DNA from: a virus
Length of the DNA: 64,000 nucleotides
Virus record (IMG/VR): IMGVR_UViG_3300038465_000091
Span: 62,001-126,000 of that record
Reading direction: 5' to 3' (one strand)
The notes beneath the pieces are model-generated. The model was not told where the DNA came from. It did not search any database and was given only the letters and a program-made list of their open reading frames with translations. Below, one piece after another: positions 1-64,000 of this stretch. The stretch's first letter is position 1, and every line of letters starts with the position of its first letter. The translations under genes were made by a program, and so were the position numbers.

Positions 1-120
1 GTTAGCTGGCACGCTGTTCTTTGCAGTCCCGAACTTCCTCCCCTGCGCTCAACGCCGGACTTGGTTGGGTATTTCACATCAACACTGCCGATGCGAATCT
101 TACACGCTTCCAAGCACAGG
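1..120 (-). ncRNA. rnpB: RNase P RNA, 5' part (cut by the window edge)
   Basis: Read on the minus strand, positions 40 to 25 give GAGGAAGTTCGGGACT, a close match to conserved region I of bacterial type A RNase P RNA (E. coli GAGGAAAGTCCGGGCT). It is followed at once by a segment ending in GTGCCAGCTAAC, which matches the P7/P8 entry of the E. coli RNA (GTGCCAGGTAAC). Just upstream, 90-56 folds as a P3-like hairpin with an internal loop: CGG and GTTG pair with CAAC and CCG. The order P3, conserved region I, P7/P8 is that of RNase P RNA. The rest, including conserved regions IV and V and the 3' strand of P1, lies outside the window, so the 5' end near 120 is only an estimate. It lies downstream of tRNA-Cys in the same direction. 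Confidence 0.8.
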
Positions 121-234
121 ACGTATATCTACGCAGCAGCGGTCGTCCAATTCAACACAAATTTTCAAAGACCTAATAGACGATGCAAAAGCTTTGTTCT
201 GCACTCAATCACCCGATAAACTGGGCGATGATTT

Positions 235-309
235 TGGAGCACCCGGTCGGTGTCGAGCCGACTCATAATGGTTTTGCAGACCATTGCGTTCCCGTTTCGC
301 CACGGATGC
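235..309 (-). tRNA. tRNA-Cys (GCA), CCA encoded
   Basis: The minus strand folds as a full cloverleaf. The acceptor GCATCCG pairs with CGGGTGC, the discriminator is U as expected for cysteine, and CCA is encoded at 237-235. The anticodon stem ATGGT/ACCAT closes the loop CTGCAAA with anticodon GCA. The T loop is CTCGACA, so position 54 is C instead of the usual T. It is the last tRNA before the RNase P RNA in the leftward transcript. Confidence 0.9.
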
Positions 310-313
310 AAAT

Positions 314-694
314 TTAAATGCGTTTCAATACCTGTGCTTCTTCAAAAGTCGCTAGGCGGTGATGATTAGCACAAAGCACATCACACTTTGCGGCTTCTCG
401 CTTCACTCGTACAAGGGACCAACCCTTCTTACGGGTTTCAGATAAATTCAGTTCTTTTGTCGCCCTATCGCGATGGGCAAAATCTAAACAGACTGGATGT
501 TCCCGCCATCCGCAAACTTTACAACCCATCTCCATTTTGTAAGCGTCCAGCCATTGACAAATAACGGCTATCCGCTTTTTATCATTCTTCCGCACCGCTT
601 TCAAGTGTCGTGCCTTCCGAACTGGATCGGCGTAATACCGCTTCCAGTACCCAGCACGATATTCCTTGCGCTTCTTGCAATCCTTCAACGGCAT
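314..694 (-). CDS. HNH endonuclease (free-standing, between tRNA genes)
   Basis: A 126-residue basic protein with a C-terminal HNH nuclease domain. A zinc knuckle CKVCG is followed by LDFAHRD and a second metal and catalytic segment CDVLCANHHR, the usual order CxxC, D-H, CxxC-H-H for phage homing-type HNH enzymes. The N-terminal third is rich in Lys and Arg and probably contacts DNA. It lies tightly between tRNA-Cys (4 nt) and tRNA-Asp (5 nt after the CCA). No Shine-Dalgarno site precedes the ATG, so after 3' trimming of tRNA-Asp the message would start only a few bases from the start codon. Such enzymes often sit beside tRNA or structural genes as mobile elements; a lone homing enzyme is the best reading. 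Confidence 0.85.
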   Translation of the reverse strand: MPLKDCKKRKEYRAGYWKRYYADPVRKARHLKAVRKNDKKRIAVICQWLDAYKMEMGCKVCGWREHPVCLDFAHRDRATKELNLSETRKKGWSLVRVKREAAKCDVLCANHHRLATFEEAQVLKRI

Positions 695-699
695 AAATT

Positions 700-773
700 T
701 GGCGGGGATACGGAGAATTGAACTCCGATTTTATGATAGACAGTCAAATGTCCTACCCTTGAACGATATCCCC
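700..773 (-). tRNA. tRNA-Asp (GTC), CCA encoded
   Basis: The acceptor GGGGATA pairs with TATCCCC. The discriminator is G, an aspartate identity base, and CCA is encoded at 702-700. The anticodon loop is CTGTCTA (anticodon GTC) on a stem TTTGA/TCATA with one T-T mismatch. D and T arms are present. Confidence 0.88.
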
Positions 774-785
774 GTTCTTAAATTT

Positions 786-860
786 TGGTGGACACGGGGG
801 GATTTGAACCCCTTCTTTCACTTTGCAAGAGTGACGCATTCCCAGTTATGCTACCGGCCC
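786..860 (-). tRNA. tRNA-Ala (TGC), divergent copy with acceptor mismatches
   Basis: The anticodon stem TCACT/AGTGA closes loop CTTGCAA (anticodon TGC). The discriminator is A and CCA is encoded. The acceptor GGGCCGG opposite CGTGTCC keeps the G3-U70 pair that marks tRNA-Ala but has two mismatches, at pairs 5-68 and 6-67. A second, fully paired tRNA-Ala (TGC) lies at 1701-1775; this one is either a decaying or a specialised duplicate. Confidence 0.78.
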
Positions 861-1075
861 ATTTTTGCTGGTTTCGCGACACTCTTCGTGCCGTGTACCA
901 GATCAAACTCTAATTGCCGAACCACCATCAGGTCCATCTTGAACAGGGCTTCATCCTCGGTGTCGGCAGATGCGACTAGGCCGAGGGTGGGGTGAACCAC
1001 TTTGAATCCCCAATCATACCTCTCGACCTCCACGGTCGTTACCAGCTTGACGATGCGTTGTCTGTCGCGTTTCAT
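851..1075 (-). CDS. Small hypothetical protein (74 aa)
   Basis: The start MKRDRQRIVKL was chosen because GGAGAGAAG lies directly before this ATG. Longer readings run back through tRNA-Val and are artefacts. The protein is an acidic-basic mix with a central VHPTLGLVASADTEDEALFK segment. No domain was recognised. Its stop codon lies inside the first 10 nt of tRNA-Ala (851-860), so message and tRNA overlap slightly on one transcript and processing of the tRNA would cut the message at its stop codon. Confidence 0.6.
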   Translation of the reverse strand: MKRDRQRIVKLVTTVEVERYDWGFKVVHPTLGLVASADTEDEALFKMDLMVVRQLEFDLVHGTKSVAKPAKMGR

Positions 1076-1090
1076 CTTCTCTCCGAATCT

Positions 1091-1169
1091 TGGTACGCCG
1101 AGAGGGACTCGAACCCCCGATAATACTTGCTTGTAGGGCAAGTGGTTTCGCCGCTCACGCCATCGGCGT
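1091..1169 (-). tRNA. tRNA-Val (TAC), unusual C33
   Basis: The acceptor ACGCCGA pairs perfectly with TCGGCGT, the discriminator is A and CCA is encoded. The anticodon stem CTTGC/GCAAG closes the loop CCTACAA, giving anticodon TAC (Val). Position 33 is C instead of the near-universal T, and the D arm pairs poorly. The T arm GGGGG/CCCTC with loop TTCGAGT is sound. Confidence 0.78.
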
Positions 1170-1182
1170 AAATTTACCGCAA

Positions 1183-1214
1183 AAACAAAAAGGACGCCTT
1201 TTTAGGGGCGTCCT
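1183..1214 (-). terminator. Rho-independent terminator
   Basis: On the minus strand AGGACGCC/GGCGTCCT forms an 8-bp stem (1214-1191) followed by TTTTTGTTTTT. It sits between the small lipoprotein gene and tRNA-Val and would end transcripts coming from the right. Confidence 0.85.
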
Positions 1215-1238
1215 CGGAATTCGTTGGTTTTAGGCTAT

Positions 1239-1385
1239 TTAGCCACCCCAACCATCCAAGGACACCATATCTCCTACCGGCGCCGCGTCAGCGGCGACAG
1301 TACCGCGTTCGGCTGTACAAGCCGACAGGACCACGCCTGCACAGACGACCGTCACGACAACACCGTCTTGGAGAATGGAGTTCAT
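1239..1385 (-). CDS. Small lipoprotein (48 aa)
   Basis: This short reading frame begins MNSILQDGVVVTVVC and continues into a hydrophobic stretch ending in a lipobox LSAC (Cys23). After cleavage a lipid-modified mature chain of about 26 residues (CTAERGTVAADAAP...) would remain, anchored in a membrane. It has its own sigma70-like promoter and is followed by a terminator, so it is a separate unit. The size and lipobox recall Rz1-type outer-membrane spanins and phage superinfection-exclusion lipoproteins. There is no proline-rich Rz1 signature, and no partner inner-membrane spanin is adjacent, so the role is open. Confidence 0.65.
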   Translation of the reverse strand: MNSILQDGVVVTVVCAGVVLSACTAERGTVAADAAPVGDMVSLDGWGG

Positions 1386-1399
1386 AAGCGTCTCTATTT

Positions 1400-1428
1400 A
1401 CAATACTCGGTATTCAGGAAACTTGCAA
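1400..1428 (-). promoter_or_regulatory. Sigma70-like promoter of the lipoprotein gene
   Basis: TTGCAA (1428-1423), a 17-nt spacer, then TATTGT (1405-1400), about 15 nt before the lipoprotein ATG. Confidence 0.6.
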
Positions 1429-1439
1429 CAACTATTTTT

Positions 1440-1700
1440 CAGAAAAGTTTGAGGGCGCAACCACGGACGAACCGTGTGATCTTCTGTCTTGCTACGGCTA
1501 TCAGCCGCCTTCCGAACTGCGCCCCGATGAAAATACATCGGCTACAGTAACCCTGCACGTTGAACTGGTGCCAGCTAGAGTTCGGGACCGTTGCCACCGT
1601 TGCACCTGAGGTACACCGGATTATGCGGGTCATGACTCCCGTGACAGTGGGTTTTAGCCCTAGCCAGCCGTGCACAGTATGCAGCCGAATCTCAAAATTT
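1440..1700 (-). ncRNA. Structured non-coding tract downstream of tRNA-Ala
   Basis: No convincing gene is present. On the minus strand the tract contains ordered helices: GGTGC with GCACC, hairpin CCGATG/CATCGG around TATTTT, then a closing stem GGGCGCA/TGCGCCC that encloses hairpins CGGCT/AGCCG and CACGG/CCGTG, i.e. a three-way junction. It lies directly after tRNA-Ala, with another non-coding tract before it. Together they could be one large phage RNA with a tRNA inside or beside it, as known for GOLLD and ROOL RNAs. I cannot assign a family by eye. Confidence 0.5.
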
Positions 1701-1775
1701 TGGTGGACCTAGAGGGAATTGAACCCCCGACATCAGCCTTGCAAAGGCTGCGTTCTCCCGCTGAACTATAGGCCC
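1701..1775 (-). tRNA. tRNA-Ala (TGC), CCA encoded
   Basis: The acceptor GGGCCTA pairs with TAGGTCC, including the G3-U70 pair that marks alanine. Anticodon stem CAGCC/GGCTG closes loop TTTGCAA (anticodon TGC). The T loop is TTCAATT, the discriminator is A and CCA is encoded. It sits in the middle of a roughly 500-nt non-coding tract and is flanked by direct repeats CCCGTGACAG (1638-1647 and 1844-1853). Confidence 0.92.
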
Positions 1776-1943
1776 AACCCCTTTCGGACGCGGTACACGT
1801 GCTACCCGTCGTCCTTAGGGCTCCCCCTCGTGCGATCCTCATGCCCGTGACAGGGTGATTGAAGACGGGGGCTGCGGTGCATACTCTAGAACTGTCACGT
1901 CCTATTGCCTTTTACGGCAGAGCAGGGGCAGAACGCAGGCTCA
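1776..1943 (-). ncRNA. Non-coding leader upstream of tRNA-Ala
   Basis: Between the promoter at 1951-1958 and tRNA-Ala lie about 170 nt with no reading frame I can support. It holds CCCGTGACAG (1844-1853), a repeat also found on the far side of the tRNA. It is either a long 5' precursor removed by RNase P or the first half of a larger structured RNA. Confidence 0.45.
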
Positions 1944-1950
1944 CATTAAG

Positions 1951-1958
1951 ATAATACC
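1951..1958 (-). promoter_or_regulatory. Promoter -10 element GGTATTAT
   Basis: On the minus strand GGTATTATCTTAATG fits the recurring phage -10 motif seen at 2767, 3743, 3781, 27999, 57038, 59298, 61107 and 62752. It would start the tRNA-Ala transcript near 1944. Confidence 0.6.
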
Positions 1959-1973
1959 GTAGTCTGGGGATTC

Positions 1974-2222
1974 TTACAAGCGGGTCGTGACTTCTTTGTA
2001 GATGCCATCCACCCGTTCAACGAATCCGTAAATGCCCGTGTGCTGTTCCAGCCAGCGGGTAGTCTTGTTGTCCGACCGTGTAGGACCGATCAGCTTGCCC
2101 AATCGATCTTCCAGCGTGCGGGCCTTCTTCTCGTTGCCGCACACGTGCCGCACGAACCTTTGACGCGGCGAAGCGTCGTAGTCATAGACCAGCAAGTTGA
2201 TGTAGACCTTTTCAGTCTTCAT
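1974..2222 (-). CDS. Hypothetical protein (82 aa)
   Basis: The start MKTEKVYINLLVYDY follows GGACGGGGGCGC. The longer reading frame upstream is replaced by a better supported overlapping gene (2212-2340) in another frame, with ATG and TGA interlocked over 11 nt. The basic centre (KKARTLEDRLGKLIGPTR) and the WLEQHTGIYGFVERVDG segment show no known domain. Probably translationally coupled to the membrane peptide upstream. Confidence 0.55.
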   Translation of the reverse strand: MKTEKVYINLLVYDYDASPRQRFVRHVCGNEKKARTLEDRLGKLIGPTRSDNKTTRWLEQHTGIYGFVERVDGIYKEVTTRL

Positions 2223-2340
2223 GCGCCCCCGTCCAGCCGAGCACCCGCTCCAGCCCTGTCTCGAACATACCACCAGCCCACATGCGCCACAGGACGAACG
2301 CAACATTGAGCGATAAAACAACGACACCAGCGGTTTCCAT
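2212..2340 (-). CDS. Small membrane peptide (42 aa)
   Basis: A reading frame too short for most gene finders: it starts METAGVVVLSLNVAFVLWRM, and residues 4-18 form a single hydrophobic helix followed by a short soluble tail. AAGGGAG stands 8 nt before the ATG, a strong ribosome site. Its end overlaps the start of the 82-aa gene by 11 nt, which supports a real coupled pair. Function unknown; phage micro-membrane proteins of this size often affect host membranes or exclusion. Confidence 0.55.
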   Translation of the reverse strand: METAGVVVLSLNVAFVLWRMWAGGMFETGLERVLGWTGAHED

Positions 2341-2352
2341 AAAGGCACTCCC

Positions 2353-2529
2353 TTAAACTACGATCTCAATCAACTTCCCCGTATTCTTTGGGGGAGGGCG
2401 GGGCGCAGGATGACCGTAACTTCTTCGACCAGTAAACCACGTCTGGCTGTTAACGGCGTCCTGCGTCCCAAATGTTGTGGGTCGGTTGATTACCGACCAG
2501 TTAGCGTTGTTTCCGAGGCCGTAGCCTAT
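2353..2529 (-). CDS. Possible small protein with no canonical start
   Basis: An open frame of about 60 codons ends KNTGKLIEIVV and its stop overlaps the AAGGGAG ribosome site of the next gene. The composition (GYGLGNNANWSVINRP, later RRSYGHPAPRPPP) looks protein-like. No ATG, GTG or TTG is present in frame down from the tRNA-like element; only ATA, ATC or CTG are available. It may be a gene that lost its start when the tRNA-like element arrived, or a chance open frame. Confidence 0.25.
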   Translation of the reverse strand: MGYGLGNNANWSVINRPTTFGTQDAVNSQTWFTGRRSYGHPAPRPPPKNTGKLIEIVV

Positions 2530-2541
2530 AGAGATTAAGTC

Positions 2542-2620
2542 TCGGGGCGGCAGGAATCGAACCCAGCTAGCCTCCCACGCATTTCTTCTGTGGGTGTGCT
2601 TCCATTACACCATCGCTCCC
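2542..2620 (-). tRNA. tRNA-like element or decayed tRNA, 11-nt anticodon loop
   Basis: The D arm GTGT/GCAC, anticodon stem CCCAC/GTGGG and T loop TTCGATT are present in tRNA order. However the anticodon loop is 11 nt (AGAAGAAATGC) with no usable T33, the acceptor GGAGCGA/CCGCCCC has two mismatches, and no CCA is encoded. An outer CTCGGG/CCCGAG pair (2623-2618 with 2546-2541) extends the stem. It is either a degenerate tRNA or a tRNA mimic; no amino acid can be given. Confidence 0.4.
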
Positions 2621-2766
2621 GAGATTTGAGTCGTTCAATTCGTGCCCATACGATCCACCTCAGATGGTTGGGTACTCCATTTGAACATCGTACCCGTACT
2701 AAACCGTTACGGGCAGAACGTGTCTGCCACGACTGGCTTTCGGGGTGCGTGTCCCTTAACGATTCC
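2621..2766 (-). other. Untranslated leader between promoter and tRNA-like element
   Basis: About 145 nt after the GGTATAAT box. An open frame begins with an ATG overlapping the -10 box but runs through the tRNA-like element, so it is unlikely to be a gene. A hairpin CCCGTA/TACGGG is visible. No other feature seen. Confidence 0.4.
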
Positions 2767-2774
2767 ATTATACC
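2767..2774 (-). promoter_or_regulatory. Promoter -10 element GGTATAAT
   Basis: On the minus strand GGTATAATGG lies just past the stop of the zinc-ribbon gene and upstream of the tRNA-like element. It is a consensus TATAAT with the GG prefix shared by other promoters in the window. Confidence 0.6.
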
Positions 2775-3736
2775 AAACTCAGGGGAGGAATCGCTAGGAA
2801 TCTGAAATTATTTTTCGTGGTGCCGTCCATCAGCGGACGGAACACCCACGCCTTGACCAGCCCCTCGTGCATTTCAACGTCGATCTTGAGCAGCCTGATG
2901 TTCGACTCGGTGCGGTAAATCATGTTCTCGCGAATCTCTTCGTACTCAGGCGTGCCTTTGGCGAACGTCTCGGTGACGGAGGTACGCTTGCCGCCTTCAT
3001 ACTTCTCTCGCGTGCGGTCCAGCGTCAACATGGTGCTTGCCTTCAACTCTTTCAGGTACTTGCGGTTCCCTGCAAGCTGCGGGCGAAGAACCTGCGCCAA
3101 CCACTGCTTGTTGCCTTCACACGAGAATTCGTAGGGCAGGAAATCACAGCCGAAGCAGCGCCCGACGCGGTAGCCAGAGTGGTTGTATTCCGACATCTGG
3201 TAGCCGTGGTGCACCATTTTCTGCTCGTCGGTGAGCTTCTGGCGGTTCTGACAGATGGTGCAGGTGCCCGTGTTAGCGATCTCGGCGGCGAGTGCTTCCG
3301 GGGTTTTGTTGGTGACGTTCGGCTTGCGGCCCTTCTCGATGAAGGGTTTCACTTCCTTGATAAACTTGCCGATTTCAACCAGTTCCCGCAGGTATTCCAT
3401 GTATTCCAGAATGATCGTGTTGGCGTAGCCATTCTTCTTTTCGAGGTTGCGGAGCAGCTTGGGGGCGCTGATGGGGGTCATGTAGCCGCTGATGTCGTAA
3501 CGCGGGTCGTTGTGGCTGAAGTCGTAGTCGTTGCTGGCCCGACGCTCAACGTAGAAAGGCTCGGCGGCGACGGTCATCGCTTGTTCAATGCAACGTGAAA
3601 CCGTGTCCTTGGCGTTCTGAAAATCGACGTTCCAGATGTGGTGTTCTTTGACGCCCAGTTCGAGGACCGACAAGGCGGTTTGAAAACGCTCGACGTTTGC
3701 TGGCTGGAGGGCGGCGGTGATTTTGTTCGTCTTCAT
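2768..3736 (-). CDS. Conserved phage zinc-ribbon protein (322 aa)
   Basis: Two helical segments flank a metal site: CTICQNRQKL (around residue 160) with the following MVHHGYQMSEY, HSGYRVGRCFGC and LPYEFSC. The CxxC ... HHGY ... CxGC ... LPYE pattern is one I recognise from uncharacterised phage and bacterial proteins. The C-terminal third is charged and probably coiled coil (KYLKELKASTMLTLDRTREKYEGG). No enzymatic motif is visible. The ATG lies only 6 nt after TATAAT, so the message is probably leaderless. It is divergent from the gene at 3794 across a compact back-to-back promoter. Confidence 0.75.
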   Translation of the reverse strand: MKTNKITAALQPANVERFQTALSVLELGVKEHHIWNVDFQNAKDTVSRCIEQAMTVAAEPFYVERRASNDYDFSHNDPRYDISGYMTPISAPKLLRNLEKKNGYANTIILEYMEYLRELVEIGKFIKEVKPFIEKGRKPNVTNKTPEALAAEIANTGTCTICQNRQKLTDEQKMVHHGYQMSEYNHSGYRVGRCFGCDFLPYEFSCEGNKQWLAQVLRPQLAGNRKYLKELKASTMLTLDRTREKYEGGKRTSVTETFAKGTPEYEEIRENMIYRTESNIRLLKIDVEMHEGLVKAWVFRPLMDGTTKNNFRFLAIPPLSLV

Positions 3737-3742
3737 GTCCCT

Positions 3743-3750
3743 ATTATACC
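3743..3750 (-). promoter_or_regulatory. Promoter -10 GGTATAAT, leaderless start
   Basis: TATAAT (3748-3743, minus) is separated from the ATG of the zinc-ribbon gene by 6 nt, which would place transcription start at or next to the A of ATG. Confidence 0.6.
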
Positions 3751-3758
3751 CCGAAACT

Positions 3759-3788
3759 CGTTGAAACCGCTAGGAATTGCGGTATTAT
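3759..3788 (+). promoter_or_regulatory. Sigma70-like promoter, TTGAAA-16-TATTAT
   Basis: TTGAAA at 3761-3766 and GGTATTAT at 3781-3788, spacer 16 nt. The ATG of the next gene lies 5 nt after the -10 box with no Shine-Dalgarno site, again leaderless. It is back to back with the promoter at 3743-3750. Confidence 0.65.
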
Positions 3789-3793
3789 TTAGT

Positions 3794-4132
3794 ATGACAG
3801 ACCAACGCAAGGAACACGCCCTACGGTTAGAAGTTATTGAAAACAGGGTATTTATGGTTGTAAAAGAGGTAACCGACCGTAACGATCCCGAAATGTTACT
3901 AAAGGTTGGGGCTCCGAGTGATGAATATGACCCGATTTCGAGACGGATTGCCGAGGGTTGGGTGCATAACGGACAGGGACGGGTGGGTGAGACGGGGTTG
4001 GCACACATTATCGCCCTGCAATGGCATTATTCGTTCGGCGATTGGACGAAGCCCGTACAGTTTTTCTCCGTGTATTTCGAGATGGCTAAGGAAATGCTTC
4101 CACTAATGTCGTGGGATACCCCCACAGCCTAA
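3794..4132 (+). CDS. Hypothetical protein (112 aa)
   Basis: The ATG at 3794 (MTDQRKEHALRLEVIENRVF) was chosen because it is the first one after the promoter. The longer upstream frame reads through the promoter and the neighbouring gene. Middle segment LKVGAPSDEYDPISRRIAEG and C-terminal LAHIIALQWHYSFGDWTKP show no domain I recognise. It is the only rightward gene in the leftward early block and runs convergently into the small exported protein at 4129, sharing 4 nt. Confidence 0.6.
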   Translation: MTDQRKEHALRLEVIENRVFMVVKEVTDRNDPEMLLKVGAPSDEYDPISRRIAEGWVHNGQGRVGETGLAHIIALQWHYSFGDWTKPVQFFSVYFEMAKEMLPLMSWDTPTA

Positions 4133-4293
4133 TTACAGGCTGCTGGAGCCCCCGCCCCATCCACTGGAGGCGCATCACACCACGCTTTGGCAGGATCGTT
4201 TTTCTGAACCCTGTGGTGCCCCACCACCGCTGAGACCCCGAGTACGAAGACCCAAATCAAACAGGCGATGAGAATTAGTGTGCGGGGTTTCAT
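4129..4293 (-). CDS. Small exported or membrane protein (54 aa)
   Basis: Begins MKPRTLILIACLIWVFVLGV: a short positive start and about 20 hydrophobic residues, then a short periplasmic-like tail VVGHHRVQKNDPAKAWC with two cysteines. It looks like a signal anchor or cleavable signal. The ATG overlaps the TGA of the 99-aa gene (ATGA), so the two are coupled. Function unknown. Confidence 0.6.
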   Translation of the reverse strand: MKPRTLILIACLIWVFVLGVSAVVGHHRVQKNDPAKAWCDAPPVDGAGAPAACN

Positions 4294-4589
4294 CCGCTCA
4301 CCAGTCCGCCGCGAGGCGCGGGCGGCACATCAAGAGCGTTCGCTATCAGGACAGAGTTTAGCTCGCATTCCACAAACGCGATCTGGCTCGGGCAGAGCAG
4401 GATGAAATGATCTTTTGAGGGTTGACGTAACATACCAACCTGTGCATACTGGTTGAACATACGCTGCATCACAATCATGCGCTGCTGGTCGAATGTGATG
4501 TTTGGATCGTTAGCTGCCGGGGCGGTGATTTCTTGATCTTCTATTTCACCATCAACTCTGGTGATCTTAAATTTTAGCTGGATGTCCAT
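4290..4589 (-). CDS. Hypothetical protein (99 aa)
   Basis: Starts MDIQLKFKITRVDGEIEDQE after GGAAAAGGAAGATA. The first 20 residues look like a beta-rich strand pair, the middle QQRMIVMQRMFNQYAQVGML a helix, then HFILLCPSQIAFVECELNSV. No family recognised. It forms a leftward coupled pair with the small membrane protein and lies immediately after the ribonucleotide reductase gene. Confidence 0.65.
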   Translation of the reverse strand: MDIQLKFKITRVDGEIEDQEITAPAANDPNITFDQQRMIVMQRMFNQYAQVGMLRQPSKDHFILLCPSQIAFVECELNSVLIANALDVPPAPRGGLVSG

Positions 4590-4637
4590 TATCTTCCTTT
4601 TCCTCGTCGATACGGAGACTATACGGAGAAAACGAGC

Positions 4638-6908
4638 TTATATCCATTTATACTGGAATTCGAGCGGCAACGGTGTGTGTTTTTGTAATTCCCCTAGAAA
4701 AGTTGGAGGCACTAACCCAGAAAACTCACACTGCCCCCCAGCGCAGGCCGATGTTTCCTCTATGGTGGTGGTATCTTCGTCCTCTATCAACTGACTATAA
4801 TCGACCACTACGGTCTCACGGCGCAAATCACACCAGAGCTTCCAGTTATTCACCTCTTTCAAACAGTAGCTCATGCGCCGAAGATCACCTTCGAAATATC
4901 GTTCGGCAAATTGTTTCGCCCGGCGAACCCAGTCAATCTGTTCGAGGGTAAACTTTTCGGATTCGGGAATGGCACCTAAAGCCGCGTCACACGCTTTCCA
5001 CAAATCGTCTGGGAAAACATGAAGTCCATCGACAATTAACCCCGAAGCCATCAGGCTACCGTCGCCATACATTCGAGCAATCTCCGTTGGGGTGTGGATA
5101 GCTAGAAATGGGGCCTGACGATAATCCAAATCCCCCATGTCCGACAACAAAGACACTCCCGCAAGATGCTCGCGGTTTTCGTAGATGAACCCTTCGACCG
5201 CATCCCATTCATCGGCTCTAACGTTGATCGTATTGGAAACGTTATGACGGAGCCACGGGGCGGTGCAGCGTTCAAGCACCTTGCCAGCCGCTACCCAATT
5301 TTGCTGGGTCAAACAGACGTGCTCCAATTGCGTGCGGGCGTTCTCCCCATCTTTCGTTTTTGCCGATTCACGAGTTTCGATGCAAAAGGAAATTATGCTG
5401 TCAGTGCCGTTCGCGCTCCAGAAACTCTTTTCGACGGCGCGAGGATTGTGCTTCTTGAAAAACAAGTATGGAGCTTCCAACTCGTTTGCCTGCACCCTGC
5501 GGATGTACCGCTTGGCGTGATGGAAATGGACGCCGCTGGATGTACCCAGCAGACACGCGGAATTTCCTGAGGGCTTCACGCAAGTGCTTCTGGCGGATGG
5601 GTTGATTCCAAGTTTCCGAGCAATATCCTCATTGACACTCACGACCAGTTGTGCCATTTCGCGCTGGGTCTCGGGGTTGAAAAGCACCTCAGGATTTTCC
5701 ATCATTCCTGTGATGGAAACCCCCAGAAGGGCCTCTCGTTCCACTATTCGCTTTGTTGCCTCTCCCAGATACGGGAAGTCTGTGTAAGCCGCCTGCAACG
5801 TGCCTATGATGGCACCCGCCCGTGCTGCTATGGCAAAATCTTCTTTGGTGCGGCATTTACCGCCATTGATTTCACACAAGTTGCAGAATGCCCAACCCGA
5901 TTCGCCTGTTGTGATATCGAGTGGGTACATTCCGATTTCCACACAAGGATTGAAGAGCATTTCCGTGGAATCGGACCACACAAACCCGGGCTCTCCGAAC
6001 TGCTTCACCGAACTCATGAATGCATGGAATTGTTCGCGTGTCGTGTCCGAGCGCAGAAGCAGGACGCTGTTGTTAGACCGCCCTCGCTGGGGATCGGTAT
6101 ACGACCAAGAACCTGTTTTGGCATTCAACATCAGATCGTCGTCAGGTGAGAAAACACAGATGGTAGCCGACCGTCTCACCCCGCCACTGAGCACCGCATC
6201 GCTGGCGTGCATCACCAGATCATAAGCGTCGATGGTACGCAATTTGGTTTGTCCGTTGCTGATGCAACGATCAAGCAACCCACGTATATTCTCCAAGGAT
6301 TTCTTGAGAGGTTCTGGGCCGGGAGCTTTACCGACGCCCGAAGAAAGATAACTCCCCTTCGGTCGGATTTTGCTATAATCAAATTTGACCGTAGTTCCAA
6401 GCCATTCCATCAGACCATCAGATGGGAAGTAGCTCGCAAGTAGTACACCGAGAGCGTCAGCCCAACCTTCGATTGAGTCTGGAATCGTGAACACTTTCTC
6501 GGGGAAAGACCCACCATTCATGCGGGAAGACAAAAAACTCGGAAGTTTGGCGATATGGTGTTTTTGTACTGAGAACCCCACACCACAACCACTTAGCAGG
6601 AGCCACAAAGCTTCTTGGAAAAATTTGATGCGGTCGCAGTAGGACACAACGCAGTTGTACATTCGGGCGTTGTTGCGGAGGATAGGTCGCCCGCCGTATT
6701 GAAGGGCTCTCTGAGAGCCTAGAACGCGCTTAGCCCTCACTTGGTTAAATGCCCATCGAATCTCTTCTTCGACCTGTGGGAAACGGTCTAAGTGCATTTG
6801 TTGCACACGGTCAACGGCTTCGTGCCAAATTTCTCGACGTTTCGTTGCTTGATCGTAACGGGCGTACTTTGAATTGAAGGTATAATCTTGTAGTGCTTTG
6901 ATGGACAT
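4638..6908 (-). CDS. nrdJ: Adenosylcobalamin-dependent (class II) ribonucleoside-triphosphate reductase
   Basis: A 756-residue protein close to the size of monomeric class II enzymes (RTPR type). It makes deoxyribonucleotides from ribonucleoside triphosphates for phage DNA synthesis, using coenzyme B12 and no oxygen or second subunit. Visible motifs: MYNCVVSY with the first active-site Cys (about 86), the N-x-C-x-E active-site motif FNPCVEIG (Asn320, Cys322, Glu324), a second Cys pair in FCNLC, KPSGNSACLLGTSSG, and a C-terminal redox pair CAGGQC expected to be re-reduced by thioredoxin. It is intact, with no intein. It is the first gene of the leftward run after the small genes and loader, consistent with an early nucleotide-supply role. 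Confidence 0.93.
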   Translation of the reverse strand: MSIKALQDYTFNSKYARYDQATKRREIWHEAVDRVQQMHLDRFPQVEEEIRWAFNQVRAKRVLGSQRALQYGGRPILRNNARMYNCVVSYCDRIKFFQEALWLLLSGCGVGFSVQKHHIAKLPSFLSSRMNGGSFPEKVFTIPDSIEGWADALGVLLASYFPSDGLMEWLGTTVKFDYSKIRPKGSYLSSGVGKAPGPEPLKKSLENIRGLLDRCISNGQTKLRTIDAYDLVMHASDAVLSGGVRRSATICVFSPDDDLMLNAKTGSWSYTDPQRGRSNNSVLLLRSDTTREQFHAFMSSVKQFGEPGFVWSDSTEMLFNPCVEIGMYPLDITTGESGWAFCNLCEINGGKCRTKEDFAIAARAGAIIGTLQAAYTDFPYLGEATKRIVEREALLGVSITGMMENPEVLFNPETQREMAQLVVSVNEDIARKLGINPSARSTCVKPSGNSACLLGTSSGVHFHHAKRYIRRVQANELEAPYLFFKKHNPRAVEKSFWSANGTDSIISFCIETRESAKTKDGENARTQLEHVCLTQQNWVAAGKVLERCTAPWLRHNVSNTINVRADEWDAVEGFIYENREHLAGVSLLSDMGDLDYRQAPFLAIHTPTEIARMYGDGSLMASGLIVDGLHVFPDDLWKACDAALGAIPESEKFTLEQIDWVRRAKQFAERYFEGDLRRMSYCLKEVNNWKLWCDLRRETVVVDYSQLIEDEDTTTIEETSACAGGQCEFSGLVPPTFLGELQKHTPLPLEFQYKWI

Positions 6909-6944
6909 TTCTAATTTTCCTTACGAGGTCGGCGGCGGATAAAA

Positions 6945-7052
6945 TTATTTGCTCGATGTATTAGCTTTCGAGATTGGGTGAACAGTTTCACGGGTGTTTT
7001 TCATTTCGCCTGTGTTGATGGGTTTTTCGTCAAGGGGCTTTTTCGTTTTCAC
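6945..7052 (-). CDS. Possible small Lys-rich protein (35 aa)
   Basis: A GTG-started frame, MKTKKPLDEKPINTGEM and onward to a stop just before the reductase ribosome site. It fills most of the 160-nt gap between the loader and the reductase. No clear Shine-Dalgarno site, so it may be chance; an internal ATG would give 19 residues. Confidence 0.3.
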   Translation of the reverse strand: MKTKKPLDEKPINTGEMKNTRETVHPISKANTSSK

Positions 7053-7067
7053 AGTGCTGTTGGGAAA

Positions 7068-7745
7068 TTAAATTTTCCAGAAATCATACACCTTGCAGAG
7101 TTGGCTTACCCGCTTCTGAGTACCCAGCGGGTATTTGGTTTCATCATTCAAGTCTTCGTACCTCAAGTTGCCTGTGAGCACCAGATAACCATTGAAATCT
7201 CGTAAGGCATCGAGGATATCAAAGATAATCTCTCGCTTGAATTCCGAGCTACGTATTTTCTCGAATTCCCCAAGAAACAGGTAGGTACGAACCCCCACGC
7301 TGGCGAACCTCTCGATTGTCTGCGGTGTGATGATAGGAGACCCACTTTCACCCACTTCCCAACTACGGAACGCTTCCATCAACTTTTTGGCTGTGGTGCG
7401 AACGATGGCGGTACCGCTGATGTAAGCCGCTTTCCCCGCGAATTTAGGATTGAGCATCGACACGGAGATTAAGTCTCTATGGCTCTCCAAGATATGTCGA
7501 TACAAAGCGATTTCCATGACTGTCTTGCCAATAGAACTCGGCCCGAAGAACGCACGACCACGTTCGGGGTTGTTCTTAACGTCAACCCACATCCGTTTCT
7601 GAAGTTCATACGGCATCTCGGACTCTTCCGATGGACCCACGGTATCCCACCGTATGAACTCAAAATGCAGCGGAATTTTTGCTAGCCGGTTGGCGAGACG
7701 TTGATCGTCATCTGGAGGTTGGGGAAAATCCCTTACGTGGTTCAT
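7068..7745 (-). CDS. DnaC-like helicase-loader ATPase
   Basis: A 225-residue AAA+ protein of the DnaC/DnaI/IstB type. Walker A is GPSSIGKT (residues 68-75), a Walker B-like strand lies in TYLFLGEFEKI, and a sensor 1 segment is YLVLTGNL with its Asn. Such proteins deliver the replicative helicase to DNA. The gene overlaps the upstream 173-aa gene by 4 nt (ATGA) and shares a leftward operon with a DnaB-like helicase and a DUF1376-like protein, which fits a loader role. The Walker B aspartate pair is not the usual DD/DE but GEFE, a mild oddity. Confidence 0.8.
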   Translation of the reverse strand: MNHVRDFPQPPDDDQRLANRLAKIPLHFEFIRWDTVGPSEESEMPYELQKRMWVDVKNNPERGRAFFGPSSIGKTVMEIALYRHILESHRDLISVSMLNPKFAGKAAYISGTAIVRTTAKKLMEAFRSWEVGESGSPIITPQTIERFASVGVRTYLFLGEFEKIRSSEFKREIIFDILDALRDFNGYLVLTGNLRYEDLNDETKYPLGTQKRVSQLCKVYDFWKI

Positions 7746-8263
7746 TCTGACTTCCTAATCTTGGCGAGGCACACCTCGCAGCGGTTTGTAACACCGTACA
7801 CCACTGCTACTGGAATAAACTCTACCCTACAATCAGGTTCACAACAAACATTCCGCACATCCACCAAGTAAGACCCGGGAACATATTCGAGCTTGCCACT
7901 CCGCTTCTTGGTTTTCGGCGGTCTGGGGGCGGTGGTCATCAGTTTGGCGACGAACCCTTTACGTTTGAGGGCTTCCTCACCTTGATCGGTAAACCACATG
8001 TCCCCACCATCGGTATGAGCTTGAAGTTGAGCCATGATCTCACTCAGCTTGTACCCGAACCGCGTCTCGTCCCGTTCAAAAGTGACAGGAATGGGAGCCA
8101 CTGACAGGTGCTCGGGTGGAGACCCGACCAGCGAAGATTTAGATGAAAGGGACCCAGCCGATATGGTCAGGAACGAACTCGGGGTCTCGGGGACTTCACC
8201 AGCTTCTTTGCAAGCTTCAAGGTAGTCGAGGCGGCTGGTGAAATCTTCTCTACGAATGGTCAT
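7742..8263 (-). CDS. Hypothetical protein with C-terminal zinc knuckle (173 aa)
   Basis: A low-complexity Ser/Pro-rich N-terminal part is followed by a helical segment (FGYKLSEIMAQLQAHTDGGD) and a C-terminal four-cysteine cluster: NVCCEPDCRVEF, then TNRCEVCLAKI. The cysteine spacing suggests one zinc site. It lies in the replication operon directly before the loader, with which it overlaps, so a part in primosome assembly is likely but unproven. Confidence 0.65.
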   Translation of the reverse strand: MTIRREDFTSRLDYLEACKEAGEVPETPSSFLTISAGSLSSKSSLVGSPPEHLSVAPIPVTFERDETRFGYKLSEIMAQLQAHTDGGDMWFTDQGEEALKRKGFVAKLMTTAPRPPKTKKRSGKLEYVPGSYLVDVRNVCCEPDCRVEFIPVAVVYGVTNRCEVCLAKIRKSE

Positions 8264-8268
8264 TTTCT

Positions 8269-8724
8269 TTACTTTCCGTGCGCTACTGCGCTCTTTGCGT
8301 CTTCTGCTTGCAGTGGGTTCGGTTCAGGTTCGGTTCGGTTTGCTTCGGTTGTCCCGAGTGGCAGGTTCAATTTCACATCAATACTGAGAAAATGAAGCTT
8401 GCGGTTGTGCACCCTCCCTGTAAGGTCGCTGCACTGGCACTGCGGTTTTACTGCATTCCAACAGCGATGGCACTGTATACATGCTAGAGTTTTACTGTAA
8501 GTTTGCAGGAACTTTACAGTAGTTCTGTAGTCAGCTTTGATGTCCTTGGACAGCTTCCATGGGTCACGTGGTACATCTCCGAATACCCATTGTTGGAGGA
8601 GTATTTCGAGGAATATACCGCGCTGTGCCATAGTCATACTTCGGACATCTGGGTCGCTAAGCCAATCCTGCCAGATGATCGGTAGGTATGGCGGCACTCG
8701 GTCGAGTTTGTCTTGTTTACTCAT
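8269..8724 (-). CDS. DUF1376-like replication protein
   Basis: The first 65 residues match the DUF1376-type N-terminal domain found in phage replication proteins: PPYLPIIWQDWLSDPDVRSM, then a short-helix region with RGIFLEILLQQW and GDVPRDP. The remainder contains a cysteine cluster (CIQCHRCWNAVKPQCQC) and a charged, repetitive tail coded by iterated CGGTT repeats (8316-8350). It is placed between the helicase and loader genes and overlaps the helicase gene by 8 nt. Such proteins are often origin-binding initiators, so the repeats in its own gene deserve attention. Confidence 0.65.
   Translation of the reverse strand: MSKQDKLDRVPPYLPIIWQDWLSDPDVRSMTMAQRGIFLEILLQQWVFGDVPRDPWKLSKDIKADYRTTVKFLQTYSKTLACIQCHRCWNAVKPQCQCSDLTGRVHNRKLHFLSIDVKLNLPLGTTEANRTEPEPNPLQAEDAKSAVAHGK
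8316..8350 (+). repeat. Iterated GGTTCGGTT repeats inside the DUF1376-like gene
   Basis: GGTTCGGTTCAGGTTCGGTT is followed by CGGTTTGCTTCGGTT: five to six near-tandem copies of a CGGTT/AGGTT unit. They encode a TEP/NEP-rich stretch on the other strand. Iterated repeats in an initiator gene can mark a phage origin; nothing else proves it here. Confidence 0.5.
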
Positions 8725-10330
8725 CTTCCAGCCCTACGTCAACGATGTCGGTTCGTGTGGTCGGGGGGCTCGTGCGTACGTCGTCATCGGTCATGAACTT
8801 CTCTGTTGACGCCGTTCCCCCGGTGACACCCGAGCCGATTTTCTCAACCACTCGTCCTGATCCGGGTGTGATTTCCATAAGAGCGAGCGGTGGTCGCTTC
8901 CCCTTGCGTACTTTGAGAGTTTCCATGATGAGTTCGTTCTTGCTCTTCATCTTCTCGTCCGAGTACACGGAAAAAATATAATCCATGTCATGTTGATACT
9001 CAGAAAAGTTGGCGATAGCGTTGAGATCGTAGAACGTACTGCCTTCATTGTTGGTGCTTTCTTCCTTTTCGGAGGCTTTCTTTGCCGCTTTGTTGGCCTC
9101 ACGGTTGACCTGCATTGGAGTTGCAACCACAAGCCCGCGACCATTATGGTAGTTGCGGGTGAGAATTTGAGTTTTGTGGATGGTGTCCTTGGTCTCCTGA
9201 TCGCGATAGCGGGAATCCCCCGCCGTAGCGAAACGGGCAAGATAATCGACCACAGCGAAATGGTAGTTTCCCTGATCGGCGAATGCTTCCAAATAGCCGA
9301 CGAAAGCTTCGAATGTGTTGATGTTCACGCTGGCTTGCACGTCGAGATGACCCGGAAGATTGACGTTGGTTTTCATGTCCCGCAGGATGCGAGCCATGTG
9401 AGCCCTGTGTTCGGGTGAGATCGTGATGCCAGACTCTTCGTCTCGTGCCAAATCCCAATCCGATATGGATGGTAATTCGACACCACAATCCTCGTAGTCC
9501 CCGTGCGAAGAATGTAGGAACGCCATGAATTCCCAGATTTCAAGTGGTGCGTGCTCGAAGCTGATGTAGAGCCCGTTGAATCCCTGTTTCAACCAATTGT
9601 AAACAACGGTATTAAGGATGGTGGTCTTACCATCACCGCTCATTCCAGCGATACCAACGAAGCTTAGGTTTTGTGGCCCGATGATGATTGCTTTGTCTAC
9701 GTGGGGCATCAACGTTTTCATGCGGGTTGCGGTGTCTTCTTCGGCTAGGCGTTTGTCTAGAGATTCGGCAACGGCGTCTATGTGCTCATGTAGGTATCCA
9801 GACTCGATCTCGGTCTCGGTGTAGACATCATCCATGAGTTGTTTGAGTAAATAGGCTTTGGCGTCCTTGACTCCGCTGGGGTCTTTGAACTTCCCCGTCT
9901 GTTTCGTCGGCCCAGCGTTGACAACATCCTCGGAATGTTTGAGAGCAAACCGTATGTGGTCCTTCTCAGCCTCTTTGATGACGCTTTCAATCAGAACGTT
10001 GATGTCAGAGATGGACTTCAGGCGGGTCTCGTCGATGTCGTTCAGACCTTTGAGTGCCGCAACCAATGTTTCCGACCACCCCATCCGAAGTTCGTGCTCA
10101 TCGGACGTTTTTACGAAGTCGCGAAGTGCGTTTTTGTTCGGCGGGAGTTGATGGAAGCGTTCTGAGTATTGGATGATGATGTCGAGAATTTTGTAGCACT
10201 CGTCATCCTCCAACTTTGCCCAGTTGCAGATTTTCTTTAGGGGTTTTGTGTTTTTACGGAGAACATCGAGGAGAGTTTGGTCTCCCGAGAGGAGGCGGTA
10301 CACCAATACATCGATTTTTACTTCGTTCAC
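8717..10330 (-). CDS. DnaB-like replicative helicase
   Basis: A 537-residue protein with an N-terminal helical region (about 1-190) and a RecA-like motor. Walker A is GMSGDGKTT (229-237), followed by the DnaB-typical YISFEHAPLEI, a Walker B strand FAVVDYLARF, and VVATPMQVNRE in the H3 position. It would unwind DNA at the phage fork. The start is GTG at 10330 with AAAGGACGCGACT before it. First gene of the leftward replication operon, followed by the DUF1376-like and loader genes. Confidence 0.85.
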   Translation of the reverse strand: MNEVKIDVLVYRLLSGDQTLLDVLRKNTKPLKKICNWAKLEDDECYKILDIIIQYSERFHQLPPNKNALRDFVKTSDEHELRMGWSETLVAALKGLNDIDETRLKSISDINVLIESVIKEAEKDHIRFALKHSEDVVNAGPTKQTGKFKDPSGVKDAKAYLLKQLMDDVYTETEIESGYLHEHIDAVAESLDKRLAEEDTATRMKTLMPHVDKAIIIGPQNLSFVGIAGMSGDGKTTILNTVVYNWLKQGFNGLYISFEHAPLEIWEFMAFLHSSHGDYEDCGVELPSISDWDLARDEESGITISPEHRAHMARILRDMKTNVNLPGHLDVQASVNINTFEAFVGYLEAFADQGNYHFAVVDYLARFATAGDSRYRDQETKDTIHKTQILTRNYHNGRGLVVATPMQVNREANKAAKKASEKEESTNNEGSTFYDLNAIANFSEYQHDMDYIFSVYSDEKMKSKNELIMETLKVRKGKRPPLALMEITPGSGRVVEKIGSGVTGGTASTEKFMTDDDVRTSPPTTRTDIVDVGLEDE

Positions 10331-10544
10331 AGTCGCGTCCTTTACAGCGTGTCGGCGTTGTTAGTGGAAATACCGTCCTTTTCGAAAAAGTGGGGGTGTA
10401 GGACGGTGACCACCCCCACGAACTCGGTTCATCAACAATCAGACCGAGACGCATGTACTGCTTAATACCAGCTTTCAGGCGGTTCCACCGTATTAAACTA
10501 CTGGCGATGATTTCACCCGTTTGTGCTTTGCGTTTGAAAGGTAT
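10331..10544. promoter_or_regulatory. Divergent intergenic region between replication and tail operons
   Basis: This 214-nt stretch separates the leftward helicase gene from the rightward tail operon, so both sets of promoters must lie here. On the minus strand GGTATTAAGCAG resembles the GGTATTAT class; on the plus strand CCGTATTAAACTAC is a weaker match. A 25-codon leftward frame (GTG, MGVVTVLHPHFFEKD, ending just before the helicase ribosome site) is possible but weak. Confidence 0.45.
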
Positions 10545-11063
10545 ATGGACAACACAGTCGAGGTTAAGGTTCTCAAGTACCAGTTCTGGTTCAGGTCTAT
10601 CCATTGGCGTGAAGAGTTCGGGATCAAACCAGACCCTAAGCTCGACCGCAGGAGACAAATCCTCGCTTATGCCTTGACGGAAATATCCGTAGCGAAAACC
10701 AGATTAAAAATCAACAACATGGCGGAAGCGACCAAGGTGTTCATCGCTATCCCGATCTCGATCATCGACCGTATTTTTACAGTGTATAAAGGGTCCCTAC
10801 CCACCCCTCGGGTTTTTAAGACTTTGGGTTTGTACAAAGCCCCTGAGCCTCTCAAATATTCCCGTCGTGTTGAGAAAGAGGTCAGAGATCAGGAAGACGA
10901 AGCATTCAGGCGGGCCGAAGAGTTGCTCGAAAGTAAATACGGTAAGGAAGAGCTTCGGGAAACTCGTGAACTTGAGGCGGCGATACTAAAGGGGTCGAAA
11001 CTCAGGGGAGCCACGAGAGCTACGCCTGATCCTAGTGACGAGGAAATCAATGGCCGACGATAA
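10545..11063 (+). CDS. Hypothetical protein at the head of the tail operon (172 aa)
   Basis: The start MDNTVEVKVLKYQFWF follows GAAAGG. The N-terminal half is a compact mixed fold with FRSIHWREEFGIKP; the second half is a long charged helix (VEKEVRDQEDEAFRRAEELL and following) likely to form a coiled coil. The gene overlaps the next one by 14 nt. It lies four genes upstream of the tape measure, where tail assembly or completion proteins are usual. No family recognised. Confidence 0.65.
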   Translation: MDNTVEVKVLKYQFWFRSIHWREEFGIKPDPKLDRRRQILAYALTEISVAKTRLKINNMAEATKVFIAIPISIIDRIFTVYKGSLPTPRVFKTLGLYKAPEPLKYSRRVEKEVRDQEDEAFRRAEELLESKYGKEELRETRELEAAILKGSKLRGATRATPDPSDEEINGRR

Positions 11064-12249
11064 CAAGGCGATGCAGGATTGGCAGCGTGCAAATCCGGGC
11101 AAGAAGGTTAACCGTGCCGCCTTCGGGGGTCAGTTCGAGGACACTCCCAAACGCCGCCCTCAGCCGAACTTTCGTCGCTCCATACCCACGGGTAAGGAGA
11201 TGCTGGAGCGAATTCAGAGCGGGGAGTACAAACCCGCTCCCACGGAATATCTAGCCACGGTGCGTAGGCAGGTGTCGGAAAACATCGAGGAACTCCTTGA
11301 GATGGGAGCCCGTATTCGTCCTCTGATGGGTGGGGATAAACAACTCGGCTGGGTGCGCGGTGTTCACCCATCGGAGCGTAAACAACTCAAACGTTGGATC
11401 AAGAATCCAGACGATTTCATCCTCAACATGGTTCTATTGGGCACCTCCTTTCTCGTCGAGGAAGTTGAGGCGATGTCCTCCGTCGAGGTGTACGAATTGA
11501 TTGAGGTCATCCGTAAGATGACCGACTATGACATGTCTTTATCGCCGTACATGTCCGCGTTTTCCTGCACCCAGATGTCGGAAACCTTGTGGTTTAGTAA
11601 GGGGGTAAAGCTTACCAACTATGAAAATCGGGTGGTCACTATGCCCGATGGGAAACGCATACAAATTTCCACCCCGCCAGATCAAGTGCGAATATGGGCG
11701 AGTCTCTGTACTTACCGCGAACAGGCCAAGAAGCGGTTGGATGAAAACTGGAATGCCCTACTCATTGTCCGCCCACAAGTGGGCAAAGGTGCCGAGCCCG
11801 TAGTAGCGGATTTGAAAAGAGTATCTCGATCTTTGGAAACGGACTCCATGGACCCATGGGCTCGAATTATCAAGAACGAGGATAAGAAGGCGGACGACGG
11901 TTGGGCACACGGCGGCGGCTCGTCTATGGAAGAGTTGATGCGGGAAATGAACGCCATGATTAAAGGCGACAAACACGAGCGAGTCATGGATGCATGGGGG
12001 CTACAGATGGAAGCTGAAGAGGCAAAACGACTGAAGAAGGTCGATGAGGTTCGTAAAACACGCAACACCACCGGGCAGGCGGGTGTGGTTGACGAGCGCA
12101 TAGAGTATTTCACCGAAACAGAGATGCGTGAACGTCAAGCCGCCCTCAAAGCGGGCAAGCTTCCGCCAGTCAAAGAGCGCATCAAGGAGAGGGAACGTCG
12201 GGAAACTGTTGAAACTAATGTTTCTAAGCTCCGAAGATACCGTGGATAA
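11050..12249 (+). CDS. Hypothetical tail-operon protein (399 aa)
   Basis: The start MADDNKAMQDWQRANPGKKV lies inside the end of the previous gene. The protein is helical and charged throughout, with a central domain around WIKNPDDFILNMVLLGTSFL and a coiled, Lys/Glu-rich C-terminus (RERQAALKAGKLPPVKERIK). No enzyme motif. Position upstream of the tape measure suggests a role in tail assembly; its size exceeds typical chaperones. Confidence 0.6.
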   Translation: MADDNKAMQDWQRANPGKKVNRAAFGGQFEDTPKRRPQPNFRRSIPTGKEMLERIQSGEYKPAPTEYLATVRRQVSENIEELLEMGARIRPLMGGDKQLGWVRGVHPSERKQLKRWIKNPDDFILNMVLLGTSFLVEEVEAMSSVEVYELIEVIRKMTDYDMSLSPYMSAFSCTQMSETLWFSKGVKLTNYENRVVTMPDGKRIQISTPPDQVRIWASLCTYREQAKKRLDENWNALLIVRPQVGKGAEPVVADLKRVSRSLETDSMDPWARIIKNEDKKADDGWAHGGGSSMEELMREMNAMIKGDKHERVMDAWGLQMEAEEAKRLKKVDEVRKTRNTTGQAGVVDERIEYFTETEMRERQAALKAGKLPPVKERIKERERRETVETNVSKLRRYRG

Positions 12250-12304
12250 ATAAACAGCGAATCTTAAATTTCAACCTGTGGGTTGGATTATCAGGAGGCA
12301 AGTC

Positions 12305-12514
12305 ATGCCAGAAAACGATGGATGGGGGCACGCCCTCGAAAGTACGACAATTGCAGACGACCTAAAGGAGCTTAAGGGCTACCTTGACGGCAAGGACAAG
12401 CACGAGCAGGCGATGCAGGAGTTCACCGAGGTGGTGAATTCGGAAGAGCACGAACAGCTACTCAAAAAGTGGCAAGAGCAGCGAAACTCGACTAACCAGT
12501 CGAATAACCAGTAA
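12305..12514 (+). CDS. Small tail-operon protein (69 aa)
   Basis: AGGAGGCAAGTC precedes the ATG, among the strongest ribosome sites in the window. The protein MPENDGWGHALESTT continues as two amphipathic helices (IADDLKELKGYL, HEQLLKKWQEQR). Its size, helical character and place just before the tape-measure region are like small tail-assembly chaperones. No slippery sequence was evident before the next gene. Confidence 0.6.
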   Translation: MPENDGWGHALESTTIADDLKELKGYLDGKDKHEQAMQEFTEVVNSEEHEQLLKKWQEQRNSTNQSNNQ

Positions 12515-12528
12515 CTTAGGGGTGTTTT

Positions 12529-13206
12529 GTGGAAGAGCAAATTAAGCAACAGGCTGACCAAGTTGTACAGGCGCAGGCCGAGATTGTCTCTCATTCGGAA
12601 GAAAGTCCCCTCTCTTTGGACGATATCATCGCTGATCTTAAGGGGTTCGGGATCGAAGACCTCGAAGAGATCATCACGATCAAGATGAAGAACGGCAAAA
12701 AAGTCGATCTTCGTGTCTCAAACATTCCAACAACCGACGAAATGCAGTCGTTGCTGGCGGTGGAGGGGCAAAAGGGTTACATTTGGGTCAAGTCGGTAAA
12801 GATCGAAATCCTGTCCCGAGCAATATCTTGGGTCAACGGAAGAAGTCTTCGCAGCCTGACGCTCGAACAGCGACTCGTAGTCGATCCGACCGCTGTGGAC
12901 GACGCTGGGAAACCGATCAAGGCAATACGGGATGTTCAGGTCGTCTTTCGGAATCTCCTTAAGGGTTGGGGCGAAGAAATTGTTGAGGTTCTCTGGAAGG
13001 TTCTCATGACGCACTCTCAAGGTATTGAGGATCGATTGAGGTTGAGTTTACCAGAGTCCGCTCTCATGACCGAGGTCGAGTCACGCTTGATGGAACAGGC
13101 GCGGCAGCAAATCGACGCGGCAACGGAGTCGATCATTCAAGAATCAGTGGCGAAGCTGTATGACCCAGAGATTGACGGGCCGCTTCCCACCGAGGAGAAA
13201 AAGTAA
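12529..13206 (+). CDS. Putative tail assembly chaperone (225 aa)
   Basis: Starts with GTG after AGGGG. After a helical lead comes a beta-rich section IITIKMKNGKKVDLRVSNI and then PTTDEMQSLLAV with VKIEILSRAISWVNGR, an arrangement I associate with phage tail-tube or chaperone proteins that read the tape measure. The C-terminus is helical. It ends directly before the tape measure gene, whose ATG follows the stop, so the assignment rests mostly on position. Confidence 0.5.
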   Translation: MEEQIKQQADQVVQAQAEIVSHSEESPLSLDDIIADLKGFGIEDLEEIITIKMKNGKKVDLRVSNIPTTDEMQSLLAVEGQKGYIWVKSVKIEILSRAISWVNGRSLRSLTLEQRLVVDPTAVDDAGKPIKAIRDVQVVFRNLLKGWGEEIVEVLWKVLMTHSQGIEDRLRLSLPESALMTEVESRLMEQARQQIDAATESIIQESVAKLYDPEIDGPLPTEEKK

Positions 13207-16200
13207 ATGGCAACTGGCGGTATTCCTCCGGGCGGCGGTGCCCCTCCAGCGGGTGGAGGTGGAGTTCCGCCCGATTCCACCATTTCCAACGCTGTGAACG
13301 AACTCAATAGCGCGGTTGATAGCGCGGCGACCACTAAGGCTTTGCAAGCAATTGCAGACGGTCTGACTAAGATGGGCTCGTCCGTAGAGACCACCAGCAA
13401 GAAAATCGGAAGGTTCCGTGACGATGTGAAAGGCATCATCATGTTCACCGACGACGCTGCTGAGGCCGTTAAAGGTTTCTCCGATAAAACCAAAGAACTT
13501 GCCAAGAACCTATTACAGGACAAGAGTTACAAACACACCAAAAGCTCTTTGACGGAAATGGTGAAGCTTCTCAAGGAGATGGCTAGCAGGACTAAAGATA
13601 ATAAGGCGCAATACGCCGGGATAACCGCACAGATCATCAAGATGGAAAGTGCCCAGAAAAAACTTGGAGAGACGACGGAGGGGGTTTTTGATAAGGCTGA
13701 AGGCGCTGTGGATGAGTACGCGAAAGCTTTGAATGACGCGGGAAAGGCGATGGGGCGATTGGCTGCCAGTAGTGCGAAGATGGGTAAGATGCGTCTTGGC
13801 GGCGAGGCTGTGGGTTCCATCCGACAAAACTTGATTGACGCGGGTATGATGAAGCCCGGCAGGTTTGAAAAATTCGCTGCCATGGGCATCGGTGCCAAGA
13901 AATTGAAGGAAGCCGCGCAGATAAAACAGGACGAGACGACGGCGGTTCGTAGCGCACGCCGCGCTTCGGCTCAATCAACGCTGGAGGATTTAGAGAAGAA
14001 GGGTCACATCAAATTACAGCGGAACGCGGACGGTGGAGTGAACTGGGGAGCGATGGCGGCTGATCGCAAGAGGGTCGCAAAGGCTGGCGGTGCGGCAGGT
14101 GCGGGTGATTTGGGAACAACCATGGCTGCGCTTCAACAAGCAGGCGCGACTCCAAAGGGTGGGCTCATGGGCAAGCTGACGGGCGGGGGGCTCGTAGAAG
14201 GTACGGTAGGTGCGGTAGCGGGACTAGCAGGTCAGATGGCTCTTCCCTTAGCGATTGCCGAAGCGGTTAAAGACATGATTGCTTCTCTCTTTGACAAAAA
14301 CGCCAATATGAATAAACAGGCTGAAACGCTCGCTGGTGGTGGTTTGATCGGGGGTACACGGGGGCAAACAGGCGCTCAAGATTTAATGGCTGCCCGTTCA
14401 AATTTGATGCCAACTTATGGGGTCAGTGCTTTGGGGCTCAACTACGACCGAAACATCAAGATGGCGCAGTCAGTCATAGAGTCGGGTTACGATGTATCAG
14501 AATTGGGACAAGGGGGTGTGCACGGCGCTAAGCGCGGAGATTTTGGTCCCGGCTCTTTCGGCGACATTCAAGAACTAGCAGCCACGACAGGGCGTGTGTC
14601 TGGCTTAGGGGATGATAAATCCATTGAGTTGACGATGAAACTGCTTATGCAATATCGTAAGTCAGTGGAGGGCACGAAAGACTTCATGACTAACCTGAAC
14701 AAGGATTTCAGAACGGCGGGGCTTTCGGTAACTAAATACGTTTCAATTCTCGATGAAATCACAGGGCAGTTTGACCGTATGAACAAATCTATCGACCAGA
14801 CTTCGGGGATTCTGCGTGCTCTTGGTACGACAGGGCGTATGACATCCGAAGACCTCGAAGCAAGCATGAAGACAATTCTCGGAGACCCCAAGCGTGATGT
14901 GGGTATGCAGATATTCCTAAATTCCCAGATGAGGAGACCGGGGGCTGGCGGCGGGGCAAGCGTGGCTACTGAAGCTGCCGCGAAGCAAGCTGTCTACGCT
15001 GGTACTGAAGCTGATAATGCGATTCAAGCGTTAACGGCTCTCGGCGCAGGTAAGGGGTTAACCGACAAACAGATTAAGGAAAAGATACAAACGCCGCAGG
15101 GTCGTGACGAGTTGAACGCGATGTTGACTGGGTTTTCATCAGACAACCCTATGGTTGATTCCAAAAAACTCAAAGCTGCTCAAGGGGCGCTTGAGACTGC
15201 GGGGAAAGAGGCGCAAAGAGGGCAGAAAATGGCAGCGTGGGCGGCAGGAACGCTGTCGGATAACGAAATGCAGGCCGTCAATATCGGTCTCGGTAAAAAT
15301 CCGCAGGTACAGGCAAACGAGAACTTAGCGGCTGCAAAAACGGTTATGCAATTAGCGGGTATAAGCACGAAGGCGCTATACGAAGAAGGTGGAGCCGCGA
15401 ATACTCAAGAGTTTGAACAAGCTTCGAAAACGTTCGGCCTTGCGCCCACATTTCTTAGTGACCAGCAAAAAATATTAAAAGAAGAAGGCGATGCTAGGTT
15501 AAAAGCCGCATTGACTAACGAGACCACTGCGAAAGACACATACGACATGTTCAGGGGGAAGGGAGGAATTGTCGGGCCTGACGCAGAACGACGGAAAAAC
15601 GCTGACGGAACGATGGAATCTTATAAGGAAGCCCTCGAACGGTGGACTAAGGAAAAGACGGCGGGGGGCTTTGGTGGGAAATTCCAGCAGCTTCTTCGAG
15701 GTCAGGATGAGGGCCTCATCGCTTCGTATGATTCAGCGGCATCAATAACAGCCGCGATGTCAAAGACAGATAAAGATAAGGCAAAAGCTGACATAGACGA
15801 GCAGGCCCGATCCGTAGGTATGGTGACTCAAACTTCGGCGGAAATTTTTGCGACGGCGTTCAGTTACTACTTCAATGCAATCATCGACATTCTCACAGAC
15901 ATATCGTCATTTTTTGGGGGCACATCGAAGGCGGATAAAGAGCAAGCAAAGAAAATGTCGCAGGATGCACAGACACCCCTCGCGGAGGCTCTGGTTCAAA
16001 ACGGACGCCTGATTGATGATATAAAGAATAGGCTTCTCACAGCGACAGGAAATGACAAGGACACTCTTAAAACGCAACTTGACGATGAACAAGGCAAACG
16101 CTTGAGGTTAGAGCAGGCAAAAGCGGGGGACAATCAATCCCCGCAACAAATGTCTAACGCCTTCGACATAGCGAAAGATGAGTTCAAGTACACGCAGGCA

Positions 16201-16482
16201 CAGATGTTGAAGGGGTTAGATGCTGCCGGAGATAAAATTGTCGATAACCTCGTGACCCTAACACCCGAACAGATGGCAAGTCAAAAGGATTTATTCGCCA
16301 ACATAGACCCAGCCTCGATGACCACGACGACGGACAAGAATGATAAAAACAAAGTAATCAACTATATCTACAACACACAATACGACACCACGCACAACAT
16401 GAAAACGGGCGTGATGGATGATGCCCAGAAGACGGTCGCCGCCCCGCCGCCGATGGAGCCCCCCGTTTTAACGGGGGGTTAA
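13207..16482 (+). CDS. Tail tape measure protein
   Basis: At 1,091 residues this is the expected long, mostly helical ruler of tail length; at about 1.5 Å per residue it would set a tail near 160 nm. A Gly/Pro-rich start (MATGGIPPGGGAPPAGGGG) is followed by long Lys/Glu/Ala helices and a central hydrophobic stretch (about 330-360, GTVGAVAGLAGQMALPLAIA) typical of the part that may enter the host membrane. No lytic domain is visible in it, unlike many tape measures; muralytic functions are in other genes. GAGGAGAAAAAGTA precedes the ATG. Confidence 0.85.
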   Translation: MATGGIPPGGGAPPAGGGGVPPDSTISNAVNELNSAVDSAATTKALQAIADGLTKMGSSVETTSKKIGRFRDDVKGIIMFTDDAAEAVKGFSDKTKELAKNLLQDKSYKHTKSSLTEMVKLLKEMASRTKDNKAQYAGITAQIIKMESAQKKLGETTEGVFDKAEGAVDEYAKALNDAGKAMGRLAASSAKMGKMRLGGEAVGSIRQNLIDAGMMKPGRFEKFAAMGIGAKKLKEAAQIKQDETTAVRSARRASAQSTLEDLEKKGHIKLQRNADGGVNWGAMAADRKRVAKAGGAAGAGDLGTTMAALQQAGATPKGGLMGKLTGGGLVEGTVGAVAGLAGQMALPLAIAEAVKDMIASLFDKNANMNKQAETLAGGGLIGGTRGQTGAQDLMAARSNLMPTYGVSALGLNYDRNIKMAQSVIESGYDVSELGQGGVHGAKRGDFGPGSFGDIQELAATTGRVSGLGDDKSIELTMKLLMQYRKSVEGTKDFMTNLNKDFRTAGLSVTKYVSILDEITGQFDRMNKSIDQTSGILRALGTTGRMTSEDLEASMKTILGDPKRDVGMQIFLNSQMRRPGAGGGASVATEAAAKQAVYAGTEADNAIQALTALGAGKGLTDKQIKEKIQTPQGRDELNAMLTGFSSDNPMVDSKKLKAAQGALETAGKEAQRGQKMAAWAAGTLSDNEMQAVNIGLGKNPQVQANENLAAAKTVMQLAGISTKALYEEGGAANTQEFEQASKTFGLAPTFLSDQQKILKEEGDARLKAALTNETTAKDTYDMFRGKGGIVGPDAERRKNADGTMESYKEALERWTKEKTAGGFGGKFQQLLRGQDEGLIASYDSAASITAAMSKTDKDKAKADIDEQARSVGMVTQTSAEIFATAFSYYFNAIIDILTDISSFFGGTSKADKEQAKKMSQDAQTPLAEALVQNGRLIDDIKNRLLTATGNDKDTLKTQLDDEQGKRLRLEQAKAGDNQSPQQMSNAFDIAKDEFKYTQAQMLKGLDAAGDKIVDNLVTLTPEQMASQKDLFANIDPASMTTTTDKNDKNKVINYIYNTQYDTTHNMKTGVMDDAQKTVAAPPPMEPPVLTGG
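16459..16478. repeat. Perfect inverted repeat at the end of the tape measure gene
   Basis: CCCCCCGTT and AACGGGGGG face each other around TT, covering the last codons of the tape measure. The RNA hairpin has no T-run after it, so it is not a typical terminator; it may protect a 3' end or reduce read-through. Confidence 0.6.
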
Positions 16483-16488
16483 CAACAG

Positions 16489-17973
16489 ATGCCAATTACA
16501 GCCTCCAATCCGATTGCACTCTCTCTCGCCAATGCGATTGCTCTGGCGAATGGGTACAATATTGTGGGCTCTGTCCCGAACAACAACAACAACCCGGGCT
16601 ATTTGAAAAACGGGGATGTGGGGTTTGGCGTGGACAGTATGAGAAACACCGTATACGGAACTTCCGAAATGGGGAACATTGCGCTGCAAGCCCAAGCCGC
16701 TCACATTTTGAATGGGGACAACAAAACTTTCAGTTACGATCCTAACAAAACTCCGCTGAGTATCGTAGGGGCAATCCTCGCACCGAATGATGCGACTTGG
16801 ATAAAGAACGTTTCCGCCTCATTGGGGGTCAACCCCGCAACTAAGCTGGGGGCTATTGCCAGCGGTTCGACTCGGGTCACACCCGCACTCCAGATTCTAC
16901 CCAGTAACAAGTTGGCACTGCAAGGGACACTACCGGGGCAGGTGCAACCATCGGACGCGGCATCGGCGGGTAACTCCACGTCCCCTCTCGGGTTTGACGT
17001 GACCGCCGCCGTCCCCGTGGCGGGAGCGACCGTTTATAGCTCGCAGGCGGTGCAAGCCAATGCCGTTAGTCAGAATCTTCAAATTTCCGATGCTTCCATG
17101 AGTGCAGCCCCGTGGTACCAAGACCACAATCTACTCACTGGAAATCAGCGTATTCGCGACAGCGTGTTGCCCGTAGCTTTTCAAGTGTACTTGAGTAAAT
17201 CGAGCAACTCATTGCTGATAAATCCCATGACAAAACAGCCAATCACCCTGCGGTTGAACGCATCTATAACCCAAATTACCATTTTAAGCAAACACGTTGT
17301 CAATCGCCAACCGACCCGCACTGGTATGCTCGTTACGTTTTGGGGTATGGCTGCCGACACCATTAGTGGTACGGCATCAACTGGCGTCTTCATAAACCAA
17401 CTTGGAGTCACGGACTACTTCAGTACAGCTAAAGCCACAGACGATATCACCACAAAAATCGGTATGGCGTATAGCAACGACCCAGACGTGGAGATGGCGG
17501 TAGCCGCCAATCCAGAAGCGTATCGAGTGGCGGCTCAGGACGGCTTCATGGAGTTCCTGAAATTGTTTCAGATGAATGGTAACGTATGGTATACATCGGC
17601 TACGACGACCGATCCCACTCAGTTGAATCAGTCTCAGGTAGCCCCCGCCGTGTGGCAACAAAACGCTGGTGCAACGAACATTCAGCAGAACGCCAGAAAT
17701 AACGACGTGCGATCTAAAGGGTATGTCGTAATGTCGTTCAGAAACAACTTGTATCTGGGGTACTTCAAATCGCTTTCATGGACAATGGACGCCGAGAAGC
17801 CGTTCCAATGGGTTTTCAATTTTACGTTTCAAGTGGAACGCACGCTCACGGCGTACTACTATCCAATAGCGCCAGCGGCCCCAACGGTTACGAATGTTCC
17901 GATCAACACTCACCAAACTCCAACTTTGGCCTTGCCGAGCCCACTGCCGCCGGGTCCATCTACAGGATCATAA
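16489..17973 (+). CDS. Tail/baseplate protein with N-terminal NPG-type muralytic-like domain
   Basis: Residues 1-110 show the NNPGYLKNGD ... GFGVDSMRNTVYGT ... layout that recalls the NPGN family of phage lysozyme-like domains, also present in the exported protein at 28059. The C-terminal half (about 240-470) is beta-rich and ends VVMSFRNNLYLGYFKSLSW followed by KPFQWVFNFTFQVERT. This ending resembles the end of the domain in the next gene (VWSGMFESLEISQ ... VDFTLAFTAWK), so the two are probably paralogous baseplate components. Role: part of the tail tip, with cell-wall contact. It follows the tape measure by 6 nt. Confidence 0.6.
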   Translation: MPITASNPIALSLANAIALANGYNIVGSVPNNNNNPGYLKNGDVGFGVDSMRNTVYGTSEMGNIALQAQAAHILNGDNKTFSYDPNKTPLSIVGAILAPNDATWIKNVSASLGVNPATKLGAIASGSTRVTPALQILPSNKLALQGTLPGQVQPSDAASAGNSTSPLGFDVTAAVPVAGATVYSSQAVQANAVSQNLQISDASMSAAPWYQDHNLLTGNQRIRDSVLPVAFQVYLSKSSNSLLINPMTKQPITLRLNASITQITILSKHVVNRQPTRTGMLVTFWGMAADTISGTASTGVFINQLGVTDYFSTAKATDDITTKIGMAYSNDPDVEMAVAANPEAYRVAAQDGFMEFLKLFQMNGNVWYTSATTTDPTQLNQSQVAPAVWQQNAGATNIQQNARNNDVRSKGYVVMSFRNNLYLGYFKSLSWTMDAEKPFQWVFNFTFQVERTLTAYYYPIAPAAPTVTNVPINTHQTPTLALPSPLPPGPSTGS

Positions 17974-17976
17974 GAT

Positions 17977-19107
17977 ATGGCAAACGCAAACGACATCAGC
18001 GACGTACAGACACAGGGAGTAGGCGGCAGCACGACTGGTTCACCTCAGGTGCTCCCCATTAGGGGAGAGAAACGCATCCTGCCAATTCCAGTCAACCCGC
18101 CAACGTTGATTCCTCAGTTTGAGCAAGCCTATAACCATTCAAGTTCAAATCTGGGCTCACCACAGGACGAGGGGTATTACCCAACAGGGCGAACGCAACT
18201 TATTGAGTATCAAGATTTTTACGTTCGCGCTGCATTGAAGCCTTTCGTAGACTATGTGACGATTCGCATCCTGAATCGAGGACAAAGCGCAACGGGAACT
18301 CCCGACCCAACAACTAACGCAATTTATCGGTTTCTCATCAACCCGAGTCAGGTTCAAATCAGTCGAGCAACGCTGGACGCACAGTCATTCGCTCGCTCTG
18401 GATGGCAGTTCGGTATATGGGGTGAGGATGCAGTTCACGTCACGCTTACGGGAAAGACGGCGGGGCAATACTGGTCTTTTGGTATCACCGATAGGTATCA
18501 ACAGTACAGCCAGTCCTACCGCAACCTCGAACAACTTCAGGTGGTATTCGAAAACAACGGCTACTGGTTTGAAGGAGAACAAGCCGCATCAGGCCCACTT
18601 TCCGCTGACTTTGCCCGTCGCCGTATTAAAATGCACCAAGACGTGGAACTTACCGTTGGGAACTTTGTTTGGTCGGGTATGTTTGAGAGTTTAGAGATTT
18701 CTCAAAATGCCGACACGCCGTTTCTTGTGGATTTTACCCTTGCGTTTACCGCGTGGAAGGAGCGATACCGATCTAGTTCCCCATACCCACTCCAAATCGC
18801 AAATAACACACAACGTGGAAATTCGTATTCTGCTTACGCTGCAACGCAATCCGCCACTGCAACGTCTCCGGGGACGGCACAGGCTACCGCCCAGCAACCA
18901 CCATCGGCAACACCCGTTGGTTTAGCCACACCCGCAACCCCCAACGTAAATTCAAATTCGCCAGCGGTTAACTCGTTTTTTACTGGGATCAACCTGTTTC
19001 CAGTGTCCCCCAACGTTAGTGACGCTACGCCCACACAAGTTCCTCTCGCACCCACGATTGGTGGGGGGAGTTTTTCAATTGTAACGGGCACGACTGGAGG
19101 TAAGTAA
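17977..19107 (+). CDS. Baseplate/tail-tip protein (376 aa)
   Basis: After a Thr/Ser-rich lead, the core has YRFLINPSQVQISRATLDA, a motif of tail-tip and LysM-like baseplate proteins, then SGWQFGIWGEDAVHVTLTG and VGNFVWSGMFESLEISQ. The tail is Pro/Thr/Ala-rich and probably disordered. The C-terminal part of the core looks related to that of the preceding protein. It overlaps the hub gene (TAATG) and is translated with it. Confidence 0.6.
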   Translation: MANANDISDVQTQGVGGSTTGSPQVLPIRGEKRILPIPVNPPTLIPQFEQAYNHSSSNLGSPQDEGYYPTGRTQLIEYQDFYVRAALKPFVDYVTIRILNRGQSATGTPDPTTNAIYRFLINPSQVQISRATLDAQSFARSGWQFGIWGEDAVHVTLTGKTAGQYWSFGITDRYQQYSQSYRNLEQLQVVFENNGYWFEGEQAASGPLSADFARRRIKMHQDVELTVGNFVWSGMFESLEISQNADTPFLVDFTLAFTAWKERYRSSSPYPLQIANNTQRGNSYSAYAATQSATATSPGTAQATAQQPPSATPVGLATPATPNVNSNSPAVNSFFTGINLFPVSPNVSDATPTQVPLAPTIGGGSFSIVTGTTGGK

Positions 19108-22085
19108 TGCCTCTTACCCCAGAACAACAAGCAATCGTTGATGCCACAGGACCAGCGCAGACGACGACATCCGCTCTTTCCAGCCCGACAACAGCGAATG
19201 CGCCCCCAACCACAATTCGCAACATCTCGCAGACGGTTCAAGAGCGAGAAATTATCAAGATTGCCCCCGATTTAGCGGTGTACCTTGAGGGGTTCCCCTA
19301 TCTGGTGAACAACTTCATCAGTGACCCCGAAACAAACAACCCCTACACTGTCGTGGGGTTCAACGATTACGTCACATCGTTTAATGCGGGGTATGACACG
19401 GAGAACCTCATCCCAGCGGCGTCGATTCAACTTACCGTACCGAACCACGTCAAGCATCTTTTTCAAATGCCGGGCGGGAACAACCTTATTCAATCAATGA
19501 TGGCGGTGCAGGTTTTTGCAAAGGGCTACTACTTCGGCAACGACGGCTCAACGCTGTTTCGGCGAGTTTTTAAGGGGATTGTCAGCCACATCTCTATGGC
19601 TGACGATGGTAAGATGCTTTCAATTCAGGTGCAATGTAACGGCACTCTCCGCATGTTGGAGTTGATGCAGGTGGAATTGGCACCCGCTGTAATTTCGAAC
19701 TCCCCTATGGGCACCGTACCCACAAAAACAAATTTGGCGTACTGCAACCCCTACCTGATGATCGTGGACATGTTCCTTCGAAGAATCTCGACCGAGGGAT
19801 ATTACATTGGCACCGTTAACCAGAACAACCCCGCCTTTGGTGCCGAGATAAAAAATTCTTCGGACGCATATAATCAAGCAGTGCTTGCTGGGTTCGTCCC
19901 CAAGTGGCAAAGCATTCTCGACGGGTTGAAAAAAGACGTGCATTTCTATGGGGTCACGTACAAGGAGCCCGCGCTGAATGATCCAACGAAGCTAACCAAT
20001 CTGTCGCTCGTTTATGAAACACAGGACGACAACAAGAAGGGCGCAGCCAACGATAAAATCCCATCGCTAAATGAAACCCAGCAACTCGGGGCTCTTGCAC
20101 TCACTCAAATTGCCCCACTCCCCACCGTAGCCACGGGCACCGTACAAACCACTGCGCCAAGTTCTAACGCCCCTTTCCCCGCCATTCGGCAGTATCTTCC
20201 AGACATGGAAATAGCATCGATTCAACTTTTGAATGGGAAAATTGTCAATCGTTTGGATGAAGTTCGTCAGGTTCTTCACGCCATTCTTTATGAGGGGTAT
20301 CAGGATGTCGATGGTAAGATCATCTTCAAACCGCCCCTTTACAATTTGGATGTAGCAAACGACAACATTGGAACTGCTACAACCACAGTTCCCGCCGCAA
20401 ATAGCGGCGGTGCGGGTGCCACACTACCAAATTCGTCCACTTCCAATGGGGGTGCCAGCCAAGCAAACTCCGCGACCGAAATCACGGCTGCGAATAACCC
20501 GTTCGTTATCTATCTGTCGGAGATCATCACCGAGCAGGAGACCGAAGATGAGGCAGCCGTCCGAGTTACTCGTATGACGGTGCGGGGCAACTGGGAGCCT
20601 AGCTTTCAGTTCGCTGGTTCGGAAGATTATCTCCTCGAAACTGTGGAATATATCGATATTCCGAAGCTACAGAAATTTGGTCTTCGGGAAACCCCAACTC
20701 AGTCAGTCGGCTGGTTTAGAGATGGGGATAAATACGGTTTGTTTGCGTATGCGGTTTCGGAGACAATTCGTGCTAACCGTGGGTATCGCACATACACCTG
20801 CACGATCCCAATGCGCCCAGAACTCAAGCTCGGCTTCCCCGTGTTCCTGCCCCATCGAGACATGTACGGTTATGTCAAATCGATTCAGCTACAGTATAAT
20901 CAGGGCGGGGCGGCAACCATGACGGTTACTCTCGACGCTCTTCGTCGTCGCCCATTGCTGCCGACTCAAAGTACAACCGCCCAAGGAAGCCCAATAACCG
21001 TTTTTGCAAGTCAGCCAGATTTGGTCTATCAGTGGACAAGTGCCCCCGTTCCGCCAACTTCAGGTCAATCCCCCAGCACAACGGTGTCATCCACATACCC
21101 GCAGGGAAGTTCATTCGCCCTCGGCTCATCCCCCTCCAGTTCATTTACTGCGTTGAGTACAAGCTCGTCGAATTCCTGTCTCGTTCAACCCGCCCCGAAT
21201 TCTCCCGCGAATCTCGTGGGGTTGCCAGCGACGGTCCAGACGACACCAGATCAGGCACTAAATCCTCAACAGCAGGCAGTACTCAAAACTCAGCAAACAA
21301 GATTGGGCACTTCGATGGGGATTGAGCCCGACAGCGCGACAGCGTGTTTCCGTGTTCAAAACGATGTTTTTGCGCCGTATCAAATGCCTCTTTCCGTCAC
21401 CCAAACTGCGGGCAGTGTGCCTACATTATCCGCACCCCAAGGAAGTTATTCAACCAATGCGAACGGCGGGGGAGTCTTTAAGAAGCAGCGAGTTGTAGAT
21501 TCAGCGTATTATCACGATATTCGTCGCACAATGCCATTCACGGATGGTAAGGGTTATGAGGTTGTTGCACCATTCCCGTGGGGACGGTACATCACCCTGC
21601 GTCAGGCATTTAAGGAATTCACTCAGGATGGGTACGTCGTTAACCCCCTGTTGGTTGGCCCTGATTCCTACGTTCCCTCCGATCAGGTGCAGGCGCTCCT
21701 CGCAGCGGGATTGGTCACTCCCACGGGTCAGGGCGAGACGGTGGATCAACTGCTAACGCAAATGAGTAAAACAGCGATATCATCCGACACCACCATCATT
21801 GTCCTTTCATATTCAGGGCAAAATACAGTCTCGGATTCGGCGTTGATGACAACCGCTCAGCCCGATGTCAATTCGGCCATTCAGCAGCTTCAAAATACGA
21901 TCACCACCCAAAATCAGGCTATCGCCGTATTAGTAAGCGGTGGGGTTTCGCCAACACAGGCTACGGCTGACGCATTAGCGAGCATCACGACGCCCAACCC
22001 AACTGCAAATATAGGGCTTACATCTAGTCCTTCGTCACCGCCAAAGGATTTGTACCCGACCACGAATCAACAAGGAATTAAGTAA
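19107..22085 (+). CDS. Baseplate hub protein, gpD/gp27-like
   Basis: A 992-residue protein. The stretch VYLEGFPYLVNNFISDPETN, then FNAGYDTENLIPAASIQLTV and VFAKGYYFGNDG with FRRVFKGIVSHISM fits the late-control protein D family: a hub that forms the channel beneath the tail tube. Long Thr/Ser/Ala linkers break the core, and the last 300 residues are a low-complexity region with repeated SSPSS-type tracts. It precedes the OB-fold spike gene by a TAATG overlap, the usual hub-spike order. Confidence 0.7.
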   Translation: MPLTPEQQAIVDATGPAQTTTSALSSPTTANAPPTTIRNISQTVQEREIIKIAPDLAVYLEGFPYLVNNFISDPETNNPYTVVGFNDYVTSFNAGYDTENLIPAASIQLTVPNHVKHLFQMPGGNNLIQSMMAVQVFAKGYYFGNDGSTLFRRVFKGIVSHISMADDGKMLSIQVQCNGTLRMLELMQVELAPAVISNSPMGTVPTKTNLAYCNPYLMIVDMFLRRISTEGYYIGTVNQNNPAFGAEIKNSSDAYNQAVLAGFVPKWQSILDGLKKDVHFYGVTYKEPALNDPTKLTNLSLVYETQDDNKKGAANDKIPSLNETQQLGALALTQIAPLPTVATGTVQTTAPSSNAPFPAIRQYLPDMEIASIQLLNGKIVNRLDEVRQVLHAILYEGYQDVDGKIIFKPPLYNLDVANDNIGTATTTVPAANSGGAGATLPNSSTSNGGASQANSATEITAANNPFVIYLSEIITEQETEDEAAVRVTRMTVRGNWEPSFQFAGSEDYLLETVEYIDIPKLQKFGLRETPTQSVGWFRDGDKYGLFAYAVSETIRANRGYRTYTCTIPMRPELKLGFPVFLPHRDMYGYVKSIQLQYNQGGAATMTVTLDALRRRPLLPTQSTTAQGSPITVFASQPDLVYQWTSAPVPPTSGQSPSTTVSSTYPQGSSFALGSSPSSSFTALSTSSSNSCLVQPAPNSPANLVGLPATVQTTPDQALNPQQQAVLKTQQTRLGTSMGIEPDSATACFRVQNDVFAPYQMPLSVTQTAGSVPTLSAPQGSYSTNANGGGVFKKQRVVDSAYYHDIRRTMPFTDGKGYEVVAPFPWGRYITLRQAFKEFTQDGYVVNPLLVGPDSYVPSDQVQALLAAGLVTPTGQGETVDQLLTQMSKTAISSDTTIIVLSYSGQNTVSDSALMTTAQPDVNSAIQQLQNTITTQNQAIAVLVSGGVSPTQATADALASITTPNPTANIGLTSSPSSPPKDLYPTTNQQGIK

Positions 22086-24508
22086 TGAACGTTCAGGATA
22101 ATTCAGTACTCTATCCACCGAGCCCTCTAACAAGAGGCCGAACGCAGTTGCAGTACGAGATTTTCATTGGTCGCGTGCTCTCGGTTGACCAAGAACGGAT
22201 AGTGTTGACGCTAGAAGACATCCGTGACGGTACGGTGTACAAGGAAGTTAGCATCTTCCCAAGCGAACACTCGTCCGTTGAAGCGACTGTTATCCAAATG
22301 CCAGAGCAGTTCTCAACCTGCGTGGCGTGTCATACAATGTACTTGCAGGGGTTCAGCCAGATTGCCATCATAAGCTGGATCACCAGTAACGTTACAAAGG
22401 CTTTGGACGCCATCGCCACTCGTCCGATTTCCGGCACTGTGATTCAAGGGCAGTCCGACCGTCTGCGCGGCACCTACCGAAAAGCTTACCCGGGGCAGAA
22501 GACCTCATCCTATACAGGCGGCTACACGGAAAAGATCGACACGGGTTGGGATCGTGCTGGGTATGACTTCAGTCGAGACCGCCTCGATCCTGAACGTCGG
22601 CAGTGGACTCAGATCACGGGGCGGCACGTCGGATACTCCGATGCGGGTCTCTCTTTTCGTGGCACGGTGAATCGCCCGAATGCGGTCAACATAACCCCCG
22701 CCGTACTGCCTGATGGGAGCTACCAGTACGTATACTATCTCGCACCGGGATCGCAGCCAACCGACCGCTACATGTCGGGTAAGCCCGATGTAATTCCGTT
22801 TGTTGAGAACACGGAACTCACGCAAGAGTTTGCTCTTGATTACCCGCTACCCGCCGAACTTCTTCAGACCGACCTGTTTGACCAGCTTCTCGGAACCACG
22901 CAATCTCCATGGACCCGCACGTCCATTGGTGCGCTCCCGATAACGGGAGCTACGCCCCCCACCACCGTCGATGCAACCGCCGTCATTCCGAAGGTTTTGG
23001 CGGATAACCAGACGTATCTCATACAGCAAGGTGTCGATCATCCGTATGACACCACGGCCACACCAGTAGGTCCGACACTGAATGAGGGTGCTACGCCGCA
23101 ACGTCGAGCGTTCATCGTGGAAAAGGTCGCGGGCACGCTCGTTGGGTACAACCGTTTCGACAAGGGGACCTACGGTCACGTACTTAAGCCAGCCCTGTTC
23201 CCCTACACATCACAAGGGCGCTTCGGTGCGGATGTGGATTCGAGCTATTTGGCGGTTAAGGATTCAACTAATCACGCTGAAGCTCGGCTCGCGGCGTCGG
23301 CTCTTGCAATTCGGTTTCCCCACGAGTACAACACGACTCGCCTTGACGTGACTAAAGAGGGATTCACGAGCATGGAAATCGGTTCTACACTTCCGAAAGA
23401 GAACAACCAATTCGGTGGTGACTACGAGCACCCCCACGGCGCGGGTCGGTCATTGGAAGCTCATTTTGTTGGCAGTGTCAAGGCGGTCATCGGTAAGAAC
23501 CGTGACGAGGAAGAAGCCATTGATCTTCAAGCGTTAGGGCAGGTGGTTGTTCGTATCGGGGCGGACGATCAGGGATTGCCTAACGCTCGTCGCAGCGTAC
23601 AGACACAGATTCGCGGCAAAGCCGATGCCCCAGCCGACCGTCAGTTGCAGTATTGGGACTCTAGCCATCTGGGACTAAAGGTTGCGGGGGATTCAGGCGT
23701 TAACGCTCAGGGCTACAATAAGACTGGTGCCGAAAGCATTTCACTTCAAGCAGCATTCGACGGAGCGGCGGTTATTCGCCTCGGAGCCCGCAACCCCGCC
23801 GCCCTTCGTCGGCATTTGATTAACGGTTACGTGGATGGTCAGGGGATCACCGCATACGGTGTGGGCAATTCAGGCCGAATCGACTCTCATACCGTTGGGC
23901 GTCCGAACTACGGTGGTGGGGACAGTAAGTACGCCTTCCACGACATGACAACGGCTGGCGCACCGACTTTGAACATGTTGCCTTACAACACGGCGGCATA
24001 CAACGCTCTTGGCACGCCCCTTCCAATTAACCCGAACGTGACGCCAGCAACTTCGGCTATGGACCAACACGGGTTGTCGTTTGATTTCCATTCAACTCGG
24101 GATATGTTAGTTCGCGTCGGGAAGAACCCGGGATCGGGTCAATCCATATTGATCGATTCGGCTGGCGGTTTAGTCGCGACTATTGGGAAGGACAACACGG
24201 GGCGTTCGATCACTGCATCGTTTGACGGCGGCGTGCAGATCACCATTGCAGCAAATAATAGCGGCAAGGCCCTCCAGCTTGAGCTTCTAGGTGATATTGA
24301 CATTGTACAGAAGGGCAACTTCCAATTCCTGTGCACGGGCGATCTTGTTACACAGTGTGTGACATGGAATCACGTCAGCCTGACGGATACTATCTTTACG
24401 CAACAGAAACTTGTTCAGTCGTCTTTGACACGCCATACAGTAGAGGCCCCCGATATCGTGCACAATCAAGGAACGCAGGTTCCAGCACCGGGGGGAGAGA
24501 ATAGCTAA
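22085..24508 (+). CDS. Baseplate spike protein with OB-fold (gpV/gp5-like)
   Basis: Residues 20-100 have an OB-fold look (QLQYEIFIGRVLSVDQERIV, then LTLEDIRDGTVYKEVSIFP and QFSTCVACHTMYLQGF) as in gpV/gp5 N-terminal domains. The C-terminal part has repeated short beta turns (IDSAGGLVATIGKDN, ITIAANNSGKALQLELLG), expected of a beta-helix puncturing needle. No lysozyme domain is inserted. It overlaps both neighbours by a TAATG and is preceded by a hub-like gene, supporting a cell-puncturing function. Confidence 0.65.
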   Translation: MNVQDNSVLYPPSPLTRGRTQLQYEIFIGRVLSVDQERIVLTLEDIRDGTVYKEVSIFPSEHSSVEATVIQMPEQFSTCVACHTMYLQGFSQIAIISWITSNVTKALDAIATRPISGTVIQGQSDRLRGTYRKAYPGQKTSSYTGGYTEKIDTGWDRAGYDFSRDRLDPERRQWTQITGRHVGYSDAGLSFRGTVNRPNAVNITPAVLPDGSYQYVYYLAPGSQPTDRYMSGKPDVIPFVENTELTQEFALDYPLPAELLQTDLFDQLLGTTQSPWTRTSIGALPITGATPPTTVDATAVIPKVLADNQTYLIQQGVDHPYDTTATPVGPTLNEGATPQRRAFIVEKVAGTLVGYNRFDKGTYGHVLKPALFPYTSQGRFGADVDSSYLAVKDSTNHAEARLAASALAIRFPHEYNTTRLDVTKEGFTSMEIGSTLPKENNQFGGDYEHPHGAGRSLEAHFVGSVKAVIGKNRDEEEAIDLQALGQVVVRIGADDQGLPNARRSVQTQIRGKADAPADRQLQYWDSSHLGLKVAGDSGVNAQGYNKTGAESISLQAAFDGAAVIRLGARNPAALRRHLINGYVDGQGITAYGVGNSGRIDSHTVGRPNYGGGDSKYAFHDMTTAGAPTLNMLPYNTAAYNALGTPLPINPNVTPATSAMDQHGLSFDFHSTRDMLVRVGKNPGSGQSILIDSAGGLVATIGKDNTGRSITASFDGGVQITIAANNSGKALQLELLGDIDIVQKGNFQFLCTGDLVTQCVTWNHVSLTDTIFTQQKLVQSSLTRHTVEAPDIVHNQGTQVPAPGGENS

Positions 24509-27500
24509 TGAGCGCCCCTTCAGGTAGTCTTTTTCCGATCTTAACCCCGGGAGCAATCATCCGCCACACCCCTGCGGGCGACCCCACTGTCGAGCAATAC
24601 TACCATAAATCGATGGAGGACGGACGTTTGCTCGAAGCCAGCGTTGGAGATGCGAACAATCAACTGCTCGAATTGAAGATGCGGATCACCAAGGACATTA
24701 ACACTTGGCTGAGCATGAATCAACTTGCCGTAGATGGACAGCTTGGCCACACGCCCCGCGTGCCAAAGTACATTGCGGACTCGATTAAATTGTTGCAAAC
24801 CGTCAGTAAATATCAAAAAGAGTTGTCGGGCGTAATCACGGCGGTGCAACAAAATATCGCCCTACTCCTGACGATGAAGAATAGCCTAACCTCTATGGTT
24901 CAATCGAGCCTGAATGCTCTTGCGAACCTGCTGAACAACATCTGTAATTGGAATCTTCCGAAGATACCGTCTATTCCAAACCTGATCGCTGACGGACATT
25001 TCAACTGGAATGGATTTACCTTCTCTCCGTTGCAAGCGTTCGCGAAGTCAATCGGCAACCTTCCGAAATTCAATTTCAATTTTTCGTTTAGCCAGTGCAA
25101 TTTGCTGAGCTTGGGGTACAACCCCACGACTCAGCCTTCGTCGCTCACTCAGATGAACGGCAACGTCATCAATCCCTCGGCGCTTTTCATCCCACCGCTG
25201 GGCGGCACCATAGCGACTGAGAGCGAAACCCCAGCGCAGATGCAAGCGATTACATCGTTTCCAGTATACGCCGCGTTCAATCCGAACTCATCTATGTTGG
25301 GTGCGGTTCCCGACCCCCACACGATCATCTCGGATTACCAGATGCCGTCCGCGACGTACCAGAGCAACATCGTGAGCATTGTGCCCGCTCTTCGCGGCGA
25401 CACCGTAGAGCCAACCGATCTCGACTACGCCAATCCGAATCTGGTTGTTCGGCAGGCAAATCTCCGCAAGGATTTGGTGCACTACATCACACTGGAACAA
25501 GTGGTTGCTTCGAACTATGACCCGTATATCACATCCGCGTGGTTGTTTTATCTGCAAATCTGTCGTAATGGGCGTGGCGGCAATTGGCTAGCGAGTTTCC
25601 AAGCGGTTTACAATCAATACATCGTGCCGTCTCTCACCGCGTTGGCGAATAACCCCATTCCGTGGAATAACGTACTCGGGAGCTTGGGCGATTTTTACAT
25701 GGGTGTTTGGGTTGCTGGTACGACTTACGAAGCGGGCGACGTAATTGTCTACAACAGTGCATTTTACACCGCCCTTGCCGCGAACACGGGGCTTGAACCC
25801 GACACTAATCCCATCACTTGGCAAACTCCCCCGCCCACGGGTATCGTGTATCAAAACACGCCAACTGACATACCTCTGGTTGACACACTCGTCGCGGCTG
25901 GAGCGGGCACGCAAGCTCAATTAAACATCTTGTGGCGGCTATCTTACGTCGAGGCGTCCTTGTTGGGTTACACTCGGACGGCACTTTGGGACGGCGGTGG
26001 GGATTCGAACTACCTTTCGAGTTTCACTGGAACTGATCTTGATTATCAGCCCACCACGATAGGTACGAATATGACAAGTGAGATTCTGGGCTCGGGGACG
26101 GCGGCATACCCCGTATCCGTCATCATTCCGACCTCGATCAAGGCAATTTTTGATGAAGTTGTGGCTCAGGCGACCCTCAGTATCGCGAATGACACGACAT
26201 ACCAGTCGTCTTACCCGCGATTCAAGTATGTTTATGACCAATTTGCCACGGCAACTCTTGTGGATAGGTTTACTCAATTCTGGAGAACTTTCAACTACAA
26301 TTTATTGCTGCTGCTGGCTCAAGACCCATATCTCGTGTCGTTCGTCGCATCGTATGAGGGTGCGCTGGATTCTGCAATCGACCCGCTCGGCAGCCCCACG
26401 GACTACAACATCATATCGGCGGATGCCGCGAGTCGCAACCGTAGCTGGACTCCCGGGACTCCGCTGTTGAATATTCCCATTGCCCCTATCGTGGCATACG
26501 CAAACAGTACCCCGCCATCTGGCCCGACCAGTGGTTGGTCTTCGGCGACTCAATTTGACGCCAATACTTTCTTGCTGCGCCCCGACGTTCAGGCGCTTCC
26601 AGTTCCAACGCAGTTGGCTATGTTGCGAACGAATATTAGTTATGCGGGGTTGAGTCTATTTGTGCAACAAGCGGTTGCAGAAGTCGATAACCAAATTGCC
26701 AACGCTCAAAGCATTATCTCCTCATCACAACAGTTGGGGTTTGCGGTCGCCGCTTTAGGTGATACCACAGTGGTTCCTCAAGGAGCGGCAGGCGTAGCGG
26801 TGCAATTCGACGAGACAGATTTCGATCTCACGGGCAATGTCACCAGTCCGACCACGTTTACCATTCAAAGCGCGGGAGATTACGCAGGCTACGGGCAGGT
26901 TGTTTGGGATGCGACTGAAATGGGCAATTACACGATCACCGTGACCCAGAATGGGACCCCGATCTACACGATTTCATCCGACCCCTCGGCTTCGCCAGCC
27001 AACCCCCTGACGTTGCCATTCTCGTTCACGGGAAGTTTCGCGGTGGGAGACATTGTGCAGGTGGTTGCTTCCCAAAATACATCATCTCCGCAGAACGTGT
27101 TGCCGACAAGCTATTTCAGCATGATCCTTACGGGCGCAACCTCCGCTCCGTCTGTTGCCCTGATAGCGACGGATATTGCCAATAGTTTTGTGACGGACAA
27201 CCCCATCGCTGCTTTGACGGTTGTTAGGGTCCAACCCGATGGGAGTGTCGCCCCCGTGGACCCGTCTATACCACTCGTCACAGCCGTTACAACGGATGTC
27301 ACAGGCGCGTTCGTGGCAGTTACAGTGGCGACACCCGCCTACGGCAACCCGTACAATTTCACCGTTGGGCAGGTGAATCCAGTTGTGTTTTCAGGTTTGC
27401 ACGTGGCGACTTTCTTAAACGGTCAGGCGGGAACGATCTTCGCTACGCCGACAACCACCACGTTTGTCGTTCAACTTTTCACTCCCACGTCTCACGTGAG

Positions 27501-27849
27501 CTATTCTGCGGTTGAAACCTCGGGCTCCGTGCTGTATGCTATTGATAGTTCGGGCGTCGTACTCGCCCCGCTTCCAGATGGTGTCACCCTCACATCGGCT
27601 GCCGCTGGCGATGCAGTGTCCGTAGGGACCGAGTATGGTGGATTGTTCTCGGCTACGGGAGCCAACCTCACGATTGGCGGCCTTCTCTATGCGGGGCTGG
27701 GCGGCGTCGTTACCCAGAGCTACCAAGACCTCATCAACGGCCCTGCTGTTGGTCCAGTGGGCTGGATCATCTGCGTTGGTAGAGCAATCTCCGCGACCGA
27801 GTTCATCTACGAACCGCACCTTCCGACCCGTTACGCGGCGTTCTTCTAA
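24508..27849 (+). CDS. Large tail/baseplate protein with carbohydrate-binding module
   Basis: The 1,113-residue protein begins with helical segments and an aromatic FNWNGFTFSPLQAFAKSIGN region. Around residue 398 lies VWVAGTTYEAGDVIVYNSAF then TALAANTGLEPDTNP and TW, the WxxGTxYxxGDxVxYN pattern of family 5/12 carbohydrate-binding modules. The second half is beta-sandwich-rich with an FSGLHVATFLNGQ module also found in the genes at 45948 and 50219. Probably displayed at the tail tip for glycan binding. Confidence 0.6.
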   Translation: MSAPSGSLFPILTPGAIIRHTPAGDPTVEQYYHKSMEDGRLLEASVGDANNQLLELKMRITKDINTWLSMNQLAVDGQLGHTPRVPKYIADSIKLLQTVSKYQKELSGVITAVQQNIALLLTMKNSLTSMVQSSLNALANLLNNICNWNLPKIPSIPNLIADGHFNWNGFTFSPLQAFAKSIGNLPKFNFNFSFSQCNLLSLGYNPTTQPSSLTQMNGNVINPSALFIPPLGGTIATESETPAQMQAITSFPVYAAFNPNSSMLGAVPDPHTIISDYQMPSATYQSNIVSIVPALRGDTVEPTDLDYANPNLVVRQANLRKDLVHYITLEQVVASNYDPYITSAWLFYLQICRNGRGGNWLASFQAVYNQYIVPSLTALANNPIPWNNVLGSLGDFYMGVWVAGTTYEAGDVIVYNSAFYTALAANTGLEPDTNPITWQTPPPTGIVYQNTPTDIPLVDTLVAAGAGTQAQLNILWRLSYVEASLLGYTRTALWDGGGDSNYLSSFTGTDLDYQPTTIGTNMTSEILGSGTAAYPVSVIIPTSIKAIFDEVVAQATLSIANDTTYQSSYPRFKYVYDQFATATLVDRFTQFWRTFNYNLLLLLAQDPYLVSFVASYEGALDSAIDPLGSPTDYNIISADAASRNRSWTPGTPLLNIPIAPIVAYANSTPPSGPTSGWSSATQFDANTFLLRPDVQALPVPTQLAMLRTNISYAGLSLFVQQAVAEVDNQIANAQSIISSSQQLGFAVAALGDTTVVPQGAAGVAVQFDETDFDLTGNVTSPTTFTIQSAGDYAGYGQVVWDATEMGNYTITVTQNGTPIYTISSDPSASPANPLTLPFSFTGSFAVGDIVQVVASQNTSSPQNVLPTSYFSMILTGATSAPSVALIATDIANSFVTDNPIAALTVVRVQPDGSVAPVDPSIPLVTAVTTDVTGAFVAVTVATPAYGNPYNFTVGQVNPVVFSGLHVATFLNGQAGTIFATPTTTTFVVQLFTPTSHVSYSAVETSGSVLYAIDSSGVVLAPLPDGVTLTSAAAGDAVSVGTEYGGLFSATGANLTIGGLLYAGLGGVVTQSYQDLINGPAVGPVGWIICVGRAISATEFIYEPHLPTRYAAFF

Positions 27850-28058
27850 ACCTGTAACCCATTGTGGTCATTGGGTTTATAAAAAACCACCCTAGTTTAC
27901 CCAATATCACCCCCTATATGTACCCGTTTCACCCGAAGTCAAAGATAAGTCCTTTGTCTTCAATGGTTTATATTCATAGATATTAGGCATTTTAGGTTGG
28001 TATAATGGCAGGAGCGATGATAGAATGAAACATTGTCCGAAAAAGAAAGGGGACGAAC
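27850..28058 (+). other. Intergenic gap with promoter before the exported muralytic gene
   Basis: AACCCA and TGGGTT (about 27858-27880) form a weak hairpin followed by an A-rich tract; it is a poor terminator on this strand. No gene is visible. GGTATAAT lies at 27999-28006. Confidence 0.5.
27999..28006 (+). promoter_or_regulatory. Promoter -10 element GGTATAAT
   Basis: A consensus TATAAT with the GG prefix found at other phage promoters, 53 nt before the ATG at 28059. Confidence 0.65.
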
Positions 28059-28610
28059 ATGAAAAACACACGAGCACTATTGCTACTCGCTGTTCTAACA
28101 GTTATCCCGATCTTCGCTCAGGCTCAGGCCGTGGATACCGAAAAGGTGATCGCCATGTCACAGGCGGTTGCTCAGGCTGAGGGCTTTGGCGTACCACACA
28201 CGATTCCCACCCGTTATCACAACCCGGGAAATATCCGCAGCACTCGTAACGGACACCACTACGCGGGGCAAGTCGGACTCAACCATAGCGGCTACGTGAT
28301 CTTCAAGAATGATTCTTACGGCTGGCGGGCTCTTCGTGAGCAGCTTACCTTGATGGCATCGGGGCAGTCAGCCCACTATGGCGTTGACATGACCATCACA
28401 CAGGTCGCCAAGCGATACGCGACAAACTGGCGGGTATGGGCAAAGAACGTTTCCAATCGACTCGACGTACCGCCGACCACCACCCTGCGGGCGTATTTCA
28501 CACCTGAGGAACCCGTGGCTCCGAGCATGGAGAACGTCGAGATCGCTCAGATTGATCTGAGCGACATCCTGAATGTCGCAATTTCACTCCCAGTTCTCTC
28601 GAAAAATTAG
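28059..28610 (+). CDS. Exported NPGN-family muralytic protein (183 aa)
   Basis: Residues 1-22 (MKNTRALLLLAVLTVIPIFA) form a Sec signal peptide with an AQA-type cleavage site. The mature part has YHNPGNIRSTRNG, VIFKNDSYGWRALREQLTLM and TITQVAKRYA, the layout of the NPGN lysozyme-like family found in phage lysis and structural proteins. It would cut or bind peptidoglycan outside the inner membrane and could be a secreted endolysin or a superinfection factor. Ribosome site AAAGGGGACGAAC; own promoter GGTATAAT. The related domain at the start of the 16489 gene is cytoplasmic in origin and lacks a signal. Confidence 0.7.
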   Translation: MKNTRALLLLAVLTVIPIFAQAQAVDTEKVIAMSQAVAQAEGFGVPHTIPTRYHNPGNIRSTRNGHHYAGQVGLNHSGYVIFKNDSYGWRALREQLTLMASGQSAHYGVDMTITQVAKRYATNWRVWAKNVSNRLDVPPTTTLRAYFTPEEPVAPSMENVEIAQIDLSDILNVAISLPVLSKN

Positions 28611-28632
28611 TATCATAGGGAAGAGGCATTAC

Positions 28633-28923
28633 ATGAAAGTGATCCGCACTGAGTTGCCGCCCGAGTTGCACGACTATTTGGTCTCCGTTGTTCGGCAGCA
28701 TTCGCTTGCTGGGCATGAGCCCGACGAGAGCATGATGCTTTTCCACCTGTGGGATTCCGTTACCAAGCGAGCACAGGTTGTCGAACTCGAAATGCCGAAA
28801 GCCACTACCGCACCAGTCCACCAGTCACCAAACGGTACGGTTCATTCGGACGGCTCCGTGGAAATGCGGACAGTTCAGGTTCCTAACCCACCAGCCGACG
28901 AGGATGATCTAGGGGATCGGTAA
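28633..28923 (+). CDS. Hypothetical protein (96 aa)
   Basis: The start MKVIRTELPPELHDYLVSV was chosen over an upstream M because GAGG precedes it. A short helical first half is followed by a Pro/Thr/Val-rich acidic tail (ADEDDLGDR). It is in the lysis-like cassette between the exported muralytic gene and a membrane protein whose ATG overlaps its TAA. Confidence 0.55.
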   Translation: MKVIRTELPPELHDYLVSVVRQHSLAGHEPDESMMLFHLWDSVTKRAQVVELEMPKATTAPVHQSPNGTVHSDGSVEMRTVQVPNPPADEDDLGDR

Positions 28924-29195
28924 TGCTGCCCCTTCTTCGCCTCTTCGTGTTGCACCACCTTCATCTCGTGATCGCAATGGACGCCGCGCTCCACGGTCTG
29001 ACCATCGGCTTGTCCATCCTTGCGTTGGTCTGGGTATTCAAACTCATCAAGGTGGTCAAGAACCAACCCAGTACAAGTTTAACCGCTTTGGTCACCGCCT
29101 ACTGCATGGTTCCAATTGTTCTATTCATAGTCATTGACACGTTCCGCAGTCTCTACGCTTGCGCTACCCAGTATCCGCAATGGTGGAATCGCTAA
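28923..29195 (+). CDS. Two-helix membrane protein, holin candidate (90 aa)
   Basis: Two strong membrane segments, GLTIGLSILALVWVFKLI and LVTAYCMVPIVLFIVIDTF, are separated by a positively charged loop (KVVKNQPSTS), and the N-terminal segment LLRLFVLHHLHLVI may form a third. The size and topology fit phage holins. It sits between two peptidoglycan-hydrolase-like genes, which is where a holin is expected, but no family signature is visible. Confidence 0.5.
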   Translation: MLPLLRLFVLHHLHLVIAMDAALHGLTIGLSILALVWVFKLIKVVKNQPSTSLTALVTAYCMVPIVLFIVIDTFRSLYACATQYPQWWNR

Positions 29196-29235
29196 TCCCC
29201 TGACTTTCAGCCTCTTTTACAGAGGATTGAAGGTC

Positions 29236-30021
29236 ATGCTAGATGATAAAAGTTTGTTGGAACTGTGCTTGCGAATATCGGGAGCTTTTGAGAACGGTTC
29301 TGGGTCCTCGTATACGGCGGTAAGCGGAAACTTTGACGGTATGGGTATAAGTTGTGGCTGTCTTCAATGGAACGCGGGGCAGGGCACCCTCCAGACCCTC
29401 GTCAAGAACATTGCCGCCGCCACGGGCTGGGATAAAGCCAAGACGTTCTTCTCCTCCGACATCCAGCAGTTCGCCTCGCTCCAGCCCGCCGCCGCCATTG
29501 CATGGGTTCAACAGCACTACCTCACGACAGGCAGCACGAACCTTGACCCCGGGGCAAAGGCTCGCTGGGTTAGCTTCCTGAATCAACCGGAGAGCGTAGA
29601 CGCTCAAGTTCAGATGGCGACTAATGGTGTCCTCGGTCACGCCAAGCGGGAAGTCGCGACCTACTGCTCCGATTACATCGACCGCAATCGCCCGTATGCA
29701 TTCTTCTTTGATCTCGTCACGCAGGAGGGCGGCATGACCGTGGGCAAGCAGACTGTTCCGCCAGTTCCCGTGGGAACCCTCCCCGATATTTCGGACGCCT
29801 TGAACTTCGCCAGCACGCACGACGCGATCTGCACCATGACGTGGAAGACCAACTCCAGCAGTGACCAGCTTGCCCAGCTTCTTCTGCACTACGCATACGC
29901 CCGCTCGATGTTCGCAAATCCTCAGTTTCAATGGGATACTTTGTCACGGCGGGGCACCATCGCGTGTCGCGGCGGGGTGGTTCACGAAGCTACGCTCGAC
30001 TTCACGTCGATCCTCGACTAG
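29236..30021 (+). CDS. Putative lysozyme/chitosanase-like endolysin (261 aa)
   Basis: The start at 29236 follows AAGG; upstream codons overlap the holin candidate. The N-terminus has GSGSSYTAVSGNFDG and GISCGCLQWNAGQGTLQTL, a hallmark of a lysozyme-superfamily group (chitosanase-like) of phage endolysins, with a Glu in AFENG as a possible acid. Residues 60-250 are helical. It is the fourth different wall-cleaving type in this cluster. The function is inferred from this signature. Confidence 0.6.
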   Translation: MLDDKSLLELCLRISGAFENGSGSSYTAVSGNFDGMGISCGCLQWNAGQGTLQTLVKNIAAATGWDKAKTFFSSDIQQFASLQPAAAIAWVQQHYLTTGSTNLDPGAKARWVSFLNQPESVDAQVQMATNGVLGHAKREVATYCSDYIDRNRPYAFFFDLVTQEGGMTVGKQTVPPVPVGTLPDISDALNFASTHDAICTMTWKTNSSSDQLAQLLLHYAYARSMFANPQFQWDTLSRRGTIACRGGVVHEATLDFTSILD

Positions 30022-30662
30022 AGCGCCACGTCCAAATACGCCAAATCTTGGGCAAAATCGATATTTACAACCATGTGGGATTGAGAAGAATCACCCGATA
30101 CGGGTATGCCGGGGGCGGGAGGGCTTCCGTCTATTATGGCTGGCGCTTGATTCCCAGCGTCAGGTGTGTAGATGATGCTGATGATGCCATCGGCATACGA
30201 TAGGCCCGAGGGCGTGAATCCCTGAACCGCCAATGCGGGTGTGGGGAGGAACGCCGCATAGTTGTTACTCATCATGTATTGATCCGCAAGACCGAACGTC
30301 ATCCACATCCTCAACTGATCTGCCTGCGGGACGGGCGTACTTTGCTCCACAATCGTCATAGCTACGGGAGAAAGCAGTATTAGACCATAGGCGGGGAATG
30401 CTGCCTGAAAGTCACGTGAAGGTTGTGGTCCCTGAGTGACAGCACAGACGCTTGGGTTGGCAAGTTCCAAGTACCACGAGGCGTATATCGGATTTGTCGG
30501 CGGCGAACCAACCAACTGCTGTATCCCGTTGAGGTATAAAGTCCCATCGGCGGCGAAACCGTAGTGGTTGTTGGTCGTCGGGTTGTAGAAGGAGTCGTTG
30601 TTGTACGCCTGAATCAGCGTTGTTGCGACGATGTTCTGATCGAGGTAGTCGTAATTCGCCAT
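30018..30662 (-). CDS. Hypothetical protein, only leftward gene in the tail block (214 aa)
   Basis: Starts MANYDYLDQNIVATTLIQAY after GTAGGAATACCC. The protein is Tyr/Asn/Pro-rich with no charged helix (GFAADGTLYLNGIQQLVG, PVAMTIVEQSTPVPQAD, NYAAFLPTPALAV), a composition like surface or virion proteins. It is convergent with the endolysin gene (stops overlap by 4 nt) and divergent from the zinc-ribbon gene. Being the sole opposite-strand gene in 45 kb, it may have been inserted later. Confidence 0.55.
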   Translation of the reverse strand: MANYDYLDQNIVATTLIQAYNNDSFYNPTTNNHYGFAADGTLYLNGIQQLVGSPPTNPIYASWYLELANPSVCAVTQGPQPSRDFQAAFPAYGLILLSPVAMTIVEQSTPVPQADQLRMWMTFGLADQYMMSNNYAAFLPTPALAVQGFTPSGLSYADGIISIIYTPDAGNQAPAIIDGSPPAPGIPVSGDSSQSHMVVNIDFAQDLAYLDVAL

Positions 30663-30750
30663 GGGTATTCCTACAAAAGAAGAGAAAAGTCAAGTTCCGC
30701 GTTTTGTTTTATGTTTTCCGACTATTGTTGCTCTTCCTTAGGGGTACATT

Positions 30751-31224
30751 ATGGGTACGGTTTCAAAGGACCTGAAAGGGCTACAATTTGGGCTTTTGAT
30801 TGTTCAACGTGAGGGTGAGCCTCAAGGGAAACACCACCTACCCGTATGGATATGTCGCTGCATCTGCGGGGTAGAAAAGCCTTTTCGCTACGACACTCTC
30901 CAAGACGGCAGGGCAAAAAGTTGTGGCTGCGCTACCCAAAGGTTTAGAAAAACAAAGCTCGAAAAACGCCACAGCCTCGTAAACCAGCGATTCGGACGGC
31001 TGTTCGTTCTTTGGCGGGTGGGGTCGGTGAAATATGGTAAAACGCCTTCTTCCCATTCTTTGTGGGAATGTAAATGCGATTGCGGAAAAATTGTCAAGGT
31101 CGCAGGCCGTTACCTGCGTGCGGGCACCAAGAAAAGTTGTGGTTGTTTGAAGAGAGACATGATTTATTTGATGCGTGAATTATCTAAACACGGATACTTG
31201 CAGTCGGCGATGGGGGCTCACTAA
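30751..31224 (+). CDS. Zinc-ribbon DNA-binding protein with two repeats (157 aa)
   Basis: Two tandem copies of a short domain: WICRCICGVEKPFRYDTL to SCGCATQR, and ECKCDCGKIVKVAGRYLRAG to KSCGCLKRD. Each pairs a C-x-C-x-CG knuckle with an SCGC, and the second is preceded by NQRFGRLFVLWRV. This RFGRL ... CxCxCG ... SCGC pattern is common in phage DNA-binding proteins associated with AP2/HNH homing endonucleases. No nuclease motif follows, so it may be a free-standing binding protein or a relic. A truncated relative lies at 45026. Confidence 0.65.
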   Translation: MGTVSKDLKGLQFGLLIVQREGEPQGKHHLPVWICRCICGVEKPFRYDTLQDGRAKSCGCATQRFRKTKLEKRHSLVNQRFGRLFVLWRVGSVKYGKTPSSHSLWECKCDCGKIVKVAGRYLRAGTKKSCGCLKRDMIYLMRELSKHGYLQSAMGAH

Positions 31225-34200
31225 TGTCTTCTACTTACGATTGGCAGAAAACGTATCCTACGGTTTGCAGTCGCACGTTAGACCCGACCGGGAAAAACCT
31301 GACGACTATCGTTGGTATGCACGACCGTCAAATCACCGACGCCGATATCAACCTCATTCAGGACCTTCAGGATTACAAACGCCAGCGACTCCTCAACGAT
31401 CAGGTCACCTCGGGGTGCTTGACCTACGTCCCCTTCCAGTTTGCGCCTTTGGTTTCGAACACGTTTTACGTTCCCGCCTTTGACATCCTTTTCAACGGTG
31501 AGGTAATCTCAATTCAAGGCAATAACTCATCCGCCTTGACGCTCAACGCGGTGACGCTACCCACACCCCCAGCTTGGTCTTCGGGCACGGCGGAAGAAGA
31601 CGCCAGATTGTACATCGCATTTGTCGAAGTTTGGTATCAGTCGTTGAACCCGCAGACGGGGCAAGGCTACTATATCGATCCTATTACGGGGTTGCGATTC
31701 TTTTACCCGTATGGCGGCGTCAATCCAGTCTCAACGAACGCCGAAATAGTTCCCGATGATTCAGTTGACCCCTTCCAAGGATTGTTCACCACCGAACGCG
31801 CCCAGATTCAGTGGCGTATCAATGTCCAGCGTGTGGGGCTCAACTACGACTTCACACAGTTTCAGTATGGTCTCGACCCATCGACGGCAACCAACCCCTA
31901 TGCTCGCATGGCGGTGTACGCGCAGGCGCTCCAGTCCGCCCCCAATACATCCTCTTCTATTTATCAATTCACGAACATGGGTCCGATCAACGGCGATACG
32001 GCGGTGTGGCGTGCTGGTGATGGTAACGTTTTCAATTCACTCGGTACCATGGATGGTTACAGTTACGCTTTCCCGCTCGCGATCATCTTTCAGAAAAACT
32101 CGGGCAACTTCGACATCGCCAACAATTTGTGGGGTTCCGCTAACTCTAATCCGCCCGCATACTGGCTAGCTTTGCCGTTTGCCCAGCAGGGTGTCAATGG
32201 TCTACTTTCGTCAGGCATCTCGGGCCGTTTCGATTCTCGTCTCGCCGATCAGATTTTCCAAGACAACGTGGTGGATACTCGTTCGACGATTAACCTCGCT
32301 GGTTGGGACATGGACGCTCTATGCCGCTACGGGTTTGGCGATCTCGTACAGGGTGAAACCCAACTTGCGATCTCTCGTGGAGATGCGGCGGTTTCCCCCG
32401 CCAACGCGGAAAATTGCGGCTCACGACTGAATTACTATGTTTCCATGGCTCCAGCGGGTATCATCAACACCAACACTATCGGTGCGTGGGATGGATTTTC
32501 AAATGGATTCAGTAGTGATCTTCGCACCTTCACATCGACCATTGCGGTTTCGACCAGCGGTAAATCTCTCGGCAACATCGGTCAGCCGTGGATTAGTGGA
32601 CCACCTCAAGGCGATGCATTCACGATTACCCTACCCGTCAACTCAACGGCAACCATCCAATCCGTTGCGGTGACCGCGCTGGTGACCAACCAATTGACGG
32701 GCGCTAATACGCCCGCCGCCTTGCTGAAGGGGCAGGTGACGATCAACGGTCTGGGCTCCAAGTCGGCGACCGTGCAGTTGACCGATGCGTTGGGCGGCAC
32801 CGCGTTTGATCCGGGTACAAACAATATTTACGCAACAGTTGGGGTCCAGTACCCCGCAGGATCGAACATCGATCTCCATCACGTCCCTTATGTGGTGGAC
32901 GGCGGTCAGTTGTTTGACAACTCTACAGGCATTACGATGCCCGTATATGGCGTTTCTGAATATCAAGTACAGTCGCCGCAACTTGCGTTGCAAGCACAGG
33001 CGGTTTGGGCAGTCAACCCCGAATACTCGGACACAGTGTTTGGCACTCGAATTTGGGTGCAAATTCCGGGCTCTTCGGGACAATCACAAACATTGGGCAC
33101 CCAGACGTATACAACATTCGTTATTTCTCGCATCGACCTCAATGAGTCAGTGAATGGCTTGTACGGCGTCAGTGCGTGGGATTCACAGGTAGGTCCGAGC
33201 GTACTTTACCCCATTTCAAATCGCGTGATGAACGGAAACAACTTTGTTCTGACGATCCAACAGGCGGTTCCCGCGTCATCCACGTTGGTCGTTGAATTCG
33301 TAGCACAAAATACCGCTCAGTTGGCCTACAACGCTCCCGTAAAGGGCGTCACTGAGATTGAGGAAACGGTTCTGTTTGGTAATTATACCGGACCTTTCTT
33401 TACGACCGACCAACGTGTGCAGGCGGTTTCGACGGTGTACAACGGCGCGATTGCAAACACCACCACGGTTATCTTGGCGGCTCAGCAGCCCAACATCAGC
33501 ACCCTATCGACTGGGTGCAGCATCAAAGGTATCTCGGGCGACGATACGGGGAATAGATTCATCTGGGTTTCCGATGGGGCTACGCCTACGTCAAACTTTA
33601 CCGCCATAACCATACCAGCAACCAGCATCACCATTAACAACGGTGTCGTTACCTTGGTTGTTCCGGGTAATCTATCGTCAAAGCAGTTTTTCTTCGTGGG
33701 ATCAATTCTTCCAGCATTTGATCCGCTCTCAAAGTTGATCGTTGAGATGCACTACATTCCGTATCAGGGCGAGGGCGTATTGAATCGTGATTATGAATTC
33801 TTACACGCCGAAGACAACGCTCTCATCACCACCAACGGCACTGGTTCCGCCCCCATTGTTGGATTGAAGGACATCTATCCTTACAATCGTGAACTACCGA
33901 TTGCAATCACTATGCCCGCTCAGCCCGGTTGGAGCGATGCTACGCTTGCCAATGCCCCGCTTGAAACGTTCTTTGATTCAAACTTCGTCGCCATGCGAGT
34001 AAACAACGTAGAGCACACGTTCTTGGCCCCACTACATACCAATGATTTCATCCCTCCGATCAATAGGGATATTCGTAAATCTGTGCGCTTCGTGGCTGCG
34101 GCCACAGGCGGCAGGGGCTTCGCGACGGCTGTGCCACATCTAGGCTTCGCTATTGCCCCGCCAACTGCCCGCACGGTATTAGGTGCGAACCTACAAACCA

Positions 34201-35132
34201 CCACTGCACCCATCACGTTGTACGTTAACAACGTCACTGGTCTCGACAGTAATAGCGGACTGTCGCTGGCTACGGCGAAGCTGACAATCCTATCCGCAAT
34301 GAATGAACTACCGCCCGTTCTTAGCTTCCCATGCGTCATCGAGCTTGCGGATACGGTAGTAGCCTACAACCTCACCAGTATCCAAAGCAGCGGTGGGCTG
34401 GAGGAAATTACGCTAGGAGATGGTGTGAGTGAAAGTCTCTTCGCGTTCGCTTTGGCTAACTTGTCCCGTGTAATACAGGGCGAGGGTCGTTTGGTCATCT
34501 CGATTCAATCAGGGTCGAGTAATCAGGCGGTCATCGACGCTACGGGGTTTGCGGGCACGGGCACTGGTCCGACGTATGCGTTCTACACCGATACAAGCCG
34601 CGTGATCTTTAACGGCATCATGTTCAAAGGGTTCCAAGACGCCGCGATCAAGGGTAGAAACGCCGACATTCAATTTGTGAATTGCAGTTGGACGGATAAT
34701 CTTCAAGCAGGTTCTTACGAAGAGGCGTGCGGCGTTGTCATCGACGGAGGCAGTATCACGCTGCCGAGTTCAGGTGTGGGGCACATCGGAACAGGCGGTA
34801 CAAGCATCAGTGCTACGAGTGTCAACATGCTTTTGGAGACGAGCCCCGCCGCTTTGAACACGGCTCCGTTCTTTGTAGTTGAGCGCGGATCGAACCTGAC
34901 ACTCATGACGCACGGTGTCAGCGGCTTGCAGGAAAATCTCCCGCAAGTATCTCCGTTCATTATCGTGGCTCAAGCGGAATTGAATAGTAGCGTTGTAGTT
35001 ACGGCAGATTTTCAAACTTGGGGAAGTTGCGTGCTTGAAGCAAATTCAGTCTTGGCTCAGACCGTTCAAACAAATTCGTTTCTCGGCGGCGTGATAGCGG
35101 ACGTTACGTCAAGTACGGTGACACAATTATAA
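31224..35132 (+). CDS. Large tail fibre/spike with C-terminal beta-helix
   Basis: A 1,302-residue protein. The N-terminal part (DADINLIQDLQDYKRQRLLN, LYIAFVEVWYQSLNPQ) is like phage tail-fibre bases that attach to the baseplate. The middle is beta-rich. The C-terminal 300 residues begin LYVNNVTGLDSNSGLSLATA followed by ITILSAM, a typical start of a right-handed parallel beta-helix as in tailspikes, which usually bind or cut host surface glycans. No catalytic Asp/Glu pair could be identified. Confidence 0.65.
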   Translation: MSSTYDWQKTYPTVCSRTLDPTGKNLTTIVGMHDRQITDADINLIQDLQDYKRQRLLNDQVTSGCLTYVPFQFAPLVSNTFYVPAFDILFNGEVISIQGNNSSALTLNAVTLPTPPAWSSGTAEEDARLYIAFVEVWYQSLNPQTGQGYYIDPITGLRFFYPYGGVNPVSTNAEIVPDDSVDPFQGLFTTERAQIQWRINVQRVGLNYDFTQFQYGLDPSTATNPYARMAVYAQALQSAPNTSSSIYQFTNMGPINGDTAVWRAGDGNVFNSLGTMDGYSYAFPLAIIFQKNSGNFDIANNLWGSANSNPPAYWLALPFAQQGVNGLLSSGISGRFDSRLADQIFQDNVVDTRSTINLAGWDMDALCRYGFGDLVQGETQLAISRGDAAVSPANAENCGSRLNYYVSMAPAGIINTNTIGAWDGFSNGFSSDLRTFTSTIAVSTSGKSLGNIGQPWISGPPQGDAFTITLPVNSTATIQSVAVTALVTNQLTGANTPAALLKGQVTINGLGSKSATVQLTDALGGTAFDPGTNNIYATVGVQYPAGSNIDLHHVPYVVDGGQLFDNSTGITMPVYGVSEYQVQSPQLALQAQAVWAVNPEYSDTVFGTRIWVQIPGSSGQSQTLGTQTYTTFVISRIDLNESVNGLYGVSAWDSQVGPSVLYPISNRVMNGNNFVLTIQQAVPASSTLVVEFVAQNTAQLAYNAPVKGVTEIEETVLFGNYTGPFFTTDQRVQAVSTVYNGAIANTTTVILAAQQPNISTLSTGCSIKGISGDDTGNRFIWVSDGATPTSNFTAITIPATSITINNGVVTLVVPGNLSSKQFFFVGSILPAFDPLSKLIVEMHYIPYQGEGVLNRDYEFLHAEDNALITTNGTGSAPIVGLKDIYPYNRELPIAITMPAQPGWSDATLANAPLETFFDSNFVAMRVNNVEHTFLAPLHTNDFIPPINRDIRKSVRFVAAATGGRGFATAVPHLGFAIAPPTARTVLGANLQTTTAPITLYVNNVTGLDSNSGLSLATAKLTILSAMNELPPVLSFPCVIELADTVVAYNLTSIQSSGGLEEITLGDGVSESLFAFALANLSRVIQGEGRLVISIQSGSSNQAVIDATGFAGTGTGPTYAFYTDTSRVIFNGIMFKGFQDAAIKGRNADIQFVNCSWTDNLQAGSYEEACGVVIDGGSITLPSSGVGHIGTGGTSISATSVNMLLETSPAALNTAPFFVVERGSNLTLMTHGVSGLQENLPQVSPFIIVAQAELNSSVVVTADFQTWGSCVLEANSVLAQTVQTNSFLGGVIADVTSSTVTQL

Positions 35133-35141
35133 GGATCAAAA

Positions 35142-38100
35142 ATGCCTAATCCTCCAAATCTCGGTTACGTGGGTCCAGTATCGGCGCTCATTGACAACAA
35201 CAATGTCTTGACCGTTAGCTGGGTGCCGCCGACAGGTCCCGCTTACACAAATTGGGAAATCATCCTCAATGGGAACCCCACCGCGTCCATACCTGCTCCA
35301 TCCCCGTACACGGGAACGCCGCTGTTTTACACGACGACGTTGACCGCAGGCTCGTGGACGATGGACATGCTCACCAACATTGCGGGCAGTCCACCCCAGT
35401 CATTTGACTGGGAAGCGTATAACTCGACTCTTAACGTATGGCAGTCAGTTGCTCCTCCAACGGGATCGTATCTTGCCTTCCCCGACGCCATCCCTTCGGC
35501 GGATGTTGTATTCAGCAGCCTTACCCTCGAACTCGGGCAGCCCTTGACTCTTACGCTTCAGTCCGCGTACACGGGTGCCGATCAATGGCAGGTCCTCTGG
35601 CCTGATGGCTCGAACACGGGGTGGTTGCCACTCTCCGCATCTCTCCTGACTAAGCAGTTCTCGATCTCGGGTCCGTTGGACGTTGTAATTCAGTCCCGCA
35701 GACTTTACAACACTTCGTCAAACAGTCCAGCCGTCATTCTGATGCGGCAACTTACGGTTCAAATATTCGTTGTCGATCAGCAGTACACGGGGACGACCAC
35801 GACATCATCTTCCTTGACAGGCACGCTAGGTATCGGCGGTCAACAGGGATTTGAGATCACAGGCGCAACGGGCGTAGGCTCGGTCGCCAATCCATGGGAA
35901 GTGGCTGCTCGTGCGATTGTACGTGACACGGTTACTAACGAACTCAAGCTGCTCGTTGCGACGACTCGCTTCTCCAATGCTTCCTCCCTGCTGGGTACGA
36001 TGGGTATCGACGTATTCCCCATTGAAGGACGCCCAAAGATCAAGGAACTGATCCAGCCCGTTTACGAAAACAGCTTTAACTCACTTACATCTTCGGTCCC
36101 AGTAAACATCACGACAACGCAATTGCCGACAAGCATCTACGTCGGTAAGCCGATGGCCGAATTCCAAATGCAGGCATCGGGCGGCACTACGCCGTATGCT
36201 TGGTACACGGACGGCTTGCCTGATGGCTTGAAACTGAGCATTAACGGCGTACTGAGTGGAACCCCCTTGGCCTTAGGCACTGCCTCTATCAACTTTGCGG
36301 TGCAAGATTCCAGCGTGCCTTTCTATATTGCGGAAGCAGCATTCCCCATCACGATAAGTACCGATTTATTGGTGGAGCTTGCATTGGGTCAAACCGATGC
36401 TAACGGTAACCCGCTATCTCAGTTGGGCAATTCGCTTGGTATAGCGAAGATCGATGCGCCCTATTCCGTGCAGATGATAGTTGGAAACGTCAACCCAGCC
36501 AACCCAATTCCGGGTGGATTGCCGCCGTATACGTGGAGTATCCCCGCAGGTAGCCTACCTATCGGACTCAGCATCAATCCAAACACGGGACTGATCTCGG
36601 GCACTCCGAGCACATACAACTCGACCTCGGACTTTGGCAAGACATTCTCAGCGGTCATTCAGGTAACGGACGCTATCGGTGCCATCGCCACACAAACGTA
36701 TCAGATAACGTTGGAACCAGCCGTGCTCCAGTTCGGCAATCTCTCCCAACCAACTATTTACGCGGATCAGCAATTCAAACTGACGATTCCAATCTTTGGT
36801 GGGTTTTCGCCGTATTCGATCACGGCGGCAGGCTCAGGGTTCTTTCCAGCGGGGGGAACAAGCGCATACTACGGTCCAGTAACCCTCGTGGACGGGCAAA
36901 TTCAGGTCGATGTCAACTATCCAATTGCGGGCTCGTACTCGTTCATTGTTATCGCTCAGGACAGTCCGTCCCCCATTGGGTATGTGCCTGTAACACTTGC
37001 TCAGCAGGTTACGCGCCAATTCACCGTCGTTGTCGAGGCCGCTCTTAGCGATCCATTTCTCGTCCCAGCTTTCGTGGGCCATGTGTGGGGCTACGCAGAC
37101 ACGCAAGTGAACGGCGGCTATAAAGCAACGCCGATTGCCATAACCGGAGACTTCGCAGGTTTCACGCTCGGTGGAGTATTTGTCAGCCTGAATTCCGCCG
37201 CGCCAGCTTTCGGGGGCAACACCCTGTATACGGGCACACTCGGATTTTGTAGTGGGGGCGGAAACAATGCTTATTTGGGCAAGACTTTCGTTGTCTCGGG
37301 ATTCCAAAACCCGACGAACAACGGCACATTCCTGTGCACTGCGTCCGACACGACACACCTGACGTTGAACAATCCTAATGGCGTAGCGGAAACGATACCA
37401 GCCCTTGGCTACAGTTCATTTCTTACCACAGCTATCCCTACGCCCCTTCCAGCGGGCTCTACTGGCACGCCAGCTAGCCCCGTTGCCCCGTTTGCTTTAA
37501 CGACCTTGTATACGGGAACGGTTTTAGGCGGGGCGAATAACGCCCTTGTTGGACAAGATTTCATTGTCTCGGGATTCGCTCCTCTCTCGGGAAACAACGG
37601 TACATTCTACTGCGTAGGGTCCACCGCAGCCACCTTGACGCTGAGTAACCCAAACGGGACGAACGTGACCGTCCCTAGCACTGCGTACTCGTTAATCTCA
37701 GCAATCAGCGGGTCCGGAGCGGGGTCCCTCGTCACCGTTGAATTAGGTTCGGCGGCTAATTACGCCCTGCTCGCCTACAGTGGGATCACGAACGCTGATC
37801 CAGCGACCTCGATTTCGGGAGGTGTTATTGGCTCAGCCCCAATCATGAGCATCACGGGCTTTAATCCCCCTACGGCGACCGTAGACAACGCTGACGCTCC
37901 TGCGGCCCGTCTCGACGGTAACGCCGCGTTTGGTTATTATAGTGGCCTGACCCCAACTCAATCGAGTCTAAACAACTTGAGCACGAACAATGGCGGGGGC
38001 GGCGTAGGGGTTTATCGCGCTGGCATCTTCTCAGGCGGTGCTTTGGACATGCCTACCAGTATCACCCTTGATGCTCAGGGCAATGCGAACGCGGTCTTTG

Positions 38101-41100
38101 TGTTCATTTCCGCGTCTACGACTCAACTTCAAAGCGGTGCATCCATCCTCTTGCTCAACGGCGCACAGGCTGCGAATGTTGTCTGGGTGGTCGGAAGCTC
38201 CTTCACGCAGTTCGGCACGGCTGGCACAATGGTTGGTACTATTCTCGCTTACGCGAGTATCACCCTTGGTGGTGGGACATTAAACGGCAGGGCGCTAGCC
38301 GTAGGCGGCGGCAATGGGGCCGTGACCATCGCGGCTGCCGAAGCCATTACGGTATCGGCGGGCGCGGGTTCGCCATCAACCACAATTTACACCGCCGATT
38401 TGGGCACGTTCTCACCGTCCCTATCGGGCAACTTTACAGTTAGCGGGTTTGACTACACGGGAAACAACGGCACCTTCGCTATCGTGTCTAACACATCCAG
38501 CCAATTGATTCTGGCTAATCCAAATGGCTCGCCAACCCTTGACTCTATCGGCAGCCCGCCAATAGCCATCGGCACCGCCACTCAAGTAGCAATTGCGGTA
38601 CAGTCGGCGGCAAAGGCGTTGCAAGCAACAGCTTTGTCAAACGGCATCACGGTTGCTATCGACCCAGTAATCCCAGAGGTAGAATTTAGTGGTCCTCCGT
38701 CTGGAGTTTATGGCAACGTACAATACATGGTGCCTCTCCTGCTTCAATTGGCAGGTACCACCGTTGCTACGACCTCGCAAGTGTACACAGTACTAACGCA
38801 CGATGACGCGACACTCCTCGGTTGGGTGACGGGTACAGACATTGGAACGATAAGCACGGTCACACGCCCCTACGTTGTCGGGGAAGTGGTTGGTTTGAAC
38901 CCGCGTCAACCGTACTACAACTCGCCAGATGTTCCTCAGATTACCCCAACGAGCCCCGTACCGAGTGACGCTCCATGGATCGCCACGATGCCCATCACAG
39001 TGTCGGGCAATGCCCTACCATTGGGTCTTTCGCTCGATGCAAATACGGGGTTGATCTACGGGACACTCACGGGCGTGGCTACAGGTCCCAGTGTTATCCA
39101 ATACGTAGGTGCGATGGGCATAATCCACGGCACGGTGACCATCACTTGGAACACTGTAGTGAGTGCTTTCTCTCCGATTGATAACCTTCAGGATAGCGTG
39201 CCGCTTGGTACGATACTGAACAGGACAAGCAACACCAGCTATATAGCCGTACCTGCGGGAGTCACACCAGCATCGGCATCCATATACTACATAAGAGGCG
39301 CTGCTCAAGGGGCACTCCCAGCGGGCTTAACCCTTGACTCCACCCCAACGGGTCAGAATTTCTATATCACAGGCGCAGCCACAGAGAGTGGGTATTTTGA
39401 CGTTTGGTTTCAGGTGACCGCAAACACGGGCACCGCGTACTTGTACCATCGTATATCCATCGATTTTACCGCCCCGTTGACGATTGTAACTACATCACTG
39501 CCCAGTATTAGTCAACAGGCTTACTCCGCGCAAACACAGGGGTTTGGCGGCGTGCCTCCTTACACGTGGTCAGCGGTTTTCCCAGCAGGCGCGGCGGGGC
39601 TCAGTATCTCGCCATCCACGGGTATAATTTCAGGCACGCTGTCGTCTTTCCCTGTAATTAGCCCCACCGACTTCGACAACGTTGCAATTACTTTAACAGA
39701 CTTCCGAGGCTCCACCACTACAGCGCAGCTTGACCTCACGTACAATAACAGTTTGCGGCTTACGACGAACCGCATAGCGACCATTACCGACGATCTTAAC
39801 GGGTATTCGTTTCAAATGACGGCTGCGGGCGGCATAGCGCCGTACACTACATGGGCTGAGATTGGCACGCTGCCAACAGGCATCACGTTTAATGGCAGCA
39901 CGGGTTTGTTTTCGGGGGTTTATTCTGGTGCCACGGGATTAAGTTTTCCCATCACCATTGCAGTGACGGATAGTACACCCCTGACGACTGCACCCATACC
40001 ATTTACCATAACTACTGGCGGCTTGTCTGGAAGTATTAACGACAGCGGAGTAGGGCCTATCCCGCGTGGCGAAGCTTATCAAGGCACGCTTTCAACGGCG
40101 TGTATGACAACTCCTGTACAGTGGCAAGTTGCGCCTACCACCGGATATCCAAATCTTCTTCCTTCGGGGCTGTCATTACAAGTCAACGGCACGGGAGCAA
40201 CAGCAACGATTGCTGGCATTTATTCAGGTCCTATAATTCTGCCTACAAGTCCGTATCCAGTCAGGGTTATTGCGGTAGATAGTCTAGGCGATACGGCAGA
40301 GGCTATCGTAGAGTTCAGTACCGATACAAACCTGACCATCATCGGATGGGACTATGCGTTGTCCCCTATCGGCGTGCAGCCATTTCCGCTTCCCAACGCT
40401 GTTATTACTGGCAGCTATCCGCCGCCAAGCGGCGGTGGGATTCAGCTTGTAGCAATTCACGGCGTACCCTCGGGCGTACTGGCGAACGGATACAATCAGT
40501 ACGTTTGGAACACCATACCTTCAGGTCAGTTCCCATTCAATGGGATTTCGCTCTCCTCGACTGGCGTGCTCTCGGGCGCAGCTACGACGCTGTTTAGTCA
40601 GAGTTTTGACTTTGTGGTGTCGGATAGTCTCACACCGCCTAACACCGCCCCCCCAGTCACCACTACGTTTGCTTCGCAGACTTCGGCACTCGTTATCACC
40701 ACGTCATCGTTACCACAAGCAACCGCTGGCGTAGTGTACAACGGAACAGGGTTCCAACTGCAACAAACGGGAGCGGTGGGTTCCTTCACATTTTCCGTTG
40801 TCGGCGGCACCCTACCTTCAGGGCTTTCGTTGTCACCTACAGGTTTGATTACGGGCACTACGCTTCAGGTAGGAAGCACCCCCATCACGTTCCGTGTGAC
40901 GGACAGCACGTCGGCCTACTTCAACAGAACCTTGACGTTTACGGTTATTTCTGGGTTGGCGCTGAAGACGGGTATCGATTACGAGGATTCAACTGCGTAT
41001 GGCTACATCGGATATGTTGATACGGGCAACGTGGTTGGTATTGCACCGCGCACAAACCTGTCATTCTATGTGGTTGCAACGGGCGTAATTACCACCGATC

Positions 41101-41354
41101 CTGCCGCGCTCGGAATAATTGTCAGTGGCGGGTTTGGTGTCGGGACCGTGACCATTTCGGGCGGCGTGGCAAAAATTCCACTGACCGGGGCATTTTCATC
41201 GGGCACCATCGGAAATGTCAACCCCATATCCATTTCTGTCACCGATTCTGGCATAACTGCTACAGCAACTTTTAATTGGGTGGTTTATAACGACGGAGTG
41301 TTGCGACTGGTCGCTAACAACGCATTCCCAGTCAAGTTAACGACGCCGAACTAA
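35142..41354 (+). CDS. Giant adhesin-like fibre with He_PIG repeats and ice-binding-like domain
   Basis: A 2,070-residue protein. It contains many Ig-like He_PIG repeats (pattern GGTTPYAW, LPDGLKLS, GVLSGTP, with variants GLSISPSTGIISGT and GLSINPNTGLISGTP). Three copies of a second repeat, YTG...VSGF...NNGTF...NPNG, lie at about residues 680-860 and 1,080-1,140. Between them, residues about 864-1,072 match the DUF3494 ice-binding family (VELGSAANYALLAYSGITN, SITLDAQGNANAVFVF, NGAQAANVVWVVGSSF, NGRALAVGGGNGAVTI). It is probably an extended, surface-exposed fibre for host or matrix adhesion. SD AAGGA precedes the ATG. Confidence 0.75.
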   Translation: MPNPPNLGYVGPVSALIDNNNVLTVSWVPPTGPAYTNWEIILNGNPTASIPAPSPYTGTPLFYTTTLTAGSWTMDMLTNIAGSPPQSFDWEAYNSTLNVWQSVAPPTGSYLAFPDAIPSADVVFSSLTLELGQPLTLTLQSAYTGADQWQVLWPDGSNTGWLPLSASLLTKQFSISGPLDVVIQSRRLYNTSSNSPAVILMRQLTVQIFVVDQQYTGTTTTSSSLTGTLGIGGQQGFEITGATGVGSVANPWEVAARAIVRDTVTNELKLLVATTRFSNASSLLGTMGIDVFPIEGRPKIKELIQPVYENSFNSLTSSVPVNITTTQLPTSIYVGKPMAEFQMQASGGTTPYAWYTDGLPDGLKLSINGVLSGTPLALGTASINFAVQDSSVPFYIAEAAFPITISTDLLVELALGQTDANGNPLSQLGNSLGIAKIDAPYSVQMIVGNVNPANPIPGGLPPYTWSIPAGSLPIGLSINPNTGLISGTPSTYNSTSDFGKTFSAVIQVTDAIGAIATQTYQITLEPAVLQFGNLSQPTIYADQQFKLTIPIFGGFSPYSITAAGSGFFPAGGTSAYYGPVTLVDGQIQVDVNYPIAGSYSFIVIAQDSPSPIGYVPVTLAQQVTRQFTVVVEAALSDPFLVPAFVGHVWGYADTQVNGGYKATPIAITGDFAGFTLGGVFVSLNSAAPAFGGNTLYTGTLGFCSGGGNNAYLGKTFVVSGFQNPTNNGTFLCTASDTTHLTLNNPNGVAETIPALGYSSFLTTAIPTPLPAGSTGTPASPVAPFALTTLYTGTVLGGANNALVGQDFIVSGFAPLSGNNGTFYCVGSTAATLTLSNPNGTNVTVPSTAYSLISAISGSGAGSLVTVELGSAANYALLAYSGITNADPATSISGGVIGSAPIMSITGFNPPTATVDNADAPAARLDGNAAFGYYSGLTPTQSSLNNLSTNNGGGGVGVYRAGIFSGGALDMPTSITLDAQGNANAVFVFISASTTQLQSGASILLLNGAQAANVVWVVGSSFTQFGTAGTMVGTILAYASITLGGGTLNGRALAVGGGNGAVTIAAAEAITVSAGAGSPSTTIYTADLGTFSPSLSGNFTVSGFDYTGNNGTFAIVSNTSSQLILANPNGSPTLDSIGSPPIAIGTATQVAIAVQSAAKALQATALSNGITVAIDPVIPEVEFSGPPSGVYGNVQYMVPLLLQLAGTTVATTSQVYTVLTHDDATLLGWVTGTDIGTISTVTRPYVVGEVVGLNPRQPYYNSPDVPQITPTSPVPSDAPWIATMPITVSGNALPLGLSLDANTGLIYGTLTGVATGPSVIQYVGAMGIIHGTVTITWNTVVSAFSPIDNLQDSVPLGTILNRTSNTSYIAVPAGVTPASASIYYIRGAAQGALPAGLTLDSTPTGQNFYITGAATESGYFDVWFQVTANTGTAYLYHRISIDFTAPLTIVTTSLPSISQQAYSAQTQGFGGVPPYTWSAVFPAGAAGLSISPSTGIISGTLSSFPVISPTDFDNVAITLTDFRGSTTTAQLDLTYNNSLRLTTNRIATITDDLNGYSFQMTAAGGIAPYTTWAEIGTLPTGITFNGSTGLFSGVYSGATGLSFPITIAVTDSTPLTTAPIPFTITTGGLSGSINDSGVGPIPRGEAYQGTLSTACMTTPVQWQVAPTTGYPNLLPSGLSLQVNGTGATATIAGIYSGPIILPTSPYPVRVIAVDSLGDTAEAIVEFSTDTNLTIIGWDYALSPIGVQPFPLPNAVITGSYPPPSGGGIQLVAIHGVPSGVLANGYNQYVWNTIPSGQFPFNGISLSSTGVLSGAATTLFSQSFDFVVSDSLTPPNTAPPVTTTFASQTSALVITTSSLPQATAGVVYNGTGFQLQQTGAVGSFTFSVVGGTLPSGLSLSPTGLITGTTLQVGSTPITFRVTDSTSAYFNRTLTFTVISGLALKTGIDYEDSTAYGYIGYVDTGNVVGIAPRTNLSFYVVATGVITTDPAALGIIVSGGFGVGTVTISGGVAKIPLTGAFSSGTIGNVNPISISVTDSGITATATFNWVVYNDGVLRLVANNAFPVKLTTPN

Positions 41355-41372
41355 GGCGTCAAAGGGTGAACA

Positions 41373-43658
41373 ATGGCACAAGTAACAGAAACAATTACCG
41401 TAACGGTGACAGGAGCAAACCCCTCTACAAAAACGTACTCCGTTCTTGTGGATGTAGGCACGGGTGCGGGTAGCCTGTCTATCCCTCTCACGGGCACCAA
41501 CGCGGGGACGGATACGGTAACGGCGTCCATGACATCGCATTCGCCTCTCTTTACGTCGAATCCTGTCCAAGTCGCATGGTGGGGAGCTACACAAATATTG
41601 CCGCTTCTTGGCGCTGTCATAGAAACTCCGATGCCTTTTCTCCAGAGTGCGGCGGCGGGGTCTACAACTCCGGGAAATATTCTTACGGTGTATTACAACG
41701 ATTCCAACACTCATGGTAATTGGGTTGCCCTTCAGAATTCGTTCAATGCAGGACCCGCCTATGTATATCTATCAGGCGGCTCATTACCAGCCCTATATGC
41801 TAATGGTCCATACCACGGAAGCGTGTGGAAGGTTATAGCTATGGGTAACGATGTGCCTCCGGGTGAAAGCGATCAACACAACTATTTTCAGATCACGGTA
41901 GGCGGTCCCGCTGTTTACGTGAATGCCGAATATGGTGCCGCACAAGCACAGCAGGCTATAGTTAGTCCTATTCTCGCTCCTCCAATAGGAACAGCAGGAA
42001 CCGCGCAATTGCGGTTGACGCCAGTTGCCAACGGTAGTAATAACTGGCAACAGCAAGGCTCGGGCTACGCTCTAAACTTGACAATTCAGAATGTAGTGTA
42101 CACCACCATCCCGTACATCCCAGTTTTGGAGGGTGTTACGGGTGGTGTTTTCCTCTACGATAGCGCATCACCTCGATTTGATTTCGGTGAAATTGGTGGA
42201 ATTCCTATAACCTATCCTCCAGTCGGCGGTGCTTCCCCATCTGCCGCCGCAGTCACAGCGGCAGGCGCGGTGAGTTTGTCAGGCGATAATACAGCTTGGC
42301 AGGGCTTGTTCACGCTTACGTACAGCGGCACATCCCCGACAGGTTTTTACACGCTAGCATACAATGGTGGTCCAGCGGTATTTGGCGTTGATGTTACCAA
42401 CTTGGTAATCACGGCAGACGACATTGCGTGGTACGACAGCGCAAATGACAGTCTCGATCTTTTCCCCATATCCAGTGGCGGGGTTTTGCAGTACCCAATT
42501 CAGGTAGCGTACATGGTCATGCCTGATCGAACTGGAATTACTGTCACTCCGTCTACGTTGCAGGCTAACGGTTCGGCTCAGACACTCAATGTTAACCTGC
42601 CCAAATCGTTGAGTCCCGAACAGCAAGGGCTGTATGGTACGGGCGATGCGGTTAACGCTCCAACAGTTTCCACCACGGGCGGCGTCACCGTCACCACACC
42701 ACCTTCCGTGGTTTTGGACAGCAACGGCTACCTCACGGGTTGGACTATGAAGGTCACGGTACCTTCAAGTTCATCCAGCGGCTCTTTTCAACTGACCTTT
42801 GGAGTTACGGGCACGCTCACGTATCTGAGCGGTAATTTGTTTGTGACTAACACCGTCACCTACATTTCAGGAGCATCGCCGCTTGCCACTATCGGCACAG
42901 TTAGCAACTCGTACGCGCTACCCACAAACTACTCGTTCGTCGTTGGGGGTGGGAGGACAGGCACCGCACCGAACTACACCATCACAGGGCCAATCACACT
43001 CACCGCGATTGTATTTTCCACCGACAATGGCGCGTTTACGGGAAATTTCTTTCGTATCTTGGGTGCAACTAAAACCTCATTGGGGGCCGCTACGGTTGGA
43101 TCGCCCACCCCCGTCGCTGGTGGGTACCACACCCAATTGACTTTGGGAGTAACCTCCGTGTTTGCTTGGGGCACACCTCTTAGCCTCGGGTACACGGCTA
43201 CAGACACTCTAAGCACCCTGTCAGTTTCTTATACTGACACAAACACCTATAACAACGGTAATCCAAATCCGGGTGGTGGAGGCGGCGGCGGTGAATGCTT
43301 CACAGGTTCCGTTGAAATTAAGGCTCCAGAAGGCTTCGTAGCATTTGAGGACTTCGCGGACGAGACCGAACCGTTCGAGATCGTCAATGAGACGGGCACT
43401 CACAAGGCCGAACTTGTGGTGCACGAGAACTACGCAGGCTGGATGGTTGAACTCGATGGCGGCAAGCTCGTCACCTTGGATCACGCTATGAAGATGTCGG
43501 ACGGCACATGGGATCGTGCAGATGAGAAGTACGCCGACCTGCCTCACGTGTGGTTTGAGGGCACCGTCTACAACCTGCACGTGCTGTCTGATGATCCAGC
43601 GGATAAACATTACATTCTGTTCAACGGCGACGTGGCGCACAACGTCAAGATCGTCTAA
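41373..43658 (+). CDS. Tail fibre-like protein ending in a Hint (intein-like) domain
   Basis: Residues 1-640 are beta-rich and fibre-like, with a linker of Gly (GGGGGGG) before Cys642. From there 120 residues have the Hint layout: CFTGSVEIKAPEG with a nucleophilic Cys, a TxxH block (VTLDHAM, Thr701 and His704), VYNLHVLSDD, and a final AHN at 755-757 with only VKIV after it. Hint domains cleave or splice peptide bonds through a thioester. Here there is no downstream extein or splice acceptor, so it would work like a self-cleaving BIL or Hedgehog-type domain. It could release or attach the fibre. Confidence 0.7.
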   Translation: MAQVTETITVTVTGANPSTKTYSVLVDVGTGAGSLSIPLTGTNAGTDTVTASMTSHSPLFTSNPVQVAWWGATQILPLLGAVIETPMPFLQSAAAGSTTPGNILTVYYNDSNTHGNWVALQNSFNAGPAYVYLSGGSLPALYANGPYHGSVWKVIAMGNDVPPGESDQHNYFQITVGGPAVYVNAEYGAAQAQQAIVSPILAPPIGTAGTAQLRLTPVANGSNNWQQQGSGYALNLTIQNVVYTTIPYIPVLEGVTGGVFLYDSASPRFDFGEIGGIPITYPPVGGASPSAAAVTAAGAVSLSGDNTAWQGLFTLTYSGTSPTGFYTLAYNGGPAVFGVDVTNLVITADDIAWYDSANDSLDLFPISSGGVLQYPIQVAYMVMPDRTGITVTPSTLQANGSAQTLNVNLPKSLSPEQQGLYGTGDAVNAPTVSTTGGVTVTTPPSVVLDSNGYLTGWTMKVTVPSSSSSGSFQLTFGVTGTLTYLSGNLFVTNTVTYISGASPLATIGTVSNSYALPTNYSFVVGGGRTGTAPNYTITGPITLTAIVFSTDNGAFTGNFFRILGATKTSLGAATVGSPTPVAGGYHTQLTLGVTSVFAWGTPLSLGYTATDTLSTLSVSYTDTNTYNNGNPNPGGGGGGGECFTGSVEIKAPEGFVAFEDFADETEPFEIVNETGTHKAELVVHENYAGWMVELDGGKLVTLDHAMKMSDGTWDRADEKYADLPHVWFEGTVYNLHVLSDDPADKHYILFNGDVAHNVKIV

Positions 43659-43666
43659 GGGGAGAC

Positions 43667-44974
43667 ATGGCGACCACGAATCCGTATAAGTACGCCTACC
43701 CGGGTCCACCGTTCAATTGGCTCGGGCATGTCTCCGAAACTCAGTTCAAAGCCTTTCAAAGTTGGTACACAGCTTTGAATATCAGTGCGCCCGCGTCTTC
43801 CGCCGCCACGTCTCCCGGAAGCACGAGCACAAATCCCGCCGCCCCGCCGGGCGCGGGAACCACCACTCCCATAACCCCACAGTCGAATTCGTCAACCACC
43901 AATGCAGCGGCTCTGGCTGCGACCATCGTCAAGAATTTCGAAGGATTCAGTGCAACAGCATATCCCGATCCTGCGGGACAGACGAAAACGTATTCCATTG
44001 GGTATGGGCATCAGATTGTTCCGGGTGATGGGCTTTCTACGTCATCGGTAGTGACGATGGATCAAGCGAATACGCTTTTGATGTCCGACCTGTCGGCGTC
44101 GATCAATACCGTCAACAATTCCGTAATGTCGCCGACACCCTTGGAGCCCACTCAGACGGCGGCTTTAGTCTCGCTGGCGTACAACATCGGCGGCACTGCT
44201 TTTAAGAATTCTACACTGGTTTCTGATCTCAACAGCGGCAATACGGCTGCGGCAGCGGCTCAATTTAACAACTGGGTGTACGCTGGCGGGACTGTAAATT
44301 CGTCGTTGGTTGCTCGGCGTACACAGGAGCAAGCACTTTTCAGCACGGGCGTCATCCTAAGCAACTCGGGCAACCCGACCGTCAACGCCGCCAATGCCGC
44401 CAACAGCGGTGGGTCGATGACCACCCAGCTTCATTACCAGATTCGTGCTCAGCAGTTACGGAAGACCGCAGGAGCTTTGGAACAGTACTACCAAACGGTG
44501 AATGAAATCTCGCTAGGCGTGCTGACTCCATCGTTTGCAAAAGCCGCATGGCAACCACCTACGGGCGGGTACTTCCAGTACGCTCATCGGGACGATCACC
44601 TACCGATGGTTGCAATGGGGCAGGTCAAGACCTACCTGAAGGATCGGCTCCAACGTCAGGATGAAGCGGTTTTTCACATGAATCATGCTCGCAATATCAT
44701 TGAAAAGATTGAAGATAAGGCACAATATCAAGCGGATGCTAAGACCCAAATCCCCAACTTAATCGCTCAAATCAACGGCTATTTTGCTCTCCCGCAGTAT
44801 GCTCCCGTGCTGGTTAAAGATCAAACTGATGTATACCCAACGGATAGCACAACACCCAGATATCGAGTTCACGAACTCGATAATCCGACCATTTTCGAAC
44901 TCGAACAACACGGTCGTGCTCTCCCGGGAGGTCCAGTTGATCTGAAGGAAACACCACAACCCGCTACTGGCTAG
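43667..44974 (+). CDS. Virion-associated GH24 lysozyme
   Basis: A 435-residue protein. A Pro/Ser/Thr-rich linker (about 40-75) separates a short N-terminal part (YKYAYPGPPFNWLGH) from a GH24 lysozyme (about 80-235). Catalytic Glu92 in NFEGF, Asp101 in YPDPAG and a nearby Thr (106 or 108) before IGYGHQ match the E-8-D-x-T set of phage lysozymes. LVSLAYNIGG and VARRTQEQALF are also typical of GH24. The C-terminal 200 residues are helical and probably attach the enzyme to the tail. Likely a structural lysozyme that opens the wall during entry. Confidence 0.85.
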   Translation: MATTNPYKYAYPGPPFNWLGHVSETQFKAFQSWYTALNISAPASSAATSPGSTSTNPAAPPGAGTTTPITPQSNSSTTNAAALAATIVKNFEGFSATAYPDPAGQTKTYSIGYGHQIVPGDGLSTSSVVTMDQANTLLMSDLSASINTVNNSVMSPTPLEPTQTAALVSLAYNIGGTAFKNSTLVSDLNSGNTAAAAAQFNNWVYAGGTVNSSLVARRTQEQALFSTGVILSNSGNPTVNAANAANSGGSMTTQLHYQIRAQQLRKTAGALEQYYQTVNEISLGVLTPSFAKAAWQPPTGGYFQYAHRDDHLPMVAMGQVKTYLKDRLQRQDEAVFHMNHARNIIEKIEDKAQYQADAKTQIPNLIAQINGYFALPQYAPVLVKDQTDVYPTDSTTPRYRVHELDNPTIFELEQHGRALPGGPVDLKETPQPATG

Positions 44975-45025
44975 TAGCGAATTTGGATATTAAAACTGTG
45001 AAACTATTTGAATGAGGAATAATTT

Positions 45026-45154
45026 GTGAGGAAATTGAGAAAAGACCTTACGGGTCAACGGTTTGGTAGGTGGACAGTTGAGAGACTTCAGAGTCGTCAA
45101 CCCACAATCTGGAAGTGTCGATGCGATTGCGGGACTGTAGGGGCGGCGGTCTAA
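45026..45154 (+). pseudogene. Truncated zinc-ribbon (homing-type) remnant
   Basis: A GTG-started frame of 42 codons reads LRKDLTGQRFGRWTVERLQS, then TIWKCRCDCGT and stops. This is the start of the RFGR ... CxCxCG domain seen complete at 30751, cut off right after the first knuckle; the second SCGC half is missing. Its stop (TAA) overlaps the ATG of the baseplate gene (TAATG). It looks like the residue of an inserted endonuclease-associated gene that now supplies a ribosome site. Confidence 0.6.
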
Positions 45155-45948
45155 TGTCATTCGACTACAACGTTTTGGTAATCGATCCAACCACACAGCA
45201 ACCCATTGGCGCGTGCGATCACCAACAGAGTTTTGAAAGATACGTTTGCGACTTTAATGATTTTAAGACGTTGCACTACGCCGGGAATACCGCGTTGAAT
45301 ATGCGGGCTCCAATCAACGGCACGGATATGGTTCGGATGTGGATTTCCGAGGAAGAGGTCCGGCAAAATGATCCTACGTATGGGTGGACAATCGTGCGTG
45401 ACCCAGCCCGACTGGATGCCGTTAACGCAACCGATCAGTTTTACAAGGTCATGTTTGTGAAGCCTGTCCGCCTCGTGGTGCCGTTGATCGAGGTGTCGTA
45501 CTTAACCTCACAGGGGTACTGCCTGAAGTGTAGTGCCATAGGCTTTCTAAACGATTTTAAGAATGCGTCCTCAGGAAGTTTCGTACGAGTCACCCAGCAG
45601 GTAAAACTGGCCCAAAAGGGGTTGAAATGGGTTTTGACATCTCAGTGCGCTTTCTACCCGACATTTGTTTGTCCTCTTAAGAGTTATGTTGGCAAGAAAT
45701 TGGGTATTCAACTAACAGACACCGACATTCAGAATGCCGTACAAACCGCTCTGAGCACAATGCAGCGAGTGCAACAGGCTCAAAATACGGTCCAAGTGCT
45801 CGACCCGTTGGAAATGATTAAAGATATCCAGTACGTAACGGCGCAGGTCGCCGCTGATGATCCGACAACCATACAGGTCGGGGCTATGATTACGACATTC
45901 AGCGGCACGTCAGTTCCTCTGTCGTTTCAGATGATGGTGAATAACTAA
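45154..45948 (+). CDS. Baseplate component (264 aa)
   Basis: The start MSFDYNVLVIDPTTQQPIGA overlaps the stop of the remnant. Segments FVKPVRLVVPLIEVSY and LKSYVGKKLGIQLTDTDIQN followed by ALSTMQRVQQAQNTVQVLDP resemble small wedge-type proteins (gp25-like architecture of a beta domain plus a helix). Placed directly before the large J-like gene, as small wedge proteins usually are. The assignment is tentative. Confidence 0.5.
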   Translation: MSFDYNVLVIDPTTQQPIGACDHQQSFERYVCDFNDFKTLHYAGNTALNMRAPINGTDMVRMWISEEEVRQNDPTYGWTIVRDPARLDAVNATDQFYKVMFVKPVRLVVPLIEVSYLTSQGYCLKCSAIGFLNDFKNASSGSFVRVTQQVKLAQKGLKWVLTSQCAFYPTFVCPLKSYVGKKLGIQLTDTDIQNAVQTALSTMQRVQQAQNTVQVLDPLEMIKDIQYVTAQVAADDPTTIQVGAMITTFSGTSVPLSFQMMVNN

Positions 45949-48900
45949 TGCCGACTCCCGTGACATCGCTTACCGCGCTTCAGTTGGTGACGCCGATATT
46001 ACCGAATAATGTCCAGACGATCTCCGTAGATTCATCCGTACTTCCCGTCGTGATCGTCGCTGACGCGAATACAACTCGCATCGAGGTGTCGATCTACAAC
46101 ACAACTTACGTGGCGACAACGTTCACTACCGCAACAGTCAATGGGGTGACTCAAAACACATTTTCTATCAGCGTTCCCTTGATTCCTACGGTTCTGGAAG
46201 CCACAGTTCAAATCCTTGGGCGAAACTATAACCCCTTCGGTGCTTGGGCACCACTCACCACGTTCCCGACTGGCTACACTTTCGTTGATCCTAATGGAAA
46301 CGTGCAAGTCGCCACAGTCGGCGGCGTTTCGGGCAGTTATGGGTTGGTTGGCAGCCCACCCACCATCCCAGTGCAACCCCCGTGGAGTGCACAGAAGGGT
46401 GGAGTCACATTAGATGGCAGCGGTGCTACGATAATCACGTGGACGAATGTTGGCGTCCTCGCTGTTTCTCCGACCATCAAGTTTTCGCTGATCTTTTTCC
46501 AGAGCAACCTCGCCGTCCAGTTCGGCCCGCCATCGGGTATTCAGGCATTCAAGGATCAGACAGATTGCACCCTTCAGTGGGTCACTCCGTCGTTTACAAC
46601 CCCGAACATCAGCCTTGTCGGGGTGCGAGTCCTGCTTTCGACGGACCCCGCAGGCATCAATCCGCCGTTCGTTCAATTCGGCGATCTGGTGCAGGACATT
46701 TCAAGCTCCGTCAACACGGTGATTGATTCTGAAACGACTACATCCACGGTCGGCAACACGACCGTTACCACCACCTCTTCGACGACGATGCCGACGAACT
46801 ATAGTACAGTGGACGTACCCTCGTCGTTCTTTGGCGCTGCCCCAGAGTTTTACGCGATGTTCTCCACGGTCATTCAGGAGACCAACCCCAACTCAACCAC
46901 CATCTATGAATCTCAGCAGAACGGTCCTCTGACTTGCGGATTCGTGAACCTCAAAGTGGTCAGTCCAACTGATTTCCCAGTGCTCCAACGTCAACAGGAT
47001 ATCGCTGGGCGCATTATAAGTCAGATCATGCGGCAGCAACCGAATCTTGATCTTTCACCACGCTCGGAAATTCGCGATGTGGTCGTCGATCCGATTGCCG
47101 TGGAATTATCAAGCATGAGTGTCCGCGAGTGGTTTGCTCGTTGCTCCGCATCTATCTCGGCTATCAGTCAAGTTGATAACGCGAGTGGCAACGGGATATC
47201 CGATCCTTTCAATAGCAGCCCCTACAAACCCCAGATAGCCCGCGCATACGGCCTTAACGCCTCCAACACTCAAAGTTTAATCGACACTCAGTTCAACATT
47301 CTCGGCGAACAGGCGGGACTGACCCGAGGTGGGACAACTTCGGCCACTACAATTTTGACGTTCTTCACGTACACGCAGCCCACGCAAAGCATTACAATTC
47401 CCGAGAACGCTACGGTCGCGACCATCGCCGACGCCAACACCCCAGCCTTGAATTTCATCACCCGAGGTTCGGCGGTGCTCGATGTAAACAACCTGAACTC
47501 TTACTACAACGCGGTACAAGGCTGGTGGGCGGTCACCGTACCTGCGGAATGCACGGTCGCGGGCTCCGTAGGAAACGTCGGTGCGGGTACGATCCGTTCC
47601 GTCGTGAATGGGTTGCCATCGGGTATCAACGTTACAAACCTTGTGGCGGCTCAGTATGGCTCCGACCAGCAATCCAACTCTCAGTTTGCGGCTTTAATTC
47701 AAGCACGTCTCGTCACGGGCGTGGATACGGGCACGCGGCACGGCTACCGTGTAACTGCCTTGCAGACTCCGGGCATCATATCGGCTGTAATCGTGGCGGC
47801 TGGTGACATAGATATGCTTCGAGATTGGGACCCAATTCGTCAGAAGCACGTCTTCGGTTGCGTGGATATTTACACTCGCGGTACGACACTTACCCAGCAG
47901 GACGAAAGCGTTACGTTTACATACGGAACCACAGGAACTTACGGCAACTTGCTAACGTATCTACCTCTCGTACTATCCGATTCGCAGTTGATCCGTTTCA
48001 ACATTCCGACATTCAACACGTTGACCTCCCCAATATACACGGCTGTGGAACTCGTCGTGACTCGCGGGTCGAGCAATTTCTACCTCGGCATTGAACGCGC
48101 CCAAATCGATAATGTGGGCGGTAATATTTTCATCAATCCGAACGACCCATGCTATCAGTACGTTGGATCGGGAGCTACTACGGCCAAGATTCCGTTGCTT
48201 ATTAACGGCAACCCAGCTACCAACCAAACAGCGGTTGCCGCCCTCGCTAGTGCTTCGGGTTCCTACACTTTTGGATTGTTTGCACGTCTTCAATCATCGT
48301 TGCTTCATACCCCAATTCTTCAACCCGTCATCGATGTAGATTCGGTTACAGGCGAAACGGGGGAAACGGGGTCTGTTAGCAGTCCCCTGATCGAACTCAT
48401 TCACACCTCGGATTTTCTATTGTACGGCGGCTCCAACAAGGCGGGTGATGAGGTTAACGTATCGACAACCACGAGTGCCCCCGTCACCAAGACAATCACG
48501 GCGAGCACCGCCACTCCCGCCATTATCGATATTGCAATGGATGTGCCGCTCAGCGCGACTGGTGTGCCACAAGACATCATATCGGTGTTGAGTACGGACC
48601 TTTCAACCAAATACATTTGGGGTGTCGATTACACCGTCGTCGCATTGGATACCTACCACACTTATGGGCTGAATCTGCTGACCTCCACGGTTCCGATCAC
48701 CAACATCGAGATTTCAGGCGATGTACTGACGGTCACAGGTCCCAATAACTTTGGTGCGGGGGCAGTTGTCGCTCTTAGCCAACTCGGAGTCGCCCAATTC
48801 TTAAGCGGACAGAACGTCACCGTCGCCACGGCCTCACCTTCGCAGTTTACGGCAACCTATTCTCACGCTGATTATGCATCGGCCACAGATTCAGGGCTCG

Positions 48901-50219
48901 CTACGGGATCAGCAATTCAAAACTTCGAGCAGGTGGTGGTCACGTACAACCAGTTCACGGTGTACGAGCGTCCGTCGCTCATTACGGGCGAGCAGCACAT
49001 CCTCACGGGAGTGATTCCCACGCCGCTGAACAATGCCTTCAGCTTCGTAGATGATGTTTGGTTACCCGAAAGTTATGCCCCGGGTGTACCCGTTTATCCG
49101 CCCGATCTGTACCACACCCTCACGCTCGATGGTTGGGACGGCTCGTACAATACCACGGATGGCGGACTGGATGTGGTTGGCTCCACTGGACTCGTCGGGG
49201 CTCAAGTTCCATACCTTAATCGTTACATCAAGGTCACGTATAACGGTGCAGTTATGCGCGAAAACATCGACTTTACCCTTAACCAAGACCCGAATACGGA
49301 AGCATGGCAATTAACTCGTATCGGAACTGGCAGCATTCCAGACGGGCAGACCGTCGTGGTTTCGTACTTCGCTACGGAGACGTTCACGGTCAGCACCGAA
49401 TACCCAGCTTTCGTGCAGATTCTTGCAAACCAGATTGCAATCACCAAATCTGCGGCTGCGGACGTGCTTATTAAGGCGATGGTCGCAAGCCCAGTAGACA
49501 TTACGATGACCGTTACGCTTCAAGCAAATGCGTCACCCGAGGTGGTCGATTCTCAAATCCGTACGGCGATTAGCATCGTGCTCGACAACGCGCAGGGTAC
49601 ACTCTACCAGTCGGAGTTGGTTGGTCAGGTTCAGGCGATCACGGGCGTCACCAGCGTCAACTTACCGTTGCTTCGTTGTGCAAAAGCCGATGGTTCGTAT
49701 GATATTGGAGTCGTTGTCCCTACGCAAACCCCGTGGATTCCTCTGGTCCAAGACCCACTTTTCGCTCCGCTGGGGGCGACGGCATTGCCGACAAACAGCT
49801 TTATCACAACGTCAAAAGTTTTAGCCGACAGCACCATCCCATCGGGGGGATTGGCGGACGCTGTTGTTGATATGCTGTATCAAGGGCAGCTATTCCGCCG
49901 AGCATCATCGGTCGCAGATTTCCTAGCCAATAGTCCAGCAGCGGTGACTATTGCCAGCACAGCCGTGCCGGGGTCATTCTACATCTTCGGTGAAAATGAT
50001 AACGTGAATGGCACGCCGACTTCAGCATACGACGGGAGGATTGCAATCGTGGTGCCGCAAGATGTCGCCAACCCCGGTTTGTACAGCTACTTCGTGACCT
50101 ATCAGGTTTACGATGAGACGGGTGCAAGCGACATCACCGTATCGTCCACCGAATACCTGACGACTGGCAATATCGTCATCAACTATGTGACGCCCCCAGC
50201 TACGACGACGGGACAATAA
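45948..50219 (+). CDS. Baseplate J-like wedge protein (1,423 aa)
   Basis: The centre contains a baseplate J-like region: IREWF-like SMSVREWFARCSASIS, then LGEQAGLTRGGTTSATTIL, ITIPENATVATIADANTP, FITRGSAVLDVN and VTVPAECTVAGSVGNVGAGT with the usual GIISAVIVAAG. The N-terminal 250 residues have repeated beta-sandwich modules including PWSAQKGGVTLDGSGA, and the second half contains the FLSGQNVTV module shared with neighbours. Joined with the next gene by a TAATG overlap, as in a wedge operon. Confidence 0.65.
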   Translation: MPTPVTSLTALQLVTPILPNNVQTISVDSSVLPVVIVADANTTRIEVSIYNTTYVATTFTTATVNGVTQNTFSISVPLIPTVLEATVQILGRNYNPFGAWAPLTTFPTGYTFVDPNGNVQVATVGGVSGSYGLVGSPPTIPVQPPWSAQKGGVTLDGSGATIITWTNVGVLAVSPTIKFSLIFFQSNLAVQFGPPSGIQAFKDQTDCTLQWVTPSFTTPNISLVGVRVLLSTDPAGINPPFVQFGDLVQDISSSVNTVIDSETTTSTVGNTTVTTTSSTTMPTNYSTVDVPSSFFGAAPEFYAMFSTVIQETNPNSTTIYESQQNGPLTCGFVNLKVVSPTDFPVLQRQQDIAGRIISQIMRQQPNLDLSPRSEIRDVVVDPIAVELSSMSVREWFARCSASISAISQVDNASGNGISDPFNSSPYKPQIARAYGLNASNTQSLIDTQFNILGEQAGLTRGGTTSATTILTFFTYTQPTQSITIPENATVATIADANTPALNFITRGSAVLDVNNLNSYYNAVQGWWAVTVPAECTVAGSVGNVGAGTIRSVVNGLPSGINVTNLVAAQYGSDQQSNSQFAALIQARLVTGVDTGTRHGYRVTALQTPGIISAVIVAAGDIDMLRDWDPIRQKHVFGCVDIYTRGTTLTQQDESVTFTYGTTGTYGNLLTYLPLVLSDSQLIRFNIPTFNTLTSPIYTAVELVVTRGSSNFYLGIERAQIDNVGGNIFINPNDPCYQYVGSGATTAKIPLLINGNPATNQTAVAALASASGSYTFGLFARLQSSLLHTPILQPVIDVDSVTGETGETGSVSSPLIELIHTSDFLLYGGSNKAGDEVNVSTTTSAPVTKTITASTATPAIIDIAMDVPLSATGVPQDIISVLSTDLSTKYIWGVDYTVVALDTYHTYGLNLLTSTVPITNIEISGDVLTVTGPNNFGAGAVVALSQLGVAQFLSGQNVTVATASPSQFTATYSHADYASATDSGLATGSAIQNFEQVVVTYNQFTVYERPSLITGEQHILTGVIPTPLNNAFSFVDDVWLPESYAPGVPVYPPDLYHTLTLDGWDGSYNTTDGGLDVVGSTGLVGAQVPYLNRYIKVTYNGAVMRENIDFTLNQDPNTEAWQLTRIGTGSIPDGQTVVVSYFATETFTVSTEYPAFVQILANQIAITKSAAADVLIKAMVASPVDITMTVTLQANASPEVVDSQIRTAISIVLDNAQGTLYQSELVGQVQAITGVTSVNLPLLRCAKADGSYDIGVVVPTQTPWIPLVQDPLFAPLGATALPTNSFITTSKVLADSTIPSGGLADAVVDMLYQGQLFRRASSVADFLANSPAAVTIASTAVPGSFYIFGENDNVNGTPTSAYDGRIAIVVPQDVANPGLYSYFVTYQVYDETGASDITVSSTEYLTTGNIVINYVTPPATTTGQ

Positions 50220-52918
50220 TGGCGACAATAACCAACATTGTCGAGACAGCGGGTAGCGTCGTCACACTCACCGTCAACAGTGGGTACACGTTCGCAGTGG
50301 GTAGTATCGTCCAGATGTGGGGATTGACCACGGGCTGGTGGTTGAATGGGCGAATTGTCACCCTTTTAACGGGTACGACCAACACGTCACTGGTATTCGC
50401 CGATCCGACGCAAAACGGTCCTCAACCCTCAGTTGAGGAAACGGGTCAAGTAGCGATATTCATACCCCAAAACGTGCTGCCTGACGAGTTGTATCTCCAG
50501 CCAAGAGAAAATCTACTTCCTTATGAAGACGCACGTTTCAACTCTTTGATTCAATCCGTTGCAAACTTCTACATGACTCGCAACGACCAGAGCACATGGG
50601 GCAACTGTCTTCGCGCTGTTGCCATGGAGTTGTCAAGACTGGAATATTACTACGCCTACGACCTTATCAACAAAGTTCCGTCCTATTTGACGCCGCCAGA
50701 TATCCGCCGACGTTGGGCTGATCCGTGCTATGTGAGTTCCTATTGGCCGAGTCCCACACAGTTTGATCTCGATTTCAAAACGATGCTCGTGGATTTGATC
50801 GCCGCCTACCGTCTGGGCTCCACTGTGGTCAGTATCCAAGACGTGATCTTTGCCTACACGGGCATCAACATTGTGGTGGAAGAACTTTACAAATTCATTG
50901 GTGATGGTTTCTACGATCAATCCGACCGTAACGCAATCAAAGTCAGCGTCAATGTCGGCAATGTCGGCGGTCTTAATTCGTTACAGGACATTACCAATCT
51001 GGTTCAATTACAGAGCATCGTTCAAAGTCTTTATGGGGCTATCGACCTTGCAAAAGCCGCCCACGTGGGGCTTGAATTCACTACGGTTTTTGGTGAAGGC
51101 GAAGATTTGGACTGTTTAATAAGCCCAAGGTACGTGACTCAACAGATGTACGATACGCTTTCCGCTGCGATGCAAGGGTACTATCATCTGGATTCTTATG
51201 TAACGGTCAACCCAGTCCTGTTCTGGAAGCCCCTCACATCATTTGTCAACCCCAATCAAACGAATGGACTGGGGCTTGTCATTACGGATTCAAACGGCAA
51301 CCTCCAGATGGTCACCGCGATCACGACGGGTCAGACTGGTTCATCGCAGCCCGTGTGGAATCTCGCCGCTGGGGGCGTCACCGTTGACGGCAACGTGACG
51401 TGGACGAACATTTCTGCCACAGTGACGGATGTCCAGATCGTGAATAACCTGCTGACAGCAACCGTGAGCAATACATTTCTGCCAGTCACACCCACCCCCG
51501 CGACGATCAAGTTCGTGGGTCTGGGCAATGCTCAATTCCTTAATGGGCAGCAGGTGACGGTGCTTACGTCGAGCCCAACGGGATTCACCGCGACCTACGT
51601 GAGCAACGCTTACGTCACCAACGTTCAGATCGTGGGGACAACGCTCACGGTGTTGTACGCGAACAATTTTCAGCCCAATATGACCGTTGAATTTTCTGGG
51701 CTGCTCGATGCAACCTTTTTGAACGGGCAGCAGGTGGTAGTGGACACCATCATATACGGCGGTTCGCCAACTGTCGCTATTGGATTCACGGCGACGTTCT
51801 CGTTTGGTTCCCCACCAGCCGACTATCCATCCACGGCTGACTCAGGTACGGCTGCCGTGATTAGCTACCCGCTTACGCCAGAAACATTCGGCACCATCGC
51901 GTACTTCCCAGCCACACCGATACCCATTGCTCAGTATCAGGCGTTGACACCTCAGTTCCAGACCTTGTATCAGGCTCAGTACCTCAACTACTGTTGCCCC
52001 AACTATTTGCCTAATCAGTCCTGCGCGGATGTTCCGCCCGATGAACAACCGGGCATCACCGATACGCTCCGCATCATCATTCGTGAATTCGAACAACCAC
52101 CATTCGCTCCGATGCTTATTCAGGCCCCAGTTCTGGGCAGACCGTCTTTGGAAAATGGCGTCCTCACACCCGCCGAACTTATTGAATGGGATAATGAGGT
52201 AGCGAACACGTTGTTTGGGCATGAGCCCACGACAACCCTCGCGGCTTGGGGCTACAGGGTATCCGCAACTCCCGATCCGAACCTCTCAGTTATTACGACA
52301 GGTCAAAAATTGACGCCCGCGCAGTGGGCAGCTTTGCCACAGATTACTTTCACAATTACGAACGTGGTTTCGGACGGCAAGAATGCGACATACACTTACA
52401 CCGCATTGGCGAGTACCCCCGCCGCCGCGACTCCCATTGTCCCGCCGTACTTGCAATTACACGAAGGAGAACTCGTCACCATTGGGGGTTGCACAAACGG
52501 TCTTCTAAACGGTACAGCGAAGATCAAGGATGTAACGGCAACCACATTCCAAATCCCGAACCCTAACGTGGTCGTGTCGGCTCCACAGACCGCTTCAGGC
52601 AACGTCGCTCCGCTGCTTCAGTCAGCATACACGCTTCAGTACGGAAGCTACCAGTTGCTTATATCGCCGCCCGCACCGCTTGCGCCGTACCTCGGAGTTA
52701 CGCCCATCCTCAGTGCCCCGACAAACTGGGTGGAGATTGTACTCAACGTCCCGTTTGTCTTCGGTGTCCCATTGGCTCCGAATGAATACAACTTAGAAAT
52801 CACGGGTGAAGTCGCGAACTGGGATCAGACGCACCAGATGGGACTTTTGGCCCCTAGATTATCGCAAGTCTGGGAAATTTCTGGTGGAGATCAGTATTAC
52901 ATCTTTGAAGAAACGTAA
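50219..52918 (+). CDS. Baseplate or tail-tip protein with repeated glycan-binding-like modules (899 aa)
   Basis: Starts MATITNIVETAGSVVTLTVN after GGGACAATA. Residues 90-240 are helical (LLPYEDARFNSLIQSVANFY, WGNCLRAVAMELSRLEYYYA), like wedge-associated proteins. Then modules NGNLQMVTAITTGQTGSSQP-VW-N ... GGVTVDGNVTWTN and three FLNGQ-type repeats follow. The first module type recurs in the 45948 gene. Probably part of the outer baseplate. It is followed 4 nt later by a GIY-YIG gene inserted before the next tail gene. Confidence 0.55.
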   Translation: MATITNIVETAGSVVTLTVNSGYTFAVGSIVQMWGLTTGWWLNGRIVTLLTGTTNTSLVFADPTQNGPQPSVEETGQVAIFIPQNVLPDELYLQPRENLLPYEDARFNSLIQSVANFYMTRNDQSTWGNCLRAVAMELSRLEYYYAYDLINKVPSYLTPPDIRRRWADPCYVSSYWPSPTQFDLDFKTMLVDLIAAYRLGSTVVSIQDVIFAYTGINIVVEELYKFIGDGFYDQSDRNAIKVSVNVGNVGGLNSLQDITNLVQLQSIVQSLYGAIDLAKAAHVGLEFTTVFGEGEDLDCLISPRYVTQQMYDTLSAAMQGYYHLDSYVTVNPVLFWKPLTSFVNPNQTNGLGLVITDSNGNLQMVTAITTGQTGSSQPVWNLAAGGVTVDGNVTWTNISATVTDVQIVNNLLTATVSNTFLPVTPTPATIKFVGLGNAQFLNGQQVTVLTSSPTGFTATYVSNAYVTNVQIVGTTLTVLYANNFQPNMTVEFSGLLDATFLNGQQVVVDTIIYGGSPTVAIGFTATFSFGSPPADYPSTADSGTAAVISYPLTPETFGTIAYFPATPIPIAQYQALTPQFQTLYQAQYLNYCCPNYLPNQSCADVPPDEQPGITDTLRIIIREFEQPPFAPMLIQAPVLGRPSLENGVLTPAELIEWDNEVANTLFGHEPTTTLAAWGYRVSATPDPNLSVITTGQKLTPAQWAALPQITFTITNVVSDGKNATYTYTALASTPAAATPIVPPYLQLHEGELVTIGGCTNGLLNGTAKIKDVTATTFQIPNPNVVVSAPQTASGNVAPLLQSAYTLQYGSYQLLISPPAPLAPYLGVTPILSAPTNWVEIVLNVPFVFGVPLAPNEYNLEITGEVANWDQTHQMGLLAPRLSQVWEISGGDQYYIFEET

Positions 52919-52922
52919 ACCC

Positions 52923-53618
52923 ATGAATTACTTAGACTTACAATACGGTGTTTGTGGCGTTTACGCAATTATGAATTGTGTCAATGGGCAGGTTTACATC
53001 GGTTCGGCGATGGACATCAAACGTCGTTGGGTCGTTCATGTTAACCGACTACGAGCGGAAACTTATACTACCCACACCAGTCCCATTCTTTGGTCGGCGT
53101 GGAAGAAGTACGGTGAATCCAGCTTCGATTTTTTCGTTCTTGAAGAAGTGCCTGACCGCCTCTGGTTGATGGTTCGAGAGCAACTTTGGCTCAACGATGT
53201 TCAACCGTGGAAGCGGGAAAATGGCTATAACATTCTTCCTACCGCTGAGAGTAGGCTAGGGCACATAGCATCCGAGGAAACGCGACGTAAATCATCTGTC
53301 GCTACAACGCGAGCTAAACTCGGGAAACCGCTCTCACAAGAACACTGTGAGGCTATTTCTAGAGGACATATCGGTAAACCTTGGACTGATAAACAACGGG
53401 AGGCTGATAGAAGTAGGGCTTACATAACGGAAGATTGGCGAGCCGCCAATTCTGTCCGTACTTCTGGCGAAACCAATCCATTCTTCGGTAAGACTCACCC
53501 ATCCGAACTCTTACCGACTCTTCAACAAGCCGCTGTATTGGGTCGCCATACTCGCTGGCACGTAAACCGTGGCATCGTCAATCCCGCTTGTGGACTTTGT
53601 GAAATAGGGGTTTCATAG
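52923..53618 (+). CDS. GIY-YIG homing endonuclease (231 aa)
   Basis: The N-terminal domain has GVCGVYAIMN and GQVYIGSAMDIKRRW, matching GIY-x10-YIG with the Arg after it, and a later Glu in the EQLWLND segment. The C-terminal half contains repeated NUMOD3-like motifs KLGKPLSQEHCEAISRGHIG and NPFFGKTHPSE typical of I-TevI-like enzymes. The start ATG at 52923 was chosen because the longer frame is inside the tail gene. It is free-standing, sitting 4 nt after one gene and 4 nt before the next: a mobile insertion. Confidence 0.88.
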   Translation: MNYLDLQYGVCGVYAIMNCVNGQVYIGSAMDIKRRWVVHVNRLRAETYTTHTSPILWSAWKKYGESSFDFFVLEEVPDRLWLMVREQLWLNDVQPWKRENGYNILPTAESRLGHIASEETRRKSSVATTRAKLGKPLSQEHCEAISRGHIGKPWTDKQREADRSRAYITEDWRAANSVRTSGETNPFFGKTHPSELLPTLQQAAVLGRHTRWHVNRGIVNPACGLCEIGVS

Positions 53619-53622
53619 GTAT

Positions 53623-54990
53623 ATGCTTGAACACCCGCCTATCATGTACCACGGGACGAGCCATGAGAATCGTCAAAGTATTTTGGAACATGGTTTGTTG
53701 CGATCCAAGGGCGAAGCTGCACAGATGGGCGGCTATGGTGGAATCTTTCTCTCCTCAAAATACACGCCTCAAGGCGGTGGAATTGATGAATGGGAAGTAG
53801 ACGTGAGGGGCCTTGATCTTGAAGAGGACGATACAACTATCCCCGAAGATGAAGAAGACACATGGTGGGTTACCTACGATGTGGACATACCACCAGAACG
53901 GTTAAAATTGATGTCAAAAGAAAAACAGGCATCTTCTAAGCTCTCATACATCTCGTCGCCGCAAGGCATTCTGGAACTTAACGTCATCCGTGACGCAAAC
54001 CCCCGCGTGACTTTGGTGTTAGACCTCGGAATTCCCAATTTTACCGTGTTTTCCATGACCTTACCGCTGGTGGAAAACCAGCCCCAAGCCATGTCCGAAC
54101 TCTTGGCGGAAGCTATTCATGTCCTCTGCGATGAGGTCGCGAACTTCATGCTCGTGATGGACTATCAGCAGGAAATAATAGTGCAAATTTATAGTACCGT
54201 GCTCAATTGCTACAAAGGAATGAGTAAGGAGACGGACTCAGACAAAACCACGGGCGACTTGACGGAGGACGATTTTGTTAAGACGTACGCGGGCACTTTC
54301 AACCTGCCTCAATCATTCGTGAATGAAACGCAAAACCGCGTAGTCACCGCAGCCAAAGTTATCAAGCGCCCACCGAAGTGCCGTAGGATTGAATTCTCGA
54401 CGGAGAAGCCCGCAAAACCCACGACAAGCGATGTGGCTCGGGTGATCCGTCAGTACCGAGGACGTTCGCTTAGGACACAGCCAAAGCCGCTGTTTGTTGT
54501 GGTATACGATCAAGTTGGTCGTCCTTCGGGCACGCTCCCGCTCGGCCCGCAGTTTAAGAACAAGTTGCTCAATTTGGTCAATAAGAGGGGCTCCGCAGAA
54601 TTCACTAACGCCGTCACGCTGGACAACGAACATGAGATGCGTTATCTTGCGGTGGACGGTATCCCCGGCACAATCACAATCGACGGTCGCATCTACAGAC
54701 CAACAGCCACGGCGGGGCTCGATACGGCACTTTACTCGGGGGATGAGGGCGACTGGTTGGTAAAGCTTATGGATGGGCGGATTGTAGGACCCTTCCCCGG
54801 GCGTCCATGCTTTATTGACTTACGGCGTCTGAACTACCCCATTCCGAAGAATCGTAACCGCTGGCATCTTTTGAGTGAGGGGGATATTCCCGATCCTGAA
54901 CCTGAAGAGCCCGAGGAAAGCGACGAAAATGGCGTATTAGAACCTGAGGGCGGTAGTCAGGACGAAAACGCGGGGAAAATTACCCTTTAG
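53623..54990 (+). CDS. Tail-operon protein with N-terminal ADP-ribosyltransferase-like domain (455 aa)
   Basis: Residues 8-105 begin MYHGTSHENRQSILEHGLLR then GGYGGIFLSSKYTP and IPPERLKLM. The order HGTS, SILEHGL, GGIFLS and a terminal PPERL is that of ART-fold domains (KptA, DUF3990 and relatives) that transfer ADP-ribose or split NAD. The rest of the protein (about 120-400) is unlike known families, with a charged acidic end (EPEEPEESDENGVLEPEGG). If active it might be injected and modify host targets, as Alt of T4 does. It could instead be an inactive fold. Confidence 0.5.
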   Translation: MLEHPPIMYHGTSHENRQSILEHGLLRSKGEAAQMGGYGGIFLSSKYTPQGGGIDEWEVDVRGLDLEEDDTTIPEDEEDTWWVTYDVDIPPERLKLMSKEKQASSKLSYISSPQGILELNVIRDANPRVTLVLDLGIPNFTVFSMTLPLVENQPQAMSELLAEAIHVLCDEVANFMLVMDYQQEIIVQIYSTVLNCYKGMSKETDSDKTTGDLTEDDFVKTYAGTFNLPQSFVNETQNRVVTAAKVIKRPPKCRRIEFSTEKPAKPTTSDVARVIRQYRGRSLRTQPKPLFVVVYDQVGRPSGTLPLGPQFKNKLLNLVNKRGSAEFTNAVTLDNEHEMRYLAVDGIPGTITIDGRIYRPTATAGLDTALYSGDEGDWLVKLMDGRIVGPFPGRPCFIDLRRLNYPIPKNRNRWHLLSEGDIPDPEPEEPEESDENGVLEPEGGSQDENAGKITL

Positions 54991-55018
54991 GACTATCCCC
55001 CGCTATAACGAGGACATC

Positions 55019-55648
55019 ATGCGTAATTTTGACCAATTCGGTAGCGTTGTGTCGGACGTGAACGTCAGCATCAAGCGACAGGACACGGGCGAGACCCTGT
55101 ATCAAGCTCACAACGTCATTGTAAACACTTCAAAATTTTTGTTCGCTCGTCTTATGGCGAACGTATTCCCCAATGACCCGAATCCTCCGTACCAGCAAGG
55201 GCACGAACCCCTGTACGGCGTGTGGGGCTTGGCTCTCGGCGCAGGTTCCGCACAGTGGGCTCCAGAGACACAGCCCGATCCGACGCCCGTGCAGACGGCA
55301 CTCGTCGCCGAGTTTCTCCGTAAAAAGTTGTCCAAAGTCAACTTCGTGGACAGCAATCAAAACCCTCTGAGTACGTTGAGTACCGTGGTTGATTTCCAAA
55401 CCACGATCAATGCGACCACGGACAACATCACGCAAGGCATCCGTGAGATGGGCTTGATCGGCGGCGGCACTTTCGGTACAAATCCACCAAGCACACAGAC
55501 ACTCATGGAGACGGCTCCGTATTTCAATCCGAGCGCCATTCCTCCGGGTCCTGCGAACAGTGTCATATTGGTAAATTATCTTACCCTACCGCCGCTCGTT
55601 CTCCCACCCGGCGTGAATGTAATCATCAGTTGGATTTTACAATTTTAG
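55019..55648 (+). CDS. Putative tail-associated structural protein (209 aa)
   Basis: Starts MRNFDQFGSVVSDVNVSIKR after GAGGA. Beta-rich with LYGVWGLALGAGSAQWAPET and EFLRKKLSKVNFVDSNQN, then TDNITQGIREMGLIGGG, common in small tail-fibre or baseplate accessory proteins. It ends in a hydrophobic strand VIISWILQF. No clear family; last member of the long tail operon. Confidence 0.55.
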   Translation: MRNFDQFGSVVSDVNVSIKRQDTGETLYQAHNVIVNTSKFLFARLMANVFPNDPNPPYQQGHEPLYGVWGLALGAGSAQWAPETQPDPTPVQTALVAEFLRKKLSKVNFVDSNQNPLSTLSTVVDFQTTINATTDNITQGIREMGLIGGGTFGTNPPSTQTLMETAPYFNPSAIPPGPANSVILVNYLTLPPLVLPPGVNVIISWILQF

Positions 55649-55696
55649 CGACTGAAAAAATCTGACTTCCTCAGTGTAGTTGTAGTGACTGAAAAC

Positions 55697-55966
55697 ATGC
55701 TTTCCTTTTGGCCCCACATTCCGTTCGCACACATAGCCAGTGCCGTCGCCGGCGGAATTCTGGGCTATCCGTTCAAGGCAGCTTGGGACTGGTGGATCGA
55801 GACGTTCTGGATCGGCTTCAAGCTGGGTATCAAAGAATCGGAAGGCGGCAGGCGACTCATAGCGGCTTTTAATCAAGGCAAAGCCGAGGCGGAAGCGAGG
55901 ACTCTGGCGAAGCATCCCGAACTCAAGTCTGCACTCGACGAAATACACGCGAAAGAGGCCCAGTAA
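55697..55966 (+). CDS. Small membrane-anchored protein (89 aa)
   Basis: From the ATG at 55697 (an in-frame GTG lies at 55685). Residues 10-30 (FAHIASAVAGGILGYPFKAA) are hydrophobic and are followed by a Trp-rich motif DWWIETFWIGFKLG and a charged, helical tail (EGGRRLIAAFNQGKAEAEAR). No obvious ribosome site. Possibly a membrane accessory of the lysis or entry system. Confidence 0.5.
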   Translation: MLSFWPHIPFAHIASAVAGGILGYPFKAAWDWWIETFWIGFKLGIKESEGGRRLIAAFNQGKAEAEARTLAKHPELKSALDEIHAKEAQ

Positions 55967-56112
55967 TGGCATTTTTCAAACGGTTCGCAGCGAAGGTCAA
56001 CGAAGAGGATAACGTCGTCTGCACTGCGGAAGAAGTTGACGAAGTGGTGAAAGACCGCAAGAAGCGGAAGAAGAAAAAGAAGGAAGACGATTCCTCGGAC
56101 ACCGATTCCTAA
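55966..56112 (+). CDS. Small basic protein (48 aa)
   Basis: Its ATG overlaps the stop of the previous gene (TAATG). The sequence MAFFKRFAAKVNEEDNVVC leads to a Lys/Arg cluster (KDRKKRKKKKKEDD) and an acidic-Ser end. The strong polybasic patch suggests nucleic-acid or membrane contact. No family known. Confidence 0.5.
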   Translation: MAFFKRFAAKVNEEDNVVCTAEEVDEVVKDRKKRKKKKKEDDSSDTDS

Positions 56113-56156
56113 AATCGCTCCCGCCGCAGTATTAGACCCTATGGACAATGTAGAAT

Positions 56157-56229
56157 GCGGGGATAGTTTAGCGGTAAAACAGCCGACCCAATCGGAAATC
56201 GGGGGTTCAAATCCAGCCTCTCCGCTCCA
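56157..56229 (+). tRNA. Degenerate tRNA, possibly Trp (CCA)
   Basis: The acceptor GCGGGGA pairs with TCTCCGC, the D stem GTTT with AAAC, the T loop is TTCAAAT and CCA is encoded (56227-56229). The anticodon arm is abnormal: only CCG/CGG (or CCGA/TCGG) pairs, giving a 7-nt loop ACCCAAT with C33 and anticodon CCA, or a 5-nt loop. The T stem also has mismatches. The body is 70 nt, short. It is a weak or decayed tRNA with TAGAAT just upstream. Confidence 0.5.
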
Positions 56230-56275
56230 ATCTGCACGCCAACTTGCCGAGCAACGATTCAAGACCAATCCAGTA

Positions 56276-57013
56276 ATGTGTTTCCAGCGACATCTAATTG
56301 AAGCTTCCGCCGAGCTTAATCCTCGGGAAAAATACCCTAAAGAATTCCTGCTTCACGAAGGTGTGCGGGAGATCACTCGTGCTGAGTGTGCGACATTCAT
56401 TGAGCAGTATGAATACCTCGGCACCCTCGGTCGCGGTAGCGTGTACTACGGGTTGTTCATGCCGAATGGCGAGATGGTTGGGGCCAACTGCTTCTGCACA
56501 AGTGGCGGCGGGATTGGGAACATTTGTGGGCCTGAGTACGCGGGTAAGACCGCTAACCTAGCCCGTGGGTGTTGTGTCCTCCACGCCCCCGTCAACGCGG
56601 GCTCGTTCTTTACTGCTCGTTCAATCAAGATGGCGTATGCGAAATACGGATGGCAAGTGTACTTTGCTTACAGTGACCCCAACGCCAGTGAGAACGGCAA
56701 GCTTTACAAAATCCTGAACTGGTACTATCTTGGCGCGGGCCTCAACCATAGTGGCGGGCATAGTGACTGGTATAAGGACGGCAACAGGATCAAAAGCTAC
56801 GCCGTGTTCCGCGATGGCGGCAAGGCCCTAGTGAAGTACGGCTATGAGCCGGGCACAGGCGGGCAATGGGCGTGGCTGCGAGCTAATGGTTGGGAGCAGA
56901 GAATTGATCCCGACAAAGGGAAATTCTGCTGGTTTGAGGGCAACAAACGCGAAGTACGAGCCGCAAAAGCGGCGTGTCGCTACCCCCTTGATCTACCATT
57001 CCCAGAAAAATAA
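56276..57013 (+). CDS. Mom-like DNA modification acyltransferase (245 aa)
   Basis: The ATG at 56276 was chosen because longer frames read through the tRNA-like element. The protein has the layout of the Mom/GNAT-like family: ITRAECATFIEQYEYLGTLG, YYGLFMPNGEMVGANCF, LARGCCVLHAP, AGSFFTARSIKMAYAKYGWQ and AYSDPNASENGKLYKILNWY. Mu Mom modifies adenine with an acetamido group, and related proteins acylate hypermodified bases in other phages. With the aGPT-Pplase-family gene 1.4 kb downstream, the best guess is modification of a base or a hypermodified pyrimidine in phage DNA. No good ribosome site was visible. Confidence 0.6.
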   Translation: MCFQRHLIEASAELNPREKYPKEFLLHEGVREITRAECATFIEQYEYLGTLGRGSVYYGLFMPNGEMVGANCFCTSGGGIGNICGPEYAGKTANLARGCCVLHAPVNAGSFFTARSIKMAYAKYGWQVYFAYSDPNASENGKLYKILNWYYLGAGLNHSGGHSDWYKDGNRIKSYAVFRDGGKALVKYGYEPGTGGQWAWLRANGWEQRIDPDKGKFCWFEGNKREVRAAKAACRYPLDLPFPEK

Positions 57014-57020
57014 ATCAACT

Positions 57021-57045
57021 AAAATCTTCGAACTTGTGGTATTAT
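57021..57045 (+). promoter_or_regulatory. Promoter AAAATCTTC ... GGTATTAT
   Basis: AAAATCTTC starts at 57021 and GGTATTAT at 57038. The same pair of motifs occurs at 61090-61114 and 62736-62759. It drives the leader and ParB-like gene. Hairpin GCGGGAT/ATCCCGC (57052-57068) follows at the expected transcript start. Confidence 0.6.
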
Positions 57046-57089
57046 GTAAATGCGGGATGATATCCCGCTAGTACGAGGGTCAGGGCGCA

Positions 57090-57185
57090 ATGACCATCAC
57101 AACAGACGCGCCCCTTGGGTTTCAAAGAAACTCATTGTACAAACGAGGAGGGTCAAATGACCATTACTCAGAGCACGATCTCTAA
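57090..57185 (+). CDS. Possible leader peptide overlapping the ParB-like start (31 aa)
   Basis: A 31-codon frame, MTITTDAPLGFQRNSLYKRG and on, with AGGGCGCA before it, ends after the start of the ParB-like gene in another frame. Both starts carry the dyad GGTCA ... TGACC around the ATG (GGTCA-N8-TGACC here, GGTCA-N2-TGACC at the main gene). The near-identical starts suggest a duplicated initiation region or a regulatory leader; it might not be translated. Confidence 0.3.
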   Translation: MTITTDAPLGFQRNSLYKRGGSNDHYSEHDL

Positions 57186-58143
57186 ATCCACCCAGACTGT
57201 CGAAAAGCCGACATCGGCTTTCATTTATGACAGCGAAGGAAATCGTTATCAGGTTTCCTTTGAAATTGTTACACCTGATGCATCCCGAGCATACCGCTCA
57301 AAACGGGTTGGGAATCGCAAAGAAACTAACATCGACAAATATGGTGCGGACATGGTGAACGGTCGGTGGACCGTCACAGGTCAGCCCATCATTTTCGATG
57401 AAAATGACGAGTTGAACGACGGCAACAACCGCACGGGGGCATCCGACAAGTTCAATGTCTCCTTCGAGACTCTCGTTGTTCGCGGAGTTCAGACCGCCGC
57501 ACACCTGAACATCGACACGGGCGCATCTCGTACCCTTCTCAACGCCCTCCAGTTCATCAATCACAATCTTTCCGAAAGTGAGAAGATGGACTACATCGGC
57601 ACGGTCGGATACATGTTGAAACGTATCGTGCAGGTAGATATGGGACGCGCCGTCGCTTCAAACTCCTTCACCACTCGCTCCGAAGAACTCGAAGCATTGA
57701 AAACGTACAAGTCGGGTACGCCCGAATGTGCCGCTGGCGTGGAAGACATCGTGGCCTTAGTACAACATTTCAAGGTCGGGCGTGAGTTGCTCGGTTTCTT
57801 GACATGGCTGTACTCCCGTAAGGCTTACGGTTATAAGGGGAAGATGAAAGAGTTCCTCGAAGCCTACCAGCCCAAGGACCCAAGTGCATCGACGAAGTGG
57901 AACCATCCTGCTCAGGTGCTCTACCGCAAGTTGAGCAAGTCGAATCTGAACAAGAGTGAGCGTCTTGGTGTGGCGATGGCCGCTATCAATTCGTACATCT
58001 TGGACAACCCGCTGCCCAAAACTGCCACTGGCGATTCTTACCTTAAGGTGCCTCGGCTGTTTGAGGTTGGCGACACGGGTGAAATTATTCGCACGAGCAA
58101 TCCGAAGCCCCCAAAGACGAAAAGGGCTGTAGCGGGCAACTAA
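57157..58143 (+). CDS. ParB/DndB-like nuclease-domain protein (328 aa)
   Basis: GAGGAGG precedes the ATG. Residues 70-100 read YGADMVNGRWTVTGQPIIFD then ELNDGNNRTGA. This matches the ParB N-terminal-like motif used by phage and mobile-element proteins (GxPIIxD ... DGxHR), except that the usual His before the final Arg is replaced by Asn. The rest is helical. It lies between the Mom-like and the kinase-family gene. ParB-like proteins are often found in DNA modification clusters, where they may bind or nick DNA. A strong terminator follows. Confidence 0.6.
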   Translation: MTITQSTISKSTQTVEKPTSAFIYDSEGNRYQVSFEIVTPDASRAYRSKRVGNRKETNIDKYGADMVNGRWTVTGQPIIFDENDELNDGNNRTGASDKFNVSFETLVVRGVQTAAHLNIDTGASRTLLNALQFINHNLSESEKMDYIGTVGYMLKRIVQVDMGRAVASNSFTTRSEELEALKTYKSGTPECAAGVEDIVALVQHFKVGRELLGFLTWLYSRKAYGYKGKMKEFLEAYQPKDPSASTKWNHPAQVLYRKLSKSNLNKSERLGVAMAAINSYILDNPLPKTATGDSYLKVPRLFEVGDTGEIIRTSNPKPPKTKRAVAGN

Positions 58144-58164
58144 ACTACTGTACCCTATTCCCAC

Positions 58165-58194
58165 CCCCCGCCTTTTGGCGGGGGTTTTCTTTTG
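58165..58194 (+). terminator. Rho-independent terminator
   Basis: CCCCCGCC/GGCGGGGG with loop TTTT, then TTTTCTTTTG. It ends the ParB-like transcript. Confidence 0.93.
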
Positions 58195-58217
58195 TGGTGT
58201 TATTTCATTCGTCTCGG

Positions 58218-58225
58218 CGTATTAT
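58218..58225 (+). promoter_or_regulatory. Promoter -10 CGTATTAT
   Basis: TATTAT at 58220-58225, 16 nt before the ATG at 58242, with AGGAAGGAG as ribosome site between. Confidence 0.5.
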
Positions 58226-58241
58226 GTAGGAAGGAGATTTT

Positions 58242-58460
58242 ATGCAGCGGCATCGACGGTGTGGAGAGCACAGGAAATTTGCCTCACAAAAAGAGGCTGA
58301 TGAAGAGTTAGGCAAGGTTGCGTTGTGGGGAATGAGACGCGGGGGCGACACGTGGCGGTTGCTCAAGGTGTTCCCCTGCGGGGATCATTGGCACATCGGC
58401 AGGGATTGGGCGTCGAAGTTTATGCTTCCCGAAGACAAATCTGTTGGAAAGTCAGTTTAG
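58242..58460 (+). CDS. Small conserved-type protein (72 aa)
   Basis: Strong site AGGAAGGAG before the ATG. The sequence MQRHRRCGEHRKFASQKEAD is followed by GGDTWRLLKVFPCGDHWHIG. The CGxH and PCGDHWH elements form a two-Cys/two-His site, as in short zinc-binding phage proteins. It converges with the kinase-family gene, with stops overlapping by 4 nt. Confidence 0.6.
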   Translation: MQRHRRCGEHRKFASQKEADEELGKVALWGMRRGGDTWRLLKVFPCGDHWHIGRDWASKFMLPEDKSVGKSV

Positions 58461-59290
58461 GGTCGTCCCGGATAGCCGTTACGCGGTTTGCCCTCACCTA
58501 ACCGCACCCGCTCATACTTATCGAACTCACAAAGGCAATTCTGGAGGTCCTGCATGTGGATTTCCGGCATACCCACGTTGGCGACCAATGGTTTGATCTG
58601 CCGCCGCAGGTCGAGCATGGTGTCTAACCACATTGACTCTTGCCAGCTTTGATCCACGGGGTAATTCATGACGCGATTCAACCCGCGTTTACTGCCCGGT
58701 CCGCTGCACGCCCAGTCCGACCAATCCACACAGTTTTCAAGTAGGTAGGTGTATTTCGTGTCGCACACGATTTGTCCCCCGAGAAAGCTGCCCAAGCCGT
58801 TAAACTCGGTCAGACGTTTGTGGAAGGTCGCAAGGCTCCACGCTTCTTCGGTGATGTAGTCGCGTTGACACCAAAGAGGGTTGAGAACTTCGCTGGCGAG
58901 ATACCTCGCCTTGGATGCAAATCCTGCCTTTGCGGGTACGATGTAGACGCCCGTGAAGACTTTCTCTTTCGCCTGCTTGCGGCGTTCGAGCACTTCGACG
59001 AAATGCATCGGGTCAAACGGGACGGGGTAGCCAAGCTCTTCGAGCGTGTCGGGCCAATTTACGAGACGGGCGACTGCCATCGCAAACCATACCTCAGGTT
59101 CATCAACGTGTGGTTGACGCCAGTTCTTGGCAATCCACTGCGTCACCTTGTCAAGTTCACGATACACGTTGCAGAAACGATAGGCTTGCAGGATGGGGTC
59201 TTCTGTCCAAGGTTTCGGGTACCCAGCGGTTTTGGCTTCGTAGATCGCGTGCCGTTCGGTGATCCATGCAAAAAGGGCTTCAATTCTCAT
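58457..59290 (-). CDS. 5-hmdU DNA kinase / alpha-glutamyl-putrescinyl-thymine pyrophosphorylase family
   Basis: A 277-residue protein; the longer frame upstream is not translated. Residues 8-60 read AWITERHAIYEAKTAGYPKP, then WTEDPILQAYRFCNVYRELD and VTQWIAKNWR, a clear match to the aGPT-Pplase / 5-hmdU DNA kinase family found with hypermodified thymine in phages such as SP10 and ViI. These enzymes act on 5-hydroxymethyl-dU in DNA by phosphoryl transfer, the first step toward amine-substituted thymines. Its ATG lies 7 nt after GGTATTAT, so the message is nearly leaderless. The hydroxymethylase and other partners must be outside the window. Confidence 0.8.
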   Translation of the reverse strand: MRIEALFAWITERHAIYEAKTAGYPKPWTEDPILQAYRFCNVYRELDKVTQWIAKNWRQPHVDEPEVWFAMAVARLVNWPDTLEELGYPVPFDPMHFVEVLERRKQAKEKVFTGVYIVPAKAGFASKARYLASEVLNPLWCQRDYITEEAWSLATFHKRLTEFNGLGSFLGGQIVCDTKYTYLLENCVDWSDWACSGPGSKRGLNRVMNYPVDQSWQESMWLDTMLDLRRQIKPLVANVGMPEIHMQDLQNCLCEFDKYERVRLGEGKPRNGYPGRP

Positions 59291-59297
59291 CTTTTCA

Positions 59298-59305
59298 ATA
59301 ATACC
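59298..59305 (-). promoter_or_regulatory. Promoter -10 GGTATTAT, near-leaderless start
   Basis: GGTATTAT on the minus strand at 59305-59298; the ATG at 59290 follows after 7 nt. Confidence 0.6.
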
Positions 59306-59350
59306 ACAATTCTCTTCACTTTCGACTATATTACTGAGGACCTTTTCCTG

Positions 59351-61069
59351 ATGAACCCGCTTTTCCAGAAAAAGACAAACGACGAACAAGACCCCATCAT
59401 CCTGCCGCAAGATGATAACCAGCAAGGGGATATGCTCGATCCAGCTACCCAACAAGTTGTCGCTCCACCGCCCGTAGCTCCCGCCGAGGATGAGAAAGTC
59501 GTCGAACAGAGTCGGATGGCAGCCCAGAAAAGCGCGGCTGCTCATACCCCATGGGATGTCTACCTTCGAGGGAAATGGGTCAATCGTGTTTTTACGGTGC
59601 CGAACATGACTGCCGACGACGTGAAGCGTGGTCTGGTAGATCATGATGGTCTCAACCCAGCCATTGAAGTGCGGTCTGGACAGGGGCGAAACGTCCCGGG
59701 TAGTGTCCCACTCAATCGGATAGGCTCCAACCCCCTACTTCAAAAAAGGGGTGCGGGTGCACCTATTGGCATGGATCAGGATCAGCAGACCTGTCGCAGA
59801 TGCAAACAGCCGATTCAACAGGGCCAAATGGTTTCGTGGGAAAGTGGTAGTGAGACTCACGCGGGCGTCTGTCCACCTCCACCCCCAACCGCCGTAAAGG
59901 AGCAGAGCCGTCTCATGTTTCCTAAGGGGTATGAGCCAAAGCAACCGCCAACGGCCCCCCAGCGGCCCCAGAAGCCCCCTACGCAGCCCCAGTACGCTTC
60001 GGCTGAGAAAGTAGCCACACGACGTAAGATCAGCGGCTACGTGCCCGCCACAAGCTGGGGCGTACCGCAGGAATGCGCTCATCAAGTTGCCCATGCCCTT
60101 GCCAACGCGGGTGTGCGTGATTTTGACGTGGCGACGGACGAAAAACTGCATGTGGCATACTTTTCATTCGGCAACGAGGTCGAGATGGAGGTCAGCGCAG
60201 ATATTGTTTGTGAATACTTTGGTCCTCAGATCGCCGCATCCAAGGGCAAATGGATTGGTTGGCAGTGCCGTCCCGAGCGCCAACCGAGAGTGCCTGACGT
60301 GAACATGCCACTGAGCAAGATGAATAGCAAGCGGGCTGGCAGCCAAGGCACCCGTGAAGCCGTCGCCAAGTTGCAAAGACTCGGCATCAAGACTACGGCG
60401 GACCTCGACAAATGGATCAAGGAGCACCCGAAGACTGAGACCAAGGGACCCTACGCGGGCTCGCGGTCGCTCATGAGCCGTTACGACGCCCTGAACGAGC
60501 TTGTGGGCACCTTCGCCGCCACGTGGATTCTACACGATTTGGCGACCGACGCCGCTGTTAGGGAAGGGCTCCCCAAGAGAGGATTCTTCTCCCCCGAGGA
60601 TGCCAAGCGGTTCCGCGACGACAATCAGGGCAGCAACGTCGCTTTGAATCAGGATGAAGAGGGCAGCCAACTGTGGGAGAAAGTGCCCGATAACGAGTTA
60701 CTTAGGAAGAAAGAGGGGGCGGTTCCGCCTCCCCCACCTCAGCCGCCAGCTTCGCATGTCAGGGAAGCACCAGCACCTCGCAAACCCGCCCCGCCGCAGG
60801 GTTCGCCGAATGTCACCTTTCCATCGGACATGCCTGACATTTATATTGGAGGTGAGCCGCCACGAGGCGCACCAGCGGATTTCGGTGGGGCTGTCTTCCC
60901 CAATCCAAAGGGGTTAGCGCCAACGCTGGATACAGCCCCGCCTCCACCTCGGCCTGAGCTTAATGCAACCCATGAAATGGGCGTATATAAGGGCGATATG
61001 AAAATGGACATGACCAATGCAGACGTGTCGGACGTGGTGCCAAACCCATTGCAGCCCCGTGAACAGTAA
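59351..61069 (+). CDS. Proline-rich multi-domain hypothetical protein (572 aa)
   Basis: The ATG at 59351 follows GAGGACC; the longer frame upstream overlaps the kinase-family gene in antisense. An N-terminal Gln/Pro/Asp-rich part is followed by HTPWDVYLRGKWVNRVFTVP, a four-Cys/His zinc site (CRRCKQPIQQGQMVSWESGS, then HAGVC), long Pro-rich linkers (PPTAPQRPQKPPTQP) and a helical NSKRAGSQGTREAVAKLQRL domain. The C-terminus is Pro-rich. No function is recognised; the linker style resembles capsid-decorating or scaffold-like phage proteins. Confidence 0.55.
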   Translation: MNPLFQKKTNDEQDPIILPQDDNQQGDMLDPATQQVVAPPPVAPAEDEKVVEQSRMAAQKSAAAHTPWDVYLRGKWVNRVFTVPNMTADDVKRGLVDHDGLNPAIEVRSGQGRNVPGSVPLNRIGSNPLLQKRGAGAPIGMDQDQQTCRRCKQPIQQGQMVSWESGSETHAGVCPPPPPTAVKEQSRLMFPKGYEPKQPPTAPQRPQKPPTQPQYASAEKVATRRKISGYVPATSWGVPQECAHQVAHALANAGVRDFDVATDEKLHVAYFSFGNEVEMEVSADIVCEYFGPQIAASKGKWIGWQCRPERQPRVPDVNMPLSKMNSKRAGSQGTREAVAKLQRLGIKTTADLDKWIKEHPKTETKGPYAGSRSLMSRYDALNELVGTFAATWILHDLATDAAVREGLPKRGFFSPEDAKRFRDDNQGSNVALNQDEEGSQLWEKVPDNELLRKKEGAVPPPPPQPPASHVREAPAPRKPAPPQGSPNVTFPSDMPDIYIGGEPPRGAPADFGGAVFPNPKGLAPTLDTAPPPPRPELNATHEMGVYKGDMKMDMTNADVSDVVPNPLQPREQ

Positions 61070-61089
61070 GAAGTTAAATATTCCTAGCC

Positions 61090-61114
61090 AAAATCCTCAG
61101 ACTTCTGGTATCAT
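61090..61114 (+). promoter_or_regulatory. Promoter of the tmRNA, AAAATCCTC ... GGTATCAT
   Basis: AAAATCCTC starts at 61090 and GGTATCAT at 61107, spacing as at 57021 and 62736 within one nucleotide. Transcription would start near 61121. Confidence 0.7.
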
Positions 61115-61120
61115 GTAATA

Positions 61121-61397
61121 GATGGTCGTAAGCCCCGCAAGGGGTAAAAGGCACTGGTACTGATTTTCAGACAGGGGTTCGACTCCCCTCAGGTCCACCA
61201 TAAATTTTTGCACCACCTTATGGGCCTGCCCCGGTTTCGATGGAGACGGTATGGGATGGCAGCCAGCGACCCGAGCGCAAGGGTGTACCCTCGTTAAACA
61301 GGCATTCAAAAAAGTAAACGCTGAAGCTCCAAAGGCTTTCGCTGCTCATGCTTAATGAGCCAGACCCCGTGGGTCTGTTCCTCAACACGGCAAGAAC
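61121..61397 (+). ncRNA. ssrA: Permuted (two-piece) tmRNA
   Basis: The gene has its halves in reverse order. First comes the acceptor piece: T arm AGGGG/CCCCT with loop TTCGACT, acceptor strand CAGGTCC (61190-61196), discriminator A and encoded CCA (61198-61200). A 21-nt spacer follows, then the coding piece starting GGGCCTG (61222-61228), which pairs perfectly with CAGGTCC and has the tmRNA G3-U70 alanine signal. Next is CGGTTTCGATGGAGACGG, matching the tmRNA 5' domain, a paired CGAG/CTCG region, then AAAAAAGTAAAC before resume codon GCT (61320). The tag reads A-EAPKAFAAHA, followed by TAA TGA. A terminator ends it. It rescues stalled ribosomes. No SmpB gene is in the window. Confidence 0.85.
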
Positions 61398-61423
61398 GCC
61401 CGCGCAAGCGGGCATTTTTGTTT
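61398..61423 (+). terminator. Rho-independent terminator of the tmRNA
   Basis: GCCCGC-GCAA-GCGGGC, then ATTTTTGTTTC. Confidence 0.9.
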
Positions 61424-61427
61424 CTGG

Positions 61428-61456
61428 TTGACAATCTGAATTCCAAAGGCTAGTAT
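61428..61456 (+). promoter_or_regulatory. Sigma70 promoter TTGACA-17-TAGTAT
   Basis: TTGACA (61428-61433) and TAGTAT (61451-61456) with a 17-nt spacer, 12 nt before the ATG at 61468; AGGGG serves as ribosome site. Confidence 0.8.
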
Positions 61457-61467
61457 AGGGGCACATT

Positions 61468-62529
61468 ATGGCAAACGACAAGGTTAGGGAAGCACTCAAA
61501 GCCGCCGCGAGCTTCAAGGCACGCGGCATCAAGAAAGCCGCTCTGGGCGTAGTTGCGGAGTACGAAGCGAAGAAAGCCAAGGACTACGACGACATCAACG
61601 GCTCCAAAGACAAGTGTGCCGACTGCGGTGTCAAATCCGGCAAGCCCCACAAAGAATCCTGCAATGGTGGACTGCACGATATAAAGTCCAAGAAGGCCGC
61701 TCCCGGCGATCCGATCCAACGTGACCAACCCGCCGCCCAAGCCGACCCCGCCATCCCCGATCCGACTGCTCAACCTGCCGCTCCCGTTGCCCCACCCGTG
61801 GAAGAGGTCGAAGAGGCAGAGGAGACTCCCGAAGCTAAAGCCGCTCGCGTGCGTGAAGCACTTGAGACCGAGTTAGGCGACGACGATCTGGTGACGGCTG
61901 TCCTCGAATTTCTGGAAGCCGAAAAATTCGACTACGACGATTACAGCGTCGATGTCACGGATAACAGCGACGGCACAGCCACGGTCGCTGGCTACATCAT
62001 TGCCCCCAACGACGACATTCCAGAAAGCATCGCTCTGGCACAGGTCCGTAGCGATTTGGAAAGCGAGCCTGAGCTTTTCAATCAGGATTGGCTCCAAGGA
62101 CACATCGACGAGGTGCGCCTCCGTGACCATCTGTACTCAGACACGGAGGAAATGATCCGTGATTCCCCCGACTCTTATGGGTGGGTGCCCGGAGGCGGCG
62201 AAGAACTCGTCCGCTTTAACGCCGAGGGTGAAGAAGAGGATGACGGCGAGTACGATTCGGCTGGTGAGCCCATTGTAGAGGAGACCGAACCCTCCGACGA
62301 CTGGCTTGAAGAGAAGACCAATGAACTCCTCCGCTATCCCGTGCAATACCTGACGGACATGTTAGGCGAAGAGGACGGCATCAAACAGGCGATATCGATT
62401 GCTGGGATCGACATTAACGCAGCGGCAGAAGAAGCGGTTGCAGCCGATGGCTGGCAGCACTTCCTGTCCCGTTATGACGGAAACTCGTACGATCTCGCTT
62501 CTGGCGGGGTTTATTGGCGAGAAAATTAA
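61468..62529 (+). CDS. Acidic multi-domain hypothetical protein (353 aa)
   Basis: The N-terminal helix (MANDKVREALKAAASFKARG) is followed by a two-Cys site KCADCGVKSGKPHKESC, a Pro/Ala linker and a strongly acidic helical region (VEEVEEAEETPEAKAARVRE). The middle is beta-rich with DDYSVDVTDNSDGTATVAGY; the end holds WLEEKTNELLRYPVQYL. No family. The acidity and linkers suggest a structural or DNA-mimic role. Its promoter is among the strongest in the window. Confidence 0.6.
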   Translation: MANDKVREALKAAASFKARGIKKAALGVVAEYEAKKAKDYDDINGSKDKCADCGVKSGKPHKESCNGGLHDIKSKKAAPGDPIQRDQPAAQADPAIPDPTAQPAAPVAPPVEEVEEAEETPEAKAARVREALETELGDDDLVTAVLEFLEAEKFDYDDYSVDVTDNSDGTATVAGYIIAPNDDIPESIALAQVRSDLESEPELFNQDWLQGHIDEVRLRDHLYSDTEEMIRDSPDSYGWVPGGGEELVRFNAEGEEEDDGEYDSAGEPIVEETEPSDDWLEEKTNELLRYPVQYLTDMLGEEDGIKQAISIAGIDINAAAEEAVAADGWQHFLSRYDGNSYDLASGGVYWREN

Positions 62530-62530
62530 C

Positions 62531-62737
62531 ATGAGCCAAATCAGTCCCGTCTACCACGTAAATCGTCATGGTGGTGCGGCCTGTGAGCACTGTTTGGGTA
62601 TTGTCCGCTGCGCCTCGTGGTGCCTCACCAAGAACACTGAAATTTTCTACGCCTACGACATCCTTGTCCATCCAGAAACCCTGACCGAACAAGATAGAAT
62701 TACTCTTCACGCTCTCGGCGTGCTTTGGACTAACTAA
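62531..62737 (+). CDS. Small cysteine-rich protein (68 aa)
   Basis: ATG one nucleotide after the previous stop. The sequence has HGGAACEHCLGIVRCASWCL, a four-Cys cluster, then FYAYDILVHPETLTEQD and ITLHALGVLW. The pattern is familiar from short hypothetical proteins of environmental bacteria and phages. Probably zinc-binding. It is coupled to the acidic gene upstream. Confidence 0.55.
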   Translation: MSQISPVYHVNRHGGAACEHCLGIVRCASWCLTKNTEIFYAYDILVHPETLTEQDRITLHALGVLWTN

Positions 62738-62759
62738 AATCCTCAAAAAGCGGTATTAT
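62736..62759 (+). promoter_or_regulatory. Promoter AAAATCCTC ... GGTATTAT
   Basis: AAAATCCTC starts at 62736 and GGTATTAT at 62752, directly upstream of the structured RNA; transcription would start near 62765. Confidence 0.65.
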
Positions 62760-62762
62760 CTA

Positions 62763-63009
62763 ATAGCTCCGGTGACCGTGGGCAGCAGCCGTTTCTGATT
62801 CCGAAAGTATTCCCACGGGTGTATCTGACTTTGCCATGGGCAAAAGGGTTGCTGGTGCCCTCCGTGGTCGGTTCGCAAACACACCGTAAGCACCGCGATG
62901 GGTCGAAAGCGAACTAGGCCCTCCTTGGTTTCAGGAATAGGCTGAGGCGTCGGCGGTGGTCAGGCGGTTGAGCCATGGTGACCGAGACGGAACTCCATGG
63001 CCGGAGCTA
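62763..63009 (+). ncRNA. Unclassified structured RNA (about 247 nt)
   Basis: No gene fits this interval. A 9-bp terminal stem TAGCTCCGG / CCGGAGCTA encloses the whole RNA. Just inside it two copies of GGTGACC can pair with one G-G mismatch. Further helices: CCGTGGG/CCCACGG, TTTGCC/GGCAAA around ATG, GGTGC/GCACC enclosing CGGT/ACCG, and TTCGC/GCGAA that may form a pseudoknot. It starts at a clear phage promoter and stops 4 nt before the ribosome site of the next gene, so it could act alone or as a leader. The 3' segment GTTGAGCC ... GACGGAAC faintly resembles RNase P RNA, but the conserved region I is absent. Confidence 0.65.
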
Positions 63010-63024
63010 ATTTTAGGAGAAAGC

Positions 63025-63801
63025 ATGAATCTCAAGTTTTGGGAGTGGTTTAAGAAAAAACAGGAGACCGATCCAACTCTCCTCGATCCTTTCGAAGGCA
63101 GCGTACTCAAAGAGTATCAGGATGCCGTAGGAATACGGCGTATCCCGATGCAGGTCACTGATCGCCACGATCTCACCACGAGTGAAGTCGCCAACCCCGA
63201 CCTCGGTAAAGATGATGCCGAGACTCTCAAGAAGAAACTCAAGTCCGGCATCCACCAGTCTGTTATGACTGGTCCCGATACGCACAGAGTCAGCGGCGTG
63301 CGAGTAATATCGGAAGAGGGCGGCACTGTCGAGGTCATCAAAAAGATCGACAAGTCCAAGCTGTACGAACTTGGCTATGACATTACGGAAGAAAATGAAA
63401 CTTTCGTGAAGAACCTTGGATTAGAGCCTGAACCTTCGCTTTTCCTCGGACTCTCTCAAATACGGAAAAACGTGGAAGGTACGTCAGAGGAAGAGCGACT
63501 TCATTCAGAAGGCGTTGACTTCCATCACTACTCAGGTAAGCCTGCAAATCGTCCTTCGGAAATGCAGCCCAATGAACTAATGGGGGGTTCGGAGCCAGCC
63601 GAATCGTATCCGACTGCCGTGGCTGAACTTGTTGTGCCTGAACTGGAAGAAAGCATCAAGGCCAGAATTGAGGCATTCCACGCTGGAGCCAAGAATCATG
63701 ACCCCTCGTGCCCATGCTACGAGCATTGCATGGAGCATATCGACAAGTTGGGTCAGGAGTACGACTGCTTCCACGTCTGTAACTGCAAAGGGAAACAATG
63801 A
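63025..63801 (+). CDS. Hypothetical protein (258 aa)
   Basis: AGGAGAAAGC precedes the ATG; the longer frame runs back into the structured RNA. The protein starts MNLKFWEWFKKKQETDPTLL, continues acidic and helical, and ends with a cysteine cluster (HDPSCPCYEHCMEHIDKLGQ and FHVCNC) that may hold zinc. No family recognised. It is coupled to the last gene (ATGA overlap). Confidence 0.6.
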   Translation: MNLKFWEWFKKKQETDPTLLDPFEGSVLKEYQDAVGIRRIPMQVTDRHDLTTSEVANPDLGKDDAETLKKKLKSGIHQSVMTGPDTHRVSGVRVISEEGGTVEVIKKIDKSKLYELGYDITEENETFVKNLGLEPEPSLFLGLSQIRKNVEGTSEEERLHSEGVDFHHYSGKPANRPSEMQPNELMGGSEPAESYPTAVAELVVPELEESIKARIEAFHAGAKNHDPSCPCYEHCMEHIDKLGQEYDCFHVCNCKGKQ

Positions 63802-64000
63802 CGATCAAGGGGACCTTGCACTTGTATAGCGAGACGGGAACCGAAGGCGGCTATTGGGCGATTCAGGATGAGCGGTTCATTCAACCGCCGACCGAGGAAT
63901 GGCCGCATGAGCGGTGGTCCTACGACGGTCTACATGCTCTCAACGACGGCGACCACCTGAAAATTTTCCATCCTGACGGCACGCTCCTGTGGGAAGGTGA
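63798..64000 (+). CDS. Hypothetical protein, 5' part (runs off the window)
   Basis: ATG overlaps the previous TGA. The visible 67 residues read MTIKGTLHLYSETGTEGGYW, then RFIQPPTEEWPHERWSYDG and LNDGDHLKIFHPDG. The GTLHxYSETGTEGGYW pattern occurs in small hypothetical proteins; function unknown. The 3' end is outside the window. Confidence 0.6.
   Translation, partial: MTIKGTLHLYSETGTEGGYWAIQDERFIQPPTEEWPHERWSYDGLHALNDGDHLKIFHPDGTLLWEG

Follow-up and report, generated by a model that had tools for sequence, protein, structure and literature searches.

Domains of the DUF3494 family (PF11999, Ice_binding) have so far been studied as cellular antifreezes or ice adhesins. Among the solved representatives, AnpIBP (7bwx), EfcIBP (6eio), and FfIBP (4nu2) belong to the same sequence family as the phage domains described here and share with them an irregular β-solenoid, a long helix, and a ladder of Ser, Thr, Ala, and Gly residues on the B-face. 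The B-face residues of AnpIBP have been published, and mutation of S153 or T156 cut its activity to 17% (PMC7277481). Viral members of the family are also on record. The Hyperionvirus proteins in BFVD have the same fold, but they come from a giant eukaryotic virus and not from a phage. Genes of the same Pfam family in vOTUs of the Arctic surface microlayer were interpreted as host-cryoprotection AMGs, and the accessible part of that report describes neither a role in the virion nor an architecture (PMC11515562). Among the open-access papers searched, none was found that presents DUF3494 as a virion domain or a permutant, and none combining ice-binding with the tail sheath; where ice-binding occurs together with tail fiber or circular permutation, the available text appears to hold only incidental mentions (e.g., PMC12923769 and PMC10405475).

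The DUF3494 domain analyzed here lies in a large tail-fibre-like protein encoded in the window, that is, the whole analyzed stretch of 64,000 nucleotides (positions 62001-126000 in a virus record of 223,506 bases). Among cultured phages, the nearest is Tunturiibacter phage Tunturi_5 (309 kb, contractile tail, Acidobacteriota host), which originates from Finnish tundra soil. The window genes at 17977-52918 are collinear with Tunturi_5 gp255-gp240 at 33-52% identity, and therefore an acidobacterium is a plausible host. Kinship to Tunturi_5 and the cellular homologues of the domain similarly suggest a soil origin. The features relevant to the analysis are the following.

31224..35132, plus strand: 1,302-aa neighbour, homologue of the Tunturi_5 gp247 'tail fiber protein' (47% over 1,297 aa)
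35142..41354, plus strand: 2,070-aa tail-fibre-like protein with the DUF3494 domain (Pfam and Tunturi_5 homology)
36444..36713, plus strand: best He_PIG (PF05345) Ig-like repeat, aa 435-524 (Pfam)
37218..37421, plus strand: flanking module of about 65 aa, copy 1, aa 693-760 (own profile, 100.9 bits)
37500..37697, plus strand: flanking module of about 65 aa, copy 2, aa 787-852, adjoining DUF3494 upstream (own profile)
37731..38366, plus strand: DUF3494 (PF11999) ice-binding-like β-solenoid, aa 864-1075 (Pfam, AlphaFold2 model, structure match)
37779..38333, plus strand: span of the predicted B-face, with b1 SGITNA (aa 880-885), b2 ALDMP, b3 STTQLQ, b4 SSFT, b5 ASITLG, and b6 GAVTIA (aa 1059-1064) (mapping from AnpIBP, PMC7277481, and alignment)
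38379..38564, plus strand: flanking module of about 65 aa, copy 3, aa 1080-1141, adjoining DUF3494 downstream (own profile)
45948..50219, plus strand: baseplate wedge subunit, a marker of the tail/baseplate cluster (phrog_6, E 5e-14; 47% to Tunturi_5 gp241)

The fibre is homologous to Tunturi_5 gp246 at aa 1-560 (41%) and to gp245 at aa 1166-2065 (35%), but these collinear relatives are without the DUF3494 region, and the whole middle part of the fibre (aa 561-1165) has no match in Tunturi_5. Up to seven He_PIG repeats were detected in the protein by Pfam, and its only match in PHROGs was weak and to a family of unknown function. Orthologues of the fibre were found at two other loci, L021 (2,083 aa) and L147 (2,098 aa).

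The first-pass annotation had placed an ice-binding-like DUF3494 domain inside a phage fibre at 37731-38360, and had named an HMM search and inspection of the ice-binding face in a model as ways to check this reading. In the HMM search, PF11999 matched fibre aa 877-1065 along profile positions 2-204 of 208 (E 7.4e-26), scoring 91.5 bits against a family cut-off of 28.7, and a profile made from relatives extended the complete domain to aa 864-1075. Using sequence only, phmmer matched the domain to 24 solved DUF3494-type sequences, the best being 6eio (E 5e-18). The AlphaFold2 model, built from 58 aligned sequences, is of high confidence (pLDDT 94.2, pTM 0.91) and has the irregular triangular β-solenoid and long helix of DUF3494 proteins, not an immunoglobulin fold. 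In VIA-align, it superimposed on the fungal ice-binding protein AnpIBP over 195 residues (Z 30.0, 1.5 Å). For the remaining DUF3494 structures listed, Z was about 27-30; the next fold was the pilin ComZ (Z 12.5). Given the agreement of Pfam, phmmer, the model, and the structure matches, the original observation is therefore right at its coordinates, which correspond to aa 864-1073, and each of the motifs quoted with it was found. Its placement in a fibre-like tail protein likewise agrees with the collinear tail/baseplate cluster. For the ligand, the annotation had suggested host surface polymers or ice and particles, and the features computed here do not discriminate between these. What that annotation missed is that the domain behaves as a mobile virion module and occurs in extra copies. 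No PF11999 domain was detected in a control set of 14 well-known genomes.

The B-face, through which characterized relatives bind ice, was mapped onto the phage domains by alignment from the AnpIBP residues. The ladder has small residues in columns 1 and 2, and almost every domain has Thr in column 4 of rungs b1, b6, b5, and b4; the Ser and Thr aligned to AnpIBP S153 and T156 are nearly invariant across the viral set. In the fibre copy, residues of the ice-binding-site type were found on the predicted face, with small Ser, Thr, Ala, or Gly in columns 1, 2, and 4 except for Gln in b3 and Asp in b2; like the HMM search, this check did not refute the first reading. The face of this copy is not perfectly regular, given the Asp, Pro, and Gln residues in b2 and b3. 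The mapping revealed no aromatic patch on the B-face.

Outward B-face positions had an entropy of 0.98, versus 1.81 at the remaining polar or small positions other than Gly (p 3e-5, with positions taken as independent and kinship ignored). Because the degenerate patterns used to search for domains include rungs b4 and b5, we considered whether this conservation is an artefact of the search. The control, restricted to b1, b6, and b3 and to domains found by HMM, weakens the signal, but the signal persists: the entropy was 0.89 versus 1.81 (p 4e-4) without the search-pattern rungs and 1.12 versus 1.84 (p 0.002) with HMM-found domains only, both p-values again treating positions as independent and ignoring kinship. 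In the alignment, no other surface of the phage domains, permutants included, is as conserved as the B-face. Cellular homologues also conserve it, less strongly, and so part of the conservation may reflect solenoid structure or ancestry.

Conservation of one face indicates a ligand, and this bears on the proposal that the domain is a ligand-free rigid spacer or stabiliser, retained because it aids virion assembly or stability during freezing and thawing. We regard that proposal as unlikely: although β-solenoids are stiff, the fold is compact and confidently predicted, and purifying selection is strong, a spacer would have no need to conserve one outward face over the other polar surface, or to occur in such unrelated scaffolds, and Tunturi_5 manages without the domain.

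In the complete virus record, PF11999 exceeds the cut-off in six domains, five of them outside the window. They are distributed over five proteins of 1,066, 2,070, 1,160, 479, and 837 aa, the last of which has two domains. PF11999 is the only Pfam match both in the 1,160-aa protein, which reads like a pectate-lyase-type, spike-like protein, and in the 479-aa protein, which reads like a fibre. Three of the six copies share 77-79% identity at the protein level and only 71-73% at the DNA level, and dN/dS among the copies of the record and their closest relatives is 0.05-0.15. Judged by these comparisons, the copies are old and under purifying selection. Recent duplication as their source was rejected because dS is near or at saturation and the copies are scattered in the phylogenetic tree.

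Related domains were identified at about 135 loci of IMG/VR, where four scans yielded 54, 4, 106 (78 loci kept), and 5 loci, and many records have several copies (maximum five). Once the domain had been removed, the first set comprised 71 distinct host proteins, which grouped into about 27 clusters, a rough count obtained by single linkage. Several of these proteins are recognizable virion components. Tail sheaths are represented by L162 (phrog_10581, E 3e-216, with the PF17482 sheath C-terminus), L159 (phrog_279), and L023 (phrog_2839), and a baseplate protein by L067 (phrog_6; PF04865, baseplate wedge/J). Among 45 further host proteins, 15 matched sheath family phrog_279, two phrog_10581/23, one phrog_34521, and four the baseplate wedge. 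One domain is thus found in several unrelated structural proteins, as would be expected of a virion-display domain. Gene context and partner domains point to a virion location, and the position of the domain within these proteins suggests exposure on the particle surface.

This distribution also bears on the role proposed for the Arctic PF11999 genes, an auxiliary function in host cryoprotection, for which there is a precedent in the part of PMC11515562 available and a single stand-alone, lipoprotein-like viral case in our set (L068). For the phage studied here this role is highly improbable, as each of its six copies forms part of a large protein (479-2,070 aa) and in other phages the domain resides in sheath and baseplate proteins. 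The window itself encodes the domain not as a stand-alone secreted ice-binding gene but inside a virion-type protein.

Comparison of related loci points to exchange of the domain as a cassette. Against the window fibre, the orthologue L147 has identities of 76% and 71% on the two sides of the domain and 46% inside it, and its domain falls in another subclade of the tree, beside the domain of a different protein. For the second domain of the 837-aa protein, the counterparts are the first domain in L025 (81%) and the second in L024 (85%). By these sequence comparisons, the domain moves as a cassette both between and within scaffolds.

A further rearrangement is natural circular permutation of the domain, observed in 26 viral proteins that are for the most part sheaths of phrog_279, with profile positions of about 40-207 coming first and being followed directly by positions of about 3-60. 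Among 42 cellular ORFs only one, a pilin-like protein in L087, is permuted. In DUF3494 structures rung b1 stacks beside b6 (PMC7277481), and therefore a permuted chain can, according to the profile and the published topology, build the same solenoid. The B-face ladder is unbroken in the permuted sequences, the transplanted b1 rung included. In the sheath L230, the flanks beyond the insert total about 481 aa, near the 489 positions of phrog_279. Residues 181-338 of the L230 model, whose confidence is moderate (pLDDT 68, pTM 0.44), match ice-binding proteins (Z 17.8 to IBP residues 47-203), and the rest of the same chain matches the contractile sheaths of phi812 (Z 17) and T4 gp18 (Z 13).

Tblastn against 50,697 named phage records gave no domain match with the D2, L150, L162, or L079 types or with the whole fibre. 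S-SKS1, a homologue carrier according to the accessible part of PMC11515562, was not recovered in this search, and very divergent phage copies may therefore escape tblastn. In BFVD, the Hyperionvirus proteins were the only viral ones with the DUF3494 fold at significant E-values. The closest domain among 84,980 prokaryote genomes has just 44% identity, and several of the closest cellular homologues belong to MAGs that have palsa or fen in their titles. On the phylogenetic tree, 64 viral domains form one group (98/98 support) with all six copies of the record scattered inside it; additional viral groups lie outside, and the tree does not show that all phage copies go back to one viral ancestor.

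We consider it likely that the domain is a virion-displayed surface-binding module, with the predicted flat Ser/Thr/Ala/Gly face as its working face. According to this model, phages would have acquired the β-solenoid of cellular ice-binding or adhesive proteins, and the cassette would then have been copied and swapped among fibres, the pectate-lyase-like spike, baseplate proteins, and the tail sheath. Binding would occur via the B-face, a six-rung ladder of Ser, Thr, Ala, and Gly with a Thr column. A single copy probably binds weakly, and many copies per virion, supplied by several fibre types in this phage and possibly by every sheath subunit in some relatives, could together grip an extended, ordered surface strongly. 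The presence of the domain in many unrelated virion parts suggests that particles of these phages are made for adhesion to ice or to some other regular surface.

Ice may be this surface in freezing soils, and particles could be held or protected at the ice-water boundary, where hosts concentrate. True ice binding, by which functional domains would make the virion adhere to ice or be protected from it, has an appreciable chance of being correct, though somewhat short of even. The closest structures are ice-binding proteins, the S/A-G/A/S-x-T ladders are without bulky residues in columns 1, 2, and 4 in most rungs, the equivalents of S153 and T156 are kept, and the palsa and fen homologues, like the tundra origin of Tunturi_5, count in its favor. 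However, the same ladder is present in cellular homologues not known from ice (a Centralia MAG, Streptosporangiaceae), and Ser, Gly, or Thr in place of Ala in column 2 has been linked in the literature to weaker ice binding. DUF3494 proteins are also substrate-binding and occur in rock and subsurface communities (PMC12337378). The alternative surface would be a host envelope, an extracellular polymer, cellulose or chitin, or a soil mineral, with the flat face reading a repetitive polymer and ice having no role; we give this nearly an even chance. The fibre, spike, and baseplate positions beside variable tips, as in the 1,066-aa protein compared with L020 (identity 75% in the N-terminal part, 91% in the domain, and 39% in the C-terminal part), favor it, and accessory domains of phage virions often bind glycans, but the B-face has no visible aromatic patch and the sheath, which is not first to meet a receptor, is an odd site for a receptor-binding domain. 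DUF3494-like solenoids also have other uses, such as that of the DNA-binding ComZ pilin of Thermus thermophilus (PMC6561018). Since cellular homologues from varied habitats share the face, the family is also substrate-binding, and the ComZ solenoid serves DNA uptake, ice is a candidate ligand about as likely as a polymer or mineral. In its strongest version, the preferred reading has a widespread group of soil phages covering fibres, baseplates, and entire contractile sheaths with functional ice-binding domains, in some cases permuted so as to suit the sheath. Attached to ice, the virions would wait at the ice-water boundary, where hosts become concentrated on freezing; this we hold only tentatively, as a possibility on the doubtful side.

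A mobile virion module common in uncultured phages would provide a testable answer to how phages persist and encounter hosts in freezing ground. The natural permutants and the many face variants could also help to show which parts of the ice-binding face are important. With a ligand other than ice, too, a promiscuous adhesion domain new to the sheath would alter the view of sheaths as purely mechanical.

Ig-like domains of the Hoc type are promiscuous in phage virions. The DUF3494 domains resemble them in occurring in unrelated structural proteins, in several copies per phage, and in being laterally exchanged, but differ in fold and in having a candidate flat binding face. Another parallel is ComZ (6qvi), where a DUF3494-like solenoid is inserted in an extracellular fibre protein. 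Unlike the phage domains, ComZ binds DNA, and its B-face shows no conservation with that of FfIBP (PMC6561018). Compared with the described DUF3494 ice-binding proteins, the phage domains, for which ice binding is putative, reside in virion-type proteins, number six in one record, and are permuted in some relatives.

The fibre (the 2,070-aa tail-fibre-like protein) carries on both sides of its DUF3494 domain a module of approximately 65 aa with the pattern YTGT...F.VSGF...NNGTF.C...L.L.NPNG, for which no match was seen in a Pfam scan of the fibre. The same module is repeated across many virion-type proteins of DUF3494-carrying phages (loci L017, L024, L025, L037, L047, and L151), and is a second mobile module beside DUF3494. 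Its fibre copies and other features in or near the window tail cluster, together with RNA genes of the window, are as follows.

37218-37421, 37500-37697, 38379-38564: flanking module, fibre copies
43667-44974: homologue of gp243 of Tunturiibacter phage Tunturi_5 with inserted lysozyme-type domain (phrog_7 match, gp243 alignment)
52806-53618: GIY-YIG homing endonuclease (phrog_314)
235-1775: five tRNA genes
61104-61446: phage-encoded tmRNA gene (tag AEAPKAFAAHA)

In the gp243 homologue, the phage lysozyme-type domain (aa 76-241) lies between the two gp243-matching parts, so that the tail cluster of the fibre holds a further inserted domain. The endonuclease gene immediately follows the gp240-like baseplate gene.

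Comparison of another fibre of the record (L013:13041-16238, minus strand) with L020 and L140 gave 75% for the N-part, 91% for the DUF3494 domain, and 39% for the C-part; conservation of the first two and divergence of the third indicate a variable tip beyond the domain.

DUF3494 also occurs outside phage virion proteins. One case is Hyperionvirus, a giant virus with at least three such proteins (BFVD A0A3G5A745, A0A3G5AEI1, and A0A3G5ACG7). L068 and L069, contigs classed as viral, each contain a stand-alone DUF3494 gene (228 aa, lipoprotein-like). In the tree these domains join none of the viral groups, so L068 and L069 may be bacterial contigs. Finally, the DUF3494 domain of a pilin-like protein from a Microbacteriaceae MAG (L087:4212-5729) likewise appears to be a circular permutant, and the protein is reminiscent of the Thermus pilin ComZ.

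What the first reader, a model, noticed from the sequence alone, without database searches (positions are those of the whole stretch)
61121..61423. Phage-encoded circularly permuted (two-piece) tmRNA
The acceptor piece with T arm and CCA comes first, then a 21-nt spacer, then the 5' domain and tag-coding piece. The acceptor strands GGGCCTG and CAGGTCC match perfectly across the permutation, including the alanine G3-U70 pair. Permuted tmRNA genes are known in some alpha- and beta-proteobacteria and cyanobacteria; I know of no well-studied phage example. Own promoter and terminator show it is a functional unit.
Basis: partly seen in the sequence, partly recalled or inferred. Interest (0 to 1): 0.92.

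Follow-up and report, generated by a model that had tools for sequence, protein, structure and literature searches.

The report
Jumbo phage's own two-piece tmRNA
A giant soil-type phage carries a genuine, selectively maintained gene for the two-piece form of tmRNA, the RNA that frees stuck ribosomes; phage versions of this gene are already known, but this one encodes an unusual protein tag and comes from a phage group that also carries its own RNase P RNA.

Summary
Rfam tmRNA_permuted (RF04321) matches 61140-61355 (+) at 69.7 bits (cut-off 47), and ARAGORN calls a permuted tmRNA with tag AEAPKAFAAHA**. The acceptor stem paired across the permutation is fully kept in 10 diverged phage copies, with compensatory changes and an invariant G3-U70. 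A pseudoknot after the tag also covaries.

The window lies in a 223.5-kb virus record whose nearest isolated relative is Tunturiibacter phage Tunturi_5 (Acidobacteriota host). I found an unannotated permuted tmRNA in Tunturi_5 too.

Phage two-piece tmRNAs are not new: a 2022 paper (PMC9004378) counted 53, mostly aquatic.

Unusual here:
- The tag ends in AHA, whereas 78 of 81 sampled bacterial tags end in AA; its PKA core is kept in 10 phage copies.
- Permuted and standard tmRNA genes both occur in this phage clade.
- No SmpB was found, so host SmpB must be used.
- This phage and 11 relatives encode RNase P RNA, the ribozyme type that would cut the coding piece's 5' end.

Most likely it performs trans-translation with host SmpB. 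What the tag does is unproven. Expression and two-piece processing were not tested.

The parts
61085..61114 (+). Promoter-like site TAGCCA-18 nt-TATCAT with extended -10 (TG before)
   Evidence: a TGGTAYYAT-like stretch recurs just upstream of the gene in relatives L022, L172, L173, L170 (sequences)
61124..61128 (+). GGTCG, 5' strand of the outer helix at the start of the acceptor piece (partner 61267-61271)
   Evidence: sequence; relatives keep GGTCG/CGACC or change both sides (L170 and L171 GGTTG/CAACT; Tunturi_5 GCTAG/CTAGC); read by eye, not counted formally
61133..61144 (+). CCCC-GCAA-GGGG hairpin in the acceptor piece
   Evidence: sequence and fold
61173..61189 (+). T arm AGGGG-TTCGACT-CCCCT
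   Evidence: covariation
61190..61200 (+). 3' acceptor strand CAGGTCC, discriminator A, encoded CCA
   Evidence: covariation
61201..61221 (+). 21-nt intervening sequence, expected to be removed (4 to about 80 nt in relatives)
   Evidence: relatives
61222..61251 (+). 5' acceptor strand GGGCCTG and D-analogue region of the coding piece
61267..61271 (+). CGACC, partner of 61124-61128
   Evidence: sequence; see above
61320..61358 (+). Tag reading frame AEAPKAFAAHA with two stops (TAA TGA)
   Evidence: PKA conserved in 10 phage copies with synonymous codon changes
61362..61389 (+). H-type pseudoknot after the tag: stem 61362-61366/61372-61376, second stem 61368-61371/61386-61389
   Evidence: 100% paired in 6 sequences, changes on both sides at 6 of 9 pairs
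61398..61423 (+). Intrinsic terminator
1..158 (-). 5' part of an RNase P RNA gene that runs on before the window (record 61741 to about 62158); the enzyme type expected to make the 61222 end
   Evidence: RF00010, 139.4 bits, cut-off 100; true 5' strand located by alignment with G008

Best explanation
A real, maintained ssrA gene of a jumbo phage. The transcript carries the acceptor domain first. RNase P (host, or host protein with the phage's own RNase P RNA) cuts before 61222, and tRNA 3' processing frees the CCA at 61200. The two pieces stay joined by the acceptor stem and the helix beside it. Host alanyl-tRNA synthetase charges the RNA through G3-U70. With host SmpB it enters ribosomes stalled on broken mRNA, adds Ala plus the tag AEAPKAFAAHA, and releases the ribosome at UAA/UGA. 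Shown here: gene anatomy, compensatory conservation of the acceptor and T stems and of the post-tag pseudoknot, conservation of the tag core, and no SmpB in the records. Inferred: processing, charging, rescue, and that the phage gains by keeping ribosomes free during infection. Speculative: that the AHA end makes tagged proteins poor ClpXP substrates or sends them to another protease.
For: RF04321 and ARAGORN hits. Acceptor and T-stem covariation with G3-U70 in 10 of 10. Post-tag pseudoknot covariation. Tag core PKA kept in ten permuted copies, most with differing acceptor stems, with synonymous codon changes. Homologues in other contigs of the clade and in isolate Tunturi_5. SmpB absent from the window's record and 14 relatives including complete Tunturi_5, so host SmpB is needed. 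RNase P RNA in the same phage and 11 relatives.
Against: No expression, processing or charging data. Cofolding of the two pieces is no stronger than shuffled sequence (pseudoknots and tertiary contacts are not modelled), so pairing rests on covariation. The usual degron end is missing from the tag. Three relatives (L051, L171, L176) have abnormal T loops. Host identity is inferred from a relative at 44-51% protein identity.
Confidence: 0.8

Rival explanations
1. Redirecting tag: the phage tmRNA competes with the host's and marks stalled proteins with an end the host protease reads poorly or another protease reads, so phage proteins are spared or sorted differently. This extends the best explanation rather than excluding it.
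For: Tag ends AHA in five permuted genes of the clade, and YAMA or YAFA in three standard-form relatives; in the bacterial baseline 78 of 81 tags end in AA, none in AHA and none contains PKA. Reviews state ALAA is required for ClpXP and ClpAP and conserved except in Mycoplasma, whose AFA-ended tags go to Lon (PMC3985003; PMC9382460).
Against: Other members of the clade end in AAAA, FAMAA or PIAA. Few independent events. Acidobacteriota tags and ClpX specificity were not examined.
Confidence: 0.35
2. Decoy: the RNA titrates SmpB or alanyl-tRNA synthetase and blocks host trans-translation, as reported for TLD-only RNA of mycobacteriophage DS6A.
For: Precedent described in PMC4131195 and PMC11915505. 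The charging domain is the best conserved part.
Against: The tag frame, its stops and the post-tag pseudoknot are conserved, which a decoy would not need.
Confidence: 0.08
3. Passenger gene picked up from a host by imprecise excision, without function.
For: ssrA is a common integration site (stated in PMC9004378).
Against: Covariation and tag conservation through the clade; a scan of 84,980 species genomes for the tag pattern gave only five matches, none a tmRNA.
Confidence: 0.05
4. False positive built on a tRNA.
For: tRNA genes are frequent false tmRNA hits (PMC4131195), and many tRNAs lie in this record.
Against: No tRNA is called at the locus; full-length match with tag, resume region and terminator.
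Confidence: 0.01

Closest known systems
Two-piece (permuted) tmRNA, Rfam RF04321 (alpha, beta, cyano lineages; Caulobacter type)
   Same: Gene order acceptor piece, intervening sequence, coding piece; G3-U70; encoded CCA; tag frame followed by a pseudoknot
   Different: Does not reach the cut-off of any of the three lineage models (best RF01850 49.7 of 84 bits); tag ends AHA
Two-piece tmRNA of marine methylophage Melnitz and other aquatic phages (PMC9004378)
   Same: Phage-borne permuted ssrA
   Different: A different jumbo-phage group, related to a soil Acidobacteriota phage; no glutamine riboswitch was matched beside this gene; tag family xxAPKAxAAHA
One-piece tmRNAs of mycobacteriophages (Bxz1 group), Streptomyces phages, Bacillus phage G
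   Same: Phage-borne tmRNA in large phages
   Different: Annotated as tmRNA in those records; only the T arm matches by BLASTN, and the gene form there is standard as far as I know
Mycoplasma ssrA tags ending in AFA, degraded by Lon
   Same: Departure from the LAA end; relative G021 even ends YAFA
   Different: Different organism group and gene form; protease for the phage tag unknown

Membership tests
Permuted tmRNA (RF04321) | Covariance-model score at or above the family cut-off | tested here: met
   69.7 bits against 47, full model 1-213
Permuted tmRNA (RF04321) | 3' acceptor/T-arm segment precedes the 5' segment, with an intervening sequence | tested here: met
   61173-61200, spacer 61201-61221, 61222 onward
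Permuted tmRNA (RF04321) | Acceptor stem pairs across the permutation, with Ala identity G3-U70 | tested here: met
   10 of 10 sequences, compensatory changes at 4 of 7 acceptor pairs
Permuted tmRNA (RF04321) | Tag frame with resume codon and stop | tested here: met
   GCT...TAA TGA 61320-61358
Permuted tmRNA (RF04321) | Mature RNA consists of two pieces | not testable with these tools
   Needs Northern blot or RNA-seq of infected cells
Alpha, beta or cyano lineage of permuted tmRNA | Lineage model RF01849, RF01850 or RF01851 at cut-off | tested here: not met
   Only a partial RF01850 match, 49.7 of 84 bits; same for Tunturi_5, 46.9
tmRNA acting by trans-translation | SmpB partner available | tested here: inconclusive
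   None in the window's record or 14 relatives; host SmpB presumed
Proteolysis-inducing ssrA tag of the ClpXP type | Tag ends in hydrophobic residue-A-A | tested here: not met
   Ends AHA; 77 of 81 sampled bacterial tags end in L/M/I/V/Y-A-A and 78 of 81 in AA
TLD-only inhibitor (DS6A type) | No tag-coding part | tested here: not met
   Intact, conserved tag frame

The most novel reading that the evidence does not exclude
This jumbo-phage clade carries a largely self-supplied RNA kit: about 37 tRNAs, its own RNase P RNA to cut them, and its own tmRNA (permuted or standard form, swapped during phage evolution) with a phage-specific tag whose end is tuned away from ClpXP, so that the phage controls both ribosome rescue and the fate of rescued proteins.
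Probability: 0.3. Interest if true: 0.8.

Novelty: new variant of a known kind. Interest (0 to 1): 0.55.

Why it matters
It extends two-piece tmRNA from mostly aquatic phages to a jumbo-phage clade related to a phage of Acidobacteriota that can be grown (Tunturi_5, with an unannotated copy), so function can be tested. One phage clade containing both gene forms gives a place to study how the permuted form arises or is replaced. The conserved non-LAA tag makes it testable whether a virus rewrites what ribosome rescue does to proteins. RNase P RNA in the same phages would, if active, be a viral copy of a core ribozyme that matures this very gene.

Tried and rejected
tRNA false positive: no tRNA call at the locus. 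Capture from a known bacterial tmRNA: no lineage model fits, and a scan of 84,980 species genomes for the PKAxAAHA tag pattern gave five matches, none a tmRNA; a bacterial gene with another tag was not excluded. Recoded stop codons as the reason for a tmRNA: ARAGORN calls CUA-anticodon tRNAs in L006 and relatives, but TAG ends about 20% of ORFs and reading through it gains little coding length, so dropped. Cofolding of the two pieces against shuffles gave no signal. BLASTN against GenBank phages finds only the T arm. RnpA: a motif search of the record's frames found none, which is weak evidence.

Full report
CHECK. RF04321 (tmRNA_permuted) matches 61140-61355 (+) over its full length at 69.7 bits, cut-off 47, and is the only such hit in the 223,506-base virus record of which the window is bases 62001-126000. 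ARAGORN independently reports a permuted tmRNA with tag AEAPKAFAAHA**.

THE VIRUS. Tail sheath (44% identical), family A DNA polymerase (45%) and portal (51%) all have Tunturiibacter phage Tunturi_5 as best isolated relative; its host is an Acidobacteriota soil bacterium (PMC11924767). The host of the window's phage is therefore probably, but not certainly, an Acidobacteriota. The record also carries a B12-dependent ribonucleotide reductase and about 37 tRNA genes.

RELATIVES. A 25-base pattern, the upstream gene, the tag pattern, the portal and the sheath were used to find related contigs in IMG/VR. Permuted tmRNA above cut-off is present in nine of the ten first-round records (those were found partly through the tmRNA itself) and six of fifty second-round records, many of them fragments. 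A seventh (G013, 43.4 bits) is just below cut-off but carries the tag VTAPKAMAFAAAA. Tunturi_5 itself has one at 157899-158195 (-), 86.4 bits, inside a gene-free gap. ARAGORN misses it, and its paper does not mention tmRNA.

COVARIATION. In ten diverged copies the seven acceptor pairs and five T-stem pairs are all formed (100% of 120 cells). Eight pairs show changes on both sides, against 4.7 in shuffles, and G3-U70 is invariant. The pseudoknot after the tag is formed in all six sequences compared, with changes on both sides at six of nine pairs. I cut these two alignments by hand to ungapped stretches and left out copies that did not fit the layout (L051 and L171 for the T arm; L172, L173, L176, L033 and others for the pseudoknot), and the rows are related, so the counts are not independent events. 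Cofolding energies gave no support.

TAG. Permuted tags found: AEAPKAFAAHA, ATAPKAMAAHA, ANAPKAMAAHA (two lineages), ATDKPKAMAAHA, ATAPKAFAAAA, ANAPKAMAMAAAA, ATAPKALAMAAAA, VTAPKAMAMAAAA, VTAPKAMAFAAAA, ANSNVALPIAA, AKPMAFAAAA, and two long tags ending FAMAAAA and FAMAA. Several were read by me from the sequence where ARAGORN gave none or an extended frame (L051, L171, L172, L176, Tunturi_5 and the standard-form G021); the resume codon of Tunturi_5 is uncertain. The PKA core stands in ten of these with synonymous codon changes. In a sample of 81 ARAGORN tags from three bacterial groups, 78 end in AA, none ends AHA and none contains PKA. That sample is not known to include Acidobacteriota.

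GENE FORM. Full standard tmRNAs (RF00023) occur in G016, G021, G033 and G025, related phages, and in more distant G053 and G060. Those in the close relatives lie near tRNA genes, unlike the window's gene, which stands between protein genes. No record showed complete genes of both forms. On the portal tree the two forms need two changes; holding the four standard-form rows together is rejected (AU p 0.006), and G016/G021/G033 group with permuted G014 at 99/98 support. The grouping was chosen after seeing the data, and the form of two rows (L058, L059) was inferred from other contigs of the same sample. Gene replacement is the simpler reading, because the loci differ.

PARTNERS. No SmpB was found in the window's record or in 14 relatives, including complete Tunturi_5. 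RNase P RNA (RF00010) was found in the window's record (139.4 bits) and in 11 others (165-255 bits); the copies I read lie beside tRNA genes. The window's copy has a longer insert near its 5' end, which made Infernal misplace that strand; alignment with G008 shows the strand is there. Tunturi_5 has no hit. BLASTN with two of these RNAs found only short or doubtful matches in GenBank phages. I found no report of phage RNase P RNA in the held library, which is limited to open-licence papers.

KNOWN OR NEW. Phage two-piece tmRNAs were described in 2022 (PMC9004378), and huge phages with tmRNA and SmpB in 2020 (PMC7162821). So the kind is known. New here, as far as I could check, are the clade, the conserved non-LAA tag, the two gene forms in one clade, and the co-occurrence with RNase P RNA.

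VERDICT. Gene identity is secure. Rescue with host SmpB is likely. The purpose of the tag is open.

Noticed in passing
window 1-158 (-), continuing before the window (record 61741 to about 62158); relatives L299-L308, L310, L311: RNase P RNA (RF00010) encoded by the window's phage and 11 of 40 other records searched, beside tRNA genes where I read the copies; no such phage gene found in the papers held.
   Followed up: partly
Tunturi_5 PP885688 157899-158195 (-), locus L055: Unannotated permuted tmRNA in an isolated Acidobacteriota phage, 86.4 bits, with an apparent long tag ending RAFAMAA and three stops.
   Followed up: yes
L194, L195, L197, L198: Standard-form tmRNAs in relatives of this phage, with tags ending YAMA or YAFA in three of them.
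   Followed up: partly
L051, L171, L176: Permuted tmRNAs with abnormal T loops (TCGTA, TGGCT, ATGGCGA) but conserved tags.
   Followed up: no
L004 13038-16238 (-), L008 9126-12608 (+), L009 14688-17201 (-) of the same record: Three large proteins with ice-binding-like (PF11999) domains, perhaps adhesins or fibres.
   Followed up: no
L055 and L170 intervening sequences: Tunturi_5 and G014 share intervening-sequence ends TTCAGCACA...TG(C/T)TGAATTGT, which could pair and suggest common descent of the permuted gene.
   Followed up: no
L006 3385-3543; L040 7297-7583; L041 6417-6588: tRNA-like genes with CUA or four-base anticodons called by ARAGORN in this phage and relatives, although TAG is used as a normal stop.
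   Followed up: partly
L174: Permuted tmRNA with an intervening sequence of only 4 nt (CTGC) and a GTC (Val) first tag codon.
   Followed up: no
window 56141-57013 (+): Mom-like DNA modification protein (phrog_1384).
   Followed up: no
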